A DNA stretch of 64,000 nt, taken from NCBI GenBank assembly GCA_019915015.1, contig JAHBBC010000020.1, positions 248,001 to 312,000 of the forward strand, written 5' to 3'. Positions 1-64,000 of this stretch are shown piece after piece. The notes below the pieces were generated by a model, which did no database searches, had not been told where the DNA came from, and saw only the letters and a program-made list of their open reading frames with translations. The stretch comes from Auriscalpium vulgare. Its lineage: Eukaryota; Basidiomycota; Agaricomycetes; Russulales; Auriscalpiaceae. The position numbers and the translations under genes were made by a program. Within the stretch, counting starts at the first letter, position 1. Each line of letters starts with the position of its first letter.

Positions 1-1214
1 TGTTCTCCCTCTACGTCTCGCCTTGAGAACGCACCCAATTCCGCACGACGGATTCTTCCACTCGTACGTCTGGCTGCTCGAGGAGTTCTCAACGCCGCGC
101 CCCGCCACGACCTTTGTGCCCGCAATGCTTGCAGCCGGTGCCGTGCGCCTCGTCACTAGCACGCTGCTACGTTTCTCGCGCCGAGACATCGCTGTGGAAG
201 GCCCGCACGAGATCGTCGGCGCATGCCTACGCACCCTCCTCCACGTCGTAGAGACCGGCACGGGCATCAAGTGGGTCGCGCAGAGCGTGCGCAGCGGGCT
301 GCTCGCTGCGCTCTTCAACATCGCGCCAAATCTGAATACGCTCAACCAGAACGCGCACGACGCATACATGGCGTTCATCCAGGACATCATCCCCCGGTAC
401 CTGCTCTTTCGCCCGGTTATCAAGGCCGTAGAAACGGTGTTCACCGAGCTTGCGAATGTCCCGAACATCACTCGGTCATTCCCGCAGCGCTTCGTTGACT
501 CGTGGGCTGTGCTCAAGAAGACAGCCGAAGAGCGGATATCGTACATGCAAAACTTCTGGTTGCTGCGATGCGATACTGTGGGCATTCTATTCTTTTTTTC
601 CGACGCAATCTGACCCAGCTCGTTGACAGTGTGCCAAAAGCGACAGCAAATCTGCGTTCCGGCGCTGCTCTCGCTGCCGTCTGTGTTATTACTGCTCGGT
701 CAGATGCCAAGAGGCGGATTGGAGGGTACACAAGACCCGGTGCTCGCAGTGGCGTCCGCCCCCAGGTACTGAACCACTTTCCTCACTGGCGCTTCCATCC
801 CGTTAACCGACTTCAGTCCAGCTCGACGGCGTCGTTAGCCTCCACGAGCAGCAGTTCCAAGTGAAATGGCTAATATTGAATGACGACGCTCTGGGGCTCG
901 CTGCGTCCATCCTCGCCCTCAGGAAATCTCCGGGTCCGCCCAGCAGAACCCGATACCTATCTACTCGCTGCGTTGTTATGGACTGCACCGTCATTCCCGT
1001 GCGGCTCCGCCTGGGTGCAATGAGCGAGGAGTATCGCAAGGAGACGGGACAAGGCGTGCAAGTGCAGAGCAATGTGCGGCTGGGGCAGCAAGTGCATTCC
1101 GTGGTATTGTTCGTGCGGAATGCGATACTGAGGGAGGTCCGGGTGACAATGATTGATTACTTGCTGGACAGAGTCCCAGTTGAGTACGGTGGACGGGGCA
1201 TCTACGAGGACTAA
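1..1214 (+). CDS. MYND zinc-finger protein, 3' part (paralogue A)
   Basis: The gene enters the window already open in frame and its N-terminus lies upstream. Three exons are seen: 1-577, 630-765 and 817-1214, with GT..AG introns that keep the frame. Exon one is the end of an alpha-helical region closely like that of the two other MYND genes in this window. Exon two carries the finger: CDT joined across the intron to CAKS, then CSRC, YYCSVRC and H-x3-C, the full C6HC MYND spacing. The last exon encodes about 130 residues of unknown role. MYND fingers bind proline-rich peptides in partner proteins; the actual partner is unknown. Fungal genomes of this kind carry many such paralogues. An expressed gene is likely, since no stop or frameshift is seen. 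Confidence 0.75.
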
Positions 1215-1453
1215 ACGAATTTCGCAGTTGTTGGAGTCCCAGTCGGTCGACAATGGTGATCAGCAACTATGTGATTAATCACTAGTTAAGTACTAGTTAC
1301 TGCGGACAACTCGACGCGTAGGCGATTCAGAATTCCTCATTCTCATCACCCTCGCCCTCGTCCCGTCCTCATCGTTGCTTCCGTCGTCTTCATTCCAAAT
1401 GCAAAGCTATACCTCTCACTCATCTCCACAACCGCATGGACATATTACTGCTC

Positions 1454-3258
1454 TCAGAAGTCATATGGGCCCTCCGTATCGTCCACGCGCACGGACAAGC
1501 CAGGCACAGCTTCGCGGAGCGCATCCGCCCAACCATCGCCCATCTTGACGTCGTCGAGTATGACCTCTTTCAGTGGGTACCCCGCGGCTGCGCGCCCGGC
1601 CAGCCAGCGCGGGAAGGCCTCCGCGAATGTGAGCTCCCGCCCGTCTTCCTTCCACAGGCCTAGCCGCGTCTCGAAACGCCCAGTTTGGCGCAGGCGCAGG
1701 GACTCGAGCCGCGGTAGGCTCCATTCGTTCTTGTTCACCTCGCGGCTGTGTAGCACAGAGACCAGCGCGAGTCCAGCATAGCCATATAGGATGAGTCGGC
1801 GCATGGCAGACGTGGCACCACCGGACGAACTCCACAGCATGTCGCTCCAGTGATTGACTTGGAGCGCTGCCTGCTCCAGCCGTGGAGAGGAGAGAACGTG
1901 GAATATGCTCCGCGCGTAAGCCCAGGCATCGGTTTGTCGGTGAAAGCCATCCCAGACTACGGAGACAACAACGTCTGCGTCGCCACGGTCTTCGAAAACT
2001 TCCTTCCCTGGTGCGCTGAGGTCTCCTTCGAAAATGCGCCAAGCTTCTGTTTTCAGGACCGTAGTCCTTTTGGCGAGGACGGGGGCTGTCACTCGCACGG
2101 CCGCTGGAGTATAGTCCCCGGCCCCGGTCCTTCGTAGGTTATCAGCCAGCGCCGATGTGAATGCCGAGAACTCCCCATTCCAGGTCGTCCCCGTCAAAGT
2201 GACAGTGAGTTTTGCGTTTCTAGGTATCTGGAGACGTTGCAGGAGAAGAGTACAGGAAGTGAAACTCGCCGCAATTGTCAGATGCGAGAGATGCTCCAGC
2301 TGCGCAACGATCGGGCGAATCATTGTCGTCTCCGGATCAGAAACATCGTGCGTGATTTCGAGTCTCTCGAGTCCGGGAATTTTCTGGATGAGGAGGAGGA
2401 GATCGTATATGTCTCGGTTTGAGCCCCAAGGATGGGTTTCGATGGAGATTTCGAGGGCCGTCAAGTCGTTGGGTACGTGCGATCGCCAGACTGCAGAATA
2501 ATCATACGTCGTAAGGCCCCCACCGCTAGCTGTGCAGTGGCCGCGTGTAACAAGGGCGGATATAAGTTCCTCGATCTGCTGAGTTTGTGGTTCCTGATCA
2601 TCGTCTGTCGGCGAGGGGTCGAGGAAATAACTTGGGAACCTCTCGAGGAAGTGTGCATTTCTTATGCGAATATGGAGCAGCCGTAAACGATCAAGACACG
2701 CTAGGAGTGTGGGTGACGCATGAGCATGGGCACCGCAGTTGGAATGGGAGATGAATGCAGAGAGGGTTCCATTGCTCGAGCGAAGGGCAACCTCCTCTGT
2801 CCAGCGTGTACGGCTGGTGAAGTCAATGTGTCGCCATAGACTTGAAGAACTAAGCATAATCTTGCGCCAACGTTGACAGACGTGACTTGCCCAAAGGCAG
2901 CCTTCATTTCGTGAAGACATACCCTGGCTCTGCGGCTGGCTCCGGTATTCGACGAAATGGGTAAAGATGCGAAGCATGACTTCTGGTGGCAGGCGGGAGA
3001 TGGGCGAAAACGCATTACGCTGAGAACGAATGGATCGGACCGCGCGCAGAGCTGCATGCTCCTCGATATCCAGGCGCGCAATTGCCTCGGCGGGTGTGGA
3101 GATGTTGTTGAGGGGGGAATCGGGGACTCCGAGAAGCGCAATTCTGGGGAGGACGATTGCATCCCAAAAAGCTTCGGTCTCGCGTCTGGGGAGAGTCTCA
3201 ACGGGAAAAAAAATAGACAGATGAGGGTCACGCACCGTAAATCATCCGTCGCCATCAT
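1454..3258 (-). CDS. F-box domain protein
   Basis: A 584-residue protein from a 23-base first exon (3236-3258, starting MMATDDLR) joined to a long second exon (1454-3185). Residues around 70-130 form an F-box: ISRLPPEVMLRIFTHFVE, then a WASHVCQRWRKIML stretch and SLWRHIDF, the usual agaricomycete pattern. The rest is LRR-like, with leucine-rich segments such as LEISIETHPW and LERLEITHDV. By family knowledge it should recruit substrates to an SCF ubiquitin ligase through Skp1; the substrate cannot be told. The open frame before the first intron ends at GTGCGT and the acceptor is CCCCAG. No damage is visible. Confidence 0.8.
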
Positions 3259-3348
3259 GACTGCCCGCTACAGCACCGCACCGTACGCCAGAGCTTGCAG
3301 CTTGAAGACGAATCGAACTTACGGGTGAGTTGTTTCACGAGCGATATG

Positions 3349-3856
3349 GGACAAAATTGAGCTCCTCGCGCAGAATTTCTCTTGATCCCGAGGGATCCTT
3401 AAGGATCCTGAAGGATCCCGACAAATCCTGCAGGATCCTGAAGGATCCCGATCAATCCTGCAGGATCCCGCGGGATCCCGAAGGATCCTGAAGGATTTCT
3501 CGAGCTCTATACAACGTGCACTATGCGCTTGCATTCCTCGCGATCCAAACCTTGCTCCTGATCGGGATCCCGAATCCAGGCTCTGGCTAACTGGGTGCTC
3601 ACGTAAATAACTGTTTTACCGTCAATTTGACCTGTAAATACTATAATTGTCTTATTGCAGGACAGATTTTGGTAGAAAGAGCGAGACATGTCAGCAAAAA
3701 ACCTTTGAGCAGGTATCCTTCGGGATCCCGAATGAACAGGCACAGGCTTGGGATCCTTCAGGATCCTTCGGGATCCTTCAGGATTTGTCGGGATCATGCG
3801 GGATCCCGAGTGCGTGAGTGATACGAATCGAAGATATCGGTCAGATAATTTTGTCC
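3349..3856. repeat. short repeat-filled element with GGACAAAATT inverted ends
   Basis: The stretch begins GGACAAAATT and ends AATTTTGTCC. Between these ends lie two arrays of about 10-base units built from GGATCC: 3381-3500, units like GGATCCTGAA and GGATCCCGAC, and 3715-3808, the same units in the opposite orientation. A unique spacer separates them. The whole therefore has dyad symmetry. A second element with the same ends, the same downstream ATAAA..GCC.TTCATA and different inner units lies at 5465-6231. I read it as a non-autonomous, MITE-like element. No clear target duplication was found, so this class is not proven. Confidence 0.5.
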
Positions 3857-5464
3857 GATAAATGCCTTCATAGAGTTACAGCAGCACTTGGCTCGGAGAA
3901 GCACTTCCAGCCTAACAAGCGCAAATACATAATCCTATCGCTTGCAATTGCAAGCCAAATGCCAGAATTGTGCTTAAAATCTCGTATTTCTGGACAATTG
4001 TGACTCAGTACCGTATAGTAGATTCGATGCAAAACACTGGCCATGATGGGCATGCCAGTGGCCTTTATTCTGCGCAGGAAATCGATTATGTATAGGAGTA
4101 GGCATCCCCACACGGCTCTGGCAAGCTCCTTCCAGTCCCTCCCCACAATCGAAAATGTCGGGCAGGTTCTTTACTCTATTGGCATGTACAAAAATAGAGA
4201 CATGCTACCGGTCAAGCCAGGACCAGCGTCGGCTCGAGCTCATCCACGAGCGTATGCGCATACTGGAAGCCAACCTGCAGCAAACTGGTCAACCTTACAA
4301 GAAAACGTATGCGAATCGTGACTCACTCCGCCCTTGTCATCCGACGCCTTCAGAACGACCTTGCTCTTGGTCGGCTGCTCTCCGAGAAACACGAATCTCA
4401 GCGTAGACCGCCTTTCCTCTCCGCCGTCCTCGCTGCCGACAATCCGCACGCCACGCGGCTCTTGTTGGGAGAACGGTAGCGGCGAGTCGACAGTACTCGC
4501 TTGTGCGTTGCTCTTGCGCCGGAATGGCGGCGAACGTAGCCGTCGTGGTCGTCGGCGCCGACGAGCGTGAGTCGCGCGGAGGTAGTCGAGCACATCAGTG
4601 ACGGCGTGAACTGCTTTGTAGCCCATCCCACCAAGGTTGAGCTTGTAGGAGACGTCGGCGAAGCGGAGGAAGATGAGAGGCCGAAGGAGGGCACGCGCGT
4701 AAAGGGCGGAGATGTGGGCCGTAGACCTTTGCATGGATTAGCACTGGAGTGGCTGCATTGCAGGTGCTATCTGCGCACCTAGGAGAAAAGACGGCGTAGT
4801 CGACGCCCCAATCTCGACACGTTGTGATCCTCCCGTACGACGCATATGCGACACAGCCGACTGGCAACGATCCTGCTACGCCGTCCTTCGTAGCCTTCGT
4901 GCGCGCGGCTGTACGATGGAACACAAACACATGGTGTTCGAGTATGTCGTGAAGACAACGACTAAGGCTTGGACGCGATGAGCGCAGGAGGTCCTGGAAG
5001 TCGAGCACTGCGAGACATGCGCGGGCGCCGGTACTTCAGCTGGGCGCCTTTGCGGTGCGCGAGCATTTTCCAAGACCTAACATTCGCTGCGAACAGTTGA
5101 GATGGGGTGATCGCACTTTGGGATAAACCATCACGTACCTGCGACAATGACCTTGTCATCGAGCTGCACATCTCCTCGCAGAGCCCGCGCCAAGTCCTCC
5201 ATATTCTCCGTTGAACTCGAACCAACACGACCTCGAGCTCTCGTCCGCGTTGAACAGCATACTGCGGCCTAAACGTCCTCCGCGATACGCCGAGTGCTCG
5301 ATGACACAGCCCGAGCCGGACGTTCGTCAAAGATAGCCTGGAGCGAGGGAAGCGCTGGCGCGCTATGTCGATACAAGAGGTAATGGTAGCGGATTCGGCG
5401 AATGTGGATGGAGATGCTAGCTGGTCGGAGGCGATGAGCAGCTAGACATATGACGGGCTGTACT
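3857..5464. other. no gene recognised
   Basis: Open frames occur on both strands, the longest on the minus strand at 4240-4734 with an arginine-rich run. None shows a known domain, convincing start and splice pattern together. A plus-strand frame near 4155 includes a short helical stretch, ELIHERMRILEANLQ, which could be an exon of an unrecognised gene. Confidence 0.4.
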
Positions 5465-6231
5465 GGACAAAAATCAATGCGCGAAGAGGCGCACGCAAAG
5501 AGTATGCGTCTGTCCCGCCGTCTCACGCCTTATCCTGCCTTGTCCTGCCCTGTCCCGACTTGTCCTGCCTTGTCCCGACTTGTCATGCATTGTCCCGGAG
5601 TATCCTTGATGTTCATTGATTATCTGTAGCTGACCCCAGTGATATGTCTCCGTCACTGTGGACCATTGTATATCATCACATATAATGAGTGTTCCTCCGT
5701 GAATTGTGATGTGCACTCGTGCTCCTGGGTTGTCATGCTGAGCTGAAAACCCATGCTCCTCCATGGTCCTGGGTTGTCTCGAGTCAGCCTGCCATATCCC
5801 GGCAGATCATGAGCTGCTCATCAATCAATATACACTAAAATGTGTGTGGTCAAGGATCACATTGGTGACCATTGACCGTCCTTGATGAGCCTTCAGGACA
5901 GCCCATGGTCAGCCATGGTCACTCGTCGTAGGTAGTGACGGCTCGGGACAGCCCGAGACGGGACGGTACAGGATATACAGTGGTCAGTCGGGATCCTGGC
6001 GTTGGCCTTAGTATCATTCTGTATCATGACCGGTCTTTCGGGACGCGTCAATATCATCCGGGACGCGTCAGGATCATCCGGGATGCGTCAGGATTTGGTC
6101 AGGATCATCCAGGACGCGTCGAGATCATAGAGGACGGGCCGAGATAATGGGTGAGACTTTGATTTCACGCGTGATCTCGAAAGAACCGTGGTTATCCCGG
6201 GTAAGGCTCTCTCTCGCTCTGATTTTTGTCC
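5465..6231. repeat. second repeat-filled element with GGACAAAAATCA inverted ends
   Basis: It begins GGACAAAAATCA and ends TGATTTTTGTCC. Inside are a run of TGTCCTGCCT / TGTCCCGACT units (5510-5605) and a run of GGACGCGTCAGGATCATCC-type units (5990-6140), with unique sequence between. The downstream flank, AATAAAGCCCTTCATA, matches that of the element at 3349-3856, so the true end may lie some 15 bases further out. Probably the same family as that element, with diverged inner arrays. Confidence 0.5.
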
Positions 6232-6516
6232 AATAAAGCCCTTCATACTAGACACCCCTTGTTGACGGAGGCAAGATGGCGGTAAGCGAGGCGGTCATCG
6301 AGGCAAGTTGAGGCGAGTTCTGCGCGTGCAGACCAACTCGCTCCTTCAACTTGCGGCCGCCGACACTGGGTGTTCTCCATCCCTCGCATGCTGCTCATTC
6401 GATGACGATCAGGACGCTAGCTTTCTTCGCCACCTCCCGCCCCCGCCGAGCCAATTTGCCTGCAGCCTGCATGTCTTGGTACCTTCGCGCGCCCGTCCAC
6501 TCGACCGTCTTCCGGC

Positions 6517-6911
6517 ATGATGCCCGTCGCTGCCAGCAAGCTCAAGCGCTTCCTCCACAGAATTGCCCAATACCTCACTGACAGCCGACACTGGTGGAAA
6601 AGCCAAGAGCTTGTACCCATAGCATACATAGGCGTTGGTGCCGCCGCCGCTGCGCTGAGCGAGCAGCAGCTACGGTGCATATCCAACTACCCCGCTCATC
6701 TAGTATGTATCTGACCCAGCCCCGACGTATTTCCCTACAGCTGAGACGCTATGCGGAGGATGAGGCTTGCGGTGCGGCCCCGAGCATCATGACAAGACAC
6801 ACCTACTCCTCCGCGACAACCCGGACGTCTCAGAACGCGCCGATATCCCACAATCCTCTTCAGTGTTTCCGTCCGCCCTTGGAGGAGAAGCAGAGATGCC
6901 GTGCAACATAG
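6517..6911 (+). CDS. possible small two-exon protein, unknown
   Basis: An ATG at 6517 opens 62 codons (MMPVAASKLKRFLHRIAQYL...) with a short hydrophobic, alanine-rich stretch (IAYIGVGAAAAAL). A GTATGT..CTACAG intron of about 38 bases would join it in frame to a second exon ending at TAG 6911, giving about 120 residues. No domain is recognised. It could equally be a chance frame; transcript data would decide. Confidence 0.25.
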
Positions 6912-7811
6912 CAAGACAACGGAAATACCGTGAGGCACTGCCCGCTGCTCTCGCCTCACGATCTCCGAACACCACGACGCCGCCGGCCTCCGACTGCGGG
7001 GGCCAGCGTGCGTGAGGACGAAGGATAATCAATCTGATCCGGTGAGTGTTCACGCATTTTCTCTTTTGCCGTGGTCTAACCAACCGCTGCGCCCTCAGCA
7101 TGCCACACGTCGATTCCGATCCGGCGAGATATTGGATGAAAACCTGGCTCAAGATGGCGCGGAGCCTCGACCGTCGAACAGCAGCCTCGACGAATATCAT
7201 CTGCCTGCGCCACAAGCAGAACGATCTCGCTCGATGCTCAGAGCCAACCAAAGCGGACCAGGCAGGTGATATACCGCCCTCGTGCCCTGACCGCAAATTC
7301 TGGGCGACCTGTCGCCCGAGTTGCATCTTCTGCTCGACGACCGTCGCATATATTTTGTCGAGTATCGCTCTTAGCGCCGAAGACCTGTGTACCTGGGAGA
7401 CATAGCGCCGCGGGCCGAGTGCGTATGTACTGCGGGCACATTTCGCGCGCTTGCCGGCGCCTGTGGGGTGCGGCGTGGGTGGTGGGTCGCACCGTGAAGA
7501 GGCATGCGGCTCGCGGCAAAGGGAGATATCCCGGTCCCCGACGCTGGAACCTTACCTGTGGTGGATGAATTTGCTCCGAAGGCGCTGGAGAAGGACCTGG
7601 AAGTTCGACCCGCAACACCTTGGTACGTAGCCTGCGGTTGTCTGTCTGCGGGCCATGGCGCTGACCTCGCTGTCAGCAGACTGGGATGGCTACCTGCGCC
7701 GTCTACCTGGGCCGTCGCACAGAGGTCGGATCCGCCCGCACGATGAACAGCAAGTGCTTCCTATGGTCAAGTGGTTCACTAGACATGACCGAATGTCATT
7801 GACAGAAAATT
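6912..7811. other. no gene recognised
   Basis: Only short overlapping frames on both strands with no recognisable domain. The 3' end of the minus-strand gene at 7812 borders it. Confidence 0.4.
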
Positions 7812-9285
7812 TTAAATATACACTTCGCGAGGCCATTGCGCAGCCATGTTTACCCTCCTGATATGCTCTCGGGACTCCTCTAAAATGACTTCATCGCCGC
7901 TCATTGTCTCATCAGAATCGAAATCACTGTCCGCGTCGGACATGATGCCCTCGTCTACAGCCTCAGAATCGACAGGAGGTCCGGCGCCACTGGTCGAGAT
8001 AGCGTCTGCCGCACCTGTTTCTTGAGTTTGAGATTCGTCGTCGGCTTCTATCGATTCAAACACACGATCTGAGCCGAACAACCAGTCGGGGTCGGAGTCG
8101 AGATCCATGTCGTCTTCAGGCTCCGAGTCCGCGTATTCGTCGACGAAGAGCGCGCTGGCGCGCTGTTCTCGCTCCTCGTCACTGGTCACTTCGAGCGCAC
8201 GATCCAGGCGTTCCCGATATCCTCTGGTGTATGTTGTCAATGAATCATCGGAGTCATACTCTTCATCTGTGCTTCGGTCTTCACCGGCGTTTTGGAGGCC
8301 TCCTTCGGTGCTTGGGCGCGCAACAGCCGGTCGGGTCACCCAGGTCCTGCCCTCCTCAAGCACGGTCTCCCAGAGGCCTTTCTCCGCGCGGTCCGTCGGC
8401 GGGAAAATCATCGCCTCCTCCACCAGCTCCTCGACAAACGCGCTCCCATCCAGGTCGTCGTCGGCAAGGCAGATGCGGCGCCCGAGATGAATTTTCCAGC
8501 GATCGCCCGTCTTCATGCCGGGGCCGGAAAATTCATCAAACAGCGCGTCGTCGGCCCAGGCGACGATGCCCGTCGGCTTCGCGTACTCCAGCATGAACGT
8601 GACGCACATGAGTTTCGTTGCACCACGTGTTAGGAGAGTATTCAACTCGTCGTCGCGGTGCACGTAGGGATGGACGAGGTTGGATGAAACTCGGGATACA
8701 GTGACAGGCTCGACGTCGAGGAGGGGCGTCGTGCCACGCGGTGCGAGCTGGCGATCGGGGTTGAGCATATCGTGATCGGTGGAGGTGCCTGCAGCAGGCC
8801 CAAGCTCTTTCAACGCTTCTCGTTCGTCTTCCTGATTGGAGGTTAGTCCAAGTCCGGGCGCAAATGTTTCAGCAAACGCACAGAAGCATATTCGTGCTCC
8901 GTTTCGCACGATTGACACAGGCCGTCAACTGCCTCCCAGCCGCACTCTGAACATCGAGGTAGTCCATCGAGGTCGCGAAAAAGCTTTGGGAGCTGCGTCC
9001 CGTTGGCTTCACTCTCGTCCTCACTGCTATGCTCAGGATCGTCGTGGTCGACGGAGGCAGCAGCCTGCTGTTGATCAGAAGAGTTTATGGTGGCAATAGA
9101 AAGCGTTGGGGCGCACCCTCTTCAGCGTTTGAATGGCAATCGACTGTGCTTCGATGACATCGTGCGCTTTCTGCAGCTCCTGCGGCGAAAGGTTCACAAG
9201 TGAGCGACAATATACATGCAGAGCGAACCTTCTTCAGGTTTTCAATGATGACTTTCGCGTCTTGCTGGTTCCCAGCCGAAGGCAT
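7812..9285 (-). CDS. uncharacterised four-exon family, paralogue 1
   Basis: A 441-residue protein from exons 9229-9285, 9117-9179, 8882-9067 and 7812-8831, all joined at codon boundaries. Exons one and two (19 and 21 residues) form a short coiled coil. Exon three holds CSECGWEAVDGLCQSC, a C-x2-C-x7-C-x2-C zinc knuckle with a conserved tryptophan. Exon four has the conserved domain, with landmarks APRGTTPL, GIVAWADDALFDEFSGPGMK, GDRWKIHLGRR and WETVLEE..TWVTRP, followed by an acidic tail rich in Asp, Glu and Ser. Two paralogues with the same exon plan lie at 19580-21042 and 23883-25333. I do not recognise a function. The tail suggests a nuclear or chromatin role, but that is only inference. 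Confidence 0.7.
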
Positions 9286-10252
9286 CGCTCTGAGAGTAAA
9301 AGGTAAGCCTCTGCGGTGCCGATGCCACCACTAGTAAGGACGTCAGACGCGACTTGACCGGCCCTGAACTCGAGACAACGTGGCCTGTGGCCCTGGGGTT
9401 CTCGGTCGAGGCCTAGTCACCAACGCTCAAAGTAAACCTAGTCACTACTCTTACGTTGAACACGCCGTGGCTAGCGCAAGTTTAGCCCTCCCTATTTGAC
9501 GGACTGGGCAGACGGGCCTCGCTGCCTCAATGCATCATGAATCATGCCGCCGTGGTTGCGAATCAGATGATTGCGTGTCTCAATGAGACGAATCGGAGCA
9601 TTTTGGTTTTGATTTATGTTTCTTGACTTATCTAGAATTACAGTAAGATTAGCATACTTGGGTACAGAGCTGCGCACTAAGCAGACAGCAAATATCCTCC
9701 ACCCGTTCCCGACGCCTCCGCGGCCATAGGTCCGCGCCGTTGCTCTGTTCTGCTGCAGCTGCTCACTAACTCACTCGATATCCGCCGCGCATATGAGTGC
9801 ATGCAACATGCGCACAACTTGCTGAGCGTCATGGATGCCGGAGAAGCTCACACGACCCGCTGGACACCCTGTCTTGCGGTGCGCGAGCGTTTTCAGCAGA
9901 CCAATGTTTGCTGCAAATCGTCAGACCAAGACCACTCGACCTTTCCTCGATCCACGCACCTTCATGCTACCCAGCAACTTGCGCAATCATGATCTCACAT
10001 TACAGCACATCGCCTGCGCCAGGCTCTCTGTATGCGCGGGTGCTGCCTCACGAGAGTAGTAGTAGTAAGTATTCAGTGGACCGACAACGAGGACCCTAGC
10101 TTGTGCGATACAGAGTCTAATTGTAAACGCGGCTGCGGCGTACGGGAGGGATAGGGTAGATGAGACTCATCATTATGAACAACGGGATCATGACCGGCCT
10201 CTGACCTCCGGCGCTTCGGACGAGGTTCATCCGTCGACAATAACAAGCTGCA
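9286..10252. other. intergenic, nothing seen
   Basis: Short unrelated frames only. It separates the 5' end of paralogue 1 from the 3' end of the MYND gene at 10253, so it should hold the promoter of the former. Confidence 0.5.
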
Positions 10253-12186
10253 CTACTCCTCATCCTCGTCCCAGTCGTCCCCGTATTCACCGTCCTGGAA
10301 CCACTTTCTGGAACTTGTTGATATGGTGAGACCCGCGGCCACGTTCACGATGCGGAAGTCAATGGCATCCAGCCGGCCCTCCTGCGCATCCCATATCGGC
10401 GGTGAAACGAGCGTGAAGAATATCTTCGTGTAGTCCCCGAGCCCCACGCGGCTCTCGATGAGGGAGGTGAGGCCCTGGTCGGTACGCGCCTGTTCAATTA
10501 CATCATCCACGAAGTTGACCAGATCATCATCGTTCATGTAGTCCTTGATTCCGGCCTTGTAGTGCTTCAGCGGATACGTGGAGTAGGAGGGCTCGCCCGT
10601 GGTGTAGTCAATGCATATGCCGATGTCAGAGAGAGGTTCGGAGGAGGCTGCACGTAAATTTTCCAGGCTGTTGATCGCATCGTGTATGACATATCGAGTG
10701 TGAAATCGTCGGTCGGCTTTGCTTGGAGGCTGGCTTATTGAATCTACGATGAGCATTCCCGTAAGACATGTGAAGGTGAGAGAGTAGGACATAACTGGCC
10801 TGTGTGATATGCACGTCTCAGATTGCACTGTAGGCGGTGCATCGTCTCCCAATGGGCCCTTTGGCACTCCTTCGAGCAGTAAAACACTGAGCGGCACCCT
10901 GCGCACCATTTCAGGGCGTGCTTCGTTTCATTCTTATTGCACTGGATTATTGACGGGTATCAAAATGAATACAAGACACACGCATCCTAACAGCTACGCA
11001 CATTGTCACAGTGCGCAGTTTCCTTGAAGGTTTCCCAGCGACGCGCGAGCTGTGTTTGATGCGCTCCACGGCGGTAGACCTTCTCCAGCGATATTTTGAG
11101 CGAGGTGTTCGAAATGGCACTCCAGATGGTCGCGTCGTCGGGGTACGATGTGTCGCAGACAGAGAAAACCGAATGGTACATGAAATATGGGGCAAGCTTC
11201 GCTACCAGCTCGAGCAATAGCTCCTGGAGGGACGCCGGCATCTCGGTATTGATCATCGCCAGTGCAATGTATAAGTGGAACAGTCCAGCGCGGACAGCTT
11301 GCCGTACACATGGAACGCCGCCCACGTCAATGACCTGAATTATGTAGGAGAGGCAAACCCCCATTGACTTGTACACGTTGTCTTCAATTTGAAGCTCCCT
11401 GCGACGATGCAGGTCGGCCTGCCTCGTGAGTGCGCGAATGACGACGCGGATGCCACCGTGGTCTAGGATCGACAAGCAGAGGACCTCGTTGTCCGACAAC
11501 ACGGCCATTAGGTTGATGTACAGGTCGACTTGCCACGCTTGGGGTAAAGGTTTGCAGATCGCGCCGCGCAAGCGTGACACAGCGATGTCCGCAATATCAC
11601 TTGTCTTGCTCCAGCCGCCTGCGTGCTGCACAAACTCTTCGAGAAGGTCGCCGTCAACGTCCTGGGACAGCAGTTCATCCACAGCAGCTGAACAGACTGC
11701 AATGCCAACAAGCATACTAGAGTCATCAGTTTCCTTTAGCCACAGCGATGCAGCTAGCACCATGACGTTCGGCGTAGCAGCGACTTGACTGCTTATAGAC
11801 GGTGGTGGCGCGGTGGAAAAGGTGTAAAAGGTCATCCCTACGACCTTCAGGACGTCTTCCCTGAGAACAGGGTGGTCCGAGTCCAGAAGGTCGTTGAAGA
11901 ACTTGAGCCAGGCGAATACTCCAGGCCACGCGTCTGCGATGGTGTCGATAAATTGTGGTTCAACCATGCGGGAGACTCCACGTAGAGAGAAGAATGCCCG
12001 ATCAATGCAATACATTGCAGAAGTAGATGGGGAGGAGGGGAGAGGCGTGGGTGGTATGTTCGACGCGGAAAGGCTCGAGCAAAACATGCGGAGGTTTGTC
12101 GCAGTTCGAACGGCGGGAACCTCGATGACATTCAACGTCAGGGCTTCAAAGGCAAGCATCGACCCATTCCGTGCACGCTTCATCAT
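10253..12186 (-). CDS. MYND zinc-finger protein (paralogue B)
   Basis: A 600-residue protein from exons 11002-12186, 10815-10941 and 10253-10743. The first exon is a helical, armadillo-like region aligned by eye with the gene at 13537 ([12 protein letters not shown] here, LDIYVYLKLVRALG there). The finger is split by intron one: CDN joins CNKNETKH, then CAGC, FYCSKEC and [10 protein letters not shown] complete the C6HC pattern. The last exon ends in an acidic tail (DDWDEDEE). The start chosen is the first ATG of the frame at 12186; a second methionine follows at once. Intact. Probable protein-protein adaptor; partner unknown. Confidence 0.8.
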
Positions 12187-13536
12187 CTAAGAATATTGTG
12201 AGCGCGCGGTGCTTTGCATATGACAAATGGATCAGACCCACCGCAGCCGGGTTTCTACGCAAGCTATGCTGCGCCTGCGCCACCTCGGTGTCTGAAACGG
12301 AGAACATCGGGCGGTCGTGCTGTGGCCTATGCAGCGATTTCGCGTTGGGGTGGGAATATTTGCTGCTGATCTGAGGTCGAGCGACGAGCGCTGCAAGAGT
12401 CGATGAACGCGTGCTGGCAGAGTCGACTCGGCGATTAGTCAGCTAAATTACTGTACCGGCGCCTCCGAGTCCACTGCCACAACATGGCCACCTCGATGAC
12501 GGCGGCTGGAAGTTGCATATCCCTACTTCTCCACGACTTCAACTCATCGTCCTTGCTACCAATGCGACCCTCCTCATCACCGGCAACATCCTGCCTGTCC
12601 AGGACATGACAATCCCACACGCTTTCTCGGAAAGGCAGCGTCGTCCGACGTGTCTCTCTTCCCTTCGGACTTGCGCCTTTCAAAACAACGCTCGTCGCTC
12701 GGGCCCGCGAGCCAGTTCCAGAGCATGCGCAAGGTGGACGTCATCAAGCTTCAAGCCCGCGCTCAAGTCCAATGCAGGCATCACGCACGGCGGGCGACGC
12801 TTTCCGACAAGCCTCGCCGACAGCGCCTGCGCCCGCTTCGTTTCGCTACCGGTGACGGTCCCGGAGATCGACTCGAAGCGGGACGGGCTCGCGCTGGCGT
12901 GCGGAGAATGCCTGGTCTTCACCCGCAGCATCGGGCAGCGGCGGCACGCGAGTCAGGCCCCCAGTCGCCCTTGCAGGATGTTTTCAAACGCCCGCAGTTC
13001 GCCCGGACCACGAGCCCGCCGCCGCGCATACCCAAGTGGCCCTGCCACCTACTTCTCAGCCGCATCCAGAGGCAGTTGAGGACGATCGGCATGGACGCCG
13101 AGGACCACGTCGCCGCGGCGGCTATCGAGGAGCTGGATAGGTATGACTGGGCGGAATCGGGATCGTAGAGAGGCAGCGCAATGTGAGTACTCTTCCTGGT
13201 TCTTTCGACCTCTCAATTGATGGCGATGGCTCGTTAGATGCGTTTGCCACGCCGATAGACAACGTCGCGCAAGATGCGTTCACGAGGGTCGTCATGCACA
13301 GGCCGATCGCTGGTAAATTCATCTTCAGCTTGCGGTTAGCCACAAGGTGCCATGTCAGCGTAGCCGTATGGAACAATAGAAGTCGATTCTGACGTCGATC
13401 GACACAAGGCGGGAGGGTTTCACGACACGTTATTGTTGCCCGCTGGTTGCCCAAGACGCGTCGTTTCTCTGCCCCGCTCGGGCCCTCCTGCTTTCCCTAC
13501 ACGACAACCTCACGCATTGGCAAAGTAACGACCGAC
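12187..13536. other. intergenic with an uncertain ORF
   Basis: Two overlapping plus-strand frames (12513-13079 and 12650-13168) look partly coding: one has RFVSLPVTVPEIDSKRDG, the other ends GMDAEDHVAAAAIEELDR. They are in different frames and I found no intron that joins them. This may be a decayed gene or an unresolved model. It is also the divergent promoter space between two MYND paralogues. Confidence 0.35.
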
Positions 13537-15689
13537 ATGTCTACGCCCCGCTGGATTCCGAGGACATTCTCCGCTCAAGCGAAGCGCGATATGTGCCGCA
13601 AGCCACCATCTGAGGTGCGTTATCCTCTGGTCACTTTCGCTCTGGCTCGTTGCTTATTTCACCGTATAGATACTAAGTCTCGCCAGCGGTGGATCTGTCC
13701 TGGCTCTCCACGCTCTGGTCGCCGGGCCAGTCACTGTCCCACACCACCAGCTCGTTGATGCTCTCTCTATCTACTGCACTTCCCTTCGACACTCGGAGCC
13801 CGCCGATCCGCGCTTGTTGGCCGCCAAGGATAGGCGCGAATGCGCAGCTGTCCAACGCGCATGCTACTGCTTTATCGGCATAGGCCAGGTACTCGAGGTA
13901 CTGTTCGACGACCGCGACACCGCGTTCCTCAGGCACGTTGCCCCGGCCTGGAACGGCATGTTCAAGTGGATGGTCTATATTTTCGAGTTGTATCGCGAAG
14001 AAAGGCCTCAACACGTCATGATCTCAACCGTCATGACACTTGTACACAAAGCAGCCACCTATCCAGAGTCGAGGCATATGGTCTTCAGGACCGCTGGCAT
14101 CGTTGCATTAACGGCTGCAGCGTGGATGAATGATGACCCCACCCCCGATCTACCGTTCCCACTGTCGGCAGCGAATCTTGCCGATATGCTCTTCGACTTG
14201 CCCGTGTCTTCTATCGACGAGGTCCTGGTTGCTGCAAGCGGGAAGGCGAGCGACGTCGCCAGCAGGCTCGTCCGCGGTCTGCGTCTGGTGACCAAGACAC
14301 ACATGCCCTGCGTTCTCGATATCTACGTGTATCTCAAGCTCGTGCGCGCGCTGGGTGTGCCACTGAGGTCGCCAGCAAGACAAGCGCTTTTCGATGCGGG
14401 TATCTTGCGCGCAGTAACGAAGGCAACCCTGAAGGTTTCGACCCTCGATCCCTGCCGCGACTCCACCGTCCGTTGTGCGATCCATCTTGGATTTAACTTG
14501 GTTGTAGCCTTCATCGAGGAAGGGATAGCCATTGACTCTATTCGACAATGCGTCCGGGATGGCATCCTTGAGGCTATCCTCAACATCGGCCCGCACCTCA
14601 ACGCCCTCCCTGATGAGGTGACAGTACCCTCCCGCCTCCTCATTTCCCAAATTCTTCTGCGTTATATCGGTTTTCGATCAATCACGGAGGCCGTCTGCAA
14701 GTCTATGCGAGCGCTCCGATCTTCTCATTCCCAGGTTGTGCTGGCGGCTCCGAGACACTTGGCCTGTTGGAATGCCTTAGACACAGTTGCCTCCTTTTGC
14801 GAGTACCGAAAACATTCGCTCGAGGCATGTGCATCCCGTTCAAAGGCAGAATGCAACAATGTACGTTTCATGATATATTTATACAGCATTCGCTAACAAC
14901 ATGGCAGTGTCGGGTCGTAGGATATAAGACGTTGTTCAAACTGTGCTCGGCGTGTCACTTCGCCGCATACTGCTCAGTGCAGTGCCAGAAGGTGGCATGG
15001 GATACAACGCACAAGGGAGAGTGTGCCGAAAACCGTTCTCGTAAGTTTTCCGTCGTTCTGCTCGTGACCTGCTGCCGACTCGGAAATCTATTACAGGATA
15101 TCTAGCGACAATGCTCAGCAAGAGCAACGCAAGGTTTCAGCACGCTATTGCTGCCATGGATGCCAAGCGGCTTGTCCCTCGTCTGCGCGCCCTTGCTACC
15201 CAGCATCACCCCAATATCCCTCTTTGCAACCTCACAATCTTGCTCGATTATACGCAGTCATGGTGCCCACGGTACGCACTGTTGGATGTCTTTGCGGAAG
15301 ACGAGGGCTTGCGTGAAGCGGAGTGTTCGGATCGCTGGTATCAAGATAATACGATGATCAGGTATATCATTCGGCTTGGGGAGTACACAGAGAAGACACT
15401 GCTCAGGATACCGTCGGTATGGTATGAGGATGACGTGCAGCAGGTGAGTCGCTATCCTCTACGTTTTGCATGCCAAGGTGTTCATGGGTGTGTGCAGAAT
15501 GAGGATTTGCTCATCCGAGAGGCGTCGGTATTGTCTGAGGATGACGTGGCGCAGGTTGCGTCACGTTTTGTATGCCAAGGTGTTGATGGATGTGAGGATC
15601 CGTTCATCCGAGAGGTCATGGACGCGGTCGCAAATAGGACGAGTTGGGTTTTTGAAGTGGAACGCACGGCGCACACCATTGGTTTGTAG
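13537..15689 (+). CDS. MYND zinc-finger protein (paralogue C)
   Basis: Exons 13537-13614, 13670-14860, 14908-15040 and 15097-15689 give 664 residues, starting MSTPRWIPRTF. The long second exon is the same helical region as in paralogues A and B. The MYND finger is split by the intron at 14861: CNN joins CRVVGYKT, then CSAC, YCSVQC and H-x3-C. In the last exon a 54-base GTGAGT..TGCAG stretch (15444-15497) could be an optional intron in frame, giving 646 residues instead. It lies inside a tandem duplication described separately. It diverges from paralogue B across a 1.35-kb gap, which suggests local duplication. Confidence 0.8.
15412..15615. repeat. imperfect tandem duplication in MYND gene C
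   Basis: The segment 15412-15522 (CGTCGGTATGG... to CATCCGAGAGG) recurs in altered form at 15523-15615, with shared GAGGATGACGTG, TGCCAAGGTGTT and TCATCCGAGAGG. Translated, DDVQQ..FACQGVHGC and DDVAQ..FVCQGVDGC are the two copies. The first contains a usable intron; the second lacks the donor. Confidence 0.6.
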
Positions 15690-18171
15690 ACTTCTTGAAG
15701 ACTTCTAGCTTGTCGCTAATCATTGCATAGGCCCGGATTGAGTGACATGTCCAAGCAGAAATATTGGTCGCGCAGACTCAATCACAACTGCGACATATGA
15801 GACGGTTTGCTATCGGTGTCAGTCCCGGAGACAGAACGACTATCTTCTGTGCCAAGGCCAGCCATACGAGATCTCTCTCGATATAACGAAAAACAAATTC
15901 CACTTTTCCCGATGGTCCCACACGCGCGCAAGCATGCTGCAATCGTGCGGAACTCACTATTTGAAGGCGTTTGAGCGTCGAACAATACGTGGTCTGTGAG
16001 CTCTACATCTACGCCTCCCTAACCTCTGCTTGCGCGGCACCCAACAATTTGCGGCTGTGGCGCTACCCGCGTGCGACCCATACCATGTTCCCAACGAGAC
16101 AGGAGGAATCATTCTATATCGCATAGCCAGCGTATTACAAGAGGCTAGCAACATCTGCGGAGGGGCTCACCTTGCGGCCTGTTCATGAGCCCGCGTCGCG
16201 TCGCCGACCCACCAAGTCCGCCCATGCCTCGCCGTACTCCTCGAGGGGCGAAAGCCGCGCGACGTTACTGAATGAGCTGCTGTTGGAGTTGGGCGCCATT
16301 TTCGTCCAGGCAGTCGTCGACGCGGGATTTCGAAGCGGCGCGTAGGGCTAAGTCACAGGGTGCTGTGTTAGCAGAGCGATGAGCCTGAGCACTGACGATC
16401 TGACTTGTCCGCACATGCTGGCCGTTTTCCAGCGCTGCTTGACTCGGACCACCAAACGGGCGCTCAATGCGGCCAGTGCTCAGCGGGGGCGGCTGGGAGT
16501 AGTCCCAATTTGGACTTTCGTCCGCACGGCGAACCCAAAGTTCATTTACGGACCAAACGCTTTCCGTCCTCCACCCATTATGCTCTGTGACCGCAATTGC
16601 GAGAACAGCTCACTCCCTCAACAATGTCCACTGCGGTGGCTGTGGAAATAGCCTGGAACATGCGGTGGCGACGGCAAAGCTTTGCATCGGCGGCGCATTG
16701 TATCAACAGCAGCCGCCGACCATATCTCGTCGCGGTCTCGTAGCATCGCCGCAGCACAATGCAACTGCATTGGATCTCTGAGGTGCGTCTCCGATCGATC
16801 ATAGCTATCAATGGCTTGTGGCCGTTTGGACAGCGCTTTTCTTTTGTTCTTGGCGAGCCCACAGAGCAGTGAGTTCGCCTATAAGAACCCTTCGAGTGCG
16901 CGCGTCTTGTCCAGCGACTTTCTCGCAACATTCTCATGTTCACCACCCAGAGCTACGACTCCCACCATCCTGTCACAATGTGCGCGTCTCGGTGGCACGG
17001 TGAGAGCTCTCCCTCAGCTCACCGCGACAGCTGTTCACACTTCATCGAAGGCATCTGCAACGCCGCAAATATTTCGCCTATATTTGGCAAGGGAAAATCT
17101 CTGGCAGGCTGCGATCCTCGCCCCACCAAATCCATGCTGCCATGTAAGTACGACACTTGCAATCTGGGGGCGACAGTGGTAATTGACATGCTACCGTCCT
17201 CTACAGATATGTGAGACACGGCAGGGTCGTCGACAACTCGAGCGGGCCCACGGTGTGAGCGCAGTGCATGAAGAGTTGTAAGTCCTGTCACCGCATTGGC
17301 GATTAAGCTGTAGCATACCGACGCTGACGGTGTCCGTGTCACTTTCCCAGCATCGACTCGGCACCCCGCGCATCGACTCAACTCTGCGCACACAGGGCGA
17401 ATCTCGCTGCTTAGAGCCGCAGATTATCAGGGCTCGCCGCGTCCTCACCGCCAGCTCACAGGACCACAGCGTCGCAGGCGCCCTGGCCGACTCGCGCGAG
17501 GACGAAGTGAAACAAATCGGGACGCCTCCCGGCACGCACGCCGCGAGATGGATGCGGAGGCTGGGCAGAGGAGATGGAGTCTATCGGGGTCGGCTTGCCC
17601 GGGCTTTACCTGGTCACGCGAGCCACCCCTCTCGCTGCGATGGCGCTCTGGGTGGTTGGCGTGATCAGGTACGGTCTGGCATGGTCGAAGAGGTGGGCAT
17701 CATATCACTTCGAATGCCCGGGTAGAGTTCCTACATAGATTTGCCAATACACCACATCTCAACAGCGTCAGCGGATCAATGATATTGTTTGACTGGGGTG
17801 GCCCAATATATACAACACTACTCAAACATCTCAAGAATCATCGACATGCAGAGTAACAGTCGAGAGTAGTCACTGAGGCACTATTGCCGGACGCGATGAG
17901 TAAAGAGAGTCCTGTCTCAAAACAATGAGGATCCCGAATACAGGACAGTAATAACAACCATGAAGACAGCGGCAGACGCAACAGCGAGGACAGCACAGAG
18001 GAGACAGCAGAGACATCGGAAGCACAGAGGATCTTCAGTAACATACGGGAAAATCTACAGAAGCGCGCAGACAGGGAGTGGTCTTGGGCATTCGCAAACA
18101 CCTTTCAGTAAGTCCTATGCACGTCCAAAAGAAAATAGAGGTGATACCATCGTGTCCAAAACCCCGATCCA
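15690..18171. other. long intergenic stretch, possible small genes
   Basis: No gene is recognised. Two weak candidates exist. A plus-strand spliced frame from 16936 to about 17420 would use introns near 17001, 17145 and 17280. A minus-strand 38-codon frame at 16183-16299 contains NVARLSPLEEYGEAWADL. Neither has a known domain. Purine-rich, low-complexity sequence lies at 17950-18060. Confidence 0.3.
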
Positions 18172-19293
18172 TCATGTCTTGACCAACTTCTGTGATAACA
18201 TCCGCTTCACCATGGCGAGCTTGCCGTCTGGCGGAGAGTACTCGTCCTCGCCGCTGAAGCCCACCATTACGTTCCCGTGGCGCGAGTGTATGTGTAGGTG
18301 GTCGGCCAATTGCGTTGACGGCCCAGCCGCCTCAGGCTGGCCACCGTCGCCCACGATGATGGCCACCTCTCCGCTCGTGGCTTTGACAACGCGTACCGTC
18401 GTAGACAGGTAGGGCAGCACACTTGCGTGGCCGTGCCGCGAGCTCAAGTTGACGACGCCGGAGTAGCTGCGCGGGATCATCACGAGCACGTCGCCTGCGC
18501 CGCACATCAGCGTCAGCAATGCAAGTGCAGCGCGAATGGCGGACGTTCGTACCACGTCCCGTGTAAACATCCAGATCGATGAACTTGGAAGCGGTTTTTT
18601 CGAACTGTGTCGCGATGAGCGAAACGCGAGCCCGCGGAAGAAGCTAGCGCACATACCAAATCGACATTGATGTTCGAATGGCGGCTCGCTACCTTCACGG
18701 CCGCGCGCGCAGGATGTGCGGGATTGCCCACGACGGCCAATCGGGCCTTGATCGACCCATATTGCGAGGAGAACGAGGCGGTTGGCGATGCAAGCGCCGC
18801 CGAGAACGCACCGTCGCGGGGCCGGCGGGCGCCTCGGCGGTCGTTGGTGGCGCTCACAACGGCGGTCATAAGGGAAGGGGTAGATGCGGGCGCGAAAGGA
18901 TCGAGTCTCCATGTGCCTGTTTAATGCGCCATGGAGAAGGGCGCGGCAGTGGAAAAAAGCCACGCACCATTAATGTTCTCGTACCCCGTCGCGACGATAA
19001 GACCGTTGACAGGGTTGTCACCGTCGCTCGTCGAGGGCTCAGCGACCGTTGCATCACTGTACTCGGGCGGCGCAATGTCTGGCTCGCGCTGCGGGAAGTC
19101 TGGCTCGCGCTGCGGGAGGTCTGGCTCGCGCTGTATCATGAAGAGATGAGCTTGGCTGTGTCAGAGATCGTAGAGGCAGGACACGCACCAGATCTGAGGA
19201 ATCGTCCAACAGAATGGGGCCCTTTCTGTCCACAATCATTTGGAGGGTTGGTGAGGGTGGCAGATTATCCGAGTCGAAGGTCGTTGCGTTCAA
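18172..19293 (-). CDS. DUF7330-like protein
   Basis: A 293-residue protein from five exons: 19189-19293, 18968-19130, 18657-18916, 18553-18583 and 18172-18494. The exon sum is exactly 294 codons. Exon two starts with three copies of a seven-residue REPDLPQ-type repeat, then PPEYSD, a proline-rich N-terminus typical of the family. The domain follows: YENINGTWRLDP, VKVASRHSNINVDL, DVLVMIPRSYSG, NLSSRHGHASVLPYL and HSRHGNVMVGF. These alternating SRHG/SxNG strands resemble the adhesin-like beta-repeat of basidiomycete DUF7330 proteins. The family name is from memory of its pattern. Function unknown. No signal peptide or membrane segment seen. Confidence 0.75.
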
Positions 19294-19579
19294 TCGACGC
19301 TGTGCCGTCTATATATACAGTCGAGACGTCGAATAGCCGCCCATTCCGCAGCACGGACAATATCGACAACTGTTACGCGCCGACGATGAGATCAATGAGC
19401 GTCTGCGCGAGGGGGATCGAGGCAGTGAGCGCGCCGGGAGTGTTGCGGTCCCGGAAGGCGGTAAAAGCGCACAAGCAAGCGCCTCTGTCACACAGTATAT
19501 CCCATACAACCGAAACATAACGTCATTATCGTTGTAAAATCTCACATACAACCAAATAGCAAACGCGTGAATATGAACC

Positions 19580-21042
19580 TTAGTTTATCGAAGAATCCAG
19601 GTCGTCGAGCTCACGAGCTAGCTCTTCCTCGCCACTGGCGCTTCCAAACCTCTCTTTCTCTCTCTCGCCGTCGCCCTCATCCGCGCCCTCATCCTTGCCC
19701 TCATTCTCGCCCTCATCCTCATCCTCGCCCTCATCCTCATCCTCGCCCTCATCCTCACACTCGCTCTCCAGCCCCGAGTCGTCGGCGGCAGAGTCGTACG
19801 TGTATTCCTCGTCGAGACCGGACATCTGGAGGACGCGCCTGGGATCGGTGTCCCTTTCTTCGTCGTCGACACCCTCGTCCTCATACCCGTCCGCGAACAA
19901 GCCTGAGGGTTCTCCCGCCGCGCACGCCCAGACGACGGCGCGTACGCGGTCGACGTCTAGAGGGGTCGTATAGGCGTCTTTGATTGCATCGTCCTCGTCC
20001 TCGAGCTCACTCCCCTCGTCCTCGAGCTCCCTCCGCACGTCCTCCTCAGGCGGGCGGGGCCGCGTGACCCACACACCAGGCTCCTCTAGGACCGTCTCCC
20101 AGTTTGCGCACTCGTCCTGGTGCGTCAGCGGGTACATGACCGCCTCCTCAAGCAGCGCCTCCATGAACCTGGAGCCGTCCTTGTCTGGAACCTCGCGCGG
20201 CACGCGCCGACCAAGGAAGATTTTCCAGTGGTCGCCCTCCTTCATGCTTGGCCCAGAGAAGTCGGAGAAGAGTTGCCAGTCCGCCCATGCGACGATGCCC
20301 CCGGAATATGTGTACTGCAGCTGGAAGGTTAAGCACATGTCGGGGGATGCGCCGCGCCTGAGAAGCGCGGTGTACTCCGGGATGTTGTTGGTGTAGGCGT
20401 CTGGAATAGAATCTGCGTCGATGGGGTTGTCGAGATAGTCCAGGGGCGTAGTGCCGCGCGGCCACGGCAGGCGTTCGTCAAGCAGGAGCGTGTCGTCATC
20501 CATCGTGACTGCATAGTCCTCGTCGCTTTCGGTCTCATCGACTGTGTGGAGCTAAGAAGAGTGAGTAGGGCTATAGGGAGTGCAAATAGCAACTGACCGG
20601 ATATTGTAGGCAACACTTGGCACACATTTCGTGAACAATCTCCCATCCACAGGCGGCGCACCGAAAAATGTTATCAACGGGGTCATCAACGGGGTCAGCC
20701 TGAGCAACACCGTCCACGGCCATGTCGTCTTCGTCCGGATCATCGATGGTATCGTCCTCGCTATCTTCGTGACATTGGCTGTCCGCGTGTGCCTTAATCA
20801 AGTCGTTTTGCTCTTCGATGACCTTTGACATAGTCAATTACTGCAGCTGCTAACGACACGATGGCACGCACCGCTTGCATAACCTGCAACTGTTTCTGCT
20901 GCTGCCCGATTTCATTGCTCTGCGCAAGAATGGTCTCCGGATGCGGTGAGTGGTATGTCGGGCCTCGGCAACGCACAGCGCAACTCACCTGTCGCAGCGC
21001 TTCGAGCTGCGCCTTGGCAATGGCAGCCAGACGTTCGGCCAT
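19580..21042 (-). CDS. uncharacterised four-exon family, paralogue 2
   Basis: Exons 20989-21042, 20872-20934, 20598-20822 and 19580-20551 give 437 residues; exon sizes 54 and 63 equal those of the copy at 23883. Exon one reads MAERLAAIAKAQLEALRQ and exon two is a Gln/Glu-rich helix. The acceptor of intron one is CGGAG, shared with the copy at 23883. The knuckle is CAACGWEIVHEMCAKC. The domain has PWPRGTTPLDYLD, GGIVAWADWQLFSDFSGP, GDHWKIFLGRR and WETVLEEPGVWVTRP. The C-terminal tail is a long Glu/Asp run from near-perfect CTCATC repeats on the plus strand (19690-19760), a likely site of length variation. It lies 286 bases beyond the start of the DUF7330-like gene, both on the minus strand. 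Confidence 0.75.
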
Positions 21043-22678
21043 CTTGTCAATATTTCACTGGTAGCGGTAGCTATGAGGAGAGCAAGGTAGAATCGTTGGA
21101 GAGGGGCGCCTCCTGTTCGGCATCTTCCGTGTGATCGGGGCTGGCCCGCGATTGAGGGCCGTTGGGACCTGTGCCGATCGTGTTGAACAAACATACCGCG
21201 CACCATGATTGGCTTGCATCAGACTATTCGAGGGCTGGCAAGTAGTGTGTGACGCGCATGTAGATTCTTGCTTAGCTCATTTGATGCCTTGGTTCATGGA
21301 CGCCCAATGATGCCGGACAGCCTGACAGGTCGCAGGTCTAGGTGTAAGTTATGTGAGATACGGCGCCATCGCGCGAGCGTGTGCTAATCTACTCACAGGA
21401 AAGCTCGGACGTGGCGGCGTGCCTCACGTGGTATTCCTTAGGGTAAGATTCAACCTCGGCGTCCGTTCTATCGCCTGCCTGCGGCTTGGTGAGCGATTGC
21501 CGCGAGCCTCTCAAGCGATGACTGACATACCTCTGTAGTACGTCGCTGCTAGGCGATACATGCGGTGCGTGCGGTGCTTTCAGCTCCCTCCAGTTCAACG
21601 ACGCCTTCGGATATCGGTCGAGTGTGCCGGACATGAGATGCGCCTGCGCCGAGCGGGTCCTCGCCGAGCTTTGGTTTGCGTTAGGCGTTCGAAGTATCCC
21701 ACTCTGATCCACGCGCAGTAGATGTGATCGGCGTGCTGGAGCTGGATGCCGGACGATAGGAATGTTGTCGTAGCGGAAGTGGTTCAGCGGTACTTGTTCC
21801 CATGCCGCAAGTCAGCAGTGGCACGAAGTCAGAAAAGCAACGTACATACCTCATTCAATCGTGGTTAAAAAAGTCTTTGACACCATTTAGTAACTCACCG
21901 AAGCATGTAGGAGGCCGAGATGATTGCTGTCCGGCGTTCGTTGATAGCAACATACATGTATATTGCCTCAAATCCTACCTACACAAGGGAAGACGAAGGT
22001 GAGACGGCTCACCATGGTCCCCGTCCGTATGTCCTGGAGTCAGTGGCTGCCCGCAGGCTGCCTGGCCATCTCTGTACGACGGGTGTTGTGCGCACGAGCC
22101 TCTGCCCGCCTCGGGTCCGCCGCTTGCCCTCCATCGCGCCCGATGCCCGCGAAGCAGTCACTGATCAGTCCAGCGCGAACATTAACAATAGGTAAGTGGA
22201 GCCTGTAGATAATTAGATTTGACGACGGCGGCACACAGCGACGTACGGTATGTCTTTGATCATCTTCTTAGCCTTGCTGATCCGTCGCGAGTGCTGCTGG
22301 CGCCACCGCCAGAGTGGTTGCGTTTGGAAGCAGAGTGTAGGTGAAATGTCGAACGTCGAAAGTTGAGTGAGAGGGAAGGTCGGTGAAGCCTGAGGTCGGC
22401 GCAGACGGACTCGGGGAGCTGGCACAGGCTGGCACCGGATTTCACACGCAGATGGGTTAGGGCTTGTTGAGCGCGTCGCGCACTTCGCCCGGTTCGCCGG
22501 GCAGCGGACGCCGACTCAACCGAGTCAACCCTGCCAGTCCTCCTGCAGCCTCCTGCTCAGCTGCAGGTATACAAGTACAGCTGCGGCCGTGGGGCAAAGA
22601 TATCGTCGTCATGAGCTGACAAAACGCGCAGTTCTATGTCTGGCCTGCCCAACGGTGCCCACCATCCCTCGGCTTCGG
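21043..22678. other. intergenic, no gene recognised
   Basis: Short frames on both strands without domain or consistent splice plan. It lies between two divergent genes and so should contain both promoters. Confidence 0.4.
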
Positions 22679-23270
22679 ATGCGGAAGAACCGCCGCGACG
22701 TAGTCCCCAACAAGGGCGACACCCTTGGTACGTGCACGGTGCATCTCCTGTTCTTATTTGTCATTGTATTAACACTGTTTTCAAGGTTCGCCTACGCCGT
22801 CGCGCATGGAGGCCGAACAGCGCCATGCGCAGGTCATGCACGACATGTCCGAGGACACGTTGTTGGCGGAGAAGATCGATCGCCTCGAGCTCAAGTCGAA
22901 GGAGCACATAGATTCGATATCGCGCAGCAAGGAGCAGCCTCAAGACCGCGCCACCGCCCTCGACGACCGACAGCGCCTGCTGGACCAGCTCGAGGCCACG
23001 CTCATCCTGCTCGACGGGACCCTGACCGAACGCACCGCCGCCATCGACAGGCGGGAGGAACGGCTCAACTCCGTCTACGACAGGCGCGAGAAGGAGCTCG
23101 TGGCCGAGCGCAAGAAGCTCGTGGCCGAGCGCAAGGAGCTCATCGAGAGCATCGCCGTGCGGGAAGGACGGGCGGACAGGCAGGAGGAGCGCTTGGACAA
23201 GCGGACGGAGCGCTTGGACAAGCGGGAGATCTGGCTCGACGCGCGCGCGCAAGGAGCGCCTGGCCAGTAG
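22679..23270 (+). CDS. coiled-coil protein, C-terminus probably frameshifted
   Basis: Exons 22679-22727 and 22786-23270 join in frame (GTACGT..TCAAG intron) to give about 177 residues starting MRKNRRDVVPNKG. From residue 24 on it is almost entirely charged coiled coil with heptads such as DRREERLNSVYDRREKEL and EERLDKRTERLDKRE. At a GC dinucleotide run near 23238-23250 the frame leaves the heptad pattern and stops soon after (ARAQGAPGQ). In the alternative frame the pattern continues (RKERLASRED...) to a stop near 23306. The upstream frame is open before this ATG, so the start is tentative. Function unknown. Confidence 0.5.
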
Positions 23271-23882
23271 GGAGGATGCGTCGCACACAGGGGTCGCACA
23301 GGTGTGAATCATTTGTCGCTCATGTGTCCGAAATCTCGTGTACGGACTGTTTTCTTCGGCCGTGAATTTGTATCATCAACGTTGTTATGTATATCGATGT
23401 CATTGTGTCTGCACTTTGGATCGCGCCGCTCCCCTCGCTCCCGCCTTCACTAGTCACTCTCCAAGACCGAGTCGTCTTCCTCGTTGAGACCGGATGTTTG
23501 AAAGACGCGCTCGAGGGTCAACCTCGGACCGTACCCCGTCCGCGAACGAATTTCGGCGCTGCACACGAACGGTACGCCGGCGATGCAGAGCTTGGCGCGT
23601 CTCGGTCAAAATGACTGAAACGATCGTCGATAATGTTGAACCATCACATAGGTGAACGACGAGGCATCTTGGCCCACCGCGGGCGACTTTGGCAGTCACA
23701 GACTTCAGAAGGGACCTGGCCATGTAGGAGCGACACTGCACATTTTTAATTATTTAAGAGTCGGATTCTGAGTCTGACTCACGCTGAGCGCGCTGCCGAG
23801 TGCCGAGCATATATTGGCGCCGGTCGCGCTCAAAGTCCAGACGCGACTCCTACTCTCTGCCTCTTTCTGCACCCTGGGCAAC
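23271..23882. other. intergenic, nothing seen
   Basis: No coding signal. It should hold the promoter of the gene at 23883 and, at its start, the alternative end of the coiled-coil gene. Confidence 0.5.
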
Positions 23883-25333
23883 ATGGCTGCACCACTGACG
23901 GCGGTTGCTCACGCTCAACTGGAAGCTCTGCGCCAGGTGAGTAGTGCGACGCGTTGTTGCAGCCCCCGTCTCACTGCGTTCGGAGACCATCCTCGCGCAG
24001 AGCAATGAGATCGAGCAACAGCAGAAAAAGCTGGAGAATATGCAAGCGGTGCGTCTCATTCTGTCAAAAGCTAACATGTCTGACTTCCGGAAGGTTGTTG
24101 AGGGGCAAAACGAGCTTATCAAGGCACGCCACACTGGCGCCGGCAGTGAAAGCGACGGTGAAAGCGAGGAGGGCTATGATAGTAGCACCGACGAAGCTGA
24201 CGACCGTGTTCTTCCTGAACCCCTCTGCGACCGCGACACCTCTGGCAACATCTTTCGCGACACCTCTGACAACATCCTTCGATGCTCTGCATGCGCATGG
24301 GAGGTTATCAAAGGCACGTGTGTCATGTGTCACCTTGAGCACAACGTCGACTCGGTAAGTTCTTGGCCGTGTTCCCTGCCGCACCGCTAAACCCCCTCAG
24401 CACGGCGACGCATTCGAGCAGACCGAACGCGGCGGGCACCGTGATGTCACCATGGACGACGACACGACCCTGCTTGAAGAGCGCCTGCCATGGCCGCGCG
24501 GCACAACGCCCCTGGACCCCCTGGACCCCGCCGATACAGCGTCCGTCCCGAGCGCCTACGCCAGCAACGTCCAGGAATACACCGCGCTTCTCAAGCGCGG
24601 CGCGTCCCGCGAGATGTGCGAGGCCTTCCAGCTGCAGTACACATACTCCGGCGGCATCGTCGCGTGGGCGGACTGGCAGCTCTTCGCCGACTTCTCCGGG
24701 CCGGGCATGAAGGACGGCGACCACTGGAAGATTCTCCTTGGGAGGCGGGTGCCCCGCGAGGTCTCAGACAGGGACGGCTCCAGGTTCATGGAGGCGCTGC
24801 TCGAGGAGGCGGTCGTGTTCCCGCTGACGCGCCAGGACGACTGCGGGAGCTGGGAGACCGTCCTCGAGGAGCCTGGCGTGTGGGTCACGCGGCCCCGCCC
24901 CGCTGAGGACGCGCAGAGCGGGGACGCGCAGAGCGAGCTCGGACAGGACGACGACGCCAGCGAGACCGACGAGATCGACACCGGCGTCGTCGTCGACATT
25001 GACCGTGGCGTTGCCTGGGCGCGCGCGTCTGGCGAGCCCCTCTTCGCCGACGCGTACGAGGACGAAGGCATCGACGACGAGAAAGCGGAGACCGACCCCA
25101 AGCACACCTTGCAGGCATCCGACGCCAACGACGATTACGACTCGGAGTACGACTCTGCTGACGACGACTCGGTCTCGGAGAGCGAGGGGAGCAGCGGGAC
25201 CAGCGAGGAGGAGACAAGCGAGGAGGAGGGCGAGGAGGGCGAGGAACTGGTCCATGAACGCGATGACCTGGCGATCGCCGCGGGGAATGGGAATGCGTCC
25301 GGCTCATCCTCCCGCGGTTATGTCCGTGTCTAA
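23883..25333 (+). CDS. uncharacterised four-exon family, paralogue 3
   Basis: Exons 23883-23936, 23986-24048, 24094-24354 and 24401-25333, all at codon boundaries, give 436 residues starting MAAPLTAVAHAQLEALRQ. The knuckle is CSACAWEVIKGTCVMC. The conserved domain is very close to paralogue 2: PWPRGTTPLDPLD, EYTALLKRGAS, GGIVAWADWQLFADFSGPGMK, GDHWKILLGRR and WETVLEEPGVWVTRP. The tail is acidic (SGTSEEETSEEEGEEGEE). It diverges less from paralogue 2 than either does from paralogue 1, so 2 and 3 are the younger pair, in opposite orientation about 3 kb apart. Confidence 0.75.
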
Positions 25334-25869
25334 GCGTTCACAGGGGAAGGAAAGACGCGTGTGTAGCTTGCAGTTTGGTTGCGATGTATAGATACTGATT
25401 CGTTGATTTGCTGAACTCTTGCCCTGATTTGGCATGCAGCGCTCACGAATGCGGCGCGCCGCCGGACGATGCGTGCAAATGGATTTGCGCCGGTGGGGCG
25501 ATGCTTGCAGAGCGCCGCAGCTGCGCAACGCCGGACGTGTTCGTCCCGCGGCGTGCTGTTCGGCCCGACGGCTCAGATAAACTCACTGCCTCCCGGGATG
25601 AAGGCCCTCAGGACTCGAAGGTCAGCTGGGCGACAAGTCTGACTCTATCTCGCCGAGGCCCGCAGCTTTACGACCGACAGTTGGGCTCTTTGTCCGCGCC
25701 TGACATCAGTTGTATAAAATTTAAATAGGATAGGATCAAGGAGCGCATTGAAGATCATATAATTCGTTGGATTTACAGCCCGGGAGACTCGTGAGTCTCA
25801 CACGATGATAGCGAATCTCTAGGCCGTCACCTGCAGCGGCAGAGACACTGGCCCATCAGCCATCTTGAT

Positions 25870-26403
25870 TCTCCCTCGTTCTCACGCGCACCATCGTCCC
25901 ATGTCATACGCGTCCCAGGCAACGCGTCCCGCGCCCTCTCAAGCCATGTGCCGTCCACACTGCAACGCACCACATCCGGCTCCTCCAGCGTCAGTCCCAT
26001 CTCCGCACGCGCCGAGAGGCACAGCAGCAGCGCTTCGGCGCCACCCGCTATGTCGTCGCACGCCGGCGAGCACGAGTATGGCGAGCGCAGGGAGCGCGTC
26101 CGCGGGGCGCAGCGCGGTGCAGAACGAGAGCGCCTCGTCGTCTTGGACGGTCAAGCGCCGCACAGCCGGCGCACGGCGCATCCAGTCGCCCCATGTGCGC
26201 CCATGCATGGGACCGAGCCCAACCGTGGCCTCCTCCAGACGTGCCGATACAACGGCCTGGAGGGCAGCCAACCCGTATGTGCGTTTTTGGCGGACACAGG
26301 AGGAGTACTTACTGTGCGGCGGGCAAAATCGTGACATCATGTGGCGGAGTCCGAGACATTGCCACCAAATTCGATGCACATTGATGTATTGCTCCTTCCC
26401 TGC
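25870..26403 (-). pseudogene. F-box/LRR-like C-terminal remnant
   Basis: A minus-strand frame reads like the end of a fungal F-box/LRR protein (RRLTVQDDEALSFCTALRP, ALPALAILVLAG) and then loses coding character near 26065. In another frame the text continues sensibly (EALLLCLSARAEMGLTLEE, CSVDGTWLERARDALPG). No usable intron joins the two, so a frameshift is the simplest reading. No F-box or start was found. Assignment is weak. Confidence 0.3.
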
Positions 26404-26625
26404 CATTCCTTCCTGAGCTCAGCCGGGATGCACGGCGGAAGATGTGAATCATCGCTGATTCATGGCTGGGCGAGTTGTAACGTCCAACAACGAGAAGCGA
26501 CGAGCATCCGTCGGGATAGAATACATACTGCACCGTCCTGTGTAACCTCTTATTGACCTTGAACAGCGATTAGAAATAAGGTGCTTACCCACCGCATTCC
26601 CGCAACACTGAGCGAAGCAACGGCC

Positions 26626-27860
26626 TCAATCTGAGTCTTCAATCTGGAAGACTATCAGTGATCTATATAACATTGACGGTGCTAGCGCTGTCCTACCTAT
26701 CCAATCAACGTACTCCGGGCGCTAGATCAAAGTCAGCGCGTCTTCTGCGATACTGCATGAGAACCGTACCTGAAAGGATTGCCAATCCTCGTAGACAATT
26801 AGCTCGATGCCCATTTCCGCGCAGGTGTCTCGGAAGAGGTCGATTGTCCACTGTTCCACAAGGCGCGTGAGCGACACCAATTGCAGCTCAGGCAAGTTCT
26901 GTATGAATCAAAGAATCCGCTCGACCTCGCAATGCATCATATGGCCCCCGCTCATCGGGTGCAGACCCAGATGCCGTATTGATCGAGGGAGCTTGAGCGT
27001 TGGCCGCGGCGTTTGGAGAAGGATGACCTCTTCTAACCCCGTCAACAGGGCAAATATCCCTTCCGGTAGGTGATTGACGCCAACGATCGTATTAATGAAA
27101 GGCGCGTTGGTCGCAATCACGTCAATCTGATCGAGAGAGTCGGCACATATTCCGTCTGCCTTCAGATAACGGAGCTCGGGTGCCCGGTGGTCCACGGAGG
27201 GGAAGAGCACGGTGATCGTGCGGAAGCCAATGTTTTTCTGGATATCGATGTCGTGGAGGGACATGAGTAATTGCCCCTGGAGGAGCGGAGGTGGAGAGCC
27301 GGCCTCGGATGGCTGTTCGTGGTTGATGCAGATGGAGGTGTAGCGGATACTCCCGAACCACAAGGCGAGCAGCTGCATGTTCGCGCGCCCCGTCCACACG
27401 TCGCTCAGCAGCACCTTCACGGCCAGCTTGAGGTCGTGGATTTTCTCGAGCTCCTTGACCGTGAATTCGCGGTCGGCGCGGAACGTGAGCCTTGCGAGGT
27501 TGGGGCAGCGCTGGAGAACAGCGACGAGTCCCTCCACCGTGGGTAAGGGCGAGCGCGTGCGTGACACGACAAAGAACGTCAGAGATCGTACGTGAGAGAT
27601 CGTATGTGGGCGCCCAATGAAGGGCTCTGCACGAGAGTGTCGAGGTAGAGCTGTGGGGCACGGGCCTCGGGGTGCCAATAGTCCCAGTGCTGTAAGCTGC
27701 GACGGAAGAGCAACCGCTGGGAGATGGGTGCCCAGGCGCGGCAAACGAGAGCGCATGTTCGGAGGGTGTCGTAGTCGATGTAGCGGGGCTGAGAGAAGCG
27801 GTACACGGCTTCGATAATGGACATGTGGATGTCGTGCGGTAAAATGGAGATATTAGGCAT
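26626..27860 (-). pseudogene. F-box protein gene, broken
   Basis: The chosen start is ATG 27860 (MPNISILPHDIHMSIIEAVYR), with an F-box-like N-terminus through TLRTCALVCRAWAPISQRLLF. The frame breaks at a 14-base tandem duplication (27577-27590 and 27591-27604). Removing one unit restores SLGAHIRSLTFFVVSRTRS. The second half then runs as LRR-like sequence to an in-frame TGA at 26908-26910. Beyond that stop the same frame continues with clear family sequence (NLPELQLVSLTRLVEQWTI, ELIVYEDWQSFQ) to 26770, and a GTACGG..GATCTAG intron leads to a last exon ending at 26626. Two independent lesions argue for a pseudogene rather than a splice error. Confidence 0.6.
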
Positions 27861-28539
27861 CCTGTAGAATCCGAGACGCGTCGCAGTGAGCTCTCTGCGA
27901 TATAACTTCAGAGAGCCGGAGACTCGCACCGGACTTCACTGGACTCCACGGAGTGGGAAGAAAACAGAGATGAAAATCTTGAGGAGGTGTCGGAGGTAAC
28001 TGATGCATACGAAGGGAAGAGGACGGGATAATATGATGTTCTAGATGTTATCTTGGGCAAGGCCCGGGGTCGTCGGGCACGGTCAGCGCCGACTGATTAT
28101 CGTGCCTGAATGCCTGAGTGACTGCTGAGGATAGGATAGGATAGGATAGCAACCCGCCAGGGGGTCCCGATGAGGAACAGGGCGGGGGTCCGCGCTACGT
28201 AGACGGCGCTGTACATGAGAGTGCAGGCCGCTGTGACATTGAGGAGAATCTGCTTTCTCTGCGTCACAGTGGGGTGCGTTATGCATATGGAGTATATGGT
28301 AGTTTCCCTCTAGATCGGAGTCATCCTCTTCAGCGTATGGGACTCGGGCTCCAATTTTGAGCTTACTTGCTATCCAGATCCCTAGGTACTTAATCTTCAT
28401 ATGACAAACGGCTACCCCATTGCCAACGGCGTGGCGGCCGAAGGCGCGAAGAGCGAGCAGCGCAACTTCGATCACCGCAGCGATAATGCGTGTCTTCAGA
28501 ACCATTCTCAAACGCGCCGCAGCGAAAGCGCGGAGACAC
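27861..28539. other. intergenic with GGATA microsatellite
   Basis: No gene. Four tandem GGATA units lie at 28129-28148. Confidence 0.5.
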
Positions 28540-30838
28540 CTACTCGAAATAATCCCCGTCTTCGTCCACCGCCCCCGATGACCCTTCTTCTGCGCTATCT
28601 TCCCCATCGGGCATCCGTATCTTGCGCGGAACGTGTCGGGCACTACGGCGGCGCTCCTGCGGCACGGGATCTGCATCCTTCGTCTTCAAGGACACCTGCT
28701 TGGGCTTCACCGCCCTCTTGCTCTTCCCACGCGAGGTACGCACAGACGACTTCGTGTGCCCGCTCTTTGGCTGGGCGGCCTCTTCTTGCGCCGCAGTCAG
28801 TGCCTCCTGGAAGTCCGCGTCATACGAGACCGGGATGCAGAGCATAACGTGAAGGACCTGACCGAGGAGTACATCAGCTTCAATACTTCCAGATTGGACA
28901 CAGAGCGTACCTCTTCGCCGGAGTCTAGCGCCGCGAGCATATCCTTCCGCTCGAGTCCCATCGCAATTGCCAGCACCCCTGGCCGGCGAGCAGCCTCGAC
29001 TGCTTCCTCCGCTACTTCGCGGCCGTTTTTCCGCAACCATACGCGCGCGCGCATCGATGTGTAACACTTCCACGACTGCGGCGCCAGAAGGGCGTCAGCC
29101 CACGCGTTTCGTGTCTGCACAGAAATATACCGATGAGACATCTACCTCGCGTCGAAGACATCCTGGCACCGAACCTTCTGAGGAAGGGCCTTGAACTCGT
29201 CCGCAGACAGCGGCTGCTTGCTCATCTCTAGCCTGTAGTTGCCCATATACCGCCATGTTGCGACGTCATCCGAAGCGCGTATGAACAATCCAACATACGG
29301 CTCCTTCATGATATCCATCCGGTTGGCGATGAGCGTCCCCGGCTGCCCCGGCACCTCCGGCAGTCCGGGGTTTGGCCCCCAGTTGGGGAAGAGCAGGTGC
29401 CTGTCCTCGCGCGTTGCTTGAGGGAGGTTGCGCGCGCCGGACACCTTCATGAGGAAGCTCTGGATACTGCCACCGCACTTCGCTCTGATGAGGTCGCGCC
29501 GGACGTAACCGCCGCCGCCGCCGCTGTGCAGTATGGTGGGTCGCGGCGCGAGATGTGATGGAGGGACAGCGATAGAGGGGATGGTGGCGATACGGGCGGC
29601 TAGGGATGCAGGGAGATTATGATAAGCAGCGGGACGCCGGTGGAGGGGGGTGGAGGGGCCAGCAGTCGCATTTGAGCTAGAGGGTTGAGCCGACAAGATT
29701 TCGAGTGTCCCCGCCTCAAACTTGCGGCGTTTCACTGTCGGTGCGGGGGTCTCTGAGCGCGGTGGGGTTATCAAAGGCGAGTTGGATGCAAACGGATCGA
29801 CCGAATCTTCGGCTTCCAGCGGCCGCTTCTCAAGTCGCCAAAGTTTTTCCTGAGATCATTGGTGAGTTACAGACGACGTGCATGAGCCTTAGTAATACCT
29901 CAGTTTTCCACGGATCCATTTTTAATGCGAGCGGAGGGGGAAGGAGGGACGGCGAGGGGAGGTGCGAGGCGGGCGGCGAAGCATGATATTCCACCATATC
30001 AACATCGTCTTCGCGACCGCTGTATATGACATCGTCGACGGGAATCTGAACCTGTGGCTAGCGGGCGTCAGTTAGCGCAGGGGAAAAAGCCTGATGGACG
30101 CACTGCAGGCGGCGCAACAGCGGGCGCCAAATCCAAATATAGATTGTCTTCGTCGTCTTCACTGACAGCACCGTAGGTGCCAGGGGCAGCGGCAGAGTCG
30201 AACGCATCGTGCAAGGGGGGAGTGGGGAAATGATGCTGCGGGTGCGAGAGCGACTGTCGAGGCTCTGCGTCGGACGCATCTTCTGCTGGCGGACGAATGG
30301 CCTCGTCAACGACTGGCAGTGGCGTCAACGGAAGCCGGGACATTTCTTCGAGTTCCTTCACTCGGTCCAACAGCGTTTGGTGCATCGTCTCCGCTGCAGT
30401 TCGCTCGCCCTCGGCAGCTCGCATGCTCTTTTCCCTCACCCGTTCCCTCTCCAACGCATCCCGGAGATTCTTTTCTGCTGCGCACCTGAGGTCGGCCTCT
30501 CTTTTGAGCTCGTCGGACATCTTCGCGGTGGCACGTCTGGCGATGTCGGCAGCCTCTGTCTGTGCGCGTATGTCCTCGTTCAGCCGCGCGACTGTCCCGA
30601 CATGCGCCCGCTCCTGGACTTGCAGCACATGCTGCTGCTCTCTGAGCACTCTTAGTTCGTCTTGGAGTTTGTCGCGATGTGTTCGGCTCGCTGCCAAGTC
30701 GAGTATGAGACGTTCGGTTTGCTTTGTAGAGTGGCCCTCCAAGAAGCGTAGTCGGTCTTCCAGCGCATCGATGGTGCGTCGCGCATCGCATAGTTCGTCT
30801 TCAAGTTGGCTTGCTCGTGCGGTAGGCTGATGGCTCAT
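28540..30838 (-). CDS. coiled-coil protein with DUF6697-like domain
   Basis: Five exons, all joined at codon boundaries (30104-30838, 29899-30051, 29175-29849, 28911-29114, 28540-28857), give 694 residues starting MSHQPTARASQLEDEL. Residues about 8-165 are a long coiled coil. A proline-rich linker follows, then a domain like basidiomycete DUF6697: VPGQPGTLIANR, WRYMGNYRLEMSKQPLSADEF, RARVWLRKNGREV and VLHVMLCIPVSYDADFQEAL. The tail is basic (SSVRTSRGKSKRAVKPKQ) and then acidic. The frame from 29919 has its own ATG, but the splice CCACAG at 30052 joins both halves, and the coiled-coil plus DUF6697 order is known from relatives. Function unknown; the basic tail would suit a nuclear protein. Confidence 0.75.
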
Positions 30839-31134
30839 AGCGAGGAACACGGGTTGAGACAGGGAGGGTCGGCGCCATCGACGCGTTCAACACATGTACA
30901 AGAGTCGTCGCGCCGCGCGGGCAAGAGTCACTGACCGCTCAATTTGAGCATGTGACATTCCTTACTTAGCGATATCCCGCGACCCTGACTGCAATGCGGA
31001 GTCCACCTGGTGTCCTCCTGGCGGCCGTTGTACGTGCCATCTACTTACAAACATGCGCATGCGATACACTTATTCGATAACGCACCGTACCTTTTCGTCC
31101 AGCTCCAGCTCAATCGAAGTACACTCAGGCTGTA
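30839..31134. other. intergenic up to the transposon
   Basis: No coding signal. It holds the promoter of the DUF6697-like gene and ends in the TA (31133-31134) that flanks the Tc1/mariner element. Confidence 0.5.
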
Positions 31135-31164
31135 CAGTGCTTTGCATATGAGTTTACAGTCGCG
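31135..31164 (+). repeat. left terminal inverted repeat of the Tc1/mariner element
   Basis: Thirty bases, CAGTGCTTTG at the tip and CAGTCGCG at the inner end, perfectly inverted at 34807-34836. GC-rich sequence follows inside both ends. Confidence 0.9.
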
Positions 31165-31593
31165 CCGGCGCCCGCGCGCGATATGTGCCTGAAGCGTGAC
31201 AATTTCACACTCCGCTCTCCGGTGGTGCGCGGCTGCTGCAACCCATCTATCACTCGTTCATCCTGGCCCTCGTACTTGTTTCCTTCGTCGACCCTCCGAC
31301 TCTTGTGCACCCGAAAGGCCATGTTTCTAATCCTCATTGATCTGCCGTGGACCTTGGTGTACGGGATTCACAATCACGGCCTCGGGTAACTGCCAGGCAA
31401 CATTGCCCTGAATCTCGACGCTAGCTCGACAACACCGTCCCAACTTGAGCGTGCCCGCTGTGGCCAGTGACCTTGGTATGCTCTCATTGGTGCTCTGTCA
31501 CAATAGGCTGATATTCATGATATTTTACTGTTTTTGGTCAGATTGTGTTGCGTGCACGGACCATCGGGCAGGCTATAAAGACTTGAGTTCGGT

Positions 31594-33553
31594 ATGTCAT
31601 TCTCCGCACCTCCAATGGAGGGCTCTCCTCTAAAAATCCGCATTCCCCACGTCTCACAGCGTCGCGCACCTGTCGATGGGTCCATCGCTGCACCCATGCC
31701 ATTCACTCCGGACGCTTCTCCGCCTCCTTCACCTGCAATTCATCGTCCGACTACTCCGCTGCCACTACCGCGCCTGCCCACACCGAGACCAGCTCCGGAG
31801 GAACTGCCGGCACCACCTGCGCATGTCCCGTCTCAGGCATGGCTTCGCAATCCAGCGTGGATAGGTACGTTCAACTGTATCGTTGGACTCACGACACATA
31901 CTGATCTATCAACTCATATTAGATGGCGGGGTTAATCCACCCCGGTTCTATCACTCGGCGGCTGCAATCGATAATGCACATCGGGCAGCTGTTGAAGCGG
32001 GCGCCCGTGTTCCAGCTCCCAGGACGACTCCGCCTCCGCTAGAGGACGATGACATCATCATCCTATCCCATACGAAGATTCCTGAACGTGTCCCTATCGC
32101 TCCGTGTGTTAACAATGGTATGTTATCTGCATATTTTACATGCTCAACCATGTTCTAATGTCTCGGTGTAGCCTTCGACAACACATATTTTGTCTCCATC
32201 ACGCACTCTCATTCCATCGTCGACACATCAGCTACGACGCGCGGGGCCAAGGCATCCGTGAAGAAGGCAAAGGAGACGAAGATGGACAACATGAAGCTCA
32301 CAAAAATGTCGCGGGCAGACTTCATCACGGCATTCCTCCGTGTTTTCAAGCTTCACAATCACATCAGTCCGGGAGTCCACTCTGGCCCAGCCTTTCGGCT
32401 GTCGTGGACTGGATCGAGGTGCGTCCGTCATCTCTCGCCATCCGTTCGGTTGTTCATCATGATCCAGTGGCGGAAAGTCAGGTGCTCCGACTATCGTGAC
32501 CGACTACGAGTTCGGGGTTGCCATTGAGGCTATTCGGGCGAAGAAGGACCCAAAGATCCTGGTTGAGTTTGACAGCGACACCATGGGGCCGTTCCGTATA
32601 CAGCAAGCTGTATGTAGCCATTGACTTACATGTATATTGCGCAGTGACTCATCTTCAAACAGGCACTTCCATTGCTACGCAGCAATGGTAATGCTGACGA
32701 CGAACTTGTCTACGGAACAAAGGTAGAGTCCCTCTCTTATGGCTGTACTATACAGTCTAATTTGTGTAGGTTCCACATGTCAATCAATTTCCGGACCAGA
32801 CACAGCTGCACGGCGCCATCATTCTCGAACTGAAGGCGAAGTGGGGCTGTGCCAAACACCCCGGTGAGAACGGCGGCACGGGGCACTGCTTCATCACGCC
32901 AACTAGTGAGCATCTGCCGCTCAATATGCGGAAATTCAAGCAGTGGGCAGCGGCTATTGTGAGTTGTACTGCACTTGCTCAACTCGATGCATCTGATGGA
33001 CAACTTGTAGGCCAGCGACAAAGCCTTGAAGGACCGTCCGCCGAACACCATCACGTTCGATGGGTCACGTGATGGTCAGCATCAGGCCGTGCGTGCGCGG
33101 GGCCGCTCAGGACCCTATTCCCCGATGTCGCCGACACCCAGCAGCAGCTCCACTACTCCCGACTTGAACACGCTGGTCATGACGGCGATCCTCAGCACCC
33201 TCACCGGGAAACGGCAGCGCTCAGCATCTCCACCAGCCCGCACCCTCCCACGCACGCCGACTCGGCCTCGCATCATGTCGTATCCCCTTTCGCCGCTTCC
33301 GATCCCCGGTGGGGAACTGCGTGCATGTCTCAGGGATTTCAAGAACTCATACGGTATTGATCTGACACATTGCGAGGAGGCCTTGTTCATCCTCGACTTC
33401 ACGCCCGACATCATCTCCGACGTCCCTTGCACCCGCCTTTGCGAAGTCACCGGAGCTGCTGAGGGGTGCATGATGAAGCTGCAGAGGTTCTGCAGGACGT
33501 GGTCCTCGCAGCTTGAGGACCGGCGCCGTTCTACTGTCCCTAATCTTTCCTAG
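31594..33553 (+). CDS. transposon cargo protein, uncharacterised basidiomycete family
   Basis: Seven exons: 31594-31864, 31923-32117, 32172-32418, 32468-32609, 32663-32722, 32770-32958 and 33011-33553. They give 548 residues. A CTATAAAG box lies about 20 bases before the ATG. The N-terminal 80 residues are proline-rich (PSPAIHRPTTPLPLPRLPTP). The middle holds WGCAKHPGENGGTGHCFITP, then SEHLPLNMRKFKQWAAAI and RPPNTITFDG. This C-x3-H...C followed by EHLPL...WAxAI is a pattern I know only from hypothetical agaricomycete proteins. A Ser/Pro-rich region precedes a helical C-terminus. No enzyme motif is seen. The intact, intron-rich frame within a transposon suggests a captured host gene or an accessory transposition factor. 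Confidence 0.75.
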
Positions 33554-33630
33554 TTTCACACTTGTTGCAGAAGCTCGCCATCCGGCAGGAGCACTAATTT
33601 TGATCTTCTATTGTCTTCTCTACATTACTA

Positions 33631-34723
33631 CTACTGGTGCTCGAAGGAATAACCACAGTTCATGATCCAGCCCTCTGCACTTTCGTGTGAAATTGACTCG
33701 ACAGCTTGCTCTATCAACCATGGTCTGTCCTCGCGCCGCACAGCCTCCTCCTCATGGCGACGAAGCCATGCCTTGATTGAGTGGAAAGCCTGCTCAATGG
33801 GATTCATGTCCGGTGAATACGGGGGTAGATATATAAGTCGTGCACCTAGGAAGCAGGCAAGGTCAGCTGTGACGTCGAGCATTCTTCAGAAAATCAGACG
33901 CTACCGCATTCATTCTCGACGATACGCCGCACTTCCGCATCATGGTGAATGGTGCAATTGTCCATGATGACGACACTGCGCGGTCCTGGGTATGGGTTCA
34001 GAAGAGGGGCCTGCAGAGGTCACAGTATCAGTGCACGAGAGCTCGAGGATGTTGCGAGAAAATATTTACCAGGTCTTCGTCAAGAAAGCGGATGAACTTC
34101 TCTTTGTTCACCGATCCCTCGAAGATGTCGAGAGCAATGATCCCATCTGTCGAAAGTGCCGGAAGGACGGAGTAGCGCTGACCGCGGATGAATGTCGCGC
34201 GCCGGACACATGCCTGCCCCACCGCAGCCCATCCCTCCGTGCGTTGGTTGGTCATGTCGTCAACACTGGACTCATCAAGCCAGACCATGTACTGAGCAGG
34301 TATGTCCCCGTATTCGGCAATCCACGTTGCACGGAGGAGCTCATTGCGTTCGGCTGCAGCCTTCGAGACATGTTTGCGGCTGATTGCCATGTTGTGTATT
34401 GCTCGCGAAATCGTGGCGATGGAGACATCAACGTTGCGATTCTCGATCAGCTGGGTCTGAAGTTCATCCAGGTAGAGCGTGGGGTTCGCAGAGAGAAGGG
34501 ATGAGATGTAGTCGAGATCGCCGCCATCGAGGAGGCGCGGCCGCCCCCGAGGAGCTGCAAATGGGTTTTCGACGGTGTTGTGGTTGCGGTACAGACGGAG
34601 GATATTGTATACGGTGCTCTCGGAGCAGTTGGCAAGTTGCGCAATCTCCGGGGCCTTCTTTCTGTGCTCAATAGACCAAGAGACGATGAGTTCTCTGACT
34701 TCGGGGGAGATACGAGGCGGCAT
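33631..34723 (-). CDS. Tc1/mariner-type DDE transposase (left copy, intact)
   Basis: Exons 34070-34723, 33905-34010 and 33631-33845 give 324 residues starting MPPRISPEVRELIVSW. Residues about 10-60 are a helix-turn-helix (KKAPEIAQLANCSESTVYNILRLY) followed by the RGRPRLL linker and a second HTH. The catalytic triad is the D of YMVWLDESSVDD, the D of SVVIMDNCTIHH and the E of YSPDMNPIEQAF, with about 35 residues between the last two. The WAAVGQ block is typical of Tc1. The frame upstream to 34795 lacks an ATG, so 34723 is the start. It should cut and paste the element at TA sites, binding the 30-bp ends. Confidence 0.9.
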
Positions 34724-34806
34724 GGGTAGAGTTGGCGGAGTCAGGCACGATACATGGCCCGACCACAGTGTGACTGATTTGTGACAGGTACACAAATTCG
34801 CGCGCG

Positions 34807-34836
34807 CGCGACTGTAAACTCATATGCAAAGCACTG
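34807..34836 (-). repeat. right terminal inverted repeat of the Tc1/mariner element
   Basis: Exact inverse of 31135-31164, followed by TATA at 34837-34840. An AT dinucleotide run (34886-34901) lies 50 bases further right, between the element and PCK1. Confidence 0.9.
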
Positions 34837-34970
34837 TATAGAAGGGCCGCTCTCGGCGAGAGCGCAGAGGTCTCGGGAGCGAGACATATATATATATATA
34901 TGGCAGGCAATAGATATCCGAGAAAATATTGCCATATTACATAATGGCTACGCACGCTTGTTCAAATTCA

Positions 34971-37012
34971 TTAATTGCACCACCCGACAGGCTGCGGGCC
35001 CGCCAACCTAACCTTCTCATCTACATCACGCACGTACAGCGCAAACGCATTCTGGAACATGCCCGCGAGCTTGCGCACCTCGCGCTGGAACGCGCCCTTG
35101 TCCGGCCACGCGAGGCTCGGGTTGAGCAGCTCGCGCGGCACGCCCTCGAGCGCGGTGGGGATTTGCAGCCCGAACGTGTCGAACGTCTCGTACTCGGCGG
35201 CCGCGAGCGCGCCCGAGTGCACCGCGTCGACGATCGTGCGCGTGTACTTGAGCGGGCAGCGCTTGCCCTGCCCGTACTTGCCGCCCGTCCAGCCCGTGTT
35301 GATGAGCCAGCAGTCCACGTTGTGCCGCGCCATGCGCTCCGCGAGCATCTCTGCGTAGCGCCCGGGCGGCAGCACGATGAACGGCGCGCTGTAGCATGTC
35401 GAGAACGTCGGGATCGGCTCGAGCACGCCGTCTTCCGTGCCGGGCGTTTTCCTGCGACAGCGCGTGAGATGAGCGGTGGTCACGAACGGCCGTGGAAGGC
35501 ACTTACGAGGTGTAGCCCGCGAGGAAGTGGTAGCTCGCCTGCTCGGGCGTGAGCTTGCTGACGGGCGGCAGCACGCCGAACGCGTCGCACGTGAGCATGA
35601 TGATGTTGCTCGGCTGGCGGTCGACCGAGCACGGGATCTGAGCGTTCGGGATGAACTCGATCGGGTACGCGCAGCGCGTGTTCTCCGTGATGCCGACGTC
35701 GTCGTAGTCGGGCACGCGGGACACGGGGTTGTACACGACGTTCTCGAGGATGCTCCCGAAGCGGATCGCGTTGAAGATCTCGGGCTCCTTCTCCGCGGAC
35801 AGGTTGATCGTCTTGGCGTAGCACCCGCCCTCGATGTTGAACACGCCCGTGTCGGACCAGACGTGCTCGTCGTCGCCGATGAGCAGCCGCCGCGGGTCGG
35901 CGGACAGCGTCGTCTTGCCCGTGCCCGACAGCCCGAAGAAGAGCGTTACGTCGCCGTTCTCGATGCCGACGTTTGATGAGGAGTGCAGAGAGAGCTGTCC
36001 GAACTTGACGGGTTGCAGGTAGTGCTGTTGCGATGACGTCAGAGCTCGTCCGGCGTGCGCGCACAAAACCGCTCACCATGACCGAAAACACGCCTTTCTT
36101 CATCTCGCCGGCGTACTCTGTCCCGAGAATGACCATCTCCATGCGCTTGAAGTTGATCTCAACGGAGGTCGTTGAGCTCATGCCCTTCGTGAAGCGGTTC
36201 GCCGGGAACTGCCCTGCGTTGTAGATGATGAAATCCGGCTCGCCGAAATTTGTGAGCTCCTCTTCTGTGGGCCGGATAAGCATGTTGTTCTGCACACAAA
36301 GGAATGAGTTTCCAGATTAGGGTGCTAAAGTGGTCACGAGTGGAAACGCACCATGAAGAGGGCATGGTAAGCCCGCGCACAGATGACCCGGACCTTGATG
36401 CGGTACTTGGGATCCCACTGGACACAAGGCGGGTGTGAGATGAAGCGCGGGACGAAATAGCGGGGCACGCACCCCTGCGTAGCCGTCAAAGACGTAAACA
36501 TTGTCGCGCGTGTTCAAGAAATCAATCGCGCGTTCGCGATTGATCTCAAACGTGTCTGCGGCGGGCCGTGAGCGGGGCGGGCACGCATCGCGAGATCGAT
36601 GAGTGACTCACGCTCGTCCATCTTGATGTTCACGCTGCCCCACCAGATGTTGTCCTTGCTCGTCTCCTCGTACACGATCCGCTTGTCTTTCGGGGATCGG
36701 CCGGTCTTCTTGCCCGAGAAGTTGATGAGCGCGCCGGAAGAGGAGATGATGGCACCCTCGTTGCGGATCGCATCTTCGTAGAGTGAGGCGACGGGGGCGT
36801 TGCGCTTGAGCGTGATCTTGTCCATGTCGAAGCCGGCCTGCGAGAAGTACTCGAGGTCGCGGCCGATCACTGTAGCAAACACATCGGCAACGGGGCGAGA
36901 TAACAGGGGGTGCGGGCTCACGGTTGGAAAGGCTCTCATTGTCGAACGCCTGCGCGTAGTTCTTGTGGAGGATGTGCGGGGTCACGTAGGGGGTCATCGA
37001 TGTGTAAACCAT
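34971..37012 (-). CDS. PCK1: phosphoenolpyruvate carboxykinase (ATP)
   Basis: Seven exons (36922-37012, 36612-36869, 36473-36555, 36352-36417, 36077-36289, 35507-36024, 34971-35451) total exactly 570 codons, so 569 residues, close to fungal enzymes. It converts oxaloacetate and ATP to phosphoenolpyruvate and CO2, the first committed step of gluconeogenesis, in the cytosol. Visible motifs: P-loop [11 protein letters not shown] (residues about 268-278), kinase-2 [13 protein letters not shown] (about 285), [21 protein letters not shown] and the adenine-side [17 protein letters not shown]. The N-terminal [33 protein letters not shown] block is also present across three exons. No lesion is seen. 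It sits 2.65 kb wide between two inverted Tc1/mariner copies, with 135 bases on its 3' side and 473 on its 5' side. Confidence 0.95.
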
Positions 37013-37485
37013 GGTGTCTGCGTGCGGGGGTGGTGTAGGAGGGTCGGGGATGGGCTGGGCGGGAGATGAGCAGGTGTCAAAGGAAACGGAAAAGCGGGGT
37101 AAAGGAGGTGGAGTTTATATAGAAACATGTGCGGGGTAAGATCCGCACCGATTTGGCAAGGACACGGGATATGTTGCTCACCTTTTGGTGGACAAGACAG
37201 CTCGAGATTGCTGTGCGTGTGTGTATGGCACGATGGGCGGGCAGTATGTTGAAACGCAGGTGGAGGAATGGGTTTAAATGGCGGCGCCACGACATGCGAC
37301 GGCCCAATTCGGCATTCGAGGCCTTGAGGTATCACGAGCCGTCCCGGCGAACTGCCCCGTGCGGGACCTACGGGACACCGGGCGGAACGAGGTAGTGCGC
37401 AAGGGGAGGCGGTGGTGGCGACGGCGAGGCGTGTCCCTCGACGCCGTGGGCTGTTGGCTGCTTCATTCCGCCCCCGTCGCCTTTA
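37013..37485 (-). promoter_or_regulatory. PCK1 promoter region
   Basis: On the PCK1 strand a TATATAAA box lies at 37114-37121, 102 bases before the ATG. Three GCGGGG hexamers (37024-37029, 37094-37099, 37131-37136, plus strand) fit the SYGGRG consensus of the carbon repressor Mig1/CreA, which would suit a glucose-repressed gene; this is inference from a short consensus in GC-rich DNA. The right Tc1/mariner copy caps the promoter at 37486, so any element further upstream has been displaced or was carried in with it. Confidence 0.5.
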
Positions 37486-37598
37486 CAGTGCTTTGCATAT
37501 GAGTTTACAGTCGCGCGCGCGCGAATTTGTGTACCTGTCACAAATCAGTCACACTGTGGTCGGGCCATGTATCGTGCCTGACTCCGCCAACTCTACCC

Positions 37599-38690
37599 AT
37601 GCCGCCTCGTATCTCCCCCGAAGTCAGAGAACTCATCGTCTCTTGGTCTATTGAGCACAGAAAGAAGGCCCCGGAGATTGCGCAACTTGCCAACTGCTCC
37701 GAGAGCACCGTATACAATATCCTCCGTCTGTACCGCAACCACAACACCGTCGAAAACCCATTTGCAGCTCCTCGGGGGCGGCCGCGCCTCCTCGATGGCG
37801 GCGATCTCGACTACATCTCATCCCTTCTCTCTGCGAACCCCACGCTCTACCTGGATGAACTTCAGACCCAGCTGATCGAGAATCGCAACGTTGATGTCTC
37901 CATCGCCACGATTTCGCGAGCAATACACAACATGGCAATCAGCCGCAAACATGTCTCGAAGGCTGCAGCCGAACGCAATGAGCTCCTCCGTGCAACGTGG
38001 ATTGCCGAATACGGGGACATACCTGCTCAGTACATGGTCTGGCTTGATGAGTCCAGTGTTGACGACATGACCAACCAACGCACGGAGGGATGGGCTGCGG
38101 TGGGGCAGGCATGTGTCCGGCGCGCGACATTCATCCGCGGTCAGCGCTACTCCGTCCTTCCGGCACTTTCGACAGATGGGATCATTGCTCTCGACATCTT
38201 CGAGGGATCGGTGAACAAAGAGAAGTTCATCCGCTTTCTTGACGAAGACCTGGTAAATATTTTCTCGCAACATCCTCGAGCTCTCGTGCACTGATACTGT
38301 GACCTCTGCAGGCCCCTCTTCTGAACCCATACCCAGGACCGCGCAGTGTCGTCATCATGGACAATTGCACCATTCACCATGATGCGGAAGTGCGGCGTAT
38401 CGTCGAGAATGAATGCGGTAGCGTCTGATTTTCTGAAGAATGCTCGACGTCACAGCTGACCTTGCCTGCTTCCTAGGTGCACGACTTATATATCTACCCC
38501 GTATTCACCGGACATGAATCCCATTGAGCAGGCTTTCCACTCAATCAAGGCATGGCTTCGTCGCCATGAGGAGGAGGCTGTGCGGCGCGAGGACAGACCA
38601 TGGTTGATAGAGCAAGCTGTCGAGTCAATTTCACACGAAAGTGCAGAGGGCTGGATCATGAACTGTGGTTATTCCTTCGAGCACCAGTAG
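37599..38690 (+). pseudogene. Tc1/mariner transposase, frameshifted right copy
   Basis: Identical to the left-copy transposase through the first two catalytic aspartates. Near 38497-38500 a run of five C (left copy) is four C here, inside LPPYSPD. The frame then reads to a TGA within a few codons, before the catalytic glutamate of NPIEQAF. The protein must lack the third catalytic residue and be inactive as a nuclease. Confidence 0.85.
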
Positions 38691-38767
38691 TAGTAATGTA
38701 GAGAAGACAATAGAAGATCAAAATTAGTGCTCCTGCCGGATGGCGAGCTTCTGCAACAAGTGTGAAA

Positions 38768-40727
38768 CTAGGAAAGATTAGGGACAGTAGAACGGCGCCG
38801 GTCCTCAAGCTGCGAGGACCACGTCCTGCAGAACCTCTGCAGCTTCATCATGCACCCCTCAGCAGCTCCGGTGACTTCGCAAAGGCGGGTGCAAGGGACG
38901 TCGGAGATGATGTCGGGCGTGAAGTCGAGGATGAACAAGGCCTCCTCGCAATGTGTCAGATCAATACCGTATGAGTTCTTGAAATCCCTGAGACATGCAC
39001 GCAGTTCCCCACCGGGGATCGGAAGCGGCGAAAGGGGATACGACATGATGCGAGGCCGAGTCGGCGTGCGTGGGAGGGTGCGGGCTGGTGGAGATGCTGA
39101 GCGCTGCCGTTTCCCGGTGAGGGTGCTGAGGATCGCCGTCATGACCAGCGTGTTCAAGTCGGGAGTAGTGGAGCTGCTGCTGGGTGTCGGCGACATCGGG
39201 GAATAGGGTCCTGAGCGGCCCCGCGCACGCACGGCCTGATGCTGACCATCACGTGACCCATCGAACGTGATGGTGTTCGGCGGACGGTCCTTCGAGGCTT
39301 TGTCGCTGGCCTACAAGTTGTCCATCAGATGCATCGAGTTGAGCAAGTGCAGTACAACTCACAATAGCCGCTGCCCACTGCTTGAATTTCCGCATATTGA
39401 GCGGCAGATGCTCACTAGTTGGCGTGATGAAGCAGTGCCCCGTGCCGCCGTTCTCACCGGGGTGTTTGGCACAGCCCCACTTCGCCTTCAGTTCGAGAAT
39501 GATGGCGCCGTGCAGCTGTGTCTGGTCCGGAAATTGATTGACATGTGGAACCTACACAAATTAGACTGTATAGTACAGCCATAAGAGAGGGACTCTACCT
39601 TTGTTCCGTAGACAAGTTCGTCGTCAGCATTACCATTGCTGCGTAGCAATGGAAGTGCCTGTTTGAAGATGAGTCACTGCGCAATATACATGTAAGTCAA
39701 TGGCTACATACAGCTTGCTGTATACGGAACGGCCCCATGGTGTCGCTGTCAAACTCAACCAGGATCTTTGGGTCCTTCTTCGCCCGAATAGCCTCAATGG
39801 CAACCCCGAACTCGTAGTCGGTCACGATAGTCGGAGCACCTGACTTTCCGCCACTGGATCATGATGAACAACCGAACGGATGGCGAGAGATGACGGACGC
39901 ACCTCGATCCAGTCCACGACAGCCGAAAGGCTGGGCCAGAGTGGACTCCCGGACTGATGTGATTGTGAAGCTTGAAAACACGGAGGAATGCCGTGATGAA
40001 GTCTGCCCGCGACATTTTTGTGAGCTTCATGTTGTCCATCTTCGTCTCCTTTGCCTTCTTCACGGATGCCTTGGCCCCGCGCGTCGTAGCTGATGTGTCG
40101 ACGATGGAATGAGAGTGCGTGATGGAGACAAAATATGTGTTGTCGAAGGCTACACCGAGACATTAGAACATGGTTGAGCATGTAAAATATGCAGATAACA
40201 TACCATTGTTAACACACGGAGCGATAGGGACACGTTCAGGAATCTTCGTATGGGATAGGATGATGATGTCATCGTCCTCTAGCGGAGGCGGAGTCGTCCT
40301 GGGAGCTGGAACACGGGCGCCCGCTTCAACAGCTGCCCGATGTGCATTATCGATTGCAGCCGCCGAGTGATAGAACCGGGGTGGATTAACCCCGCCATCT
40401 AATATGAGTTGATAGATCAGTATGTGTCGTGAGTCCAACGATACAGTTGAACGTACCTATCCACGCTGGATTGCGAAGCCATGCCTGAGACGGGACATGC
40501 GCAGGTGGTGCCGGCAGTTCCTCCGGAGCTGGTCTCGGTGTGGGCAGGCGCGGTAGTGGCAGCGGAGTAGTCGGACGATGAATTGCAGGTGAAGGAGGCG
40601 GAGAAGCGTCCGGAGTGAATGGCATGGGTGCAGCGATGGACCCATCGACAGGTGCGCGACGCTGTGAGACGTGGGGAATGCGGATTTTTAGAGGAGAGCC
40701 CTCCATTGGAGGTGCGGAGAATGACAT
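38768..40727 (-). CDS. transposon cargo protein, right copy
   Basis: Mirror of the left-copy cargo gene with all splice sites and an intact 548-codon frame. One noticed change is Leu to Ser in SDKALKDRPP. The outer KDZ element begins at 40739, only 11 bases before this ATG, between the start codon and the TATA box seen in the left copy, so this copy has lost its own promoter. Any expression would have to start in the KDZ end. Confidence 0.7.
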
Positions 40728-40738
40728 ACCGAACTCAA

Positions 40739-41340
40739 CACCTGATGGTACCTCTTACCTAAGATAAGAAGCCCGGGTAGTGTGTGTGTGATGGCCAGGC
40801 TAACTAGCATCATTAGCTCAAAATCATTGACTGCAGCACTTCCCCCAGCGTTCGCACCCCGGCAGATCAAGAGATCTCGAGAGATAAGTGTGATAAGGGG
40901 TGAGCGGGAGATAGTCCCGGATCAGAGCCATCGGGCACGTGCCCGTCCCGTTGCCGACGTTCCCGCGCCTGCCGTCACCGGCGCCAACTGTCCCGACAGC
41001 GCGCTAAGGGTGCTCGTCGTCGTCACCGACGACGAGCTCGACTGTCCCGCCGTCCCCTCCCGTATATAGTAACATGTATATACCATTGGAACCGCATTTT
41101 CAAGGGGAACACGATGGTGTCACTCCCTAAGCGAGCGGGGCACGGGGGAAGGGGCAATATGGGGTATTCCCGCAGCTGGGAAAAGAACCAACATGACGTA
41201 ATCAGAAAATTTGCGGGGCCGGCGGCAGCGCGGGTCCGGGCGCCCCGTCGCCCTTGCCGATTGATGCCGCGGCGCCCCGCCGGCGCCTGTCCCGCTCGCC
41301 GTGCCAAGGCCCGTCGTCGCCGTCGTCGACGATGAGCTCG
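40739..41340 (+). repeat. left terminal inverted repeat, outer KDZ element
   Basis: A 602-base repeat identical by eye with 50587-51188 and inverted at 61886-62487. Starts CACCTGATGGTACC and ends GACGATGAGCTCG. Confidence 0.9.
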
Positions 41341-41654
41341 TCACTTCCTCTCATGCTTAGCAGCTTGTACATCATAGTCATCCATAATGCAGCTATAATA
41401 CAATGGTTGTATACCACGTACGGGTCTCTGATGGCTAAGACTTGAGCAAGGTCAACACGGTCACGTGCCCGAAACTCGTTCTCTGCACAAGTCAATAACA
41501 CCTAGCACCTTGGTGTCAGACGCGTCCCGACCGCTCGATTTGCTTTCAGAACATACTACGTACACTATGACACACACTGAGCACAAGAAAACAATTTATT
41601 TCAGCCTTAAAGGCTACAATATACACGACTGAGGATACGAGGGGGAAGTGGCGC

Positions 41655-43004
41655 CTAGGTCGACGAGGGGCCGGCGACAGCGTTGGACGTAGCCTTCTTG
41701 GACTTGCGGTGGACGTATACCACCTCTCCACGGTCCACGCGCTCTTGGTTGCGCTCAATGCGCGCGGCGACCTCGAGGTCAGTCATCGCCTCCCATCGGC
41801 AGGTCTGGTTCTCCAACGCACGGAGGAGCGTCGTGAGCTCCTGTCTCTTGAGGCCTCCTGGGTTTCGAACAGGGCCGGAGAGCGGCCAGCCCCGGAGCTC
41901 AATCTTGTGCTCCTCGACGACCTTGCCCTCGTAGTTGACATAGTTCATCTTGAGGGAGCCCGGCTTGATACGCTCTTGCTTGAATAGCAGGGCGTCTGTA
42001 CACCGGCCAGTTAGTTCAGGACGCTTGCCATCTGTCGAAGGGTTTGCGCACCGTGCCCATCCTGAATGCACCTCCGTGCAGTGCTCTGGTCTTCCGTCAT
42101 ACTCTTTTTGGCCCTCGAAGTGTGATCTACAGACGGTGAGCGGGTATCCAGTATATGCCGTCAGGGTTTGCTCACCGTTGCCAAGGTCTGCAAGTACGAA
42201 CACCTCTAGCTTGAGTGCGAACTGCTCAGGCGTCATGCCAAAAGCCTTTGCGAGGAACGCCTTCGCCTTCGGGGACACGTAGATTTCAGGGGCACCGTAT
42301 TGCGTGACGTCGCCGCGGACACCGAACATGATGGCCTCGCCCTGTGTCCGCTGAAGGCCACCGTGTACCTACAGTTTGTTGAGCACAATGAAAGGATCCC
42401 AGAAAAAGAGTCAACGCACCTCGTTTGCGATCGCCTTGAAGGTCTCGTGGAAGTCCTTCTGGACCGCCTTCTCGCTCTTGCGCATGGGCAGGACCGCCTT
42501 CTCGGCTCGGCTTTTTTCGCCCTCCTCTTTGAGGGCGTCCTTCTCCGCCTTTGTGAGCTTCTTGTAGGCGTCATGCAGCTCCTGCCCATCCTCTTCGAGG
42601 TACTGGCTGATGGATAGCTTCTCGCCCTTCGATTTTCCTGTGGACGCGTCGAAGGTGAGCGGACGCATTGGTGGCTCGAGGACACCCTTACCCTGGTTCA
42701 GCTTTTTGATTTGGCGGCTGAGGAACGTGGTCCAGGGGCTAACCGAACGCTTCTTCGTGAGGCGCCTCCCGCCGAGGTGCAACTGCCCCACCACCCACTC
42801 TAGGGACCTAAAGGGCGGTCAGCATGGCGTGTCATCTCTACATAACGATACTCACCGCCCGTGGGTCACCGCAATCTCTCCGGCTTTGAGGTAGTACTCC
42901 CTTTGCGCCTCGAGAATCGCCTTCGTCATCCGGACTTGCTTGGCTTTACGACGCTCCTTTGCCTCGTTGGTCATCTTCGCGGAGCCGCCACGAGTTCGAG
43001 CCAT
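41655..43004 (-). CDS. divergent HMG-box protein, outer KDZ copy
   Basis: Mirror of the gene at 60222-61571 with all exons intact, 381 residues. One substitution was noticed, Val in KLEVFVLADLG where the inner copy has Ala. See the inner copy for domains. Confidence 0.8.
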
Positions 43005-43274
43005 GTCGTTTGAAGGCGGGACGGCAAAAAGGTGCGGGCAAGGGAAGGGGAGGGGACGAGACTCTTGGATTCGCGCCGAGGTTCAAGACTGGTTCAAGGC
43101 GGTCGGGGTCTGAAAGCGCGTCTTGTTGATCGCACCGAGACCGGTCTCGTAGACTTACTTATTGGAGCTCCGCCGGGTCATTCCGTTGTGGGTTCAAGGC
43201 AAAGGATGCCCTAGAATGAAAATTACAGTATATAGACGAAGCTGGAATGAATATTACAGGGCGTACGTTTGAGC

Positions 43275-45303
43275 CTAATTCTTACCACCCCAGAGCTCCC
43301 TTTCCCGACGAAGAAGCCACTCCCGGTCCTCCTGGAGCTTGCCATACTTAGAAAGCCTCGCCAGTTGCCTCTCCCAACCCTCACCGTCGGCGCCGTCCAA
43401 AGAATCACACTCCTCCGTCGACAAGTCGCCTGCGGGTCGCATGCCGTGTCTCACCCAACGAAGCAAGCCGCCGGGACAGTATTGCGTGAACGAATACCTC
43501 TTCTCGCCCGGTTGAATTGGTAGGTTGCCGTGTCGAAGGCCTGCGGAGGAGAGGAGAATGGTAGAGCCTGCAGGGAAGCGGACCCGCAGGCCCATGTCCC
43601 AGAAGTATAACTGCCCTCCCTTGTCCGCGTCGAAGTTGCCGAAGGCCGTGATGGCGCAGGCAAGGCTTGGGAAGTTTGTACAGTCGTTGTGGTCGAGGGT
43701 CGTCGTGTCGGGGCCCAGGTTTGCAGTCGCCGTGGGGTACGCGCTGGTCTGGAAGGGAAGTTCTAGGTTCGGGTACTCCTCGCAGAGGTCGTACAGGCCT
43801 TCTCGCATGTGCTGGTAGGGCTGTGGAAAAAACGCGGAGAGACCGCCTACCTCGCAGTTAGCTAAGGCCACGGCAATGGAGCATGCGGACGTACGGCTAG
43901 CATGGCCGGCGTATCGCCCGAGGTCCTTCGATTTTCGCAGTCGCTCCACCACCGCCTGGCGGCCCTTCGTATGGCGAAGCGTTCCAGGCACCTAGCTCAC
44001 GATGAGCCAGCCTCCCTTCTGGAGAGACGATACGCTCACCGTTTGACCTCCGCCGTACGACAGGCCGAAGGAGAGGGCAGTAAAGTTGCCCCGACGGTGG
44101 CGGACCAGCTTCTCAGGGAAGGCGCGGTGCTTCTCGCCAAACTTGCGCGAGGTCTCGAAGAGGGTTGCTACGCGCCCGGCGGTGGCCCTCCATGAGTCGT
44201 TGAGGGGCCGATCCTCGTCGTCCTCGGGGGTTCCCAAGAGGACGGCAATGATCCGCTCCTCAACGTCGAGGATGGCATAGGTGTCGCTGAACTTCGCTAT
44301 GAGCTGCGCATCTCTAAATGAAAAAAGCCGTCACGCACCGTCCATTCCATGCAAACTCTGCGAACCCCATCTCATCCAGTTCCGCCCCCGTCCACGGCTC
44401 GTCCTGAAAGCTTCCGAGGCGTCGAACCGTGTACGCGCCCTTTGTGATTGCATATTCATAGGCGTCGGCCTCAACGTCGTAGACTTTCGGTGCAGCGTGT
44501 CGCCATGCAAACGACGGGTCATGGATCTCTGTTAGGGGGTTCTTGCGCGCAGCGGCCTCATGGCGATCCCTCTGCCGGCGTTTCCTCTTGGCGAGTTTCG
44601 AGGACGCCTTCGTCTTGCCACCGCCCGAGGCAAACCCCGGGCCCTCTGCGCGTTGCAGAGTATTGCTTTTGGTGGGATCCTCTGTAGAGGGGCGATGGTC
44701 TGAGTCTCAGATGGGTAGGAACTGCGCGACACGCCCGCACCTGCTGCCTCTGCCCCACCGCCGTTCAGAGCTACCTTACGCCGCTTGTCCACCTCGACCG
44801 CGCCGGACATCGAACTGCCTTGGAGCCTAGCCTTTTTTGCAGCCGCTTGTCGACGCCGCCTCTTCTGCGATTGGGAGAGTTCGGGAGTTGGACCACCCAG
44901 CTCGTCGCGACGTGCCGCTGGCGTACCGCCCATGGAAGGCCGCGCGCCGTCGGCGCATGGGCTTGTAGGGCGGGTGGAAGGGGTGGAAGGGGCAGGGGAA
45001 AGGGCTGTGGGTGAGTAAAAAGCGTCCATGTCCAGAGGGTCGGCGTCGGGGGCGTCCTCGTCCAGCCAACCAAGATGCAACTCCGCGAGCACGCGGTGGA
45101 GGTCCGTTGCTGCCGCTATCTGGTCGTCGCGCTCCACGGCCTTCTCCAGGAGACGTCCATAGTTTAGATTGGTTTGAAGGGGCTGGGTCGACGGGATGGC
45201 GGCGTAGACGCGTCCAGTACGGGTAATTCGCAGCTACCAGACGGCATGTCAGTAGAATAGAGCGGAAATAACGATATTGCACTACGTTTGGGCGGCAAAT
45301 CAT
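43275..45303 (-). CDS. TET/JBP-family dioxygenase, outer KDZ copy
   Basis: Mirror of 57923-59951 with the same exon plan and all catalytic residues. The one difference noticed is synonymous (CCT/CCC in LSPAPSTP). Since the transposase of this copy is broken, this enzyme would act only on behalf of other copies. Confidence 0.85.
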
Positions 45304-47062
45304 ATTGGTCAACCTGCGTTGGACGTTTGTCAGATCTGTGTGAGGCGGGGCGGAAATGTAAAAAGCAAAAGCGAACAGACGCGCTCTACCATCACGACGC
45401 GTCTGGGCCCTGGAGGGACCCTTCCGCATCGAGGAGCAGGAGGCGACAAACCCGGTGAAGAAAGAACGTGGGCGTGCGCGACGCGTCCGGGGCACCGCGA
45501 CGCGTCTGGGCCCTGGAGGGACCCTTCTGCATCGCGGAGATTTGGACGGCGCAGAACGGATTGGAAAAGGATCTGTCGGTAGAGGGACTCACTTTGATGA
45601 TCGTTGAATAGGGAGGACCCTTGGGCGCGCGTCTTATACGTGCTCAGCGTTGTGGCCGTTGCTTGGCCGTCGGCGGCGGCGTCCAAGCGACCGTTTGTCA
45701 ACCAACCGGACGATGCCGTGACGCCGAGACAATGGCGCTCCTGGACGCGCGACTTTGCGTGGCCGGCTGCCGTTCGCTACCAACGCCCCCATATCATCCA
45801 CATGAGAACCCTCAACCGTTTCACATCAACACGTAGTATATATTTCGCATATGACACTCTTACTGTAGACTAAATACGAGGTCGAGGTGCTGCTGGGATG
45901 GTCGTCGCCTTGTGCACGTCGTCCGGTTGCGCCCCGGAATCTGCGGGAATCCTGATGCGAAGCAGTGACATAGTCTATTAAAACCAATATTGAATCCACC
46001 CAATCCACCGCTGACGTCGAACAATGCCCCTTGCGACCGCATTGCCCCAGTATGGCCGAGAGCCGTCTGCTTTGTAGTGAATGGCGGGTAGGTCGGTTAC
46101 ACGTCGAAAAGGCCTGCCTCAGCGCCGAAATAAACAATAGAAGCATCACTACTTACCTCGGTATACCAGCTGGGGTTGTCAAAAGCGCCGCGTAAGGGTC
46201 CCCTAGTCCAGTTAACCACCCGTCTTGCGTGGATCACCGACGCAAGCAGGAGACGGCTCTGTGGCGACCAACAACAATTTGAACGTCGTAACATGCCCCG
46301 ATTTATGAACACGTACCTTTGGGTTTCCAAATTGACCTCAATAACGTTGCAAGCAAGTCGCAAAAGCACTGAGCCGTCCGTCAGTCACTTGACTCTGCGC
46401 CGTTGTTGACCGCAGCAAAGCTGGAAAAAAATGAGCGGGATTTGGTCAAAGGGTATCCATGATTGAATATGAGGACCCGGTTAGCGTTGGATGGGCCGGA
46501 CCAAGGACAGGAGCTGGTTTTCGTGATAAGCGGCTGCACCATTGTCGCGTTGTTCCGTTGTTGCTCAGTAGGCGAATTTTGAATCGAGGCAGTCAGAAAC
46601 CATAGGAAGAAGGAAGAACGTCCGTAACATAGACCGTTTTCAATGCGCGCCTTGTGCCTGGACCGATGCACCGTGAGTGCGGTCTGACGAAGAGTGATAG
46701 AGTCGATGAAGGACGAGCGCACGACGCGGCGCGTTGTGAGTATAGGGCTTGGAGCTCAGTCCTAGTGCTTTACAGTGCCTTCACTGCGACACCCACACAC
46801 TGCCCCCGGAACTGAATCATCTGGTACATATGTACATATATTGCTGCAATCCAGCTTCCTGTGGCTTTACGGTGCTTGTTCTCTCAAAGCCGAGGGCTAC
46901 CGAATCACTGTCGGGGATCTCGGGCATCTCTCTAGCAGCAGCCCATCCCTCACAACTTAGCTGTACCAGCCGAGGGCTTTTCATTCACAATTCGATGTCA
47001 AGAAGTCATGTTTCACAGCAGCTATATACGTTTTACAAAAAGCGGATGACGCCCAGGCCCTC
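45304..47062. other. non-coding stretch of outer KDZ element
   Basis: Mirror of 56164-57922. No gene recognised; one substitution noticed (GCATAT here, GGGAAA context in the inner copy, near 45848). Confidence 0.5.
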
Positions 47063-48272
47063 TCAGCGCCTTCCCCGCACATGGACGAGACCCTCCTCCA
47101 AAGCCAGCGCATAAGCCCGATCGGCTGCCCCCTTCGTCGAGAACTTGCAGTGTACGTTGAGCGGAATGCCGAGCACAAGGCCCGCCATGGCCCCCCTACT
47201 GGGACATCAGGTGGTGTTCATGAGCCTGTGAAGGGGGCGCACCAGTTTGGGAAGACACCGGTTTTCAGGCCGGCGAAGACGACATACCAATGCTTCCTAT
47301 GGCCTCTGCAGCCATGGGGGCACGCCGTGGGAGGAGCAGCTGCGGAAGGGTCGCTGTACTTGCGGGCCTCATCCTGTTGCTTGCGTCGCTCGGCCGCCTC
47401 CTGCTCGCGGCGTGCAGCCAGCTCGAACTCCCTGCGATCAGCTTCCTCCCGTCGAGCGGCAGTCTCCTCCCGTTCCTTGCGCTGAGCCTCCTCCCGGTCG
47501 CGGCGGTCACGGGCCTCATAGTACGCGCGGATCTGCTGAGCGCGCTAGGACGTTTCTCAGTCTTGAACAATGTCACAGAGAACACCGTTACTCACCTCTT
47601 CTATCGTGACTGGGCCCAACGCCTTCACCTCCCCGGCGGCCAGCGCCCGCCCCCATTCCCGGATGGCGCGCTCCTCGGACCTGCTCTTCCGGTACTTGAC
47701 TTCCCCCTCCTTGTATCCCACCACCTGTCGAACGGCGTCGTCCCTGATTGAGGTGAGTCCTGTGTCGTCAGGTTATGTACCGAGCTTACCAGTCGTAGAG
47801 TCCGGGGACGAAGCCGCGGTAGACGACCGTGTCGAGCTTGTAGGGTCGCCTCGTCGAAACCGCGGGTCCTTTTGAAGCCGGAGGAGAGGTGGGGGGAGGT
47901 GCTGAGGGGACGGAGGGAGTAGGCTCGGCCTGTGACCCGGTCTGGGCGCTGTCGTTGGCCTTGAATGCCCAAACCTGCGCGCCCGGGACGCCCTGCGAGG
48001 CCTCCACCGCGCGGTACCTTGTACCGTCGTTAACAAACGGCTTATTGAATAGAGTTTTAAGAGAAAGCTTACCAGGCCTCCATGTGAACAGTGCCCCCGT
48101 TCTTGTCGACCTGGTAATGGTGTCCGTTGCTTTGCAGGGGCGGGCGGGGACTCTTGCGATCTTCGACGGTGCTGAGGTCGAGATTCGCCATCACCAGAGA
48201 CAAATCGTCTTCCGGCGAGATTTGAGCCTCGATCTCGGGGTCCTCCAGGGTGTTGATGGGATGGCCTGCCAT
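47063..48272 (-). CDS. triple hybrid-binding-domain-like protein, outer KDZ copy
   Basis: Mirror of 54954-56163, 333 residues, frame intact. Two substitutions noticed: Val for Ala in WYRAAEAS and Val for Asp in ALGPDTIEE. Domain reading under the inner copy. Confidence 0.65.
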
Positions 48273-48447
48273 GGTTGGCGTAGGTGGGAGCCTGGAGGGC
48301 GAGGACGGTGGTGAGGGTGTTCGTTTCACGGCGATGTGGAACTGTTTGCATCTGTTTGATTGATCGAGGCGAATCTCATACATCCGGATCTGAGGCACAA
48401 GTACGTTATATTCAACTTGGCAGAACATAAGTACACATATACTATTG

Positions 48448-50586
48448 CTACAACGTTGCCTGCTCCAAAGCCTCCCCGAGGCGTACCATCTCATCGTTCA
48501 ATTCGTCATGTTCCTCGATCTCCAGCTCCGTCTCTACCGCGCCGGACTCGTGTTCGCTGCTGCTGACGACGGCGGTCGGTCCACCGATCGGGCCCGTGTA
48601 CCCGGCGAGCCGGTAGATTTGCTGCAGGCGCTGTCGGTGGCGATCGTTGACCTTCGCGCGGCGACTGTGTAGATGTCGTATGTGGTCCGCAAGCCGTGGG
48701 TCTTCGCTACTAGCAGCCTCCTCCGCCCGGTGGTACGCGTCGTCCTCAGCGTCGAGCCATGCATGGAGCCTTGGAACTTCGACGTTCAGGCGGTGGATCT
48801 CTTCGCGCGCGCGGTGAGTCTTCAGGTACTTTGTGAGCGCCTCACGGTTCGCAGGTTGGGTCCACGGCTTCTCGAGTACGTCGTGGCGGGACTCCTTCAA
48901 TAGGTCGAACTCACCAAGCCAGCCGTAGTTCACGACCTCGCTGTAGGGCAGTATTCGACGTGGGGGGTCTTGTTGCGGGGCGAGGCGGTTGTAGTTGTCA
49001 ACGGCGGTGCGGACGGCGGCCGAGCGGCGGGTGATCGCCGATGAGATATGCTTCCGCATTTTGTAGCCTATGGTTTTGTCAGGACGGAGTACAGAAAGGA
49101 TCATGCCGCCACGCACCTGTGCCCGATATGTTCGCCTTCGCGAGCTCAAACAACCTCTGCACCACCAAGCCTTCGAGCTGGTCCACTGCTTTGTCGAACT
49201 TCGTCCTCTGCAGGATGCCTAGGTTGCGCTGATATTCGGGAGTCTCGGGCGTCCAGGGCTCTGCAAGGCCGAGTCGACGCTCGAGGTCGGCGACAACGTT
49301 TTGCGCCAGGGAGAGCTTGGCGACCGCGGCGCGGCGTTCTGCCTCCTTGGCCGCCTTTCCCGCCTTCTTCAGGACGCCCTCGTCGAAGCCGTCGGTGAAG
49401 GACGAGGGTGTGACGGTCACCCAGTCGACCGTCGAGACCCAGGCGTACTTCTGACTAGCAAACCTGTTAGAACGTTTGGAAACATCGTCAGGGGGGGCAC
49501 TTACTTTGCATTATCGAGGTCGATGAGGGCCTGGACATAGGCCTGCTCGTGCTCATCGGCTGCTGGCACCTTCTTGGCGTCCTGTAGATAGTTCCGTTCC
49601 GCAACGATCCACGACTCGAAGTCCTCGTCCGTGTAGCCGGCAGCTGCCTTGAAGAGGCGGACTTCAGGCTCGTAGTCGCTGAGTACCGCGATTGCTTGCT
49701 TGTAATTTTTGAGCAGAAAGTTTGCTAAGAGATTGGTGAGTTGGCGGTCGGTACCTGAGGAGTTCATTTACGTACAGAGCTCGGCGTATTTGTCTTCATC
49801 CCACTGCTGGATGTGGAGATGTATGAACATCTTCCAGTGGAAGTGAGATGCGTGGCGGATGAGCCTCGCCACGGTGCCGAGGCTCGAGAAGATCCGCTCG
49901 CACGTCTCGAAATCCTCGAGGCCAAGGCCGGTTCGGAAGAGCGGGTGGTGGCAGAGTTGACACAGGCGGTTATGGGCGTATCCGTGGAAGGCGTTGACGA
50001 TGAGCACGAGGTTGAGAGCTTGAGCGGAGTCCTTCAACGAGGTCGCCCGTACCGTCGTGTCCATGGAGCACCCTATATCGTACCCGACGCACTGGGCCTC
50101 TCCAAACTCACGCATGTACGCGTCGAGAATGGCTAGAGGATATTTCGCCCTCAAAACAAGCATCAGAGCCACGGGAAATGAGACAAGGATAAGGTCAGAA
50201 CTCACAATTCCCCGCTGCGAATCATTTCTTGCACCAGCTCGACAAGTCCATGTCGACAGGCACCTACGAAAATGCCAGTCTGTTCGAAGACGGCTGCCGT
50301 TTTCCCTGTCGACGTTGCATTCTCTGTGACCCACCGGTCGGTGCATTTGGTGGAGCTGCCGACGTCGGTCGGAAGCCCCTCCGTCATGTCGGGACTGGGC
50401 AGGTCGCCCGCGACGTCCTCGACGTCTTCCACAGCGGCGCGTCGCTTTCGCGGCTTCACCTCGTCCTTGAAGGCGTCCACCTGTTCCGGGGTCTGGAAGT
50501 AGCTGCTGTTGAACGTTCGCTCGTCCGTGTGCCCGACGCCATTGAGCCGCTTGTGGGAGCTACATCCGTCCATCGCGTGCAGCCGT
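48448..50586 (-). pseudogene. KDZ transposase, C-terminal part cut off by the inner insertion
   Basis: Holds the mirror of inner residues from about 327 on, including MDGCSSHKR, YDIGC, HNRLCQLCHH and the C-terminal helices. The inner element enters at ARLH, just before the first catalytic aspartate. The matching N-terminal part lies at 62488-63739. No full transposase can be made from this copy unless the whole inner 11.9 kb is removed. Confidence 0.9.
50579..50586. repeat. 8-bp target site duplication, left
   Basis: GCAGCCGT directly before the inner element, repeated at 62488-62495 directly after it. The uninterrupted site is seen once, inverted, as ACGGCTGC at 52640-52647. Confidence 0.95.
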
Positions 50587-51188
50587 CACCTGATGGTACC
50601 TCTTACCTAAGATAAGAAGCCCGGGTAGTGTGTGTGTGATGGCCAGGCTAACTAGCATCATTAGCTCAAAATCATTGACTGCAGCACTTCCCCCAGCGTT
50701 CGCACCCCGGCAGATCAAGAGATCTCGAGAGATAAGTGTGATAAGGGGTGAGCGGGAGATAGTCCCGGATCAGAGCCATCGGGCACGTGCCCGTCCCGTT
50801 GCCGACGTTCCCGCGCCTGCCGTCACCGGCGCCAACTGTCCCGACAGCGCGCTAAGGGTGCTCGTCGTCGTCACCGACGACGAGCTCGACTGTCCCGCCG
50901 TCCCCTCCCGTATATAGTAACATGTATATACCATTGGAACCGCATTTTCAAGGGGAACACGATGGTGTCACTCCCTAAGCGAGCGGGGCACGGGGGAAGG
51001 GGCAATATGGGGTATTCCCGCAGCTGGGAAAAGAACCAACATGACGTAATCAGAAAATTTGCGGGGCCGGCGGCAGCGCGGGTCCGGGCGCCCCGTCGCC
51101 CTTGCCGATTGATGCCGCGGCGCCCCGCCGGCGCCTGTCCCGCTCGCCGTGCCAAGGCCCGTCGTCGCCGTCGTCGACGATGAGCTCG
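50587..51188 (+). repeat. left terminal inverted repeat, inner KDZ element
   Basis: 602 bases. Contains two palindromes: GGGCACGTGCCC (50781-50792) and an 11-base-arm hairpin GCTCGTCGTCG/CGACGACGAGC (50860-50885, loop TCAC). A second, related GTCGTCGACGAT motif closes the repeat. These may be transposase-binding or strand-folding sites. A TATATA-like stretch lies near 50912-50929. Confidence 0.9.
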
Positions 51189-51395
51189 GTCTATACCTCC
51201 TTTCTCTTTATAGTCAACATGTATACTCAGCTAGTGAATGCAGTAGTTAATAGTAATTGTGAGGGGAATGATTGATCAAATCAACACGTGCCGTCAACAA
51301 ACGCGTCTATCACGTGTGGCGTGGAACACGCCGCGCGACAGAGTCGCGGACTCGCCCTACCTCCGCCTACCACCTCTGCTCTCACCACTTCACGC

Positions 51396-54300
51396 ATGTA
51401 TTCAGCTTCAAGAAAGAATCGTTCTACATCTAGCAGGGTTATCACCTACAATGCCGGCCTTGGTCTTCAAGCAGCCGGCTCGAAGATGTCTCTAGCATCC
51501 ATCCAGACGCGGAAGAGGCAGCTTGAGTCCGATCGCAAGTCAGAAGAACATCGTACGTCGCCTATTAACTGTTGGCAAACTTACTCTGACTTGGTACATG
51601 TAGGACTTACGAAGCAGATTCGGCGCAACCTCGCAGAGGCTGGCCTCGAGCTTGGCGGCTTCGACGTATCCCTCGACTTCACCATCCCACCCCTACTCGA
51701 TGTGCCTATGGAAACAGACAACCCCGACGACAACGAGAGCTGGGTAGACGAAGATGAGGGAGAGGATGGTGAGCTTCGTGCCACCACGGACGAGGACCGG
51801 GCACTGTATCGGGCTAAGTTGCATGCAATGATATCGTGCGTCCTTTCCCCTTCGTCTGCTGGCCTCCCGACCTCATCCACATATTATTTGTTAGGCTATA
51901 TGGCGGCAAAATTCGTTCCAGGGACCACCGAACGCGCACGGACCGGCGTCGCGCTGTCCACAGCGAGTGGGCGGCCATCTCCCCCAAACTGGTCGACGCG
52001 TACCTCTCATGGAGGTATCCCCAAGGCGAAGACTCTTCCTACCGCCCCGATGAACCCAGTGCACAGCAGCCGCACATGTTTTTTGTGGTAGCCATCGGCC
52101 TTGATGGTGCGTGTCCCGCCGCTCTTTCCAGACTTTCCTGACGTTGCCTCAGGCTACGAGCCCGCTCGCGAGATCGTCCAACGTGCCGGCGACGAAGCAA
52201 ATGTATCTCTCGTCCTCCACGGCCTCCTGGGAGGATCCCCTTTCCTGCCCGAAACAGCGTTTTCCATCCAACTCCTCGAATTCTATCACCAGCTCCGCCG
52301 CCGGCATCAGGTTGGAATCCAGGGTTTTATGAAAGTGGTATGCTCGACACATTCGGTCCGTGCAGCCCCCCGTGTTGCAGCGAGTACTAATCTCTGTCTA
52401 GATATCCTACTACCCAGCCCTGCAGGAGAGATTCTCCCAGGCGTTCGACGCGTACTTTGACTTGCTGGAGCGGCTTCAAAAGCGCGCCGATTGTGCGCTG
52501 GGACGCGATGCCGAAGGGTGGCGCCTACGGAACTCCTGCCCCTGCTGCAGCTTCAAGGTGAGATTGTCCTCCTCGAGGGCAGGCCATGTTGCTGATTGGG
52601 CAAGCAACAGCAACCTGACGAGCCGGTTTTGGTGCCCGCACGGCTGCACGCGATGGACGGATGTAGCTCCCACAAGCGGCTCAATGGCGTCGGGCACACG
52701 GACGAGCGAACGTTCAACAGCAGCTACTTCCAGACCCCGGAACAGGTGGACGCCTTCAAGGACGAGGTGAAGCCGCGAAAGCGACGCGCCGCTGTGGAAG
52801 ACGTCGAGGACGTCGCGGGCGACCTGCCCAGTCCCGACATGACGGAGGGGCTTCCGACCGACGTCGGCAGCTCCACCAAATGCACCGACCGGTGGGTCAC
52901 AGAGAATGCAACGTCGACAGGGAAAACGGCAGCCGTCTTCGAACAGACTGGCATTTTCGTAGGTGCCTGTCGACATGGACTTGTCGAGCTGGTGCAAGAA
53001 ATGATTCGCAGCGGGGAATTGTGAGTTCTGACCTTATCCTTGTCTCATTTCCCGTGGCTCTGATGCTTGTTTTGAGGGCGAAATATCCTCTAGCCATTCT
53101 CGACGCGTACATGCGTGAGTTTGGAGAGGCCCAGTGCGTCGGGTACGATATAGGGTGCTCCATGGACACGACGGTACGGGCGACCTCGTTGAAGGACTCC
53201 GCTCAAGCTCTCAACCTCGTGCTCATCGTCAACGCCTTCCACGGATACGCCCATAACCGCCTGTGTCAACTCTGCCACCACCCGCTCTTCCGAACCGGCC
53301 TTGGCCTCGAGGATTTCGAGACGTGCGAGCGGATCTTCTCGAGCCTCGGCACCGTGGCGAGGCTCATCCGCCACGCATCTCACTTCCACTGGAAGATGTT
53401 CATACATCTCCACATCCAGCAGTGGGATGAAGACAAATACGCCGAGCTCTGTACGTAAATGAACTCCTCAGGTACCGACCGCCAACTCACCAATCTCTTA
53501 GCAAACTTTCTGCTCAAAAATTACAAGCAAGCAATCGCGGTACTCAGCGACTACGAGCCTGAAGTCCGCCTCTTCAAGGCAGCTGCCGGCTACACGGACG
53601 AGGACTTCGAGTCGTGGATCGTTGCGGAACGGAACTATCTACAGGACGCCAAGAAGGTGCCAGCAGCCGATGAGCACGAGCAGGCCTATGTCCAGGCCCT
53701 CATCGACCTCGATAATGCAAAGTAAGTGCCCCCCCTGACGATGTTTCCAAACGTTCTAACAGGTTTGCTAGTCAGAAGTACGCCTGGGTCTCGACGGTCG
53801 ACTGGGTGACCGTCACACCCTCGTCCTTCACCGACGGCTTCGACGAGGGCGTCCTGAAGAAGGCGGGAAAGGCGGCCAAGGAGGCAGAACGCCGCGCCGC
53901 GGTCGCCAAGCTCTCCCTGGCGCAAAACGTTGTCGCCGACCTCGAGCGTCGACTCGGCCTTGCAGAGCCCTGGACGCCCGAGACTCCCGAATATCAGCGC
54001 AACCTAGGCATCCTGCAGAGGACGAAGTTCGACAAAGCAGTGGACCAGCTCGAAGGCTTGGTGGTGCAGAGGTTGTTTGAGCTCGCGAAGGCGAACATAT
54101 CGGGCACAGGTGCGTGGCGGCATGATCCTTTCTGTACTCCGTCCTGACAAAACCATAGGCTACAAAATGCGGAAGCATATCTCATCGGCGATCACCCGCC
54201 GCTCGGCCGCCGTCCGCACCGCCGTTGACAACTACAACCGCCTCGCCCCGCAACAAGACCCCCCACGTCGAATACTGCCCTACAGCGAGGTCGTGAACTA

Positions 54301-54778
54301 CGGCTGGCTTGGTGAGTTCGACCTATTGAAGGAGTCCCGCCACGACGTACTCGAGAAGCCGTGGACCCAACCTGCGAACCGTGAGGCGCTCACAAAGTAC
54401 CTGAAGACTCACCGCGCGCGCGAAGAGATCCACCGCCTGAACGTCGAAGTTCCAAGGCTCCATGCATGGCTCGACGCTGAGGACGACGCGTACCACCGGG
54501 CGGAGGAGGCTGCTAGTAGCGAAGACCCACGGCTTGCGGACCACATACGACATCTACACAGTCGCCGCGCGAAGGTCAACGATCGCCACCGACAGCGCCT
54601 GCAGCAAATCTACCGGCTCGCCGGGTACACGGGCCCGATCGGTGGACCGACCGCCGTCGTCAGCAGCAGCGAACACGAGTCCGGCGCGGTAGAGACGGAG
54701 CTGGAGATCGAGGAACATGACGAATTGAACGATGAGATGGTACGCCTCGGGGAGGCTTTGGAGCAGGCAACGTTGTAG
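51396..54778 (+). CDS. KDZ (Kyakuja-Dileera-Zisupton) transposase
   Basis: Ten exons (51396-51552, 51604-51835, 51895-52106, 52153-52337, 52402-52557, 52611-53020, 53077-53450, 53502-53721, 53772-54109, 54159-54778) sum to 968 codons, so 967 residues. Landmarks in order: CPCC cluster (about 308), MDGCSSHKRL with the first catalytic Asp (about 330), KYPLAILDAY (about 453), YDIGCS with the second Asp (about 475), HGYAHNRLCQLCHHP, the Zn-chelating block (506-520), and GLEDFETCERIFSSLG with the acidic third residue (525-541). The C-terminus is long and helical. A second ATG at 51486 is also in frame, so the exact start is open. The intron before exon eight needs the TCTTAG acceptor at 53501. It should excise and insert the element with an 8-bp duplication. 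Confidence 0.9.
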
Positions 54779-54953
54779 CAATAGTATATGTGTACTTATG
54801 TTCTGCCAAGTTGAATATAACGTACTTGTGCCTCAGATCCGGATGTATGAGATTCGCCTCGATCAATCAAACAGATGCAAACAGTTCCACATCGCCGTGA
54901 AACGAACACCCTCACCACCGTCCTCGCCCTCCAGGCTCCCACCTACGCCAACC

Positions 54954-56163
54954 ATGGCAGGCCATCCCATCAACACCCTGGAGGACCCCGAGATCGAGGC
55001 TCAAATCTCGCCGGAAGACGATTTGTCTCTGGTGATGGCGAATCTCGACCTCAGCACCGTCGAAGATCGCAAGAGTCCCCGCCCGCCCCTGCAAAGCAAC
55101 GGACACCATTACCAGGTCGACAAGAACGGGGGCACTGTTCACATGGAGGCCTGGTAAGCTTTCTCTTAAAACTCTATTCAATAAGCCGTTTGTTAACGAC
55201 GGTACAAGGTACCGCGCGGCGGAGGCCTCGCAGGGCGTCCCGGGCGCGCAGGTTTGGGCATTCAAGGCCAACGACAGCGCCCAGACCGGGTCACAGGCCG
55301 AGCCTACTCCCTCCGTCCCCTCAGCACCTCCCCCCACCTCTCCTCCGGCTTCAAAAGGACCCGCGGTTTCGACGAGGCGACCCTACAAGCTCGACACGGT
55401 CGTCTACCGCGGCTTCGTCCCCGGACTCTACGACTGGTAAGCTCGGTACATAACCTGACGACACAGGACTCACCTCAATCAGGGACGACGCCGTTCGACA
55501 GGTGGTGGGATACAAGGAGGGGGAAGTCAAGTACCGGAAGAGCAGGTCCGAGGAGCGCGCCATCCGGGAATGGGGGCGGGCGCTGGCCGCCGGGGAGGTG
55601 AAGGCGTTGGGCCCAGACACGATAGAAGAGGTGAGTAACGGTGTTCTCTGTGACATTGTTCAAGACTGAGAAACGTCCTAGCGCGCTCAGCAGATCCGCG
55701 CGTACTATGAGGCCCGTGACCGCCGCGACCGGGAGGAGGCTCAGCGCAAGGAACGGGAGGAGACTGCCGCTCGACGGGAGGAAGCTGATCGCAGGGAGTT
55801 CGAGCTGGCTGCACGCCGCGAGCAGGAGGCGGCCGAGCGACGCAAGCAACAGGATGAGGCCCGCAAGTACAGCGACCCTTCCGCAGCTGCTCCTCCCACG
55901 GCGTGCCCCCATGGCTGCAGAGGCCATAGGAAGCATTGGTATGTCGTCTTCGCCGGCCTGAAAACCGGTGTCTTCCCAAACTGGTGCGCCCCCTTCACAG
56001 GCTCATGAACACCACCTGATGTCCCAGTAGGGGGGCCATGGCGGGCCTTGTGCTCGGCATTCCGCTCAACGTACACTGCAAGTTCTCGACGAAGGGGGCA
56101 GCCGATCGGGCTTATGCGCTGGCTTTGGAGGAGGGTCTCGTCCATGTGCGGGGAAGGCGCTGA
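54954..56163 (+). CDS. KDZ-encoded protein with three RNase H1 hybrid-binding-domain-like repeats
   Basis: Exons 54954-55153, 55209-55436, 55483-55630, 55691-55983 and 56031-56163 sum to 334 codons, 333 residues. Three segments resemble the RNase H1 N-terminal (caulimovirus viroplasmin-like) fold. Residues 51-88 have HHYQVDKNGG..W...GVPGAQVWAF. Residues 126-182 have DTVVYRGFVPGLYDWDDAV..GYKEGEVKY and REWGRAL. Residues 274-329, the clearest, have WYVVFAGLKTGVFPNW, then HCKFSTKGAADRAYALALEEG. A charged coiled coil (191-252) and a CPHGCRGH motif lie between the second and third. The domain binds RNA:DNA hybrid or dsRNA in RNase H1. No RNase H catalytic domain follows. The role in transposition is unknown. 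Confidence 0.65.
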
Positions 56164-57922
56164 GAGGGCCTGGGCGTCATCCGCTTTTTGTAAAACGTAT
56201 ATAGCTGCTGTGAAACATGACTTCTTGACATCGAATTGTGAATGAAAAGCCCTCGGCTGGTACAGCTAAGTTGTGAGGGATGGGCTGCTGCTAGAGAGAT
56301 GCCCGAGATCCCCGACAGTGATTCGGTAGCCCTCGGCTTTGAGAGAACAAGCACCGTAAAGCCACAGGAAGCTGGATTGCAGCAATATATGTACATATGT
56401 ACCAGATGATTCAGTTCCGGGGGCAGTGTGTGGGTGTCGCAGTGAAGGCACTGTAAAGCACTAGGACTGAGCTCCAAGCCCTATACTCACAACGCGCCGC
56501 GTCGTGCGCTCGTCCTTCATCGACTCTATCACTCTTCGTCAGACCGCACTCACGGTGCATCGGTCCAGGCACAAGGCGCGCATTGAAAACGGTCTATGTT
56601 ACGGACGTTCTTCCTTCTTCCTATGGTTTCTGACTGCCTCGATTCAAAATTCGCCTACTGAGCAACAACGGAACAACGCGACAATGGTGCAGCCGCTTAT
56701 CACGAAAACCAGCTCCTGTCCTTGGTCCGGCCCATCCAACGCTAACCGGGTCCTCATATTCAATCATGGATACCCTTTGACCAAATCCCGCTCATTTTTT
56801 TCCAGCTTTGCTGCGGTCAACAACGGCGCAGAGTCAAGTGACTGACGGACGGCTCAGTGCTTTTGCGACTTGCTTGCAACGTTATTGAGGTCAATTTGGA
56901 AACCCAAAGGTACGTGTTCATAAATCGGGGCATGTTACGACGTTCAAATTGTTGTTGGTCGCCACAGAGCCGTCTCCTGCTTGCGTCGGTGATCCACGCA
57001 AGACGGGTGGTTAACTGGACTAGGGGACCCTTACGCGGCGCTTTTGACAACCCCAGCTGGTATACCGAGGTAAGTAGTGATGCTTCTATTGTTTATTTCG
57101 GCGCTGAGGCAGGCCTTTTCGACGTGTAACCGACCTACCCGCCATTCACTACAAAGCAGACGGCTCTCGGCCATACTGGGGCAATGCGGTCGCAAGGGGC
57201 ATTGTTCGACGTCAGCGGTGGATTGGGTGGATTCAATATTGGTTTTAATAGACTATGTCACTGCTTCGCATCAGGATTCCCGCAGATTCCGGGGCGCAAC
57301 CGGACGACGTGCACAAGGCGACGACCATCCCAGCAGCACCTCGACCTCGTATTTAGTCTACAGTAAGAGTGTCATATGGGAAATATATACTACGTGTTGA
57401 TGTGAAACGGTTGAGGGTTCTCATGTGGATGATATGGGGGCGTTGGTAGCGAACGGCAGCCGGCCACGCAAAGTCGCGCGTCCAGGAGCGCCATTGTCTC
57501 GGCGTCACGGCATCGTCCGGTTGGTTGACAAACGGTCGCTTGGACGCCGCCGCCGACGGCCAAGCAACGGCCACAACGCTGAGCACGTATAAGACGCGCG
57601 CCCAAGGGTCCTCCCTATTCAACGATCATCAAAGTGAGTCCCTCTACCGACAGATCCTTTTCCAATCCGTTCTGCGCCGTCCAAATCTCCGCGATGCAGA
57701 AGGGTCCCTCCAGGGCCCAGACGCGTCGCGGTGCCCCGGACGCGTCGCGCACGCCCACGTTCTTTCTTCACCGGGTTTGTCGCCTCCTGCTCCTCGATGC
57801 GGAAGGGTCCCTCCAGGGCCCAGACGCGTCGTGATGGTAGAGCGCGTCTGTTCGCTTTTGCTTTTTACATTTCCGCCCCGCCTCACACAGATCTGACAAA
57901 CGTCCAACGCAGGTTGACCAAT
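56164..57922. other. long non-coding stretch of inner KDZ element, with a 36-base direct repeat
   Basis: No gene recognised in 1.76 kb, the largest gap in the element. A 36-base unit containing GGGTCCCTCCAGGGCCCAG and ACGCGTCG occurs at 57693-57728 and 57796-57831 with one mismatch, just before the TET/JBP gene. Short frames (57184-57366 and others) lack domains. Confidence 0.5.
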
Positions 57923-59951
57923 ATGATTTGCCGCCCAAACGTAGTGCAATATCGTTATTTCCGCTCTATTCTACTGACATGCCGTCTGGTAGCTGCGAAT
58001 TACCCGTACTGGACGCGTCTACGCCGCCATCCCGTCGACCCAGCCCCTTCAAACCAATCTAAACTATGGACGTCTCCTGGAGAAGGCCGTGGAGCGCGAC
58101 GACCAGATAGCGGCAGCAACGGACCTCCACCGCGTGCTCGCGGAGTTGCATCTTGGTTGGCTGGACGAGGACGCCCCCGACGCCGACCCTCTGGACATGG
58201 ACGCTTTTTACTCACCCACAGCCCTTTCCCCCGCCCCTTCCACCCCTTCCACCCGCCCTACAAGCCCATGCGCCGACGGCGCGCGGCCTTCCATGGGCGG
58301 TACGCCAGCGGCACGTCGCGACGAGCTGGGTGGTCCAACTCCCGAACTCTCCCAATCGCAGAAGAGGCGGCGTCGACAAGCGGCTGCAAAAAAGGCTAGG
58401 CTCCAAGGCAGTTCGATGTCCGGCGCGGTCGAGGTGGACAAGCGGCGTAAGGTAGCTCTGAACGGCGGTGGGGCAGAGGCAGCAGGTGCGGGCGTGTCGC
58501 GCAGTTCCTACCCATCTGAGACTCAGACCATCGCCCCTCTACAGAGGATCCCACCAAAAGCAATACTCTGCAACGCGCAGAGGGCCCGGGGTTTGCCTCG
58601 GGCGGTGGCAAGACGAAGGCGTCCTCGAAACTCGCCAAGAGGAAACGCCGGCAGAGGGATCGCCATGAGGCCGCTGCGCGCAAGAACCCCCTAACAGAGA
58701 TCCATGACCCGTCGTTTGCATGGCGACACGCTGCACCGAAAGTCTACGACGTTGAGGCCGACGCCTATGAATATGCAATCACAAAGGGCGCGTACACGGT
58801 TCGACGCCTCGGAAGCTTTCAGGACGAGCCGTGGACGGGGGCGGAACTGGATGAGATGGGGTTCGCAGAGTTTGCATGGAATGGACGGTGCGTGACGGCT
58901 TTTTTCATTTAGAGATGCGCAGCTCATAGCGAAGTTCAGCGACACCTATGCCATCCTCGACGTTGAGGAGCGGATCATTGCCGTCCTCTTGGGAACCCCC
59001 GAGGACGACGAGGATCGGCCCCTCAACGACTCATGGAGGGCCACCGCCGGGCGCGTAGCAACCCTCTTCGAGACCTCGCGCAAGTTTGGCGAGAAGCACC
59101 GCGCCTTCCCTGAGAAGCTGGTCCGCCACCGTCGGGGCAACTTTACTGCCCTCTCCTTCGGCCTGTCGTACGGCGGAGGTCAAACGGTGAGCGTATCGTC
59201 TCTCCAGAAGGGAGGCTGGCTCATCGTGAGCTAGGTGCCTGGAACGCTTCGCCATACGAAGGGCCGCCAGGCGGTGGTGGAGCGACTGCGAAAATCGAAG
59301 GACCTCGGGCGATACGCCGGCCATGCTAGCCGTACGTCCGCATGCTCCATTGCCGTGGCCTTAGCTAACTGCGAGGTAGGCGGTCTCTCCGCGTTTTTTC
59401 CACAGCCCTACCAGCACATGCGAGAAGGCCTGTACGACCTCTGCGAGGAGTACCCGAACCTAGAACTTCCCTTCCAGACCAGCGCGTACCCCACGGCGAC
59501 TGCAAACCTGGGCCCCGACACGACGACCCTCGACCACAACGACTGTACAAACTTCCCAAGCCTTGCCTGCGCCATCACGGCCTTCGGCAACTTCGACGCG
59601 GACAAGGGAGGGCAGTTATACTTCTGGGACATGGGCCTGCGGGTCCGCTTCCCTGCAGGCTCTACCATTCTCCTCTCCTCCGCAGGCCTTCGACACGGCA
59701 ACCTACCAATTCAACCGGGCGAGAAGAGGTATTCGTTCACGCAATACTGTCCCGGCGGCTTGCTTCGTTGGGTGAGACACGGCATGCGACCCGCAGGCGA
59801 CTTGTCGACGGAGGAGTGTGATTCTTTGGACGGCGCCGACGGTGAGGGTTGGGAGAGGCAACTGGCGAGGCTTTCTAAGTATGGCAAGCTCCAGGAGGAC
59901 CGGGAGTGGCTTCTTCGTCGGGAAAGGGAGCTCTGGGGTGGTAAGAATTAG
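57923..59951 (+). CDS. TET/JBP-family 2-oxoglutarate/Fe(II) dioxygenase
   Basis: Exons 57923-57940, 57993-58485, 58545-58887, 58913-59186 and 59235-59951 sum to 615 codons, 614 residues. The N-terminal third is Ser/Pro- and basic-rich (KRRRRQAAAKKARL). The dioxygenase core holds HRRGNFTALSFGLSYGGGQT, then the iron ligands H477 and D479 in LDHNDCTNFP, H530 in LRHGNLPIQPG, and R541 in RYSFTQYCPGGLLRW for 2-oxoglutarate. The family oxidises methylated pyrimidines in DNA. Having all four residues, it is predicted active. The first exon is six codons and tentative. The third intron would be only 25 bases (GTGCGT..TTTAG). Family members in basidiomycetes are known to travel with KDZ elements. Confidence 0.85.
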
Positions 59952-60221
59952 GCTCAAACGTACGCCCTGTAATATTCATTCCAGCTTCGTCTATATACTG
60001 TAATTTTCATTCTAGGGCATCCTTTGCCTTGAACCCACAACGGAATGACCCGGCGGAGCTCCAATAAGTAAGTCTACGAGACCGGTCTCGGTGCGATCAA
60101 CAAGACGCGCTTTCAGACCCCGACCGCCTTGAACCAGTCTTGAACCTCGGCGCGAATCCAAGAGTCTCGTCCCCTCCCCTTCCCTTGCCCGCACCTTTTT
60201 GCCGTCCCGCCTTCAAACGAC

Positions 60222-61571
60222 ATGGCTCGAACTCGTGGCGGCTCCGCGAAGATGACCAACGAGGCAAAGGAGCGTCGTAAAGCCAAGCAAGTCCGGATGA
60301 CGAAGGCGATTCTCGAGGCGCAAAGGGAGTACTACCTCAAAGCCGGAGAGATTGCGGTGACCCACGGGCGGTGAGTATCGTTATGTAGAGATGACACGCC
60401 ATGCTGACCGCCCTTTAGGTCCCTAGAGTGGGTGGTGGGGCAGTTGCACCTCGGCGGGAGGCGCCTCACGAAGAAGCGTTCGGTTAGCCCCTGGACCACG
60501 TTCCTCAGCCGCCAAATCAAAAAGCTGAACCAGGGTAAGGGTGTCCTCGAGCCACCAATGCGTCCGCTCACCTTCGACGCGTCCACAGGAAAATCGAAGG
60601 GCGAGAAGCTATCCATCAGCCAGTACCTCGAAGAGGATGGGCAGGAGCTGCATGACGCCTACAAGAAGCTCACAAAGGCGGAGAAGGACGCCCTCAAAGA
60701 GGAGGGCGAAAAAAGCCGAGCCGAGAAGGCGGTCCTGCCCATGCGCAAGAGCGAGAAGGCGGTCCAGAAGGACTTCCACGAGACCTTCAAGGCGATCGCA
60801 AACGAGGTGCGTTGACTCTTTTTCTGGGATCCTTTCATTGTGCTCAACAAACTGTAGGTACACGGTGGCCTTCAGCGGACACAGGGCGAGGCCATCATGT
60901 TCGGTGTCCGCGGCGACGTCACGCAATACGGTGCCCCTGAAATCTACGTGTCCCCGAAGGCGAAGGCGTTCCTCGCAAAGGCTTTTGGCATGACGCCTGA
61001 GCAGTTCGCACTCAAGCTAGAGGCGTTCGTACTTGCAGACCTTGGCAACGGTGAGCAAACCCTGACGGCATATACTGGATACCCGCTCACCGTCTGTAGA
61101 TCACACTTCGAGGGCCAAAAAGAGTATGACGGAAGACCAGAGCACTGCACGGAGGTGCATTCAGGATGGGCACGGTGCGCAAACCCTTCGACAGATGGCA
61201 AGCGTCCTGAACTAACTGGCCGGTGTACAGACGCCCTGCTATTCAAGCAAGAGCGTATCAAGCCGGGCTCCCTCAAGATGAACTATGTCAACTACGAGGG
61301 CAAGGTCGTCGAGGAGCACAAGATTGAGCTCCGGGGCTGGCCGCTCTCCGGCCCTGTTCGAAACCCAGGAGGCCTCAAGAGACAGGAGCTCACGACGCTC
61401 CTCCGTGCGTTGGAGAACCAGACCTGCCGATGGGAGGCGATGACTGACCTCGAGGTCGCCGCGCGCATTGAGCGCAACCAAGAGCGCGTGGACCGTGGAG
61501 AGGTGGTATACGTCCACCGCAAGTCCAAGAAGGCTACGTCCAACGCTGTCGCCGGCCCCTCGTCGACCTAG
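60222..61571 (+). CDS. divergent HMG-box protein of KDZ element
   Basis: Exons 60222-60370, 60419-60806, 60858-61050, 61100-61174 and 61231-61571 sum to 382 codons, 381 residues, starting MARTRGGSAKMTNEAKERRK. Residues about 70-150 look like an HMG box: SPWTTFLSRQIKKLN, SISQYLEEDGQEL and YKKLTKAEKDALKEEGE. A second conserved block has SPKAKAFLAKAFGMTPEQF. The C-terminus is basic (YVHRKSKKATSN). HMG boxes bend DNA; here it may shape the transposon ends or bring the TET/JBP enzyme to them, which is inference. A 14-base palindrome CGAGACCGGTCTCG (60077-60090) lies 130 bases upstream in its promoter. Confidence 0.85.
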
Positions 61572-61885
61572 GCGCCACTTCCCCCTCGTATCCTCAGTCG
61601 TGTATATTGTAGCCTTTAAGGCTGAAATAAATTGTTTTCTTGTGCTCAGTGTGTGTCATAGTGTACGTAGTATGTTCTGAAAGCAAATCGAGCGGTCGGG
61701 ACGCGTCTGACACCAAGGTGCTAGGTGTTATTGACTTGTGCAGAGAACGAGTTTCGGGCACGTGACCGTGTTGACCTTGCTCAAGTCTTAGCCATCAGAG
61801 ACCCGTACGTGGTATACAACCATTGTATTATAGCTGCATTATGGATGACTATGATGTACAAGCTGCTAAGCATGAGAGGAAGTGA

Positions 61886-62487
61886 CGAGCTCATCGTCGA
61901 CGACGGCGACGACGGGCCTTGGCACGGCGAGCGGGACAGGCGCCGGCGGGGCGCCGCGGCATCAATCGGCAAGGGCGACGGGGCGCCCGGACCCGCGCTG
62001 CCGCCGGCCCCGCAAATTTTCTGATTACGTCATGTTGGTTCTTTTCCCAGCTGCGGGAATACCCCATATTGCCCCTTCCCCCGTGCCCCGCTCGCTTAGG
62101 GAGTGACACCATCGTGTTCCCCTTGAAAATGCGGTTCCAATGGTATATACATGTTACTATATACGGGAGGGGACGGCGGGACAGTCGAGCTCGTCGTCGG
62201 TGACGACGACGAGCACCCTTAGCGCGCTGTCGGGACAGTTGGCGCCGGTGACGGCAGGCGCGGGAACGTCGGCAACGGGACGGGCACGTGCCCGATGGCT
62301 CTGATCCGGGACTATCTCCCGCTCACCCCTTATCACACTTATCTCTCGAGATCTCTTGATCTGCCGGGGTGCGAACGCTGGGGGAAGTGCTGCAGTCAAT
62401 GATTTTGAGCTAATGATGCTAGTTAGCCTGGCCATCACACACACACTACCCGGGCTTCTTATCTTAGGTAAGAGGTACCATCAGGTG
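61886..62487 (-). repeat. right terminal inverted repeat, inner KDZ element
   Basis: Inverse of 50587-51188 over its full 602 bases, ending CCATCAGGTG directly before the duplicated GCAGCCGT. The 314 bases before it (61572-61885) hold the 3' side of the HMG gene and no other feature. Confidence 0.9.
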
Positions 62488-62495
62488 GCAGCCGT
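62488..62495. repeat. 8-bp target site duplication, right
   Basis: GCAGCCGT, matching 50579-50586. Confidence 0.95.
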
Positions 62496-63739
62496 GCGGG
62501 CACCAAAACCGGCTCGTCAGGTTGCTGTTGCTTGCCCAATCAGCAACATGGCCTGCCCTCGAGGAGGACAATCTCACCTTGAAGCTGCAGCAGGGGCAGG
62601 AGTTCCGTAGGCGCCACCCTTCGGCATCGCGTCCCAGCGCACAATCGGCGCGCTTTTGAAGCCGCTCCAGCAAGTCAAAGTACGCGTCGAACGCCTGGGA
62701 GAATCTCTCCTGCAGGGCTGGGTAGTAGGATATCTAGACAGAGATTAGTACTCGCTGCAACACGGGGGGCTGCACGGACCGAATGTGTCGAGCATACCAC
62801 TTTCATAAAACCCTGGATTCCAACCTGATGCCGGCGGCGGAGCTGGTGATAGAATTCGAGGAGTTGGATGGAAAACGCTGTTTCGGGCAGGAAAGGGGAT
62901 CCTCCCAGGAGGCCGTGGAGGACGAGAGATACATTTGCTTCGTCGCCGGCACGTTGGACGATCTCGCGAGCGGGCTCGTAGCCTGAGGCAACGTCAGGAA
63001 AGTCTGGAAAGAGCGGCGGGACACGCACCATCAAGGCCGATGGCTACCACAAAAAACATGTGCGGCTGCTGTGCACTGGGTTCATCGGGGCGGTAGGAAG
63101 AGTCTTCGCCTTGGGGATACCTCCATGAGAGGTACGCGTCGACCAGTTTGGGGGAGATGGCCGCCCACTCGCTGTGGACAGCGCGACGCCGGTCCGTGCG
63201 CGTTCGGTGGTCCCTGGAACGAATTTTGCCGCCATATAGCCTAACAAATAATATGTGGATGAGGTCGGGAGGCCAGCAGACGAAGGGGAAAGGACGCACG
63301 ATATCATTGCATGCAACTTAGCCCGATACAGTGCCCGGTCCTCGTCCGTGGTGGCACGAAGCTCACCATCCTCTCCCTCATCTTCGTCTACCCAGCTCTC
63401 GTTGTCGTCGGGGTTGTCTGTTTCCATAGGCACATCGAGTAGGGGTGGGATGGTGAAGTCGAGGGATACGTCGAAGCCGCCAAGCTCGAGGCCAGCCTCT
63501 GCGAGGTTGCGCCGAATCTGCTTCGTAAGTCCTACATGTACCAAGTCAGAGTAAGTTTGCCAACAGTTAATAGGCGACGTACGATGTTCTTCTGACTTGC
63601 GATCGGACTCAAGCTGCCTCTTCCGCGTCTGGATGGATGCTAGAGACATCTTCGAGCCGGCTGCTTGAAGACCAAGGCCGGCATTGTAGGTGATAACCCT
63701 GCTAGATGTAGAACGATTCTTTCTTGAAGCTGAATACAT
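62488..63739 (-). pseudogene. KDZ transposase, N-terminal part of outer copy
   Basis: Mirror of inner residues 1 to about 327, five complete exons and the start of the sixth, ending at the insertion point just before the MDG catalytic motif. The constant coordinate sum (115135) with the inner copy shows no indel. It belongs with 48448-50586. Confidence 0.9.
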
Positions 63740-63946
63740 GCGTGAAGTGGTGAGAGCAGAGGTGGTAGGCGGAGGTAGGGCGAGTCCGCGACTCTGTCGC
63801 GCGGCGTGTTCCACGCCACACGTGATAGACGCGTTTGTTGACGGCACGTGTTGATTTGATCAATCATTCCCCTCACAATTACTATTAACTACTGCATTCA
63901 CTAGCTGAGTATACATGTTGACTATAAAGAGAAAGGAGGTATAGAC

Positions 63947-64000
63947 CGAGCTCATCGTCGACGACGGCGACGACGGGCCTTGGCACGGCGAGCGGGACAG
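63947..64000 (-). repeat. start of right terminal inverted repeat, outer KDZ element
   Basis: CGAGCTCATCGTCGACGACGG... matches the inner edge of the 602-base repeat; about 548 more bases should follow outside the window, then GAACTCAA and the rest of the right Tc1/mariner copy. Confidence 0.85.

What the first reader, a model, noticed from the sequence alone, without database searches (positions are those of the whole stretch)
50587..62487. Apparently intact KDZ transposon that carries a DNA-oxidising enzyme, an HMG protein and a putative hybrid-binding protein
Seen: matching 602-bp inverted ends, 8-bp target duplication, four open multi-exon frames. Known: KDZ elements in basidiomycetes often carry TET/JBP and divergent HMG genes. 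Inferred: the element may erase cytosine methylation from its own DNA, escaping fungal silencing, with the HMG protein shaping or marking the ends and the third protein acting on RNA:DNA hybrids. All parts of such a self-demethylating system are present and undamaged in one copy.
Basis: partly seen in the sequence, partly recalled or inferred. Interest (0 to 1): 0.88.

Follow-up and report, generated by a model that had tools for sequence, protein, structure and literature searches.

The report
Mushroom jumping gene with TET-like enzyme
A mushroom's DNA holds a recently active jumping gene, inserted inside a near-identical copy of itself, that carries its own TET-like DNA-oxidising enzyme and two putative nucleic-acid-binding proteins; the general kind is known, but the enzyme's active site differs from the published fungal type.

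Summary
Window 50587-62487 is an 11,901-bp KDZ DNA transposon with perfect 602-bp inverted ends, an 8-bp target duplication and four spliced open genes: transposase, a hybrid-binding-domain protein, a 2OG-Fe(II) dioxygenase and an HMG-like protein. All four genes show purifying selection (dN/dS 0.10-0.33). The dioxygenase gives no Tet_JBP Pfam match, but the model of an 82%-identical homologue matches CcTet, NgTET1, CMD1 and TET2 best. All 114 relatives covering the site have Asn where CcTet has Gly and published Kyakuja-borne AG-type enzymes Gly or Ser: the pocket of conventional 5mC-oxidising TETs. AG-pattern enzymes lie beside KDZ genes in the same genome. The dioxygenase-HMG pair recurs at near-constant spacing in diverged families. 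TET-bearing KDZ transposons and the escape-from-silencing idea are published. Self-demethylation is not shown: CpG transitions are no less over-represented between dioxygenase-bearing copies (4.95-fold, three pairs) than between Copia copies (2.55-fold); the difference is not significant. HMG and GTF2I/MADS readings rest on a low-confidence model. Verdict: new variant of a known kind.

The parts
50587..62487 (+). Inner KDZ transposon copy, 11,901 bp
50587..51188 (+). Left terminal inverted repeat, 602 bp
   Evidence: 0 mismatches to right end
61886..62487 (-). Right terminal inverted repeat, 602 bp
50579..50586 (.). Target duplication GCAGCCGT (left)
62488..62495 (.). Target duplication GCAGCCGT (right)
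51486..54778 (+). KDZ transposase gene, 10 exons, 940 aa (PF18758 + PF18802 CxC1)
   Evidence: (Pfam run on an earlier 906-aa model)
54954..56163 (+). Protein with RNase H1 N-terminal (hybrid-binding) domains, 5 exons, 336 aa; PF01693 in two stretches, a third degenerate repeat by eye
57923..59951 (+). TET-like 2OG-Fe(II) dioxygenase gene, 5 exons, 588 aa; start exon 57923-57940 uncertain
   Evidence: fold of homologue P0001
59235..59951 (+). Last dioxygenase exon with HND (Fe), Asn at H+5, second Fe-His and 2OG-Arg
60222..61571 (+). HMG-like (possibly HMG + MADS-like + GTF2I-like) protein gene, 6 exons, 363 aa
   Evidence: fold of homologue P0119
57687..57836 (.). Two 47-nt direct repeats upstream of the dioxygenase gene; about 42 nt of them also match in C8 and C10 copies
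40739..50586 (-). Outer copy of the same element, part 1
62496..64000 (-). Outer copy, part 2 (continues to 64548, beyond the window)
40731..40738 (.). Target duplication GAACTCAA of the outer copy (left; the right one lies beyond the window)

Best explanation
A recently active autonomous KDZ cut-and-paste transposon of a mushroom related to Auriscalpium. Shown: complete ends, 8-bp target duplications, open transposase gene with KDZ and CxC1 domains, near-identical nested copies, and purifying selection on all four genes. Best supported: the dioxygenase is a TET-like enzyme of a lineage separate from the published AG type, with the conventional TET side chain in the base pocket (Asn at the hTet2 Asn1387 position). 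Inferred: it oxidises 5-methylcytosine in DNA. Inferred: it acts in trans on methylated transposon DNA in general, changing silencing marks so that transposase genes can be expressed, rather than keeping its own copy methylation-free in cis. Inferred: the HMG-like protein and the hybrid-binding-domain protein are element-encoded nucleic-acid-binding partners, the first probably bending or marking the long ends or guiding the oxidase, the second binding RNA:DNA hybrid or dsRNA at the element's transcripts.
Confidence: 0.55

Rival explanations
1. Strict self-demethylation in cis: each element keeps its own DNA free of 5mC.
For: Genes travel together and are conserved; CpG content is not depleted in the copies (observed/expected 1.06-1.07).
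Against: CpG transitions between dioxygenase-bearing copies are over-represented 4.95-fold, not less than between Copia copies, which lack such an enzyme as far as known (2.55-fold; 95% interval of the ratio of the two 0.61-6.1). The rest of the window has the same CpG content (1.03-1.15). In Coprinopsis and Laccaria oxidised cytosines lie in DNA transposons and retrotransposons alike (PMC12730594 section 4.2; PMC8889193 passages).
Confidence: 0.2
2. The enzyme has another substrate (RNA 5mC, thymine, or a CMD1-like chemistry) and serves base hypermodification or RNA processing, perhaps with the hybrid-binding protein.
For: Divergent sequence; no His/Arg at the second base contact; weak Pfam placement; neighbour gene with hybrid-binding domains.
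Against: The closest folds are all enzymes known or solved with 5mC DNA or its products; Asn at H+5 is invariant in the 114 covering relatives.
Confidence: 0.2
3. The enzyme works in transposition itself: it oxidises methylated inverted ends so that transposase and the HMG-like protein can bind, timing excision rather than gene expression.
For: Inverted ends are long and nearly identical within a copy (602 bp 100%, 632 bp 99.8%, about 870 bp 98.5%) while the ends differ by 17-26% between families; the HMG-like gene pairs with the dioxygenase gene at near-fixed spacing.
Against: Long inverted ends are also reported for Cryptococcus KDZ1 with KDZ and CxC1 domains (241 bp; PMC12810828 passages); whether that element lacks an oxidase was not checked. 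No direct evidence.
Confidence: 0.15
4. Accessory genes are captured passengers without a role for the transposon.
For: Transposons capture genes (general knowledge).
Against: dN/dS 0.11-0.33 for the three accessory genes across diverged copies; the dioxygenase and HMG-like genes stay together in several diverged families.
Confidence: 0.04

Closest known systems
TET-plus Kyakuja/Zisupton transposons of Agaricomycetes with AG-type TET (Kojima 2025, PMC12730594: parts 1-4 of 7, figure legends and section 4.2 read; Iyer et al. 2014: recalled, not readable here)
   Same: KDZ transposase plus TET-like dioxygenase inside one complete element; 8-bp duplications as stated there for Zisupton
   Different: Dioxygenase has Asn/Cys, not Gly or Ser/Asp, at CcTet 331/337 and escapes the Tet_JBP profile; 602-bp inverted ends (the Laccaria Kyakuja families there: 7-bp duplications, no inverted repeats); the word HMG does not occur in that paper's main text
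CcTet of Coprinopsis cinerea
   Different: 13-16% identity; Gly331/Asp337 replaced by Asn/Cys, Arg393 by Pro in this protein
Human TET2 / NgTET1
   Same: Side chain at H+5 (Asn1387 / Asp234) as here (passages); aromatic residue at the Tyr1902 position
   Different: No His at the His1904/His297 position; transposon-borne
Cryptococcus KDZ1-3 transposons (PMC12810828, passages only)
   Same: KDZ + CxC1 transposase; long inverted ends (241/139/169 bp); 8-bp duplications for KDZ1, 4-8 bp for KDZ2/3
   Different: The passages read name only KDZ and CxC1 domains; absence of a dioxygenase was not checked

Membership tests
KDZ DNA transposon | KDZ transposase domain PF18758 | tested here: met
   7.8e-69, 232 bits, cut-off 26.6 (on the 906-aa version of the model)
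KDZ DNA transposon | CxC cysteine cluster before the transposase domain | tested here: met
   CxC1 3.9e-6, 27.4 bits, cut-off 26.9
KDZ DNA transposon | Inverted ends and 8-bp duplication | tested here: met
   5 of 5 copies found with both ends
KDZ DNA transposon | Catalytic acidic triad of the transposase | not tested
   residues were not examined one by one
Kyakuja branch of KDZ | 7-bp duplications and no inverted repeats (as given in PMC12730594 for the Laccaria families) | tested here: not met
   8-bp duplications, 602-bp ends; no transposase tree was built, so the branch within KDZ is open
TET/JBP dioxygenases | Match of this protein to PF12851 | tested here: not met
   none at E <= 1 for this protein; 18 of 60 relatives match at E <= 1, best 7e-5
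TET/JBP dioxygenases | TET-type fold | tested here: met
TET/JBP dioxygenases | HxD...H iron triad and 2OG-binding Arg | tested here: met
   H 113/114, D 113/114, H 110/111, R 103/109 among aligned homologues with a residue there; all present in this protein
TET/JBP dioxygenases | Oxidation of 5mC (or T) | not testable with these tools
   needs enzyme assay
AG-type TET (Kojima) | Gly/Ser at CcTet 331 and Asp at 337 | tested here: not met
   Asn 114/114 and Cys 113/114 of rows with a residue there; the same residue correspondence
PE-type TET (Kojima) | HxE instead of HxD | tested here: not met
   HND here; D in 113 of 114 relatives
PU-type TET (Kojima) | Clusters with Pucciniomycete sequences | not tested
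   No PU sequences fetched
RNase H1 N-terminal (hybrid-binding) domain proteins | PF01693 match over cut-off | tested here: met
   6.8e-11, 42.7 bits, cut-off 21, two stretches
HMG-box proteins | Pfam HMG_box/HMG_box_2 match | tested here: not met
   none for this protein at E <= 1; of 8 relatives scanned only P0129, E 0.11, at residues 89-150
HMG-box proteins | HMG-box fold | tested here: inconclusive
GTF2I (TFII-I) repeat | GTF2I fold | tested here: inconclusive

The most novel reading that the evidence does not exclude
Agaricomycete KDZ transposons acquired or evolved two separate TET lineages: the known CcTet-like AG type, able to handle 5mC and 6mA, and a second, unrecognised lineage with the conventional Asn pocket, dedicated to 5mC. 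The second lineage works as a fixed unit in which a multi-domain DNA-binding protein (HMG box, MADS-like and GTF2I-like folds) guides the oxidase to transposon ends, a transposon-borne counterpart of targeted demethylation and a possible non-animal relative of the TFII-I repeat.
Probability: 0.25. Interest if true: 0.78.

Novelty: new variant of a known kind. Interest (0 to 1): 0.5.

Why it matters
It suggests that the TET repertoire of fungal transposons is wider than the standard profile sees: searching this 51.6-Mb genome with one exon of this enzyme gave 106 match rows, the PF12851 profile 17, with three places matched by both (C2:2970, C4:370 and C10:978 kb; one searches by a member and the other by a general profile, so the counts are not like for like). 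The predicted switch from the dual 5mC/6mA pocket to a 5mC-type pocket is a clean, residue-level hypothesis that an enzyme assay can test. Near-identical nested copies make this a good element for asking what transposon-borne oxidases do for their carrier.

Tried and rejected
Assembly artefact for the two copies: rejected, each has its own 8-bp duplication and they are nested, not tandem. Chance open frames: rejected by dN/dS. Passenger genes: rejected as main reading. AG-type and PE-type membership: rejected on active-site residues. RIP-like hypermutation: none visible; CpG observed/expected 1.06-1.07 in three copies and 1.03-1.15 across the window. In the dioxygenase gene a 25-nt intron drawn by eye and the predictor's 82-nt one were replaced by a 52-nt intron after comparison with the C8 copy. 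The HMG-like protein family has no PDB sequence relative at E <= 10 and no GTF2I match in Pfam. Literature: no description of this Asn-type enzyme group or of the four-gene set was found in the held library with the searches (listings, and the passages named in the report); the founding paper (Iyer et al. 2014) is not held, so it may already contain part of this.

Limits of counts: one search returned 118 proteins; 60 of 118 went into A1 and 117 of 118 aligned. One search scored only the 8000 candidates sharing most words and only 7996, so 4 and 11 relatives are lower bounds. In one search I reduced by hand 106 dioxygenase rows to 103 places, 34 HMG-like rows to 18 loci and the listed KDZ rows to roughly one per locus; the KDZ list was itself cut by the tool, so KDZ linkage is a lower bound. 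One HMG-like locus (C2) is split; the piece I kept lies 14.6 kb from its dioxygenase gene, the dropped piece 1.6 kb. Hybrid-binding gene: 2 of 8 diverged loci matched; L030, L032 and L033 reach only 1.5-2.6 kb upstream of the dioxygenase, L031 reaches 4 kb and gave nothing. CpG test: one search used three dioxygenase-bearing pairs and four Copia pairs. Of the three only inner-outer (3 CpG, 0 other transitions) is a proven KDZ element; L036-L037 (10 and 6) and L020-L021 (1 and 0) are stretches around related enzyme genes whose transposon ends were not found. The C27 copy was left out of that count because its 24 indel positions may be assembly errors (with it, family 1 has 9 CpG and 4 other transitions over all three pairs, which share changes); the six L022-L027 copies were left out too, having no transitions. 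No single-copy control was available, so the excess is not proof of methylation. The proteins modelled are Auriscalpium homologues (P0001, P0119), not the window's own spliced proteins.
Full report
WHAT IS THERE. The window lies in a 51.6-Mb, 96-contig genome. The closest proteins are from Auriscalpium vulgare (Russulales), so the host is probably a related mushroom (inference). At 50587-62487 lies an 11,901-bp element with 602-bp inverted ends identical base for base and an 8-bp duplication GCAGCCGT. It is inserted in a second copy of itself: 40739-50586 joined to 62496-64548 is again 11,901 bp, in the opposite direction, with 5 substitutions and its own duplication GAACTCAA. The nested insertion cuts exon 6 of the outer copy's transposase gene. 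Further copies: C27 (99.3-99.9% in the three long aligned pieces, carrying two foreign insertions), C8 (two main pieces 75.5 and 76.9%), C10 (main pieces 71-75%), and partial matches in what was fetched of C2 and C38. C27, C8 and C10 have 8-bp duplications and ends of 602, 632 and about 870 bp at 99.7, 99.8 and 98.5% identity within the copy.

GENES. All lie on the + strand of the inner copy, with GT-AG introns and no internal stop. (1) KDZ transposase, 940 aa, with KDZ and CxC1 domains (run on a 906-aa version). (2) A 336-aa protein with two RNase H1 N-terminal stretches by Pfam and a third degenerate repeat by eye; in the model an intron falls at the Trp of each repeat. (3) A 588-aa dioxygenase; its start exon is uncertain. 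(4) A 363-aa HMG-like protein. dN/dS (Nei-Gojobori) against C8 and C10: 0.113 and 0.103; 0.252 and 0.329; 0.134 and 0.155; 0.109 and 0.134; against the C2 and C38 pieces 0.125 and 0.18 (dioxygenase), 0.163 and 0.128 (HMG-like). One stop lies in the aligned C10 transposase; none in the other eleven comparisons. The outer copy differs by three amino acids, two in the hybrid-binding protein and one in the HMG-like protein.

ACTIVE SITE. Iron ligands H451, D453, H504 and 2OG-binding R515 are present (numbering of the 588-aa model). Five residues after the first His all 114 homologues that cover the site have Asn; at +11, 113 of 114 have Cys. CcTet has Gly331 and Asp337 there (numbering read). Conventional TETs have a side chain at the first place (hTet2 Asn1387, NgTet1 Asp234, CMD1 Asp350) that hydrogen-bonds 5mC N4 and blocks 6mA, and Thr/Ser/Thr at the second (PMC11040006, passages). 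Kojima reports Gly or Ser at the first and Asp at the second for Kyakuja-borne AG enzymes (PMC12730594). The genome's own PF12851-positive enzymes show that Gly/Asp pattern in 3 of 3 aligned, and 6 of 17 PF12851 matches, the L022-L027 group, lie within 10 kb of a KDZ match. So two TET-like lineages lie beside KDZ genes in one genome; that the AG-pattern genes are inside KDZ elements here was not shown. Against a simple 5mC reading: the CcTet Arg393/hTet2 His1904 place is Ala, Pro or Ser in 106 of 108, while the aromatic Tyr/Phe two places before is kept in 107 of 108 (ungapped).

CONSERVED UNIT. HMG-like genes lie within 5 kb of a dioxygenase-like gene in 13 of 18 loci and within 15 kb in 15 of 18; in 12 of the 13 the spacing is 1.55-1.92 kb. 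KDZ matches sit about 8.1-8.3 kb off the HMG-like gene in the outer copy and C8 and in five loci of a diverged group (C2, C23, C28, C44 and a second on C2; 36-38% identity in the HMG-like exon). Density alone would put a KDZ match within 10 kb of about 4% of places; 26 of 103 dioxygenase places have one (lower bound). A hybrid-binding match is found upstream of the dioxygenase, as here, in 2 of 8 diverged loci (L034, L035); several of the other six were not fetched far enough to tell.

THE ESCAPE HYPOTHESIS. Kojima 2025 (parts 1-4 of 7, the figure legends and section 4.2 read) already proposes that TET-bearing transposons escape methylation silencing, and notes that oxidised cytosines in Coprinopsis and Laccaria also cover retrotransposons, suggesting non-targeted action. 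PMC8889193 (outline and passages) reports similar enrichment in both transposon classes. Here, in three pairs of dioxygenase-bearing copies, CpG transitions exceed other C:G transitions per site 4.95-fold (14 of 3550 against 6 of 7525), and in four Copia pairs 2.55-fold (17 of 1604 against 20 of 4821); the difference is not significant. Only one of the three pairs, inner-outer (3 against 0), is a proven KDZ element. That fits past CpG methylation of these copies and shows no shielding, on small numbers. The host has DNA methylase matches at three loci. The most economical mechanism is therefore oxidation in trans, at a time and place not seen here (inference).

KNOWN OR NEW. KDZ transposons with TET-like genes, with 8-bp duplications, and with long ends and CxC1 domains are known (PMC12730594; PMC12810828 passages). 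What I did not find described, with the searches listed under Tried and rejected, is the Asn-type enzyme group and its pairing with the HMG-like gene. Iyer et al. 2014 could not be read, so this is said with that reserve.

Noticed in passing
C27:331937-347014 (L011, L012): This copy carries two insertions of about 0.6 and 2.6 kb that share the same end letters, apparently a second small mobile element family.
   Followed up: partly
L022-L027 (C8, C9, C13, C14), also L020 and L028: CcTet-like AG-pattern enzymes (Gly/Asp pocket) coexist with the Asn-type enzymes in one genome; the near-identical L022-L027 group lies within 5 kb of KDZ matches.
   Followed up: partly
C27 copy, equivalent of 51012-56453: 24 indel positions in a copy with only 13 substitutions: recent frameshifts or assembly errors.
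   Followed up: no
57687-57836: 47-nt direct repeats upstream of the dioxygenase gene, about 42 nt of them matching in C8 and C10: possible binding sites.
   Followed up: no
genome-wide: At least 168 KDZ and 108 RVT_2 (Copia) match rows in 51.6 Mb.
   Followed up: no
P0119 residues 221-311: GTF2I-like fold hint in a fungal transposon protein; no sequence support.
   Followed up: partly
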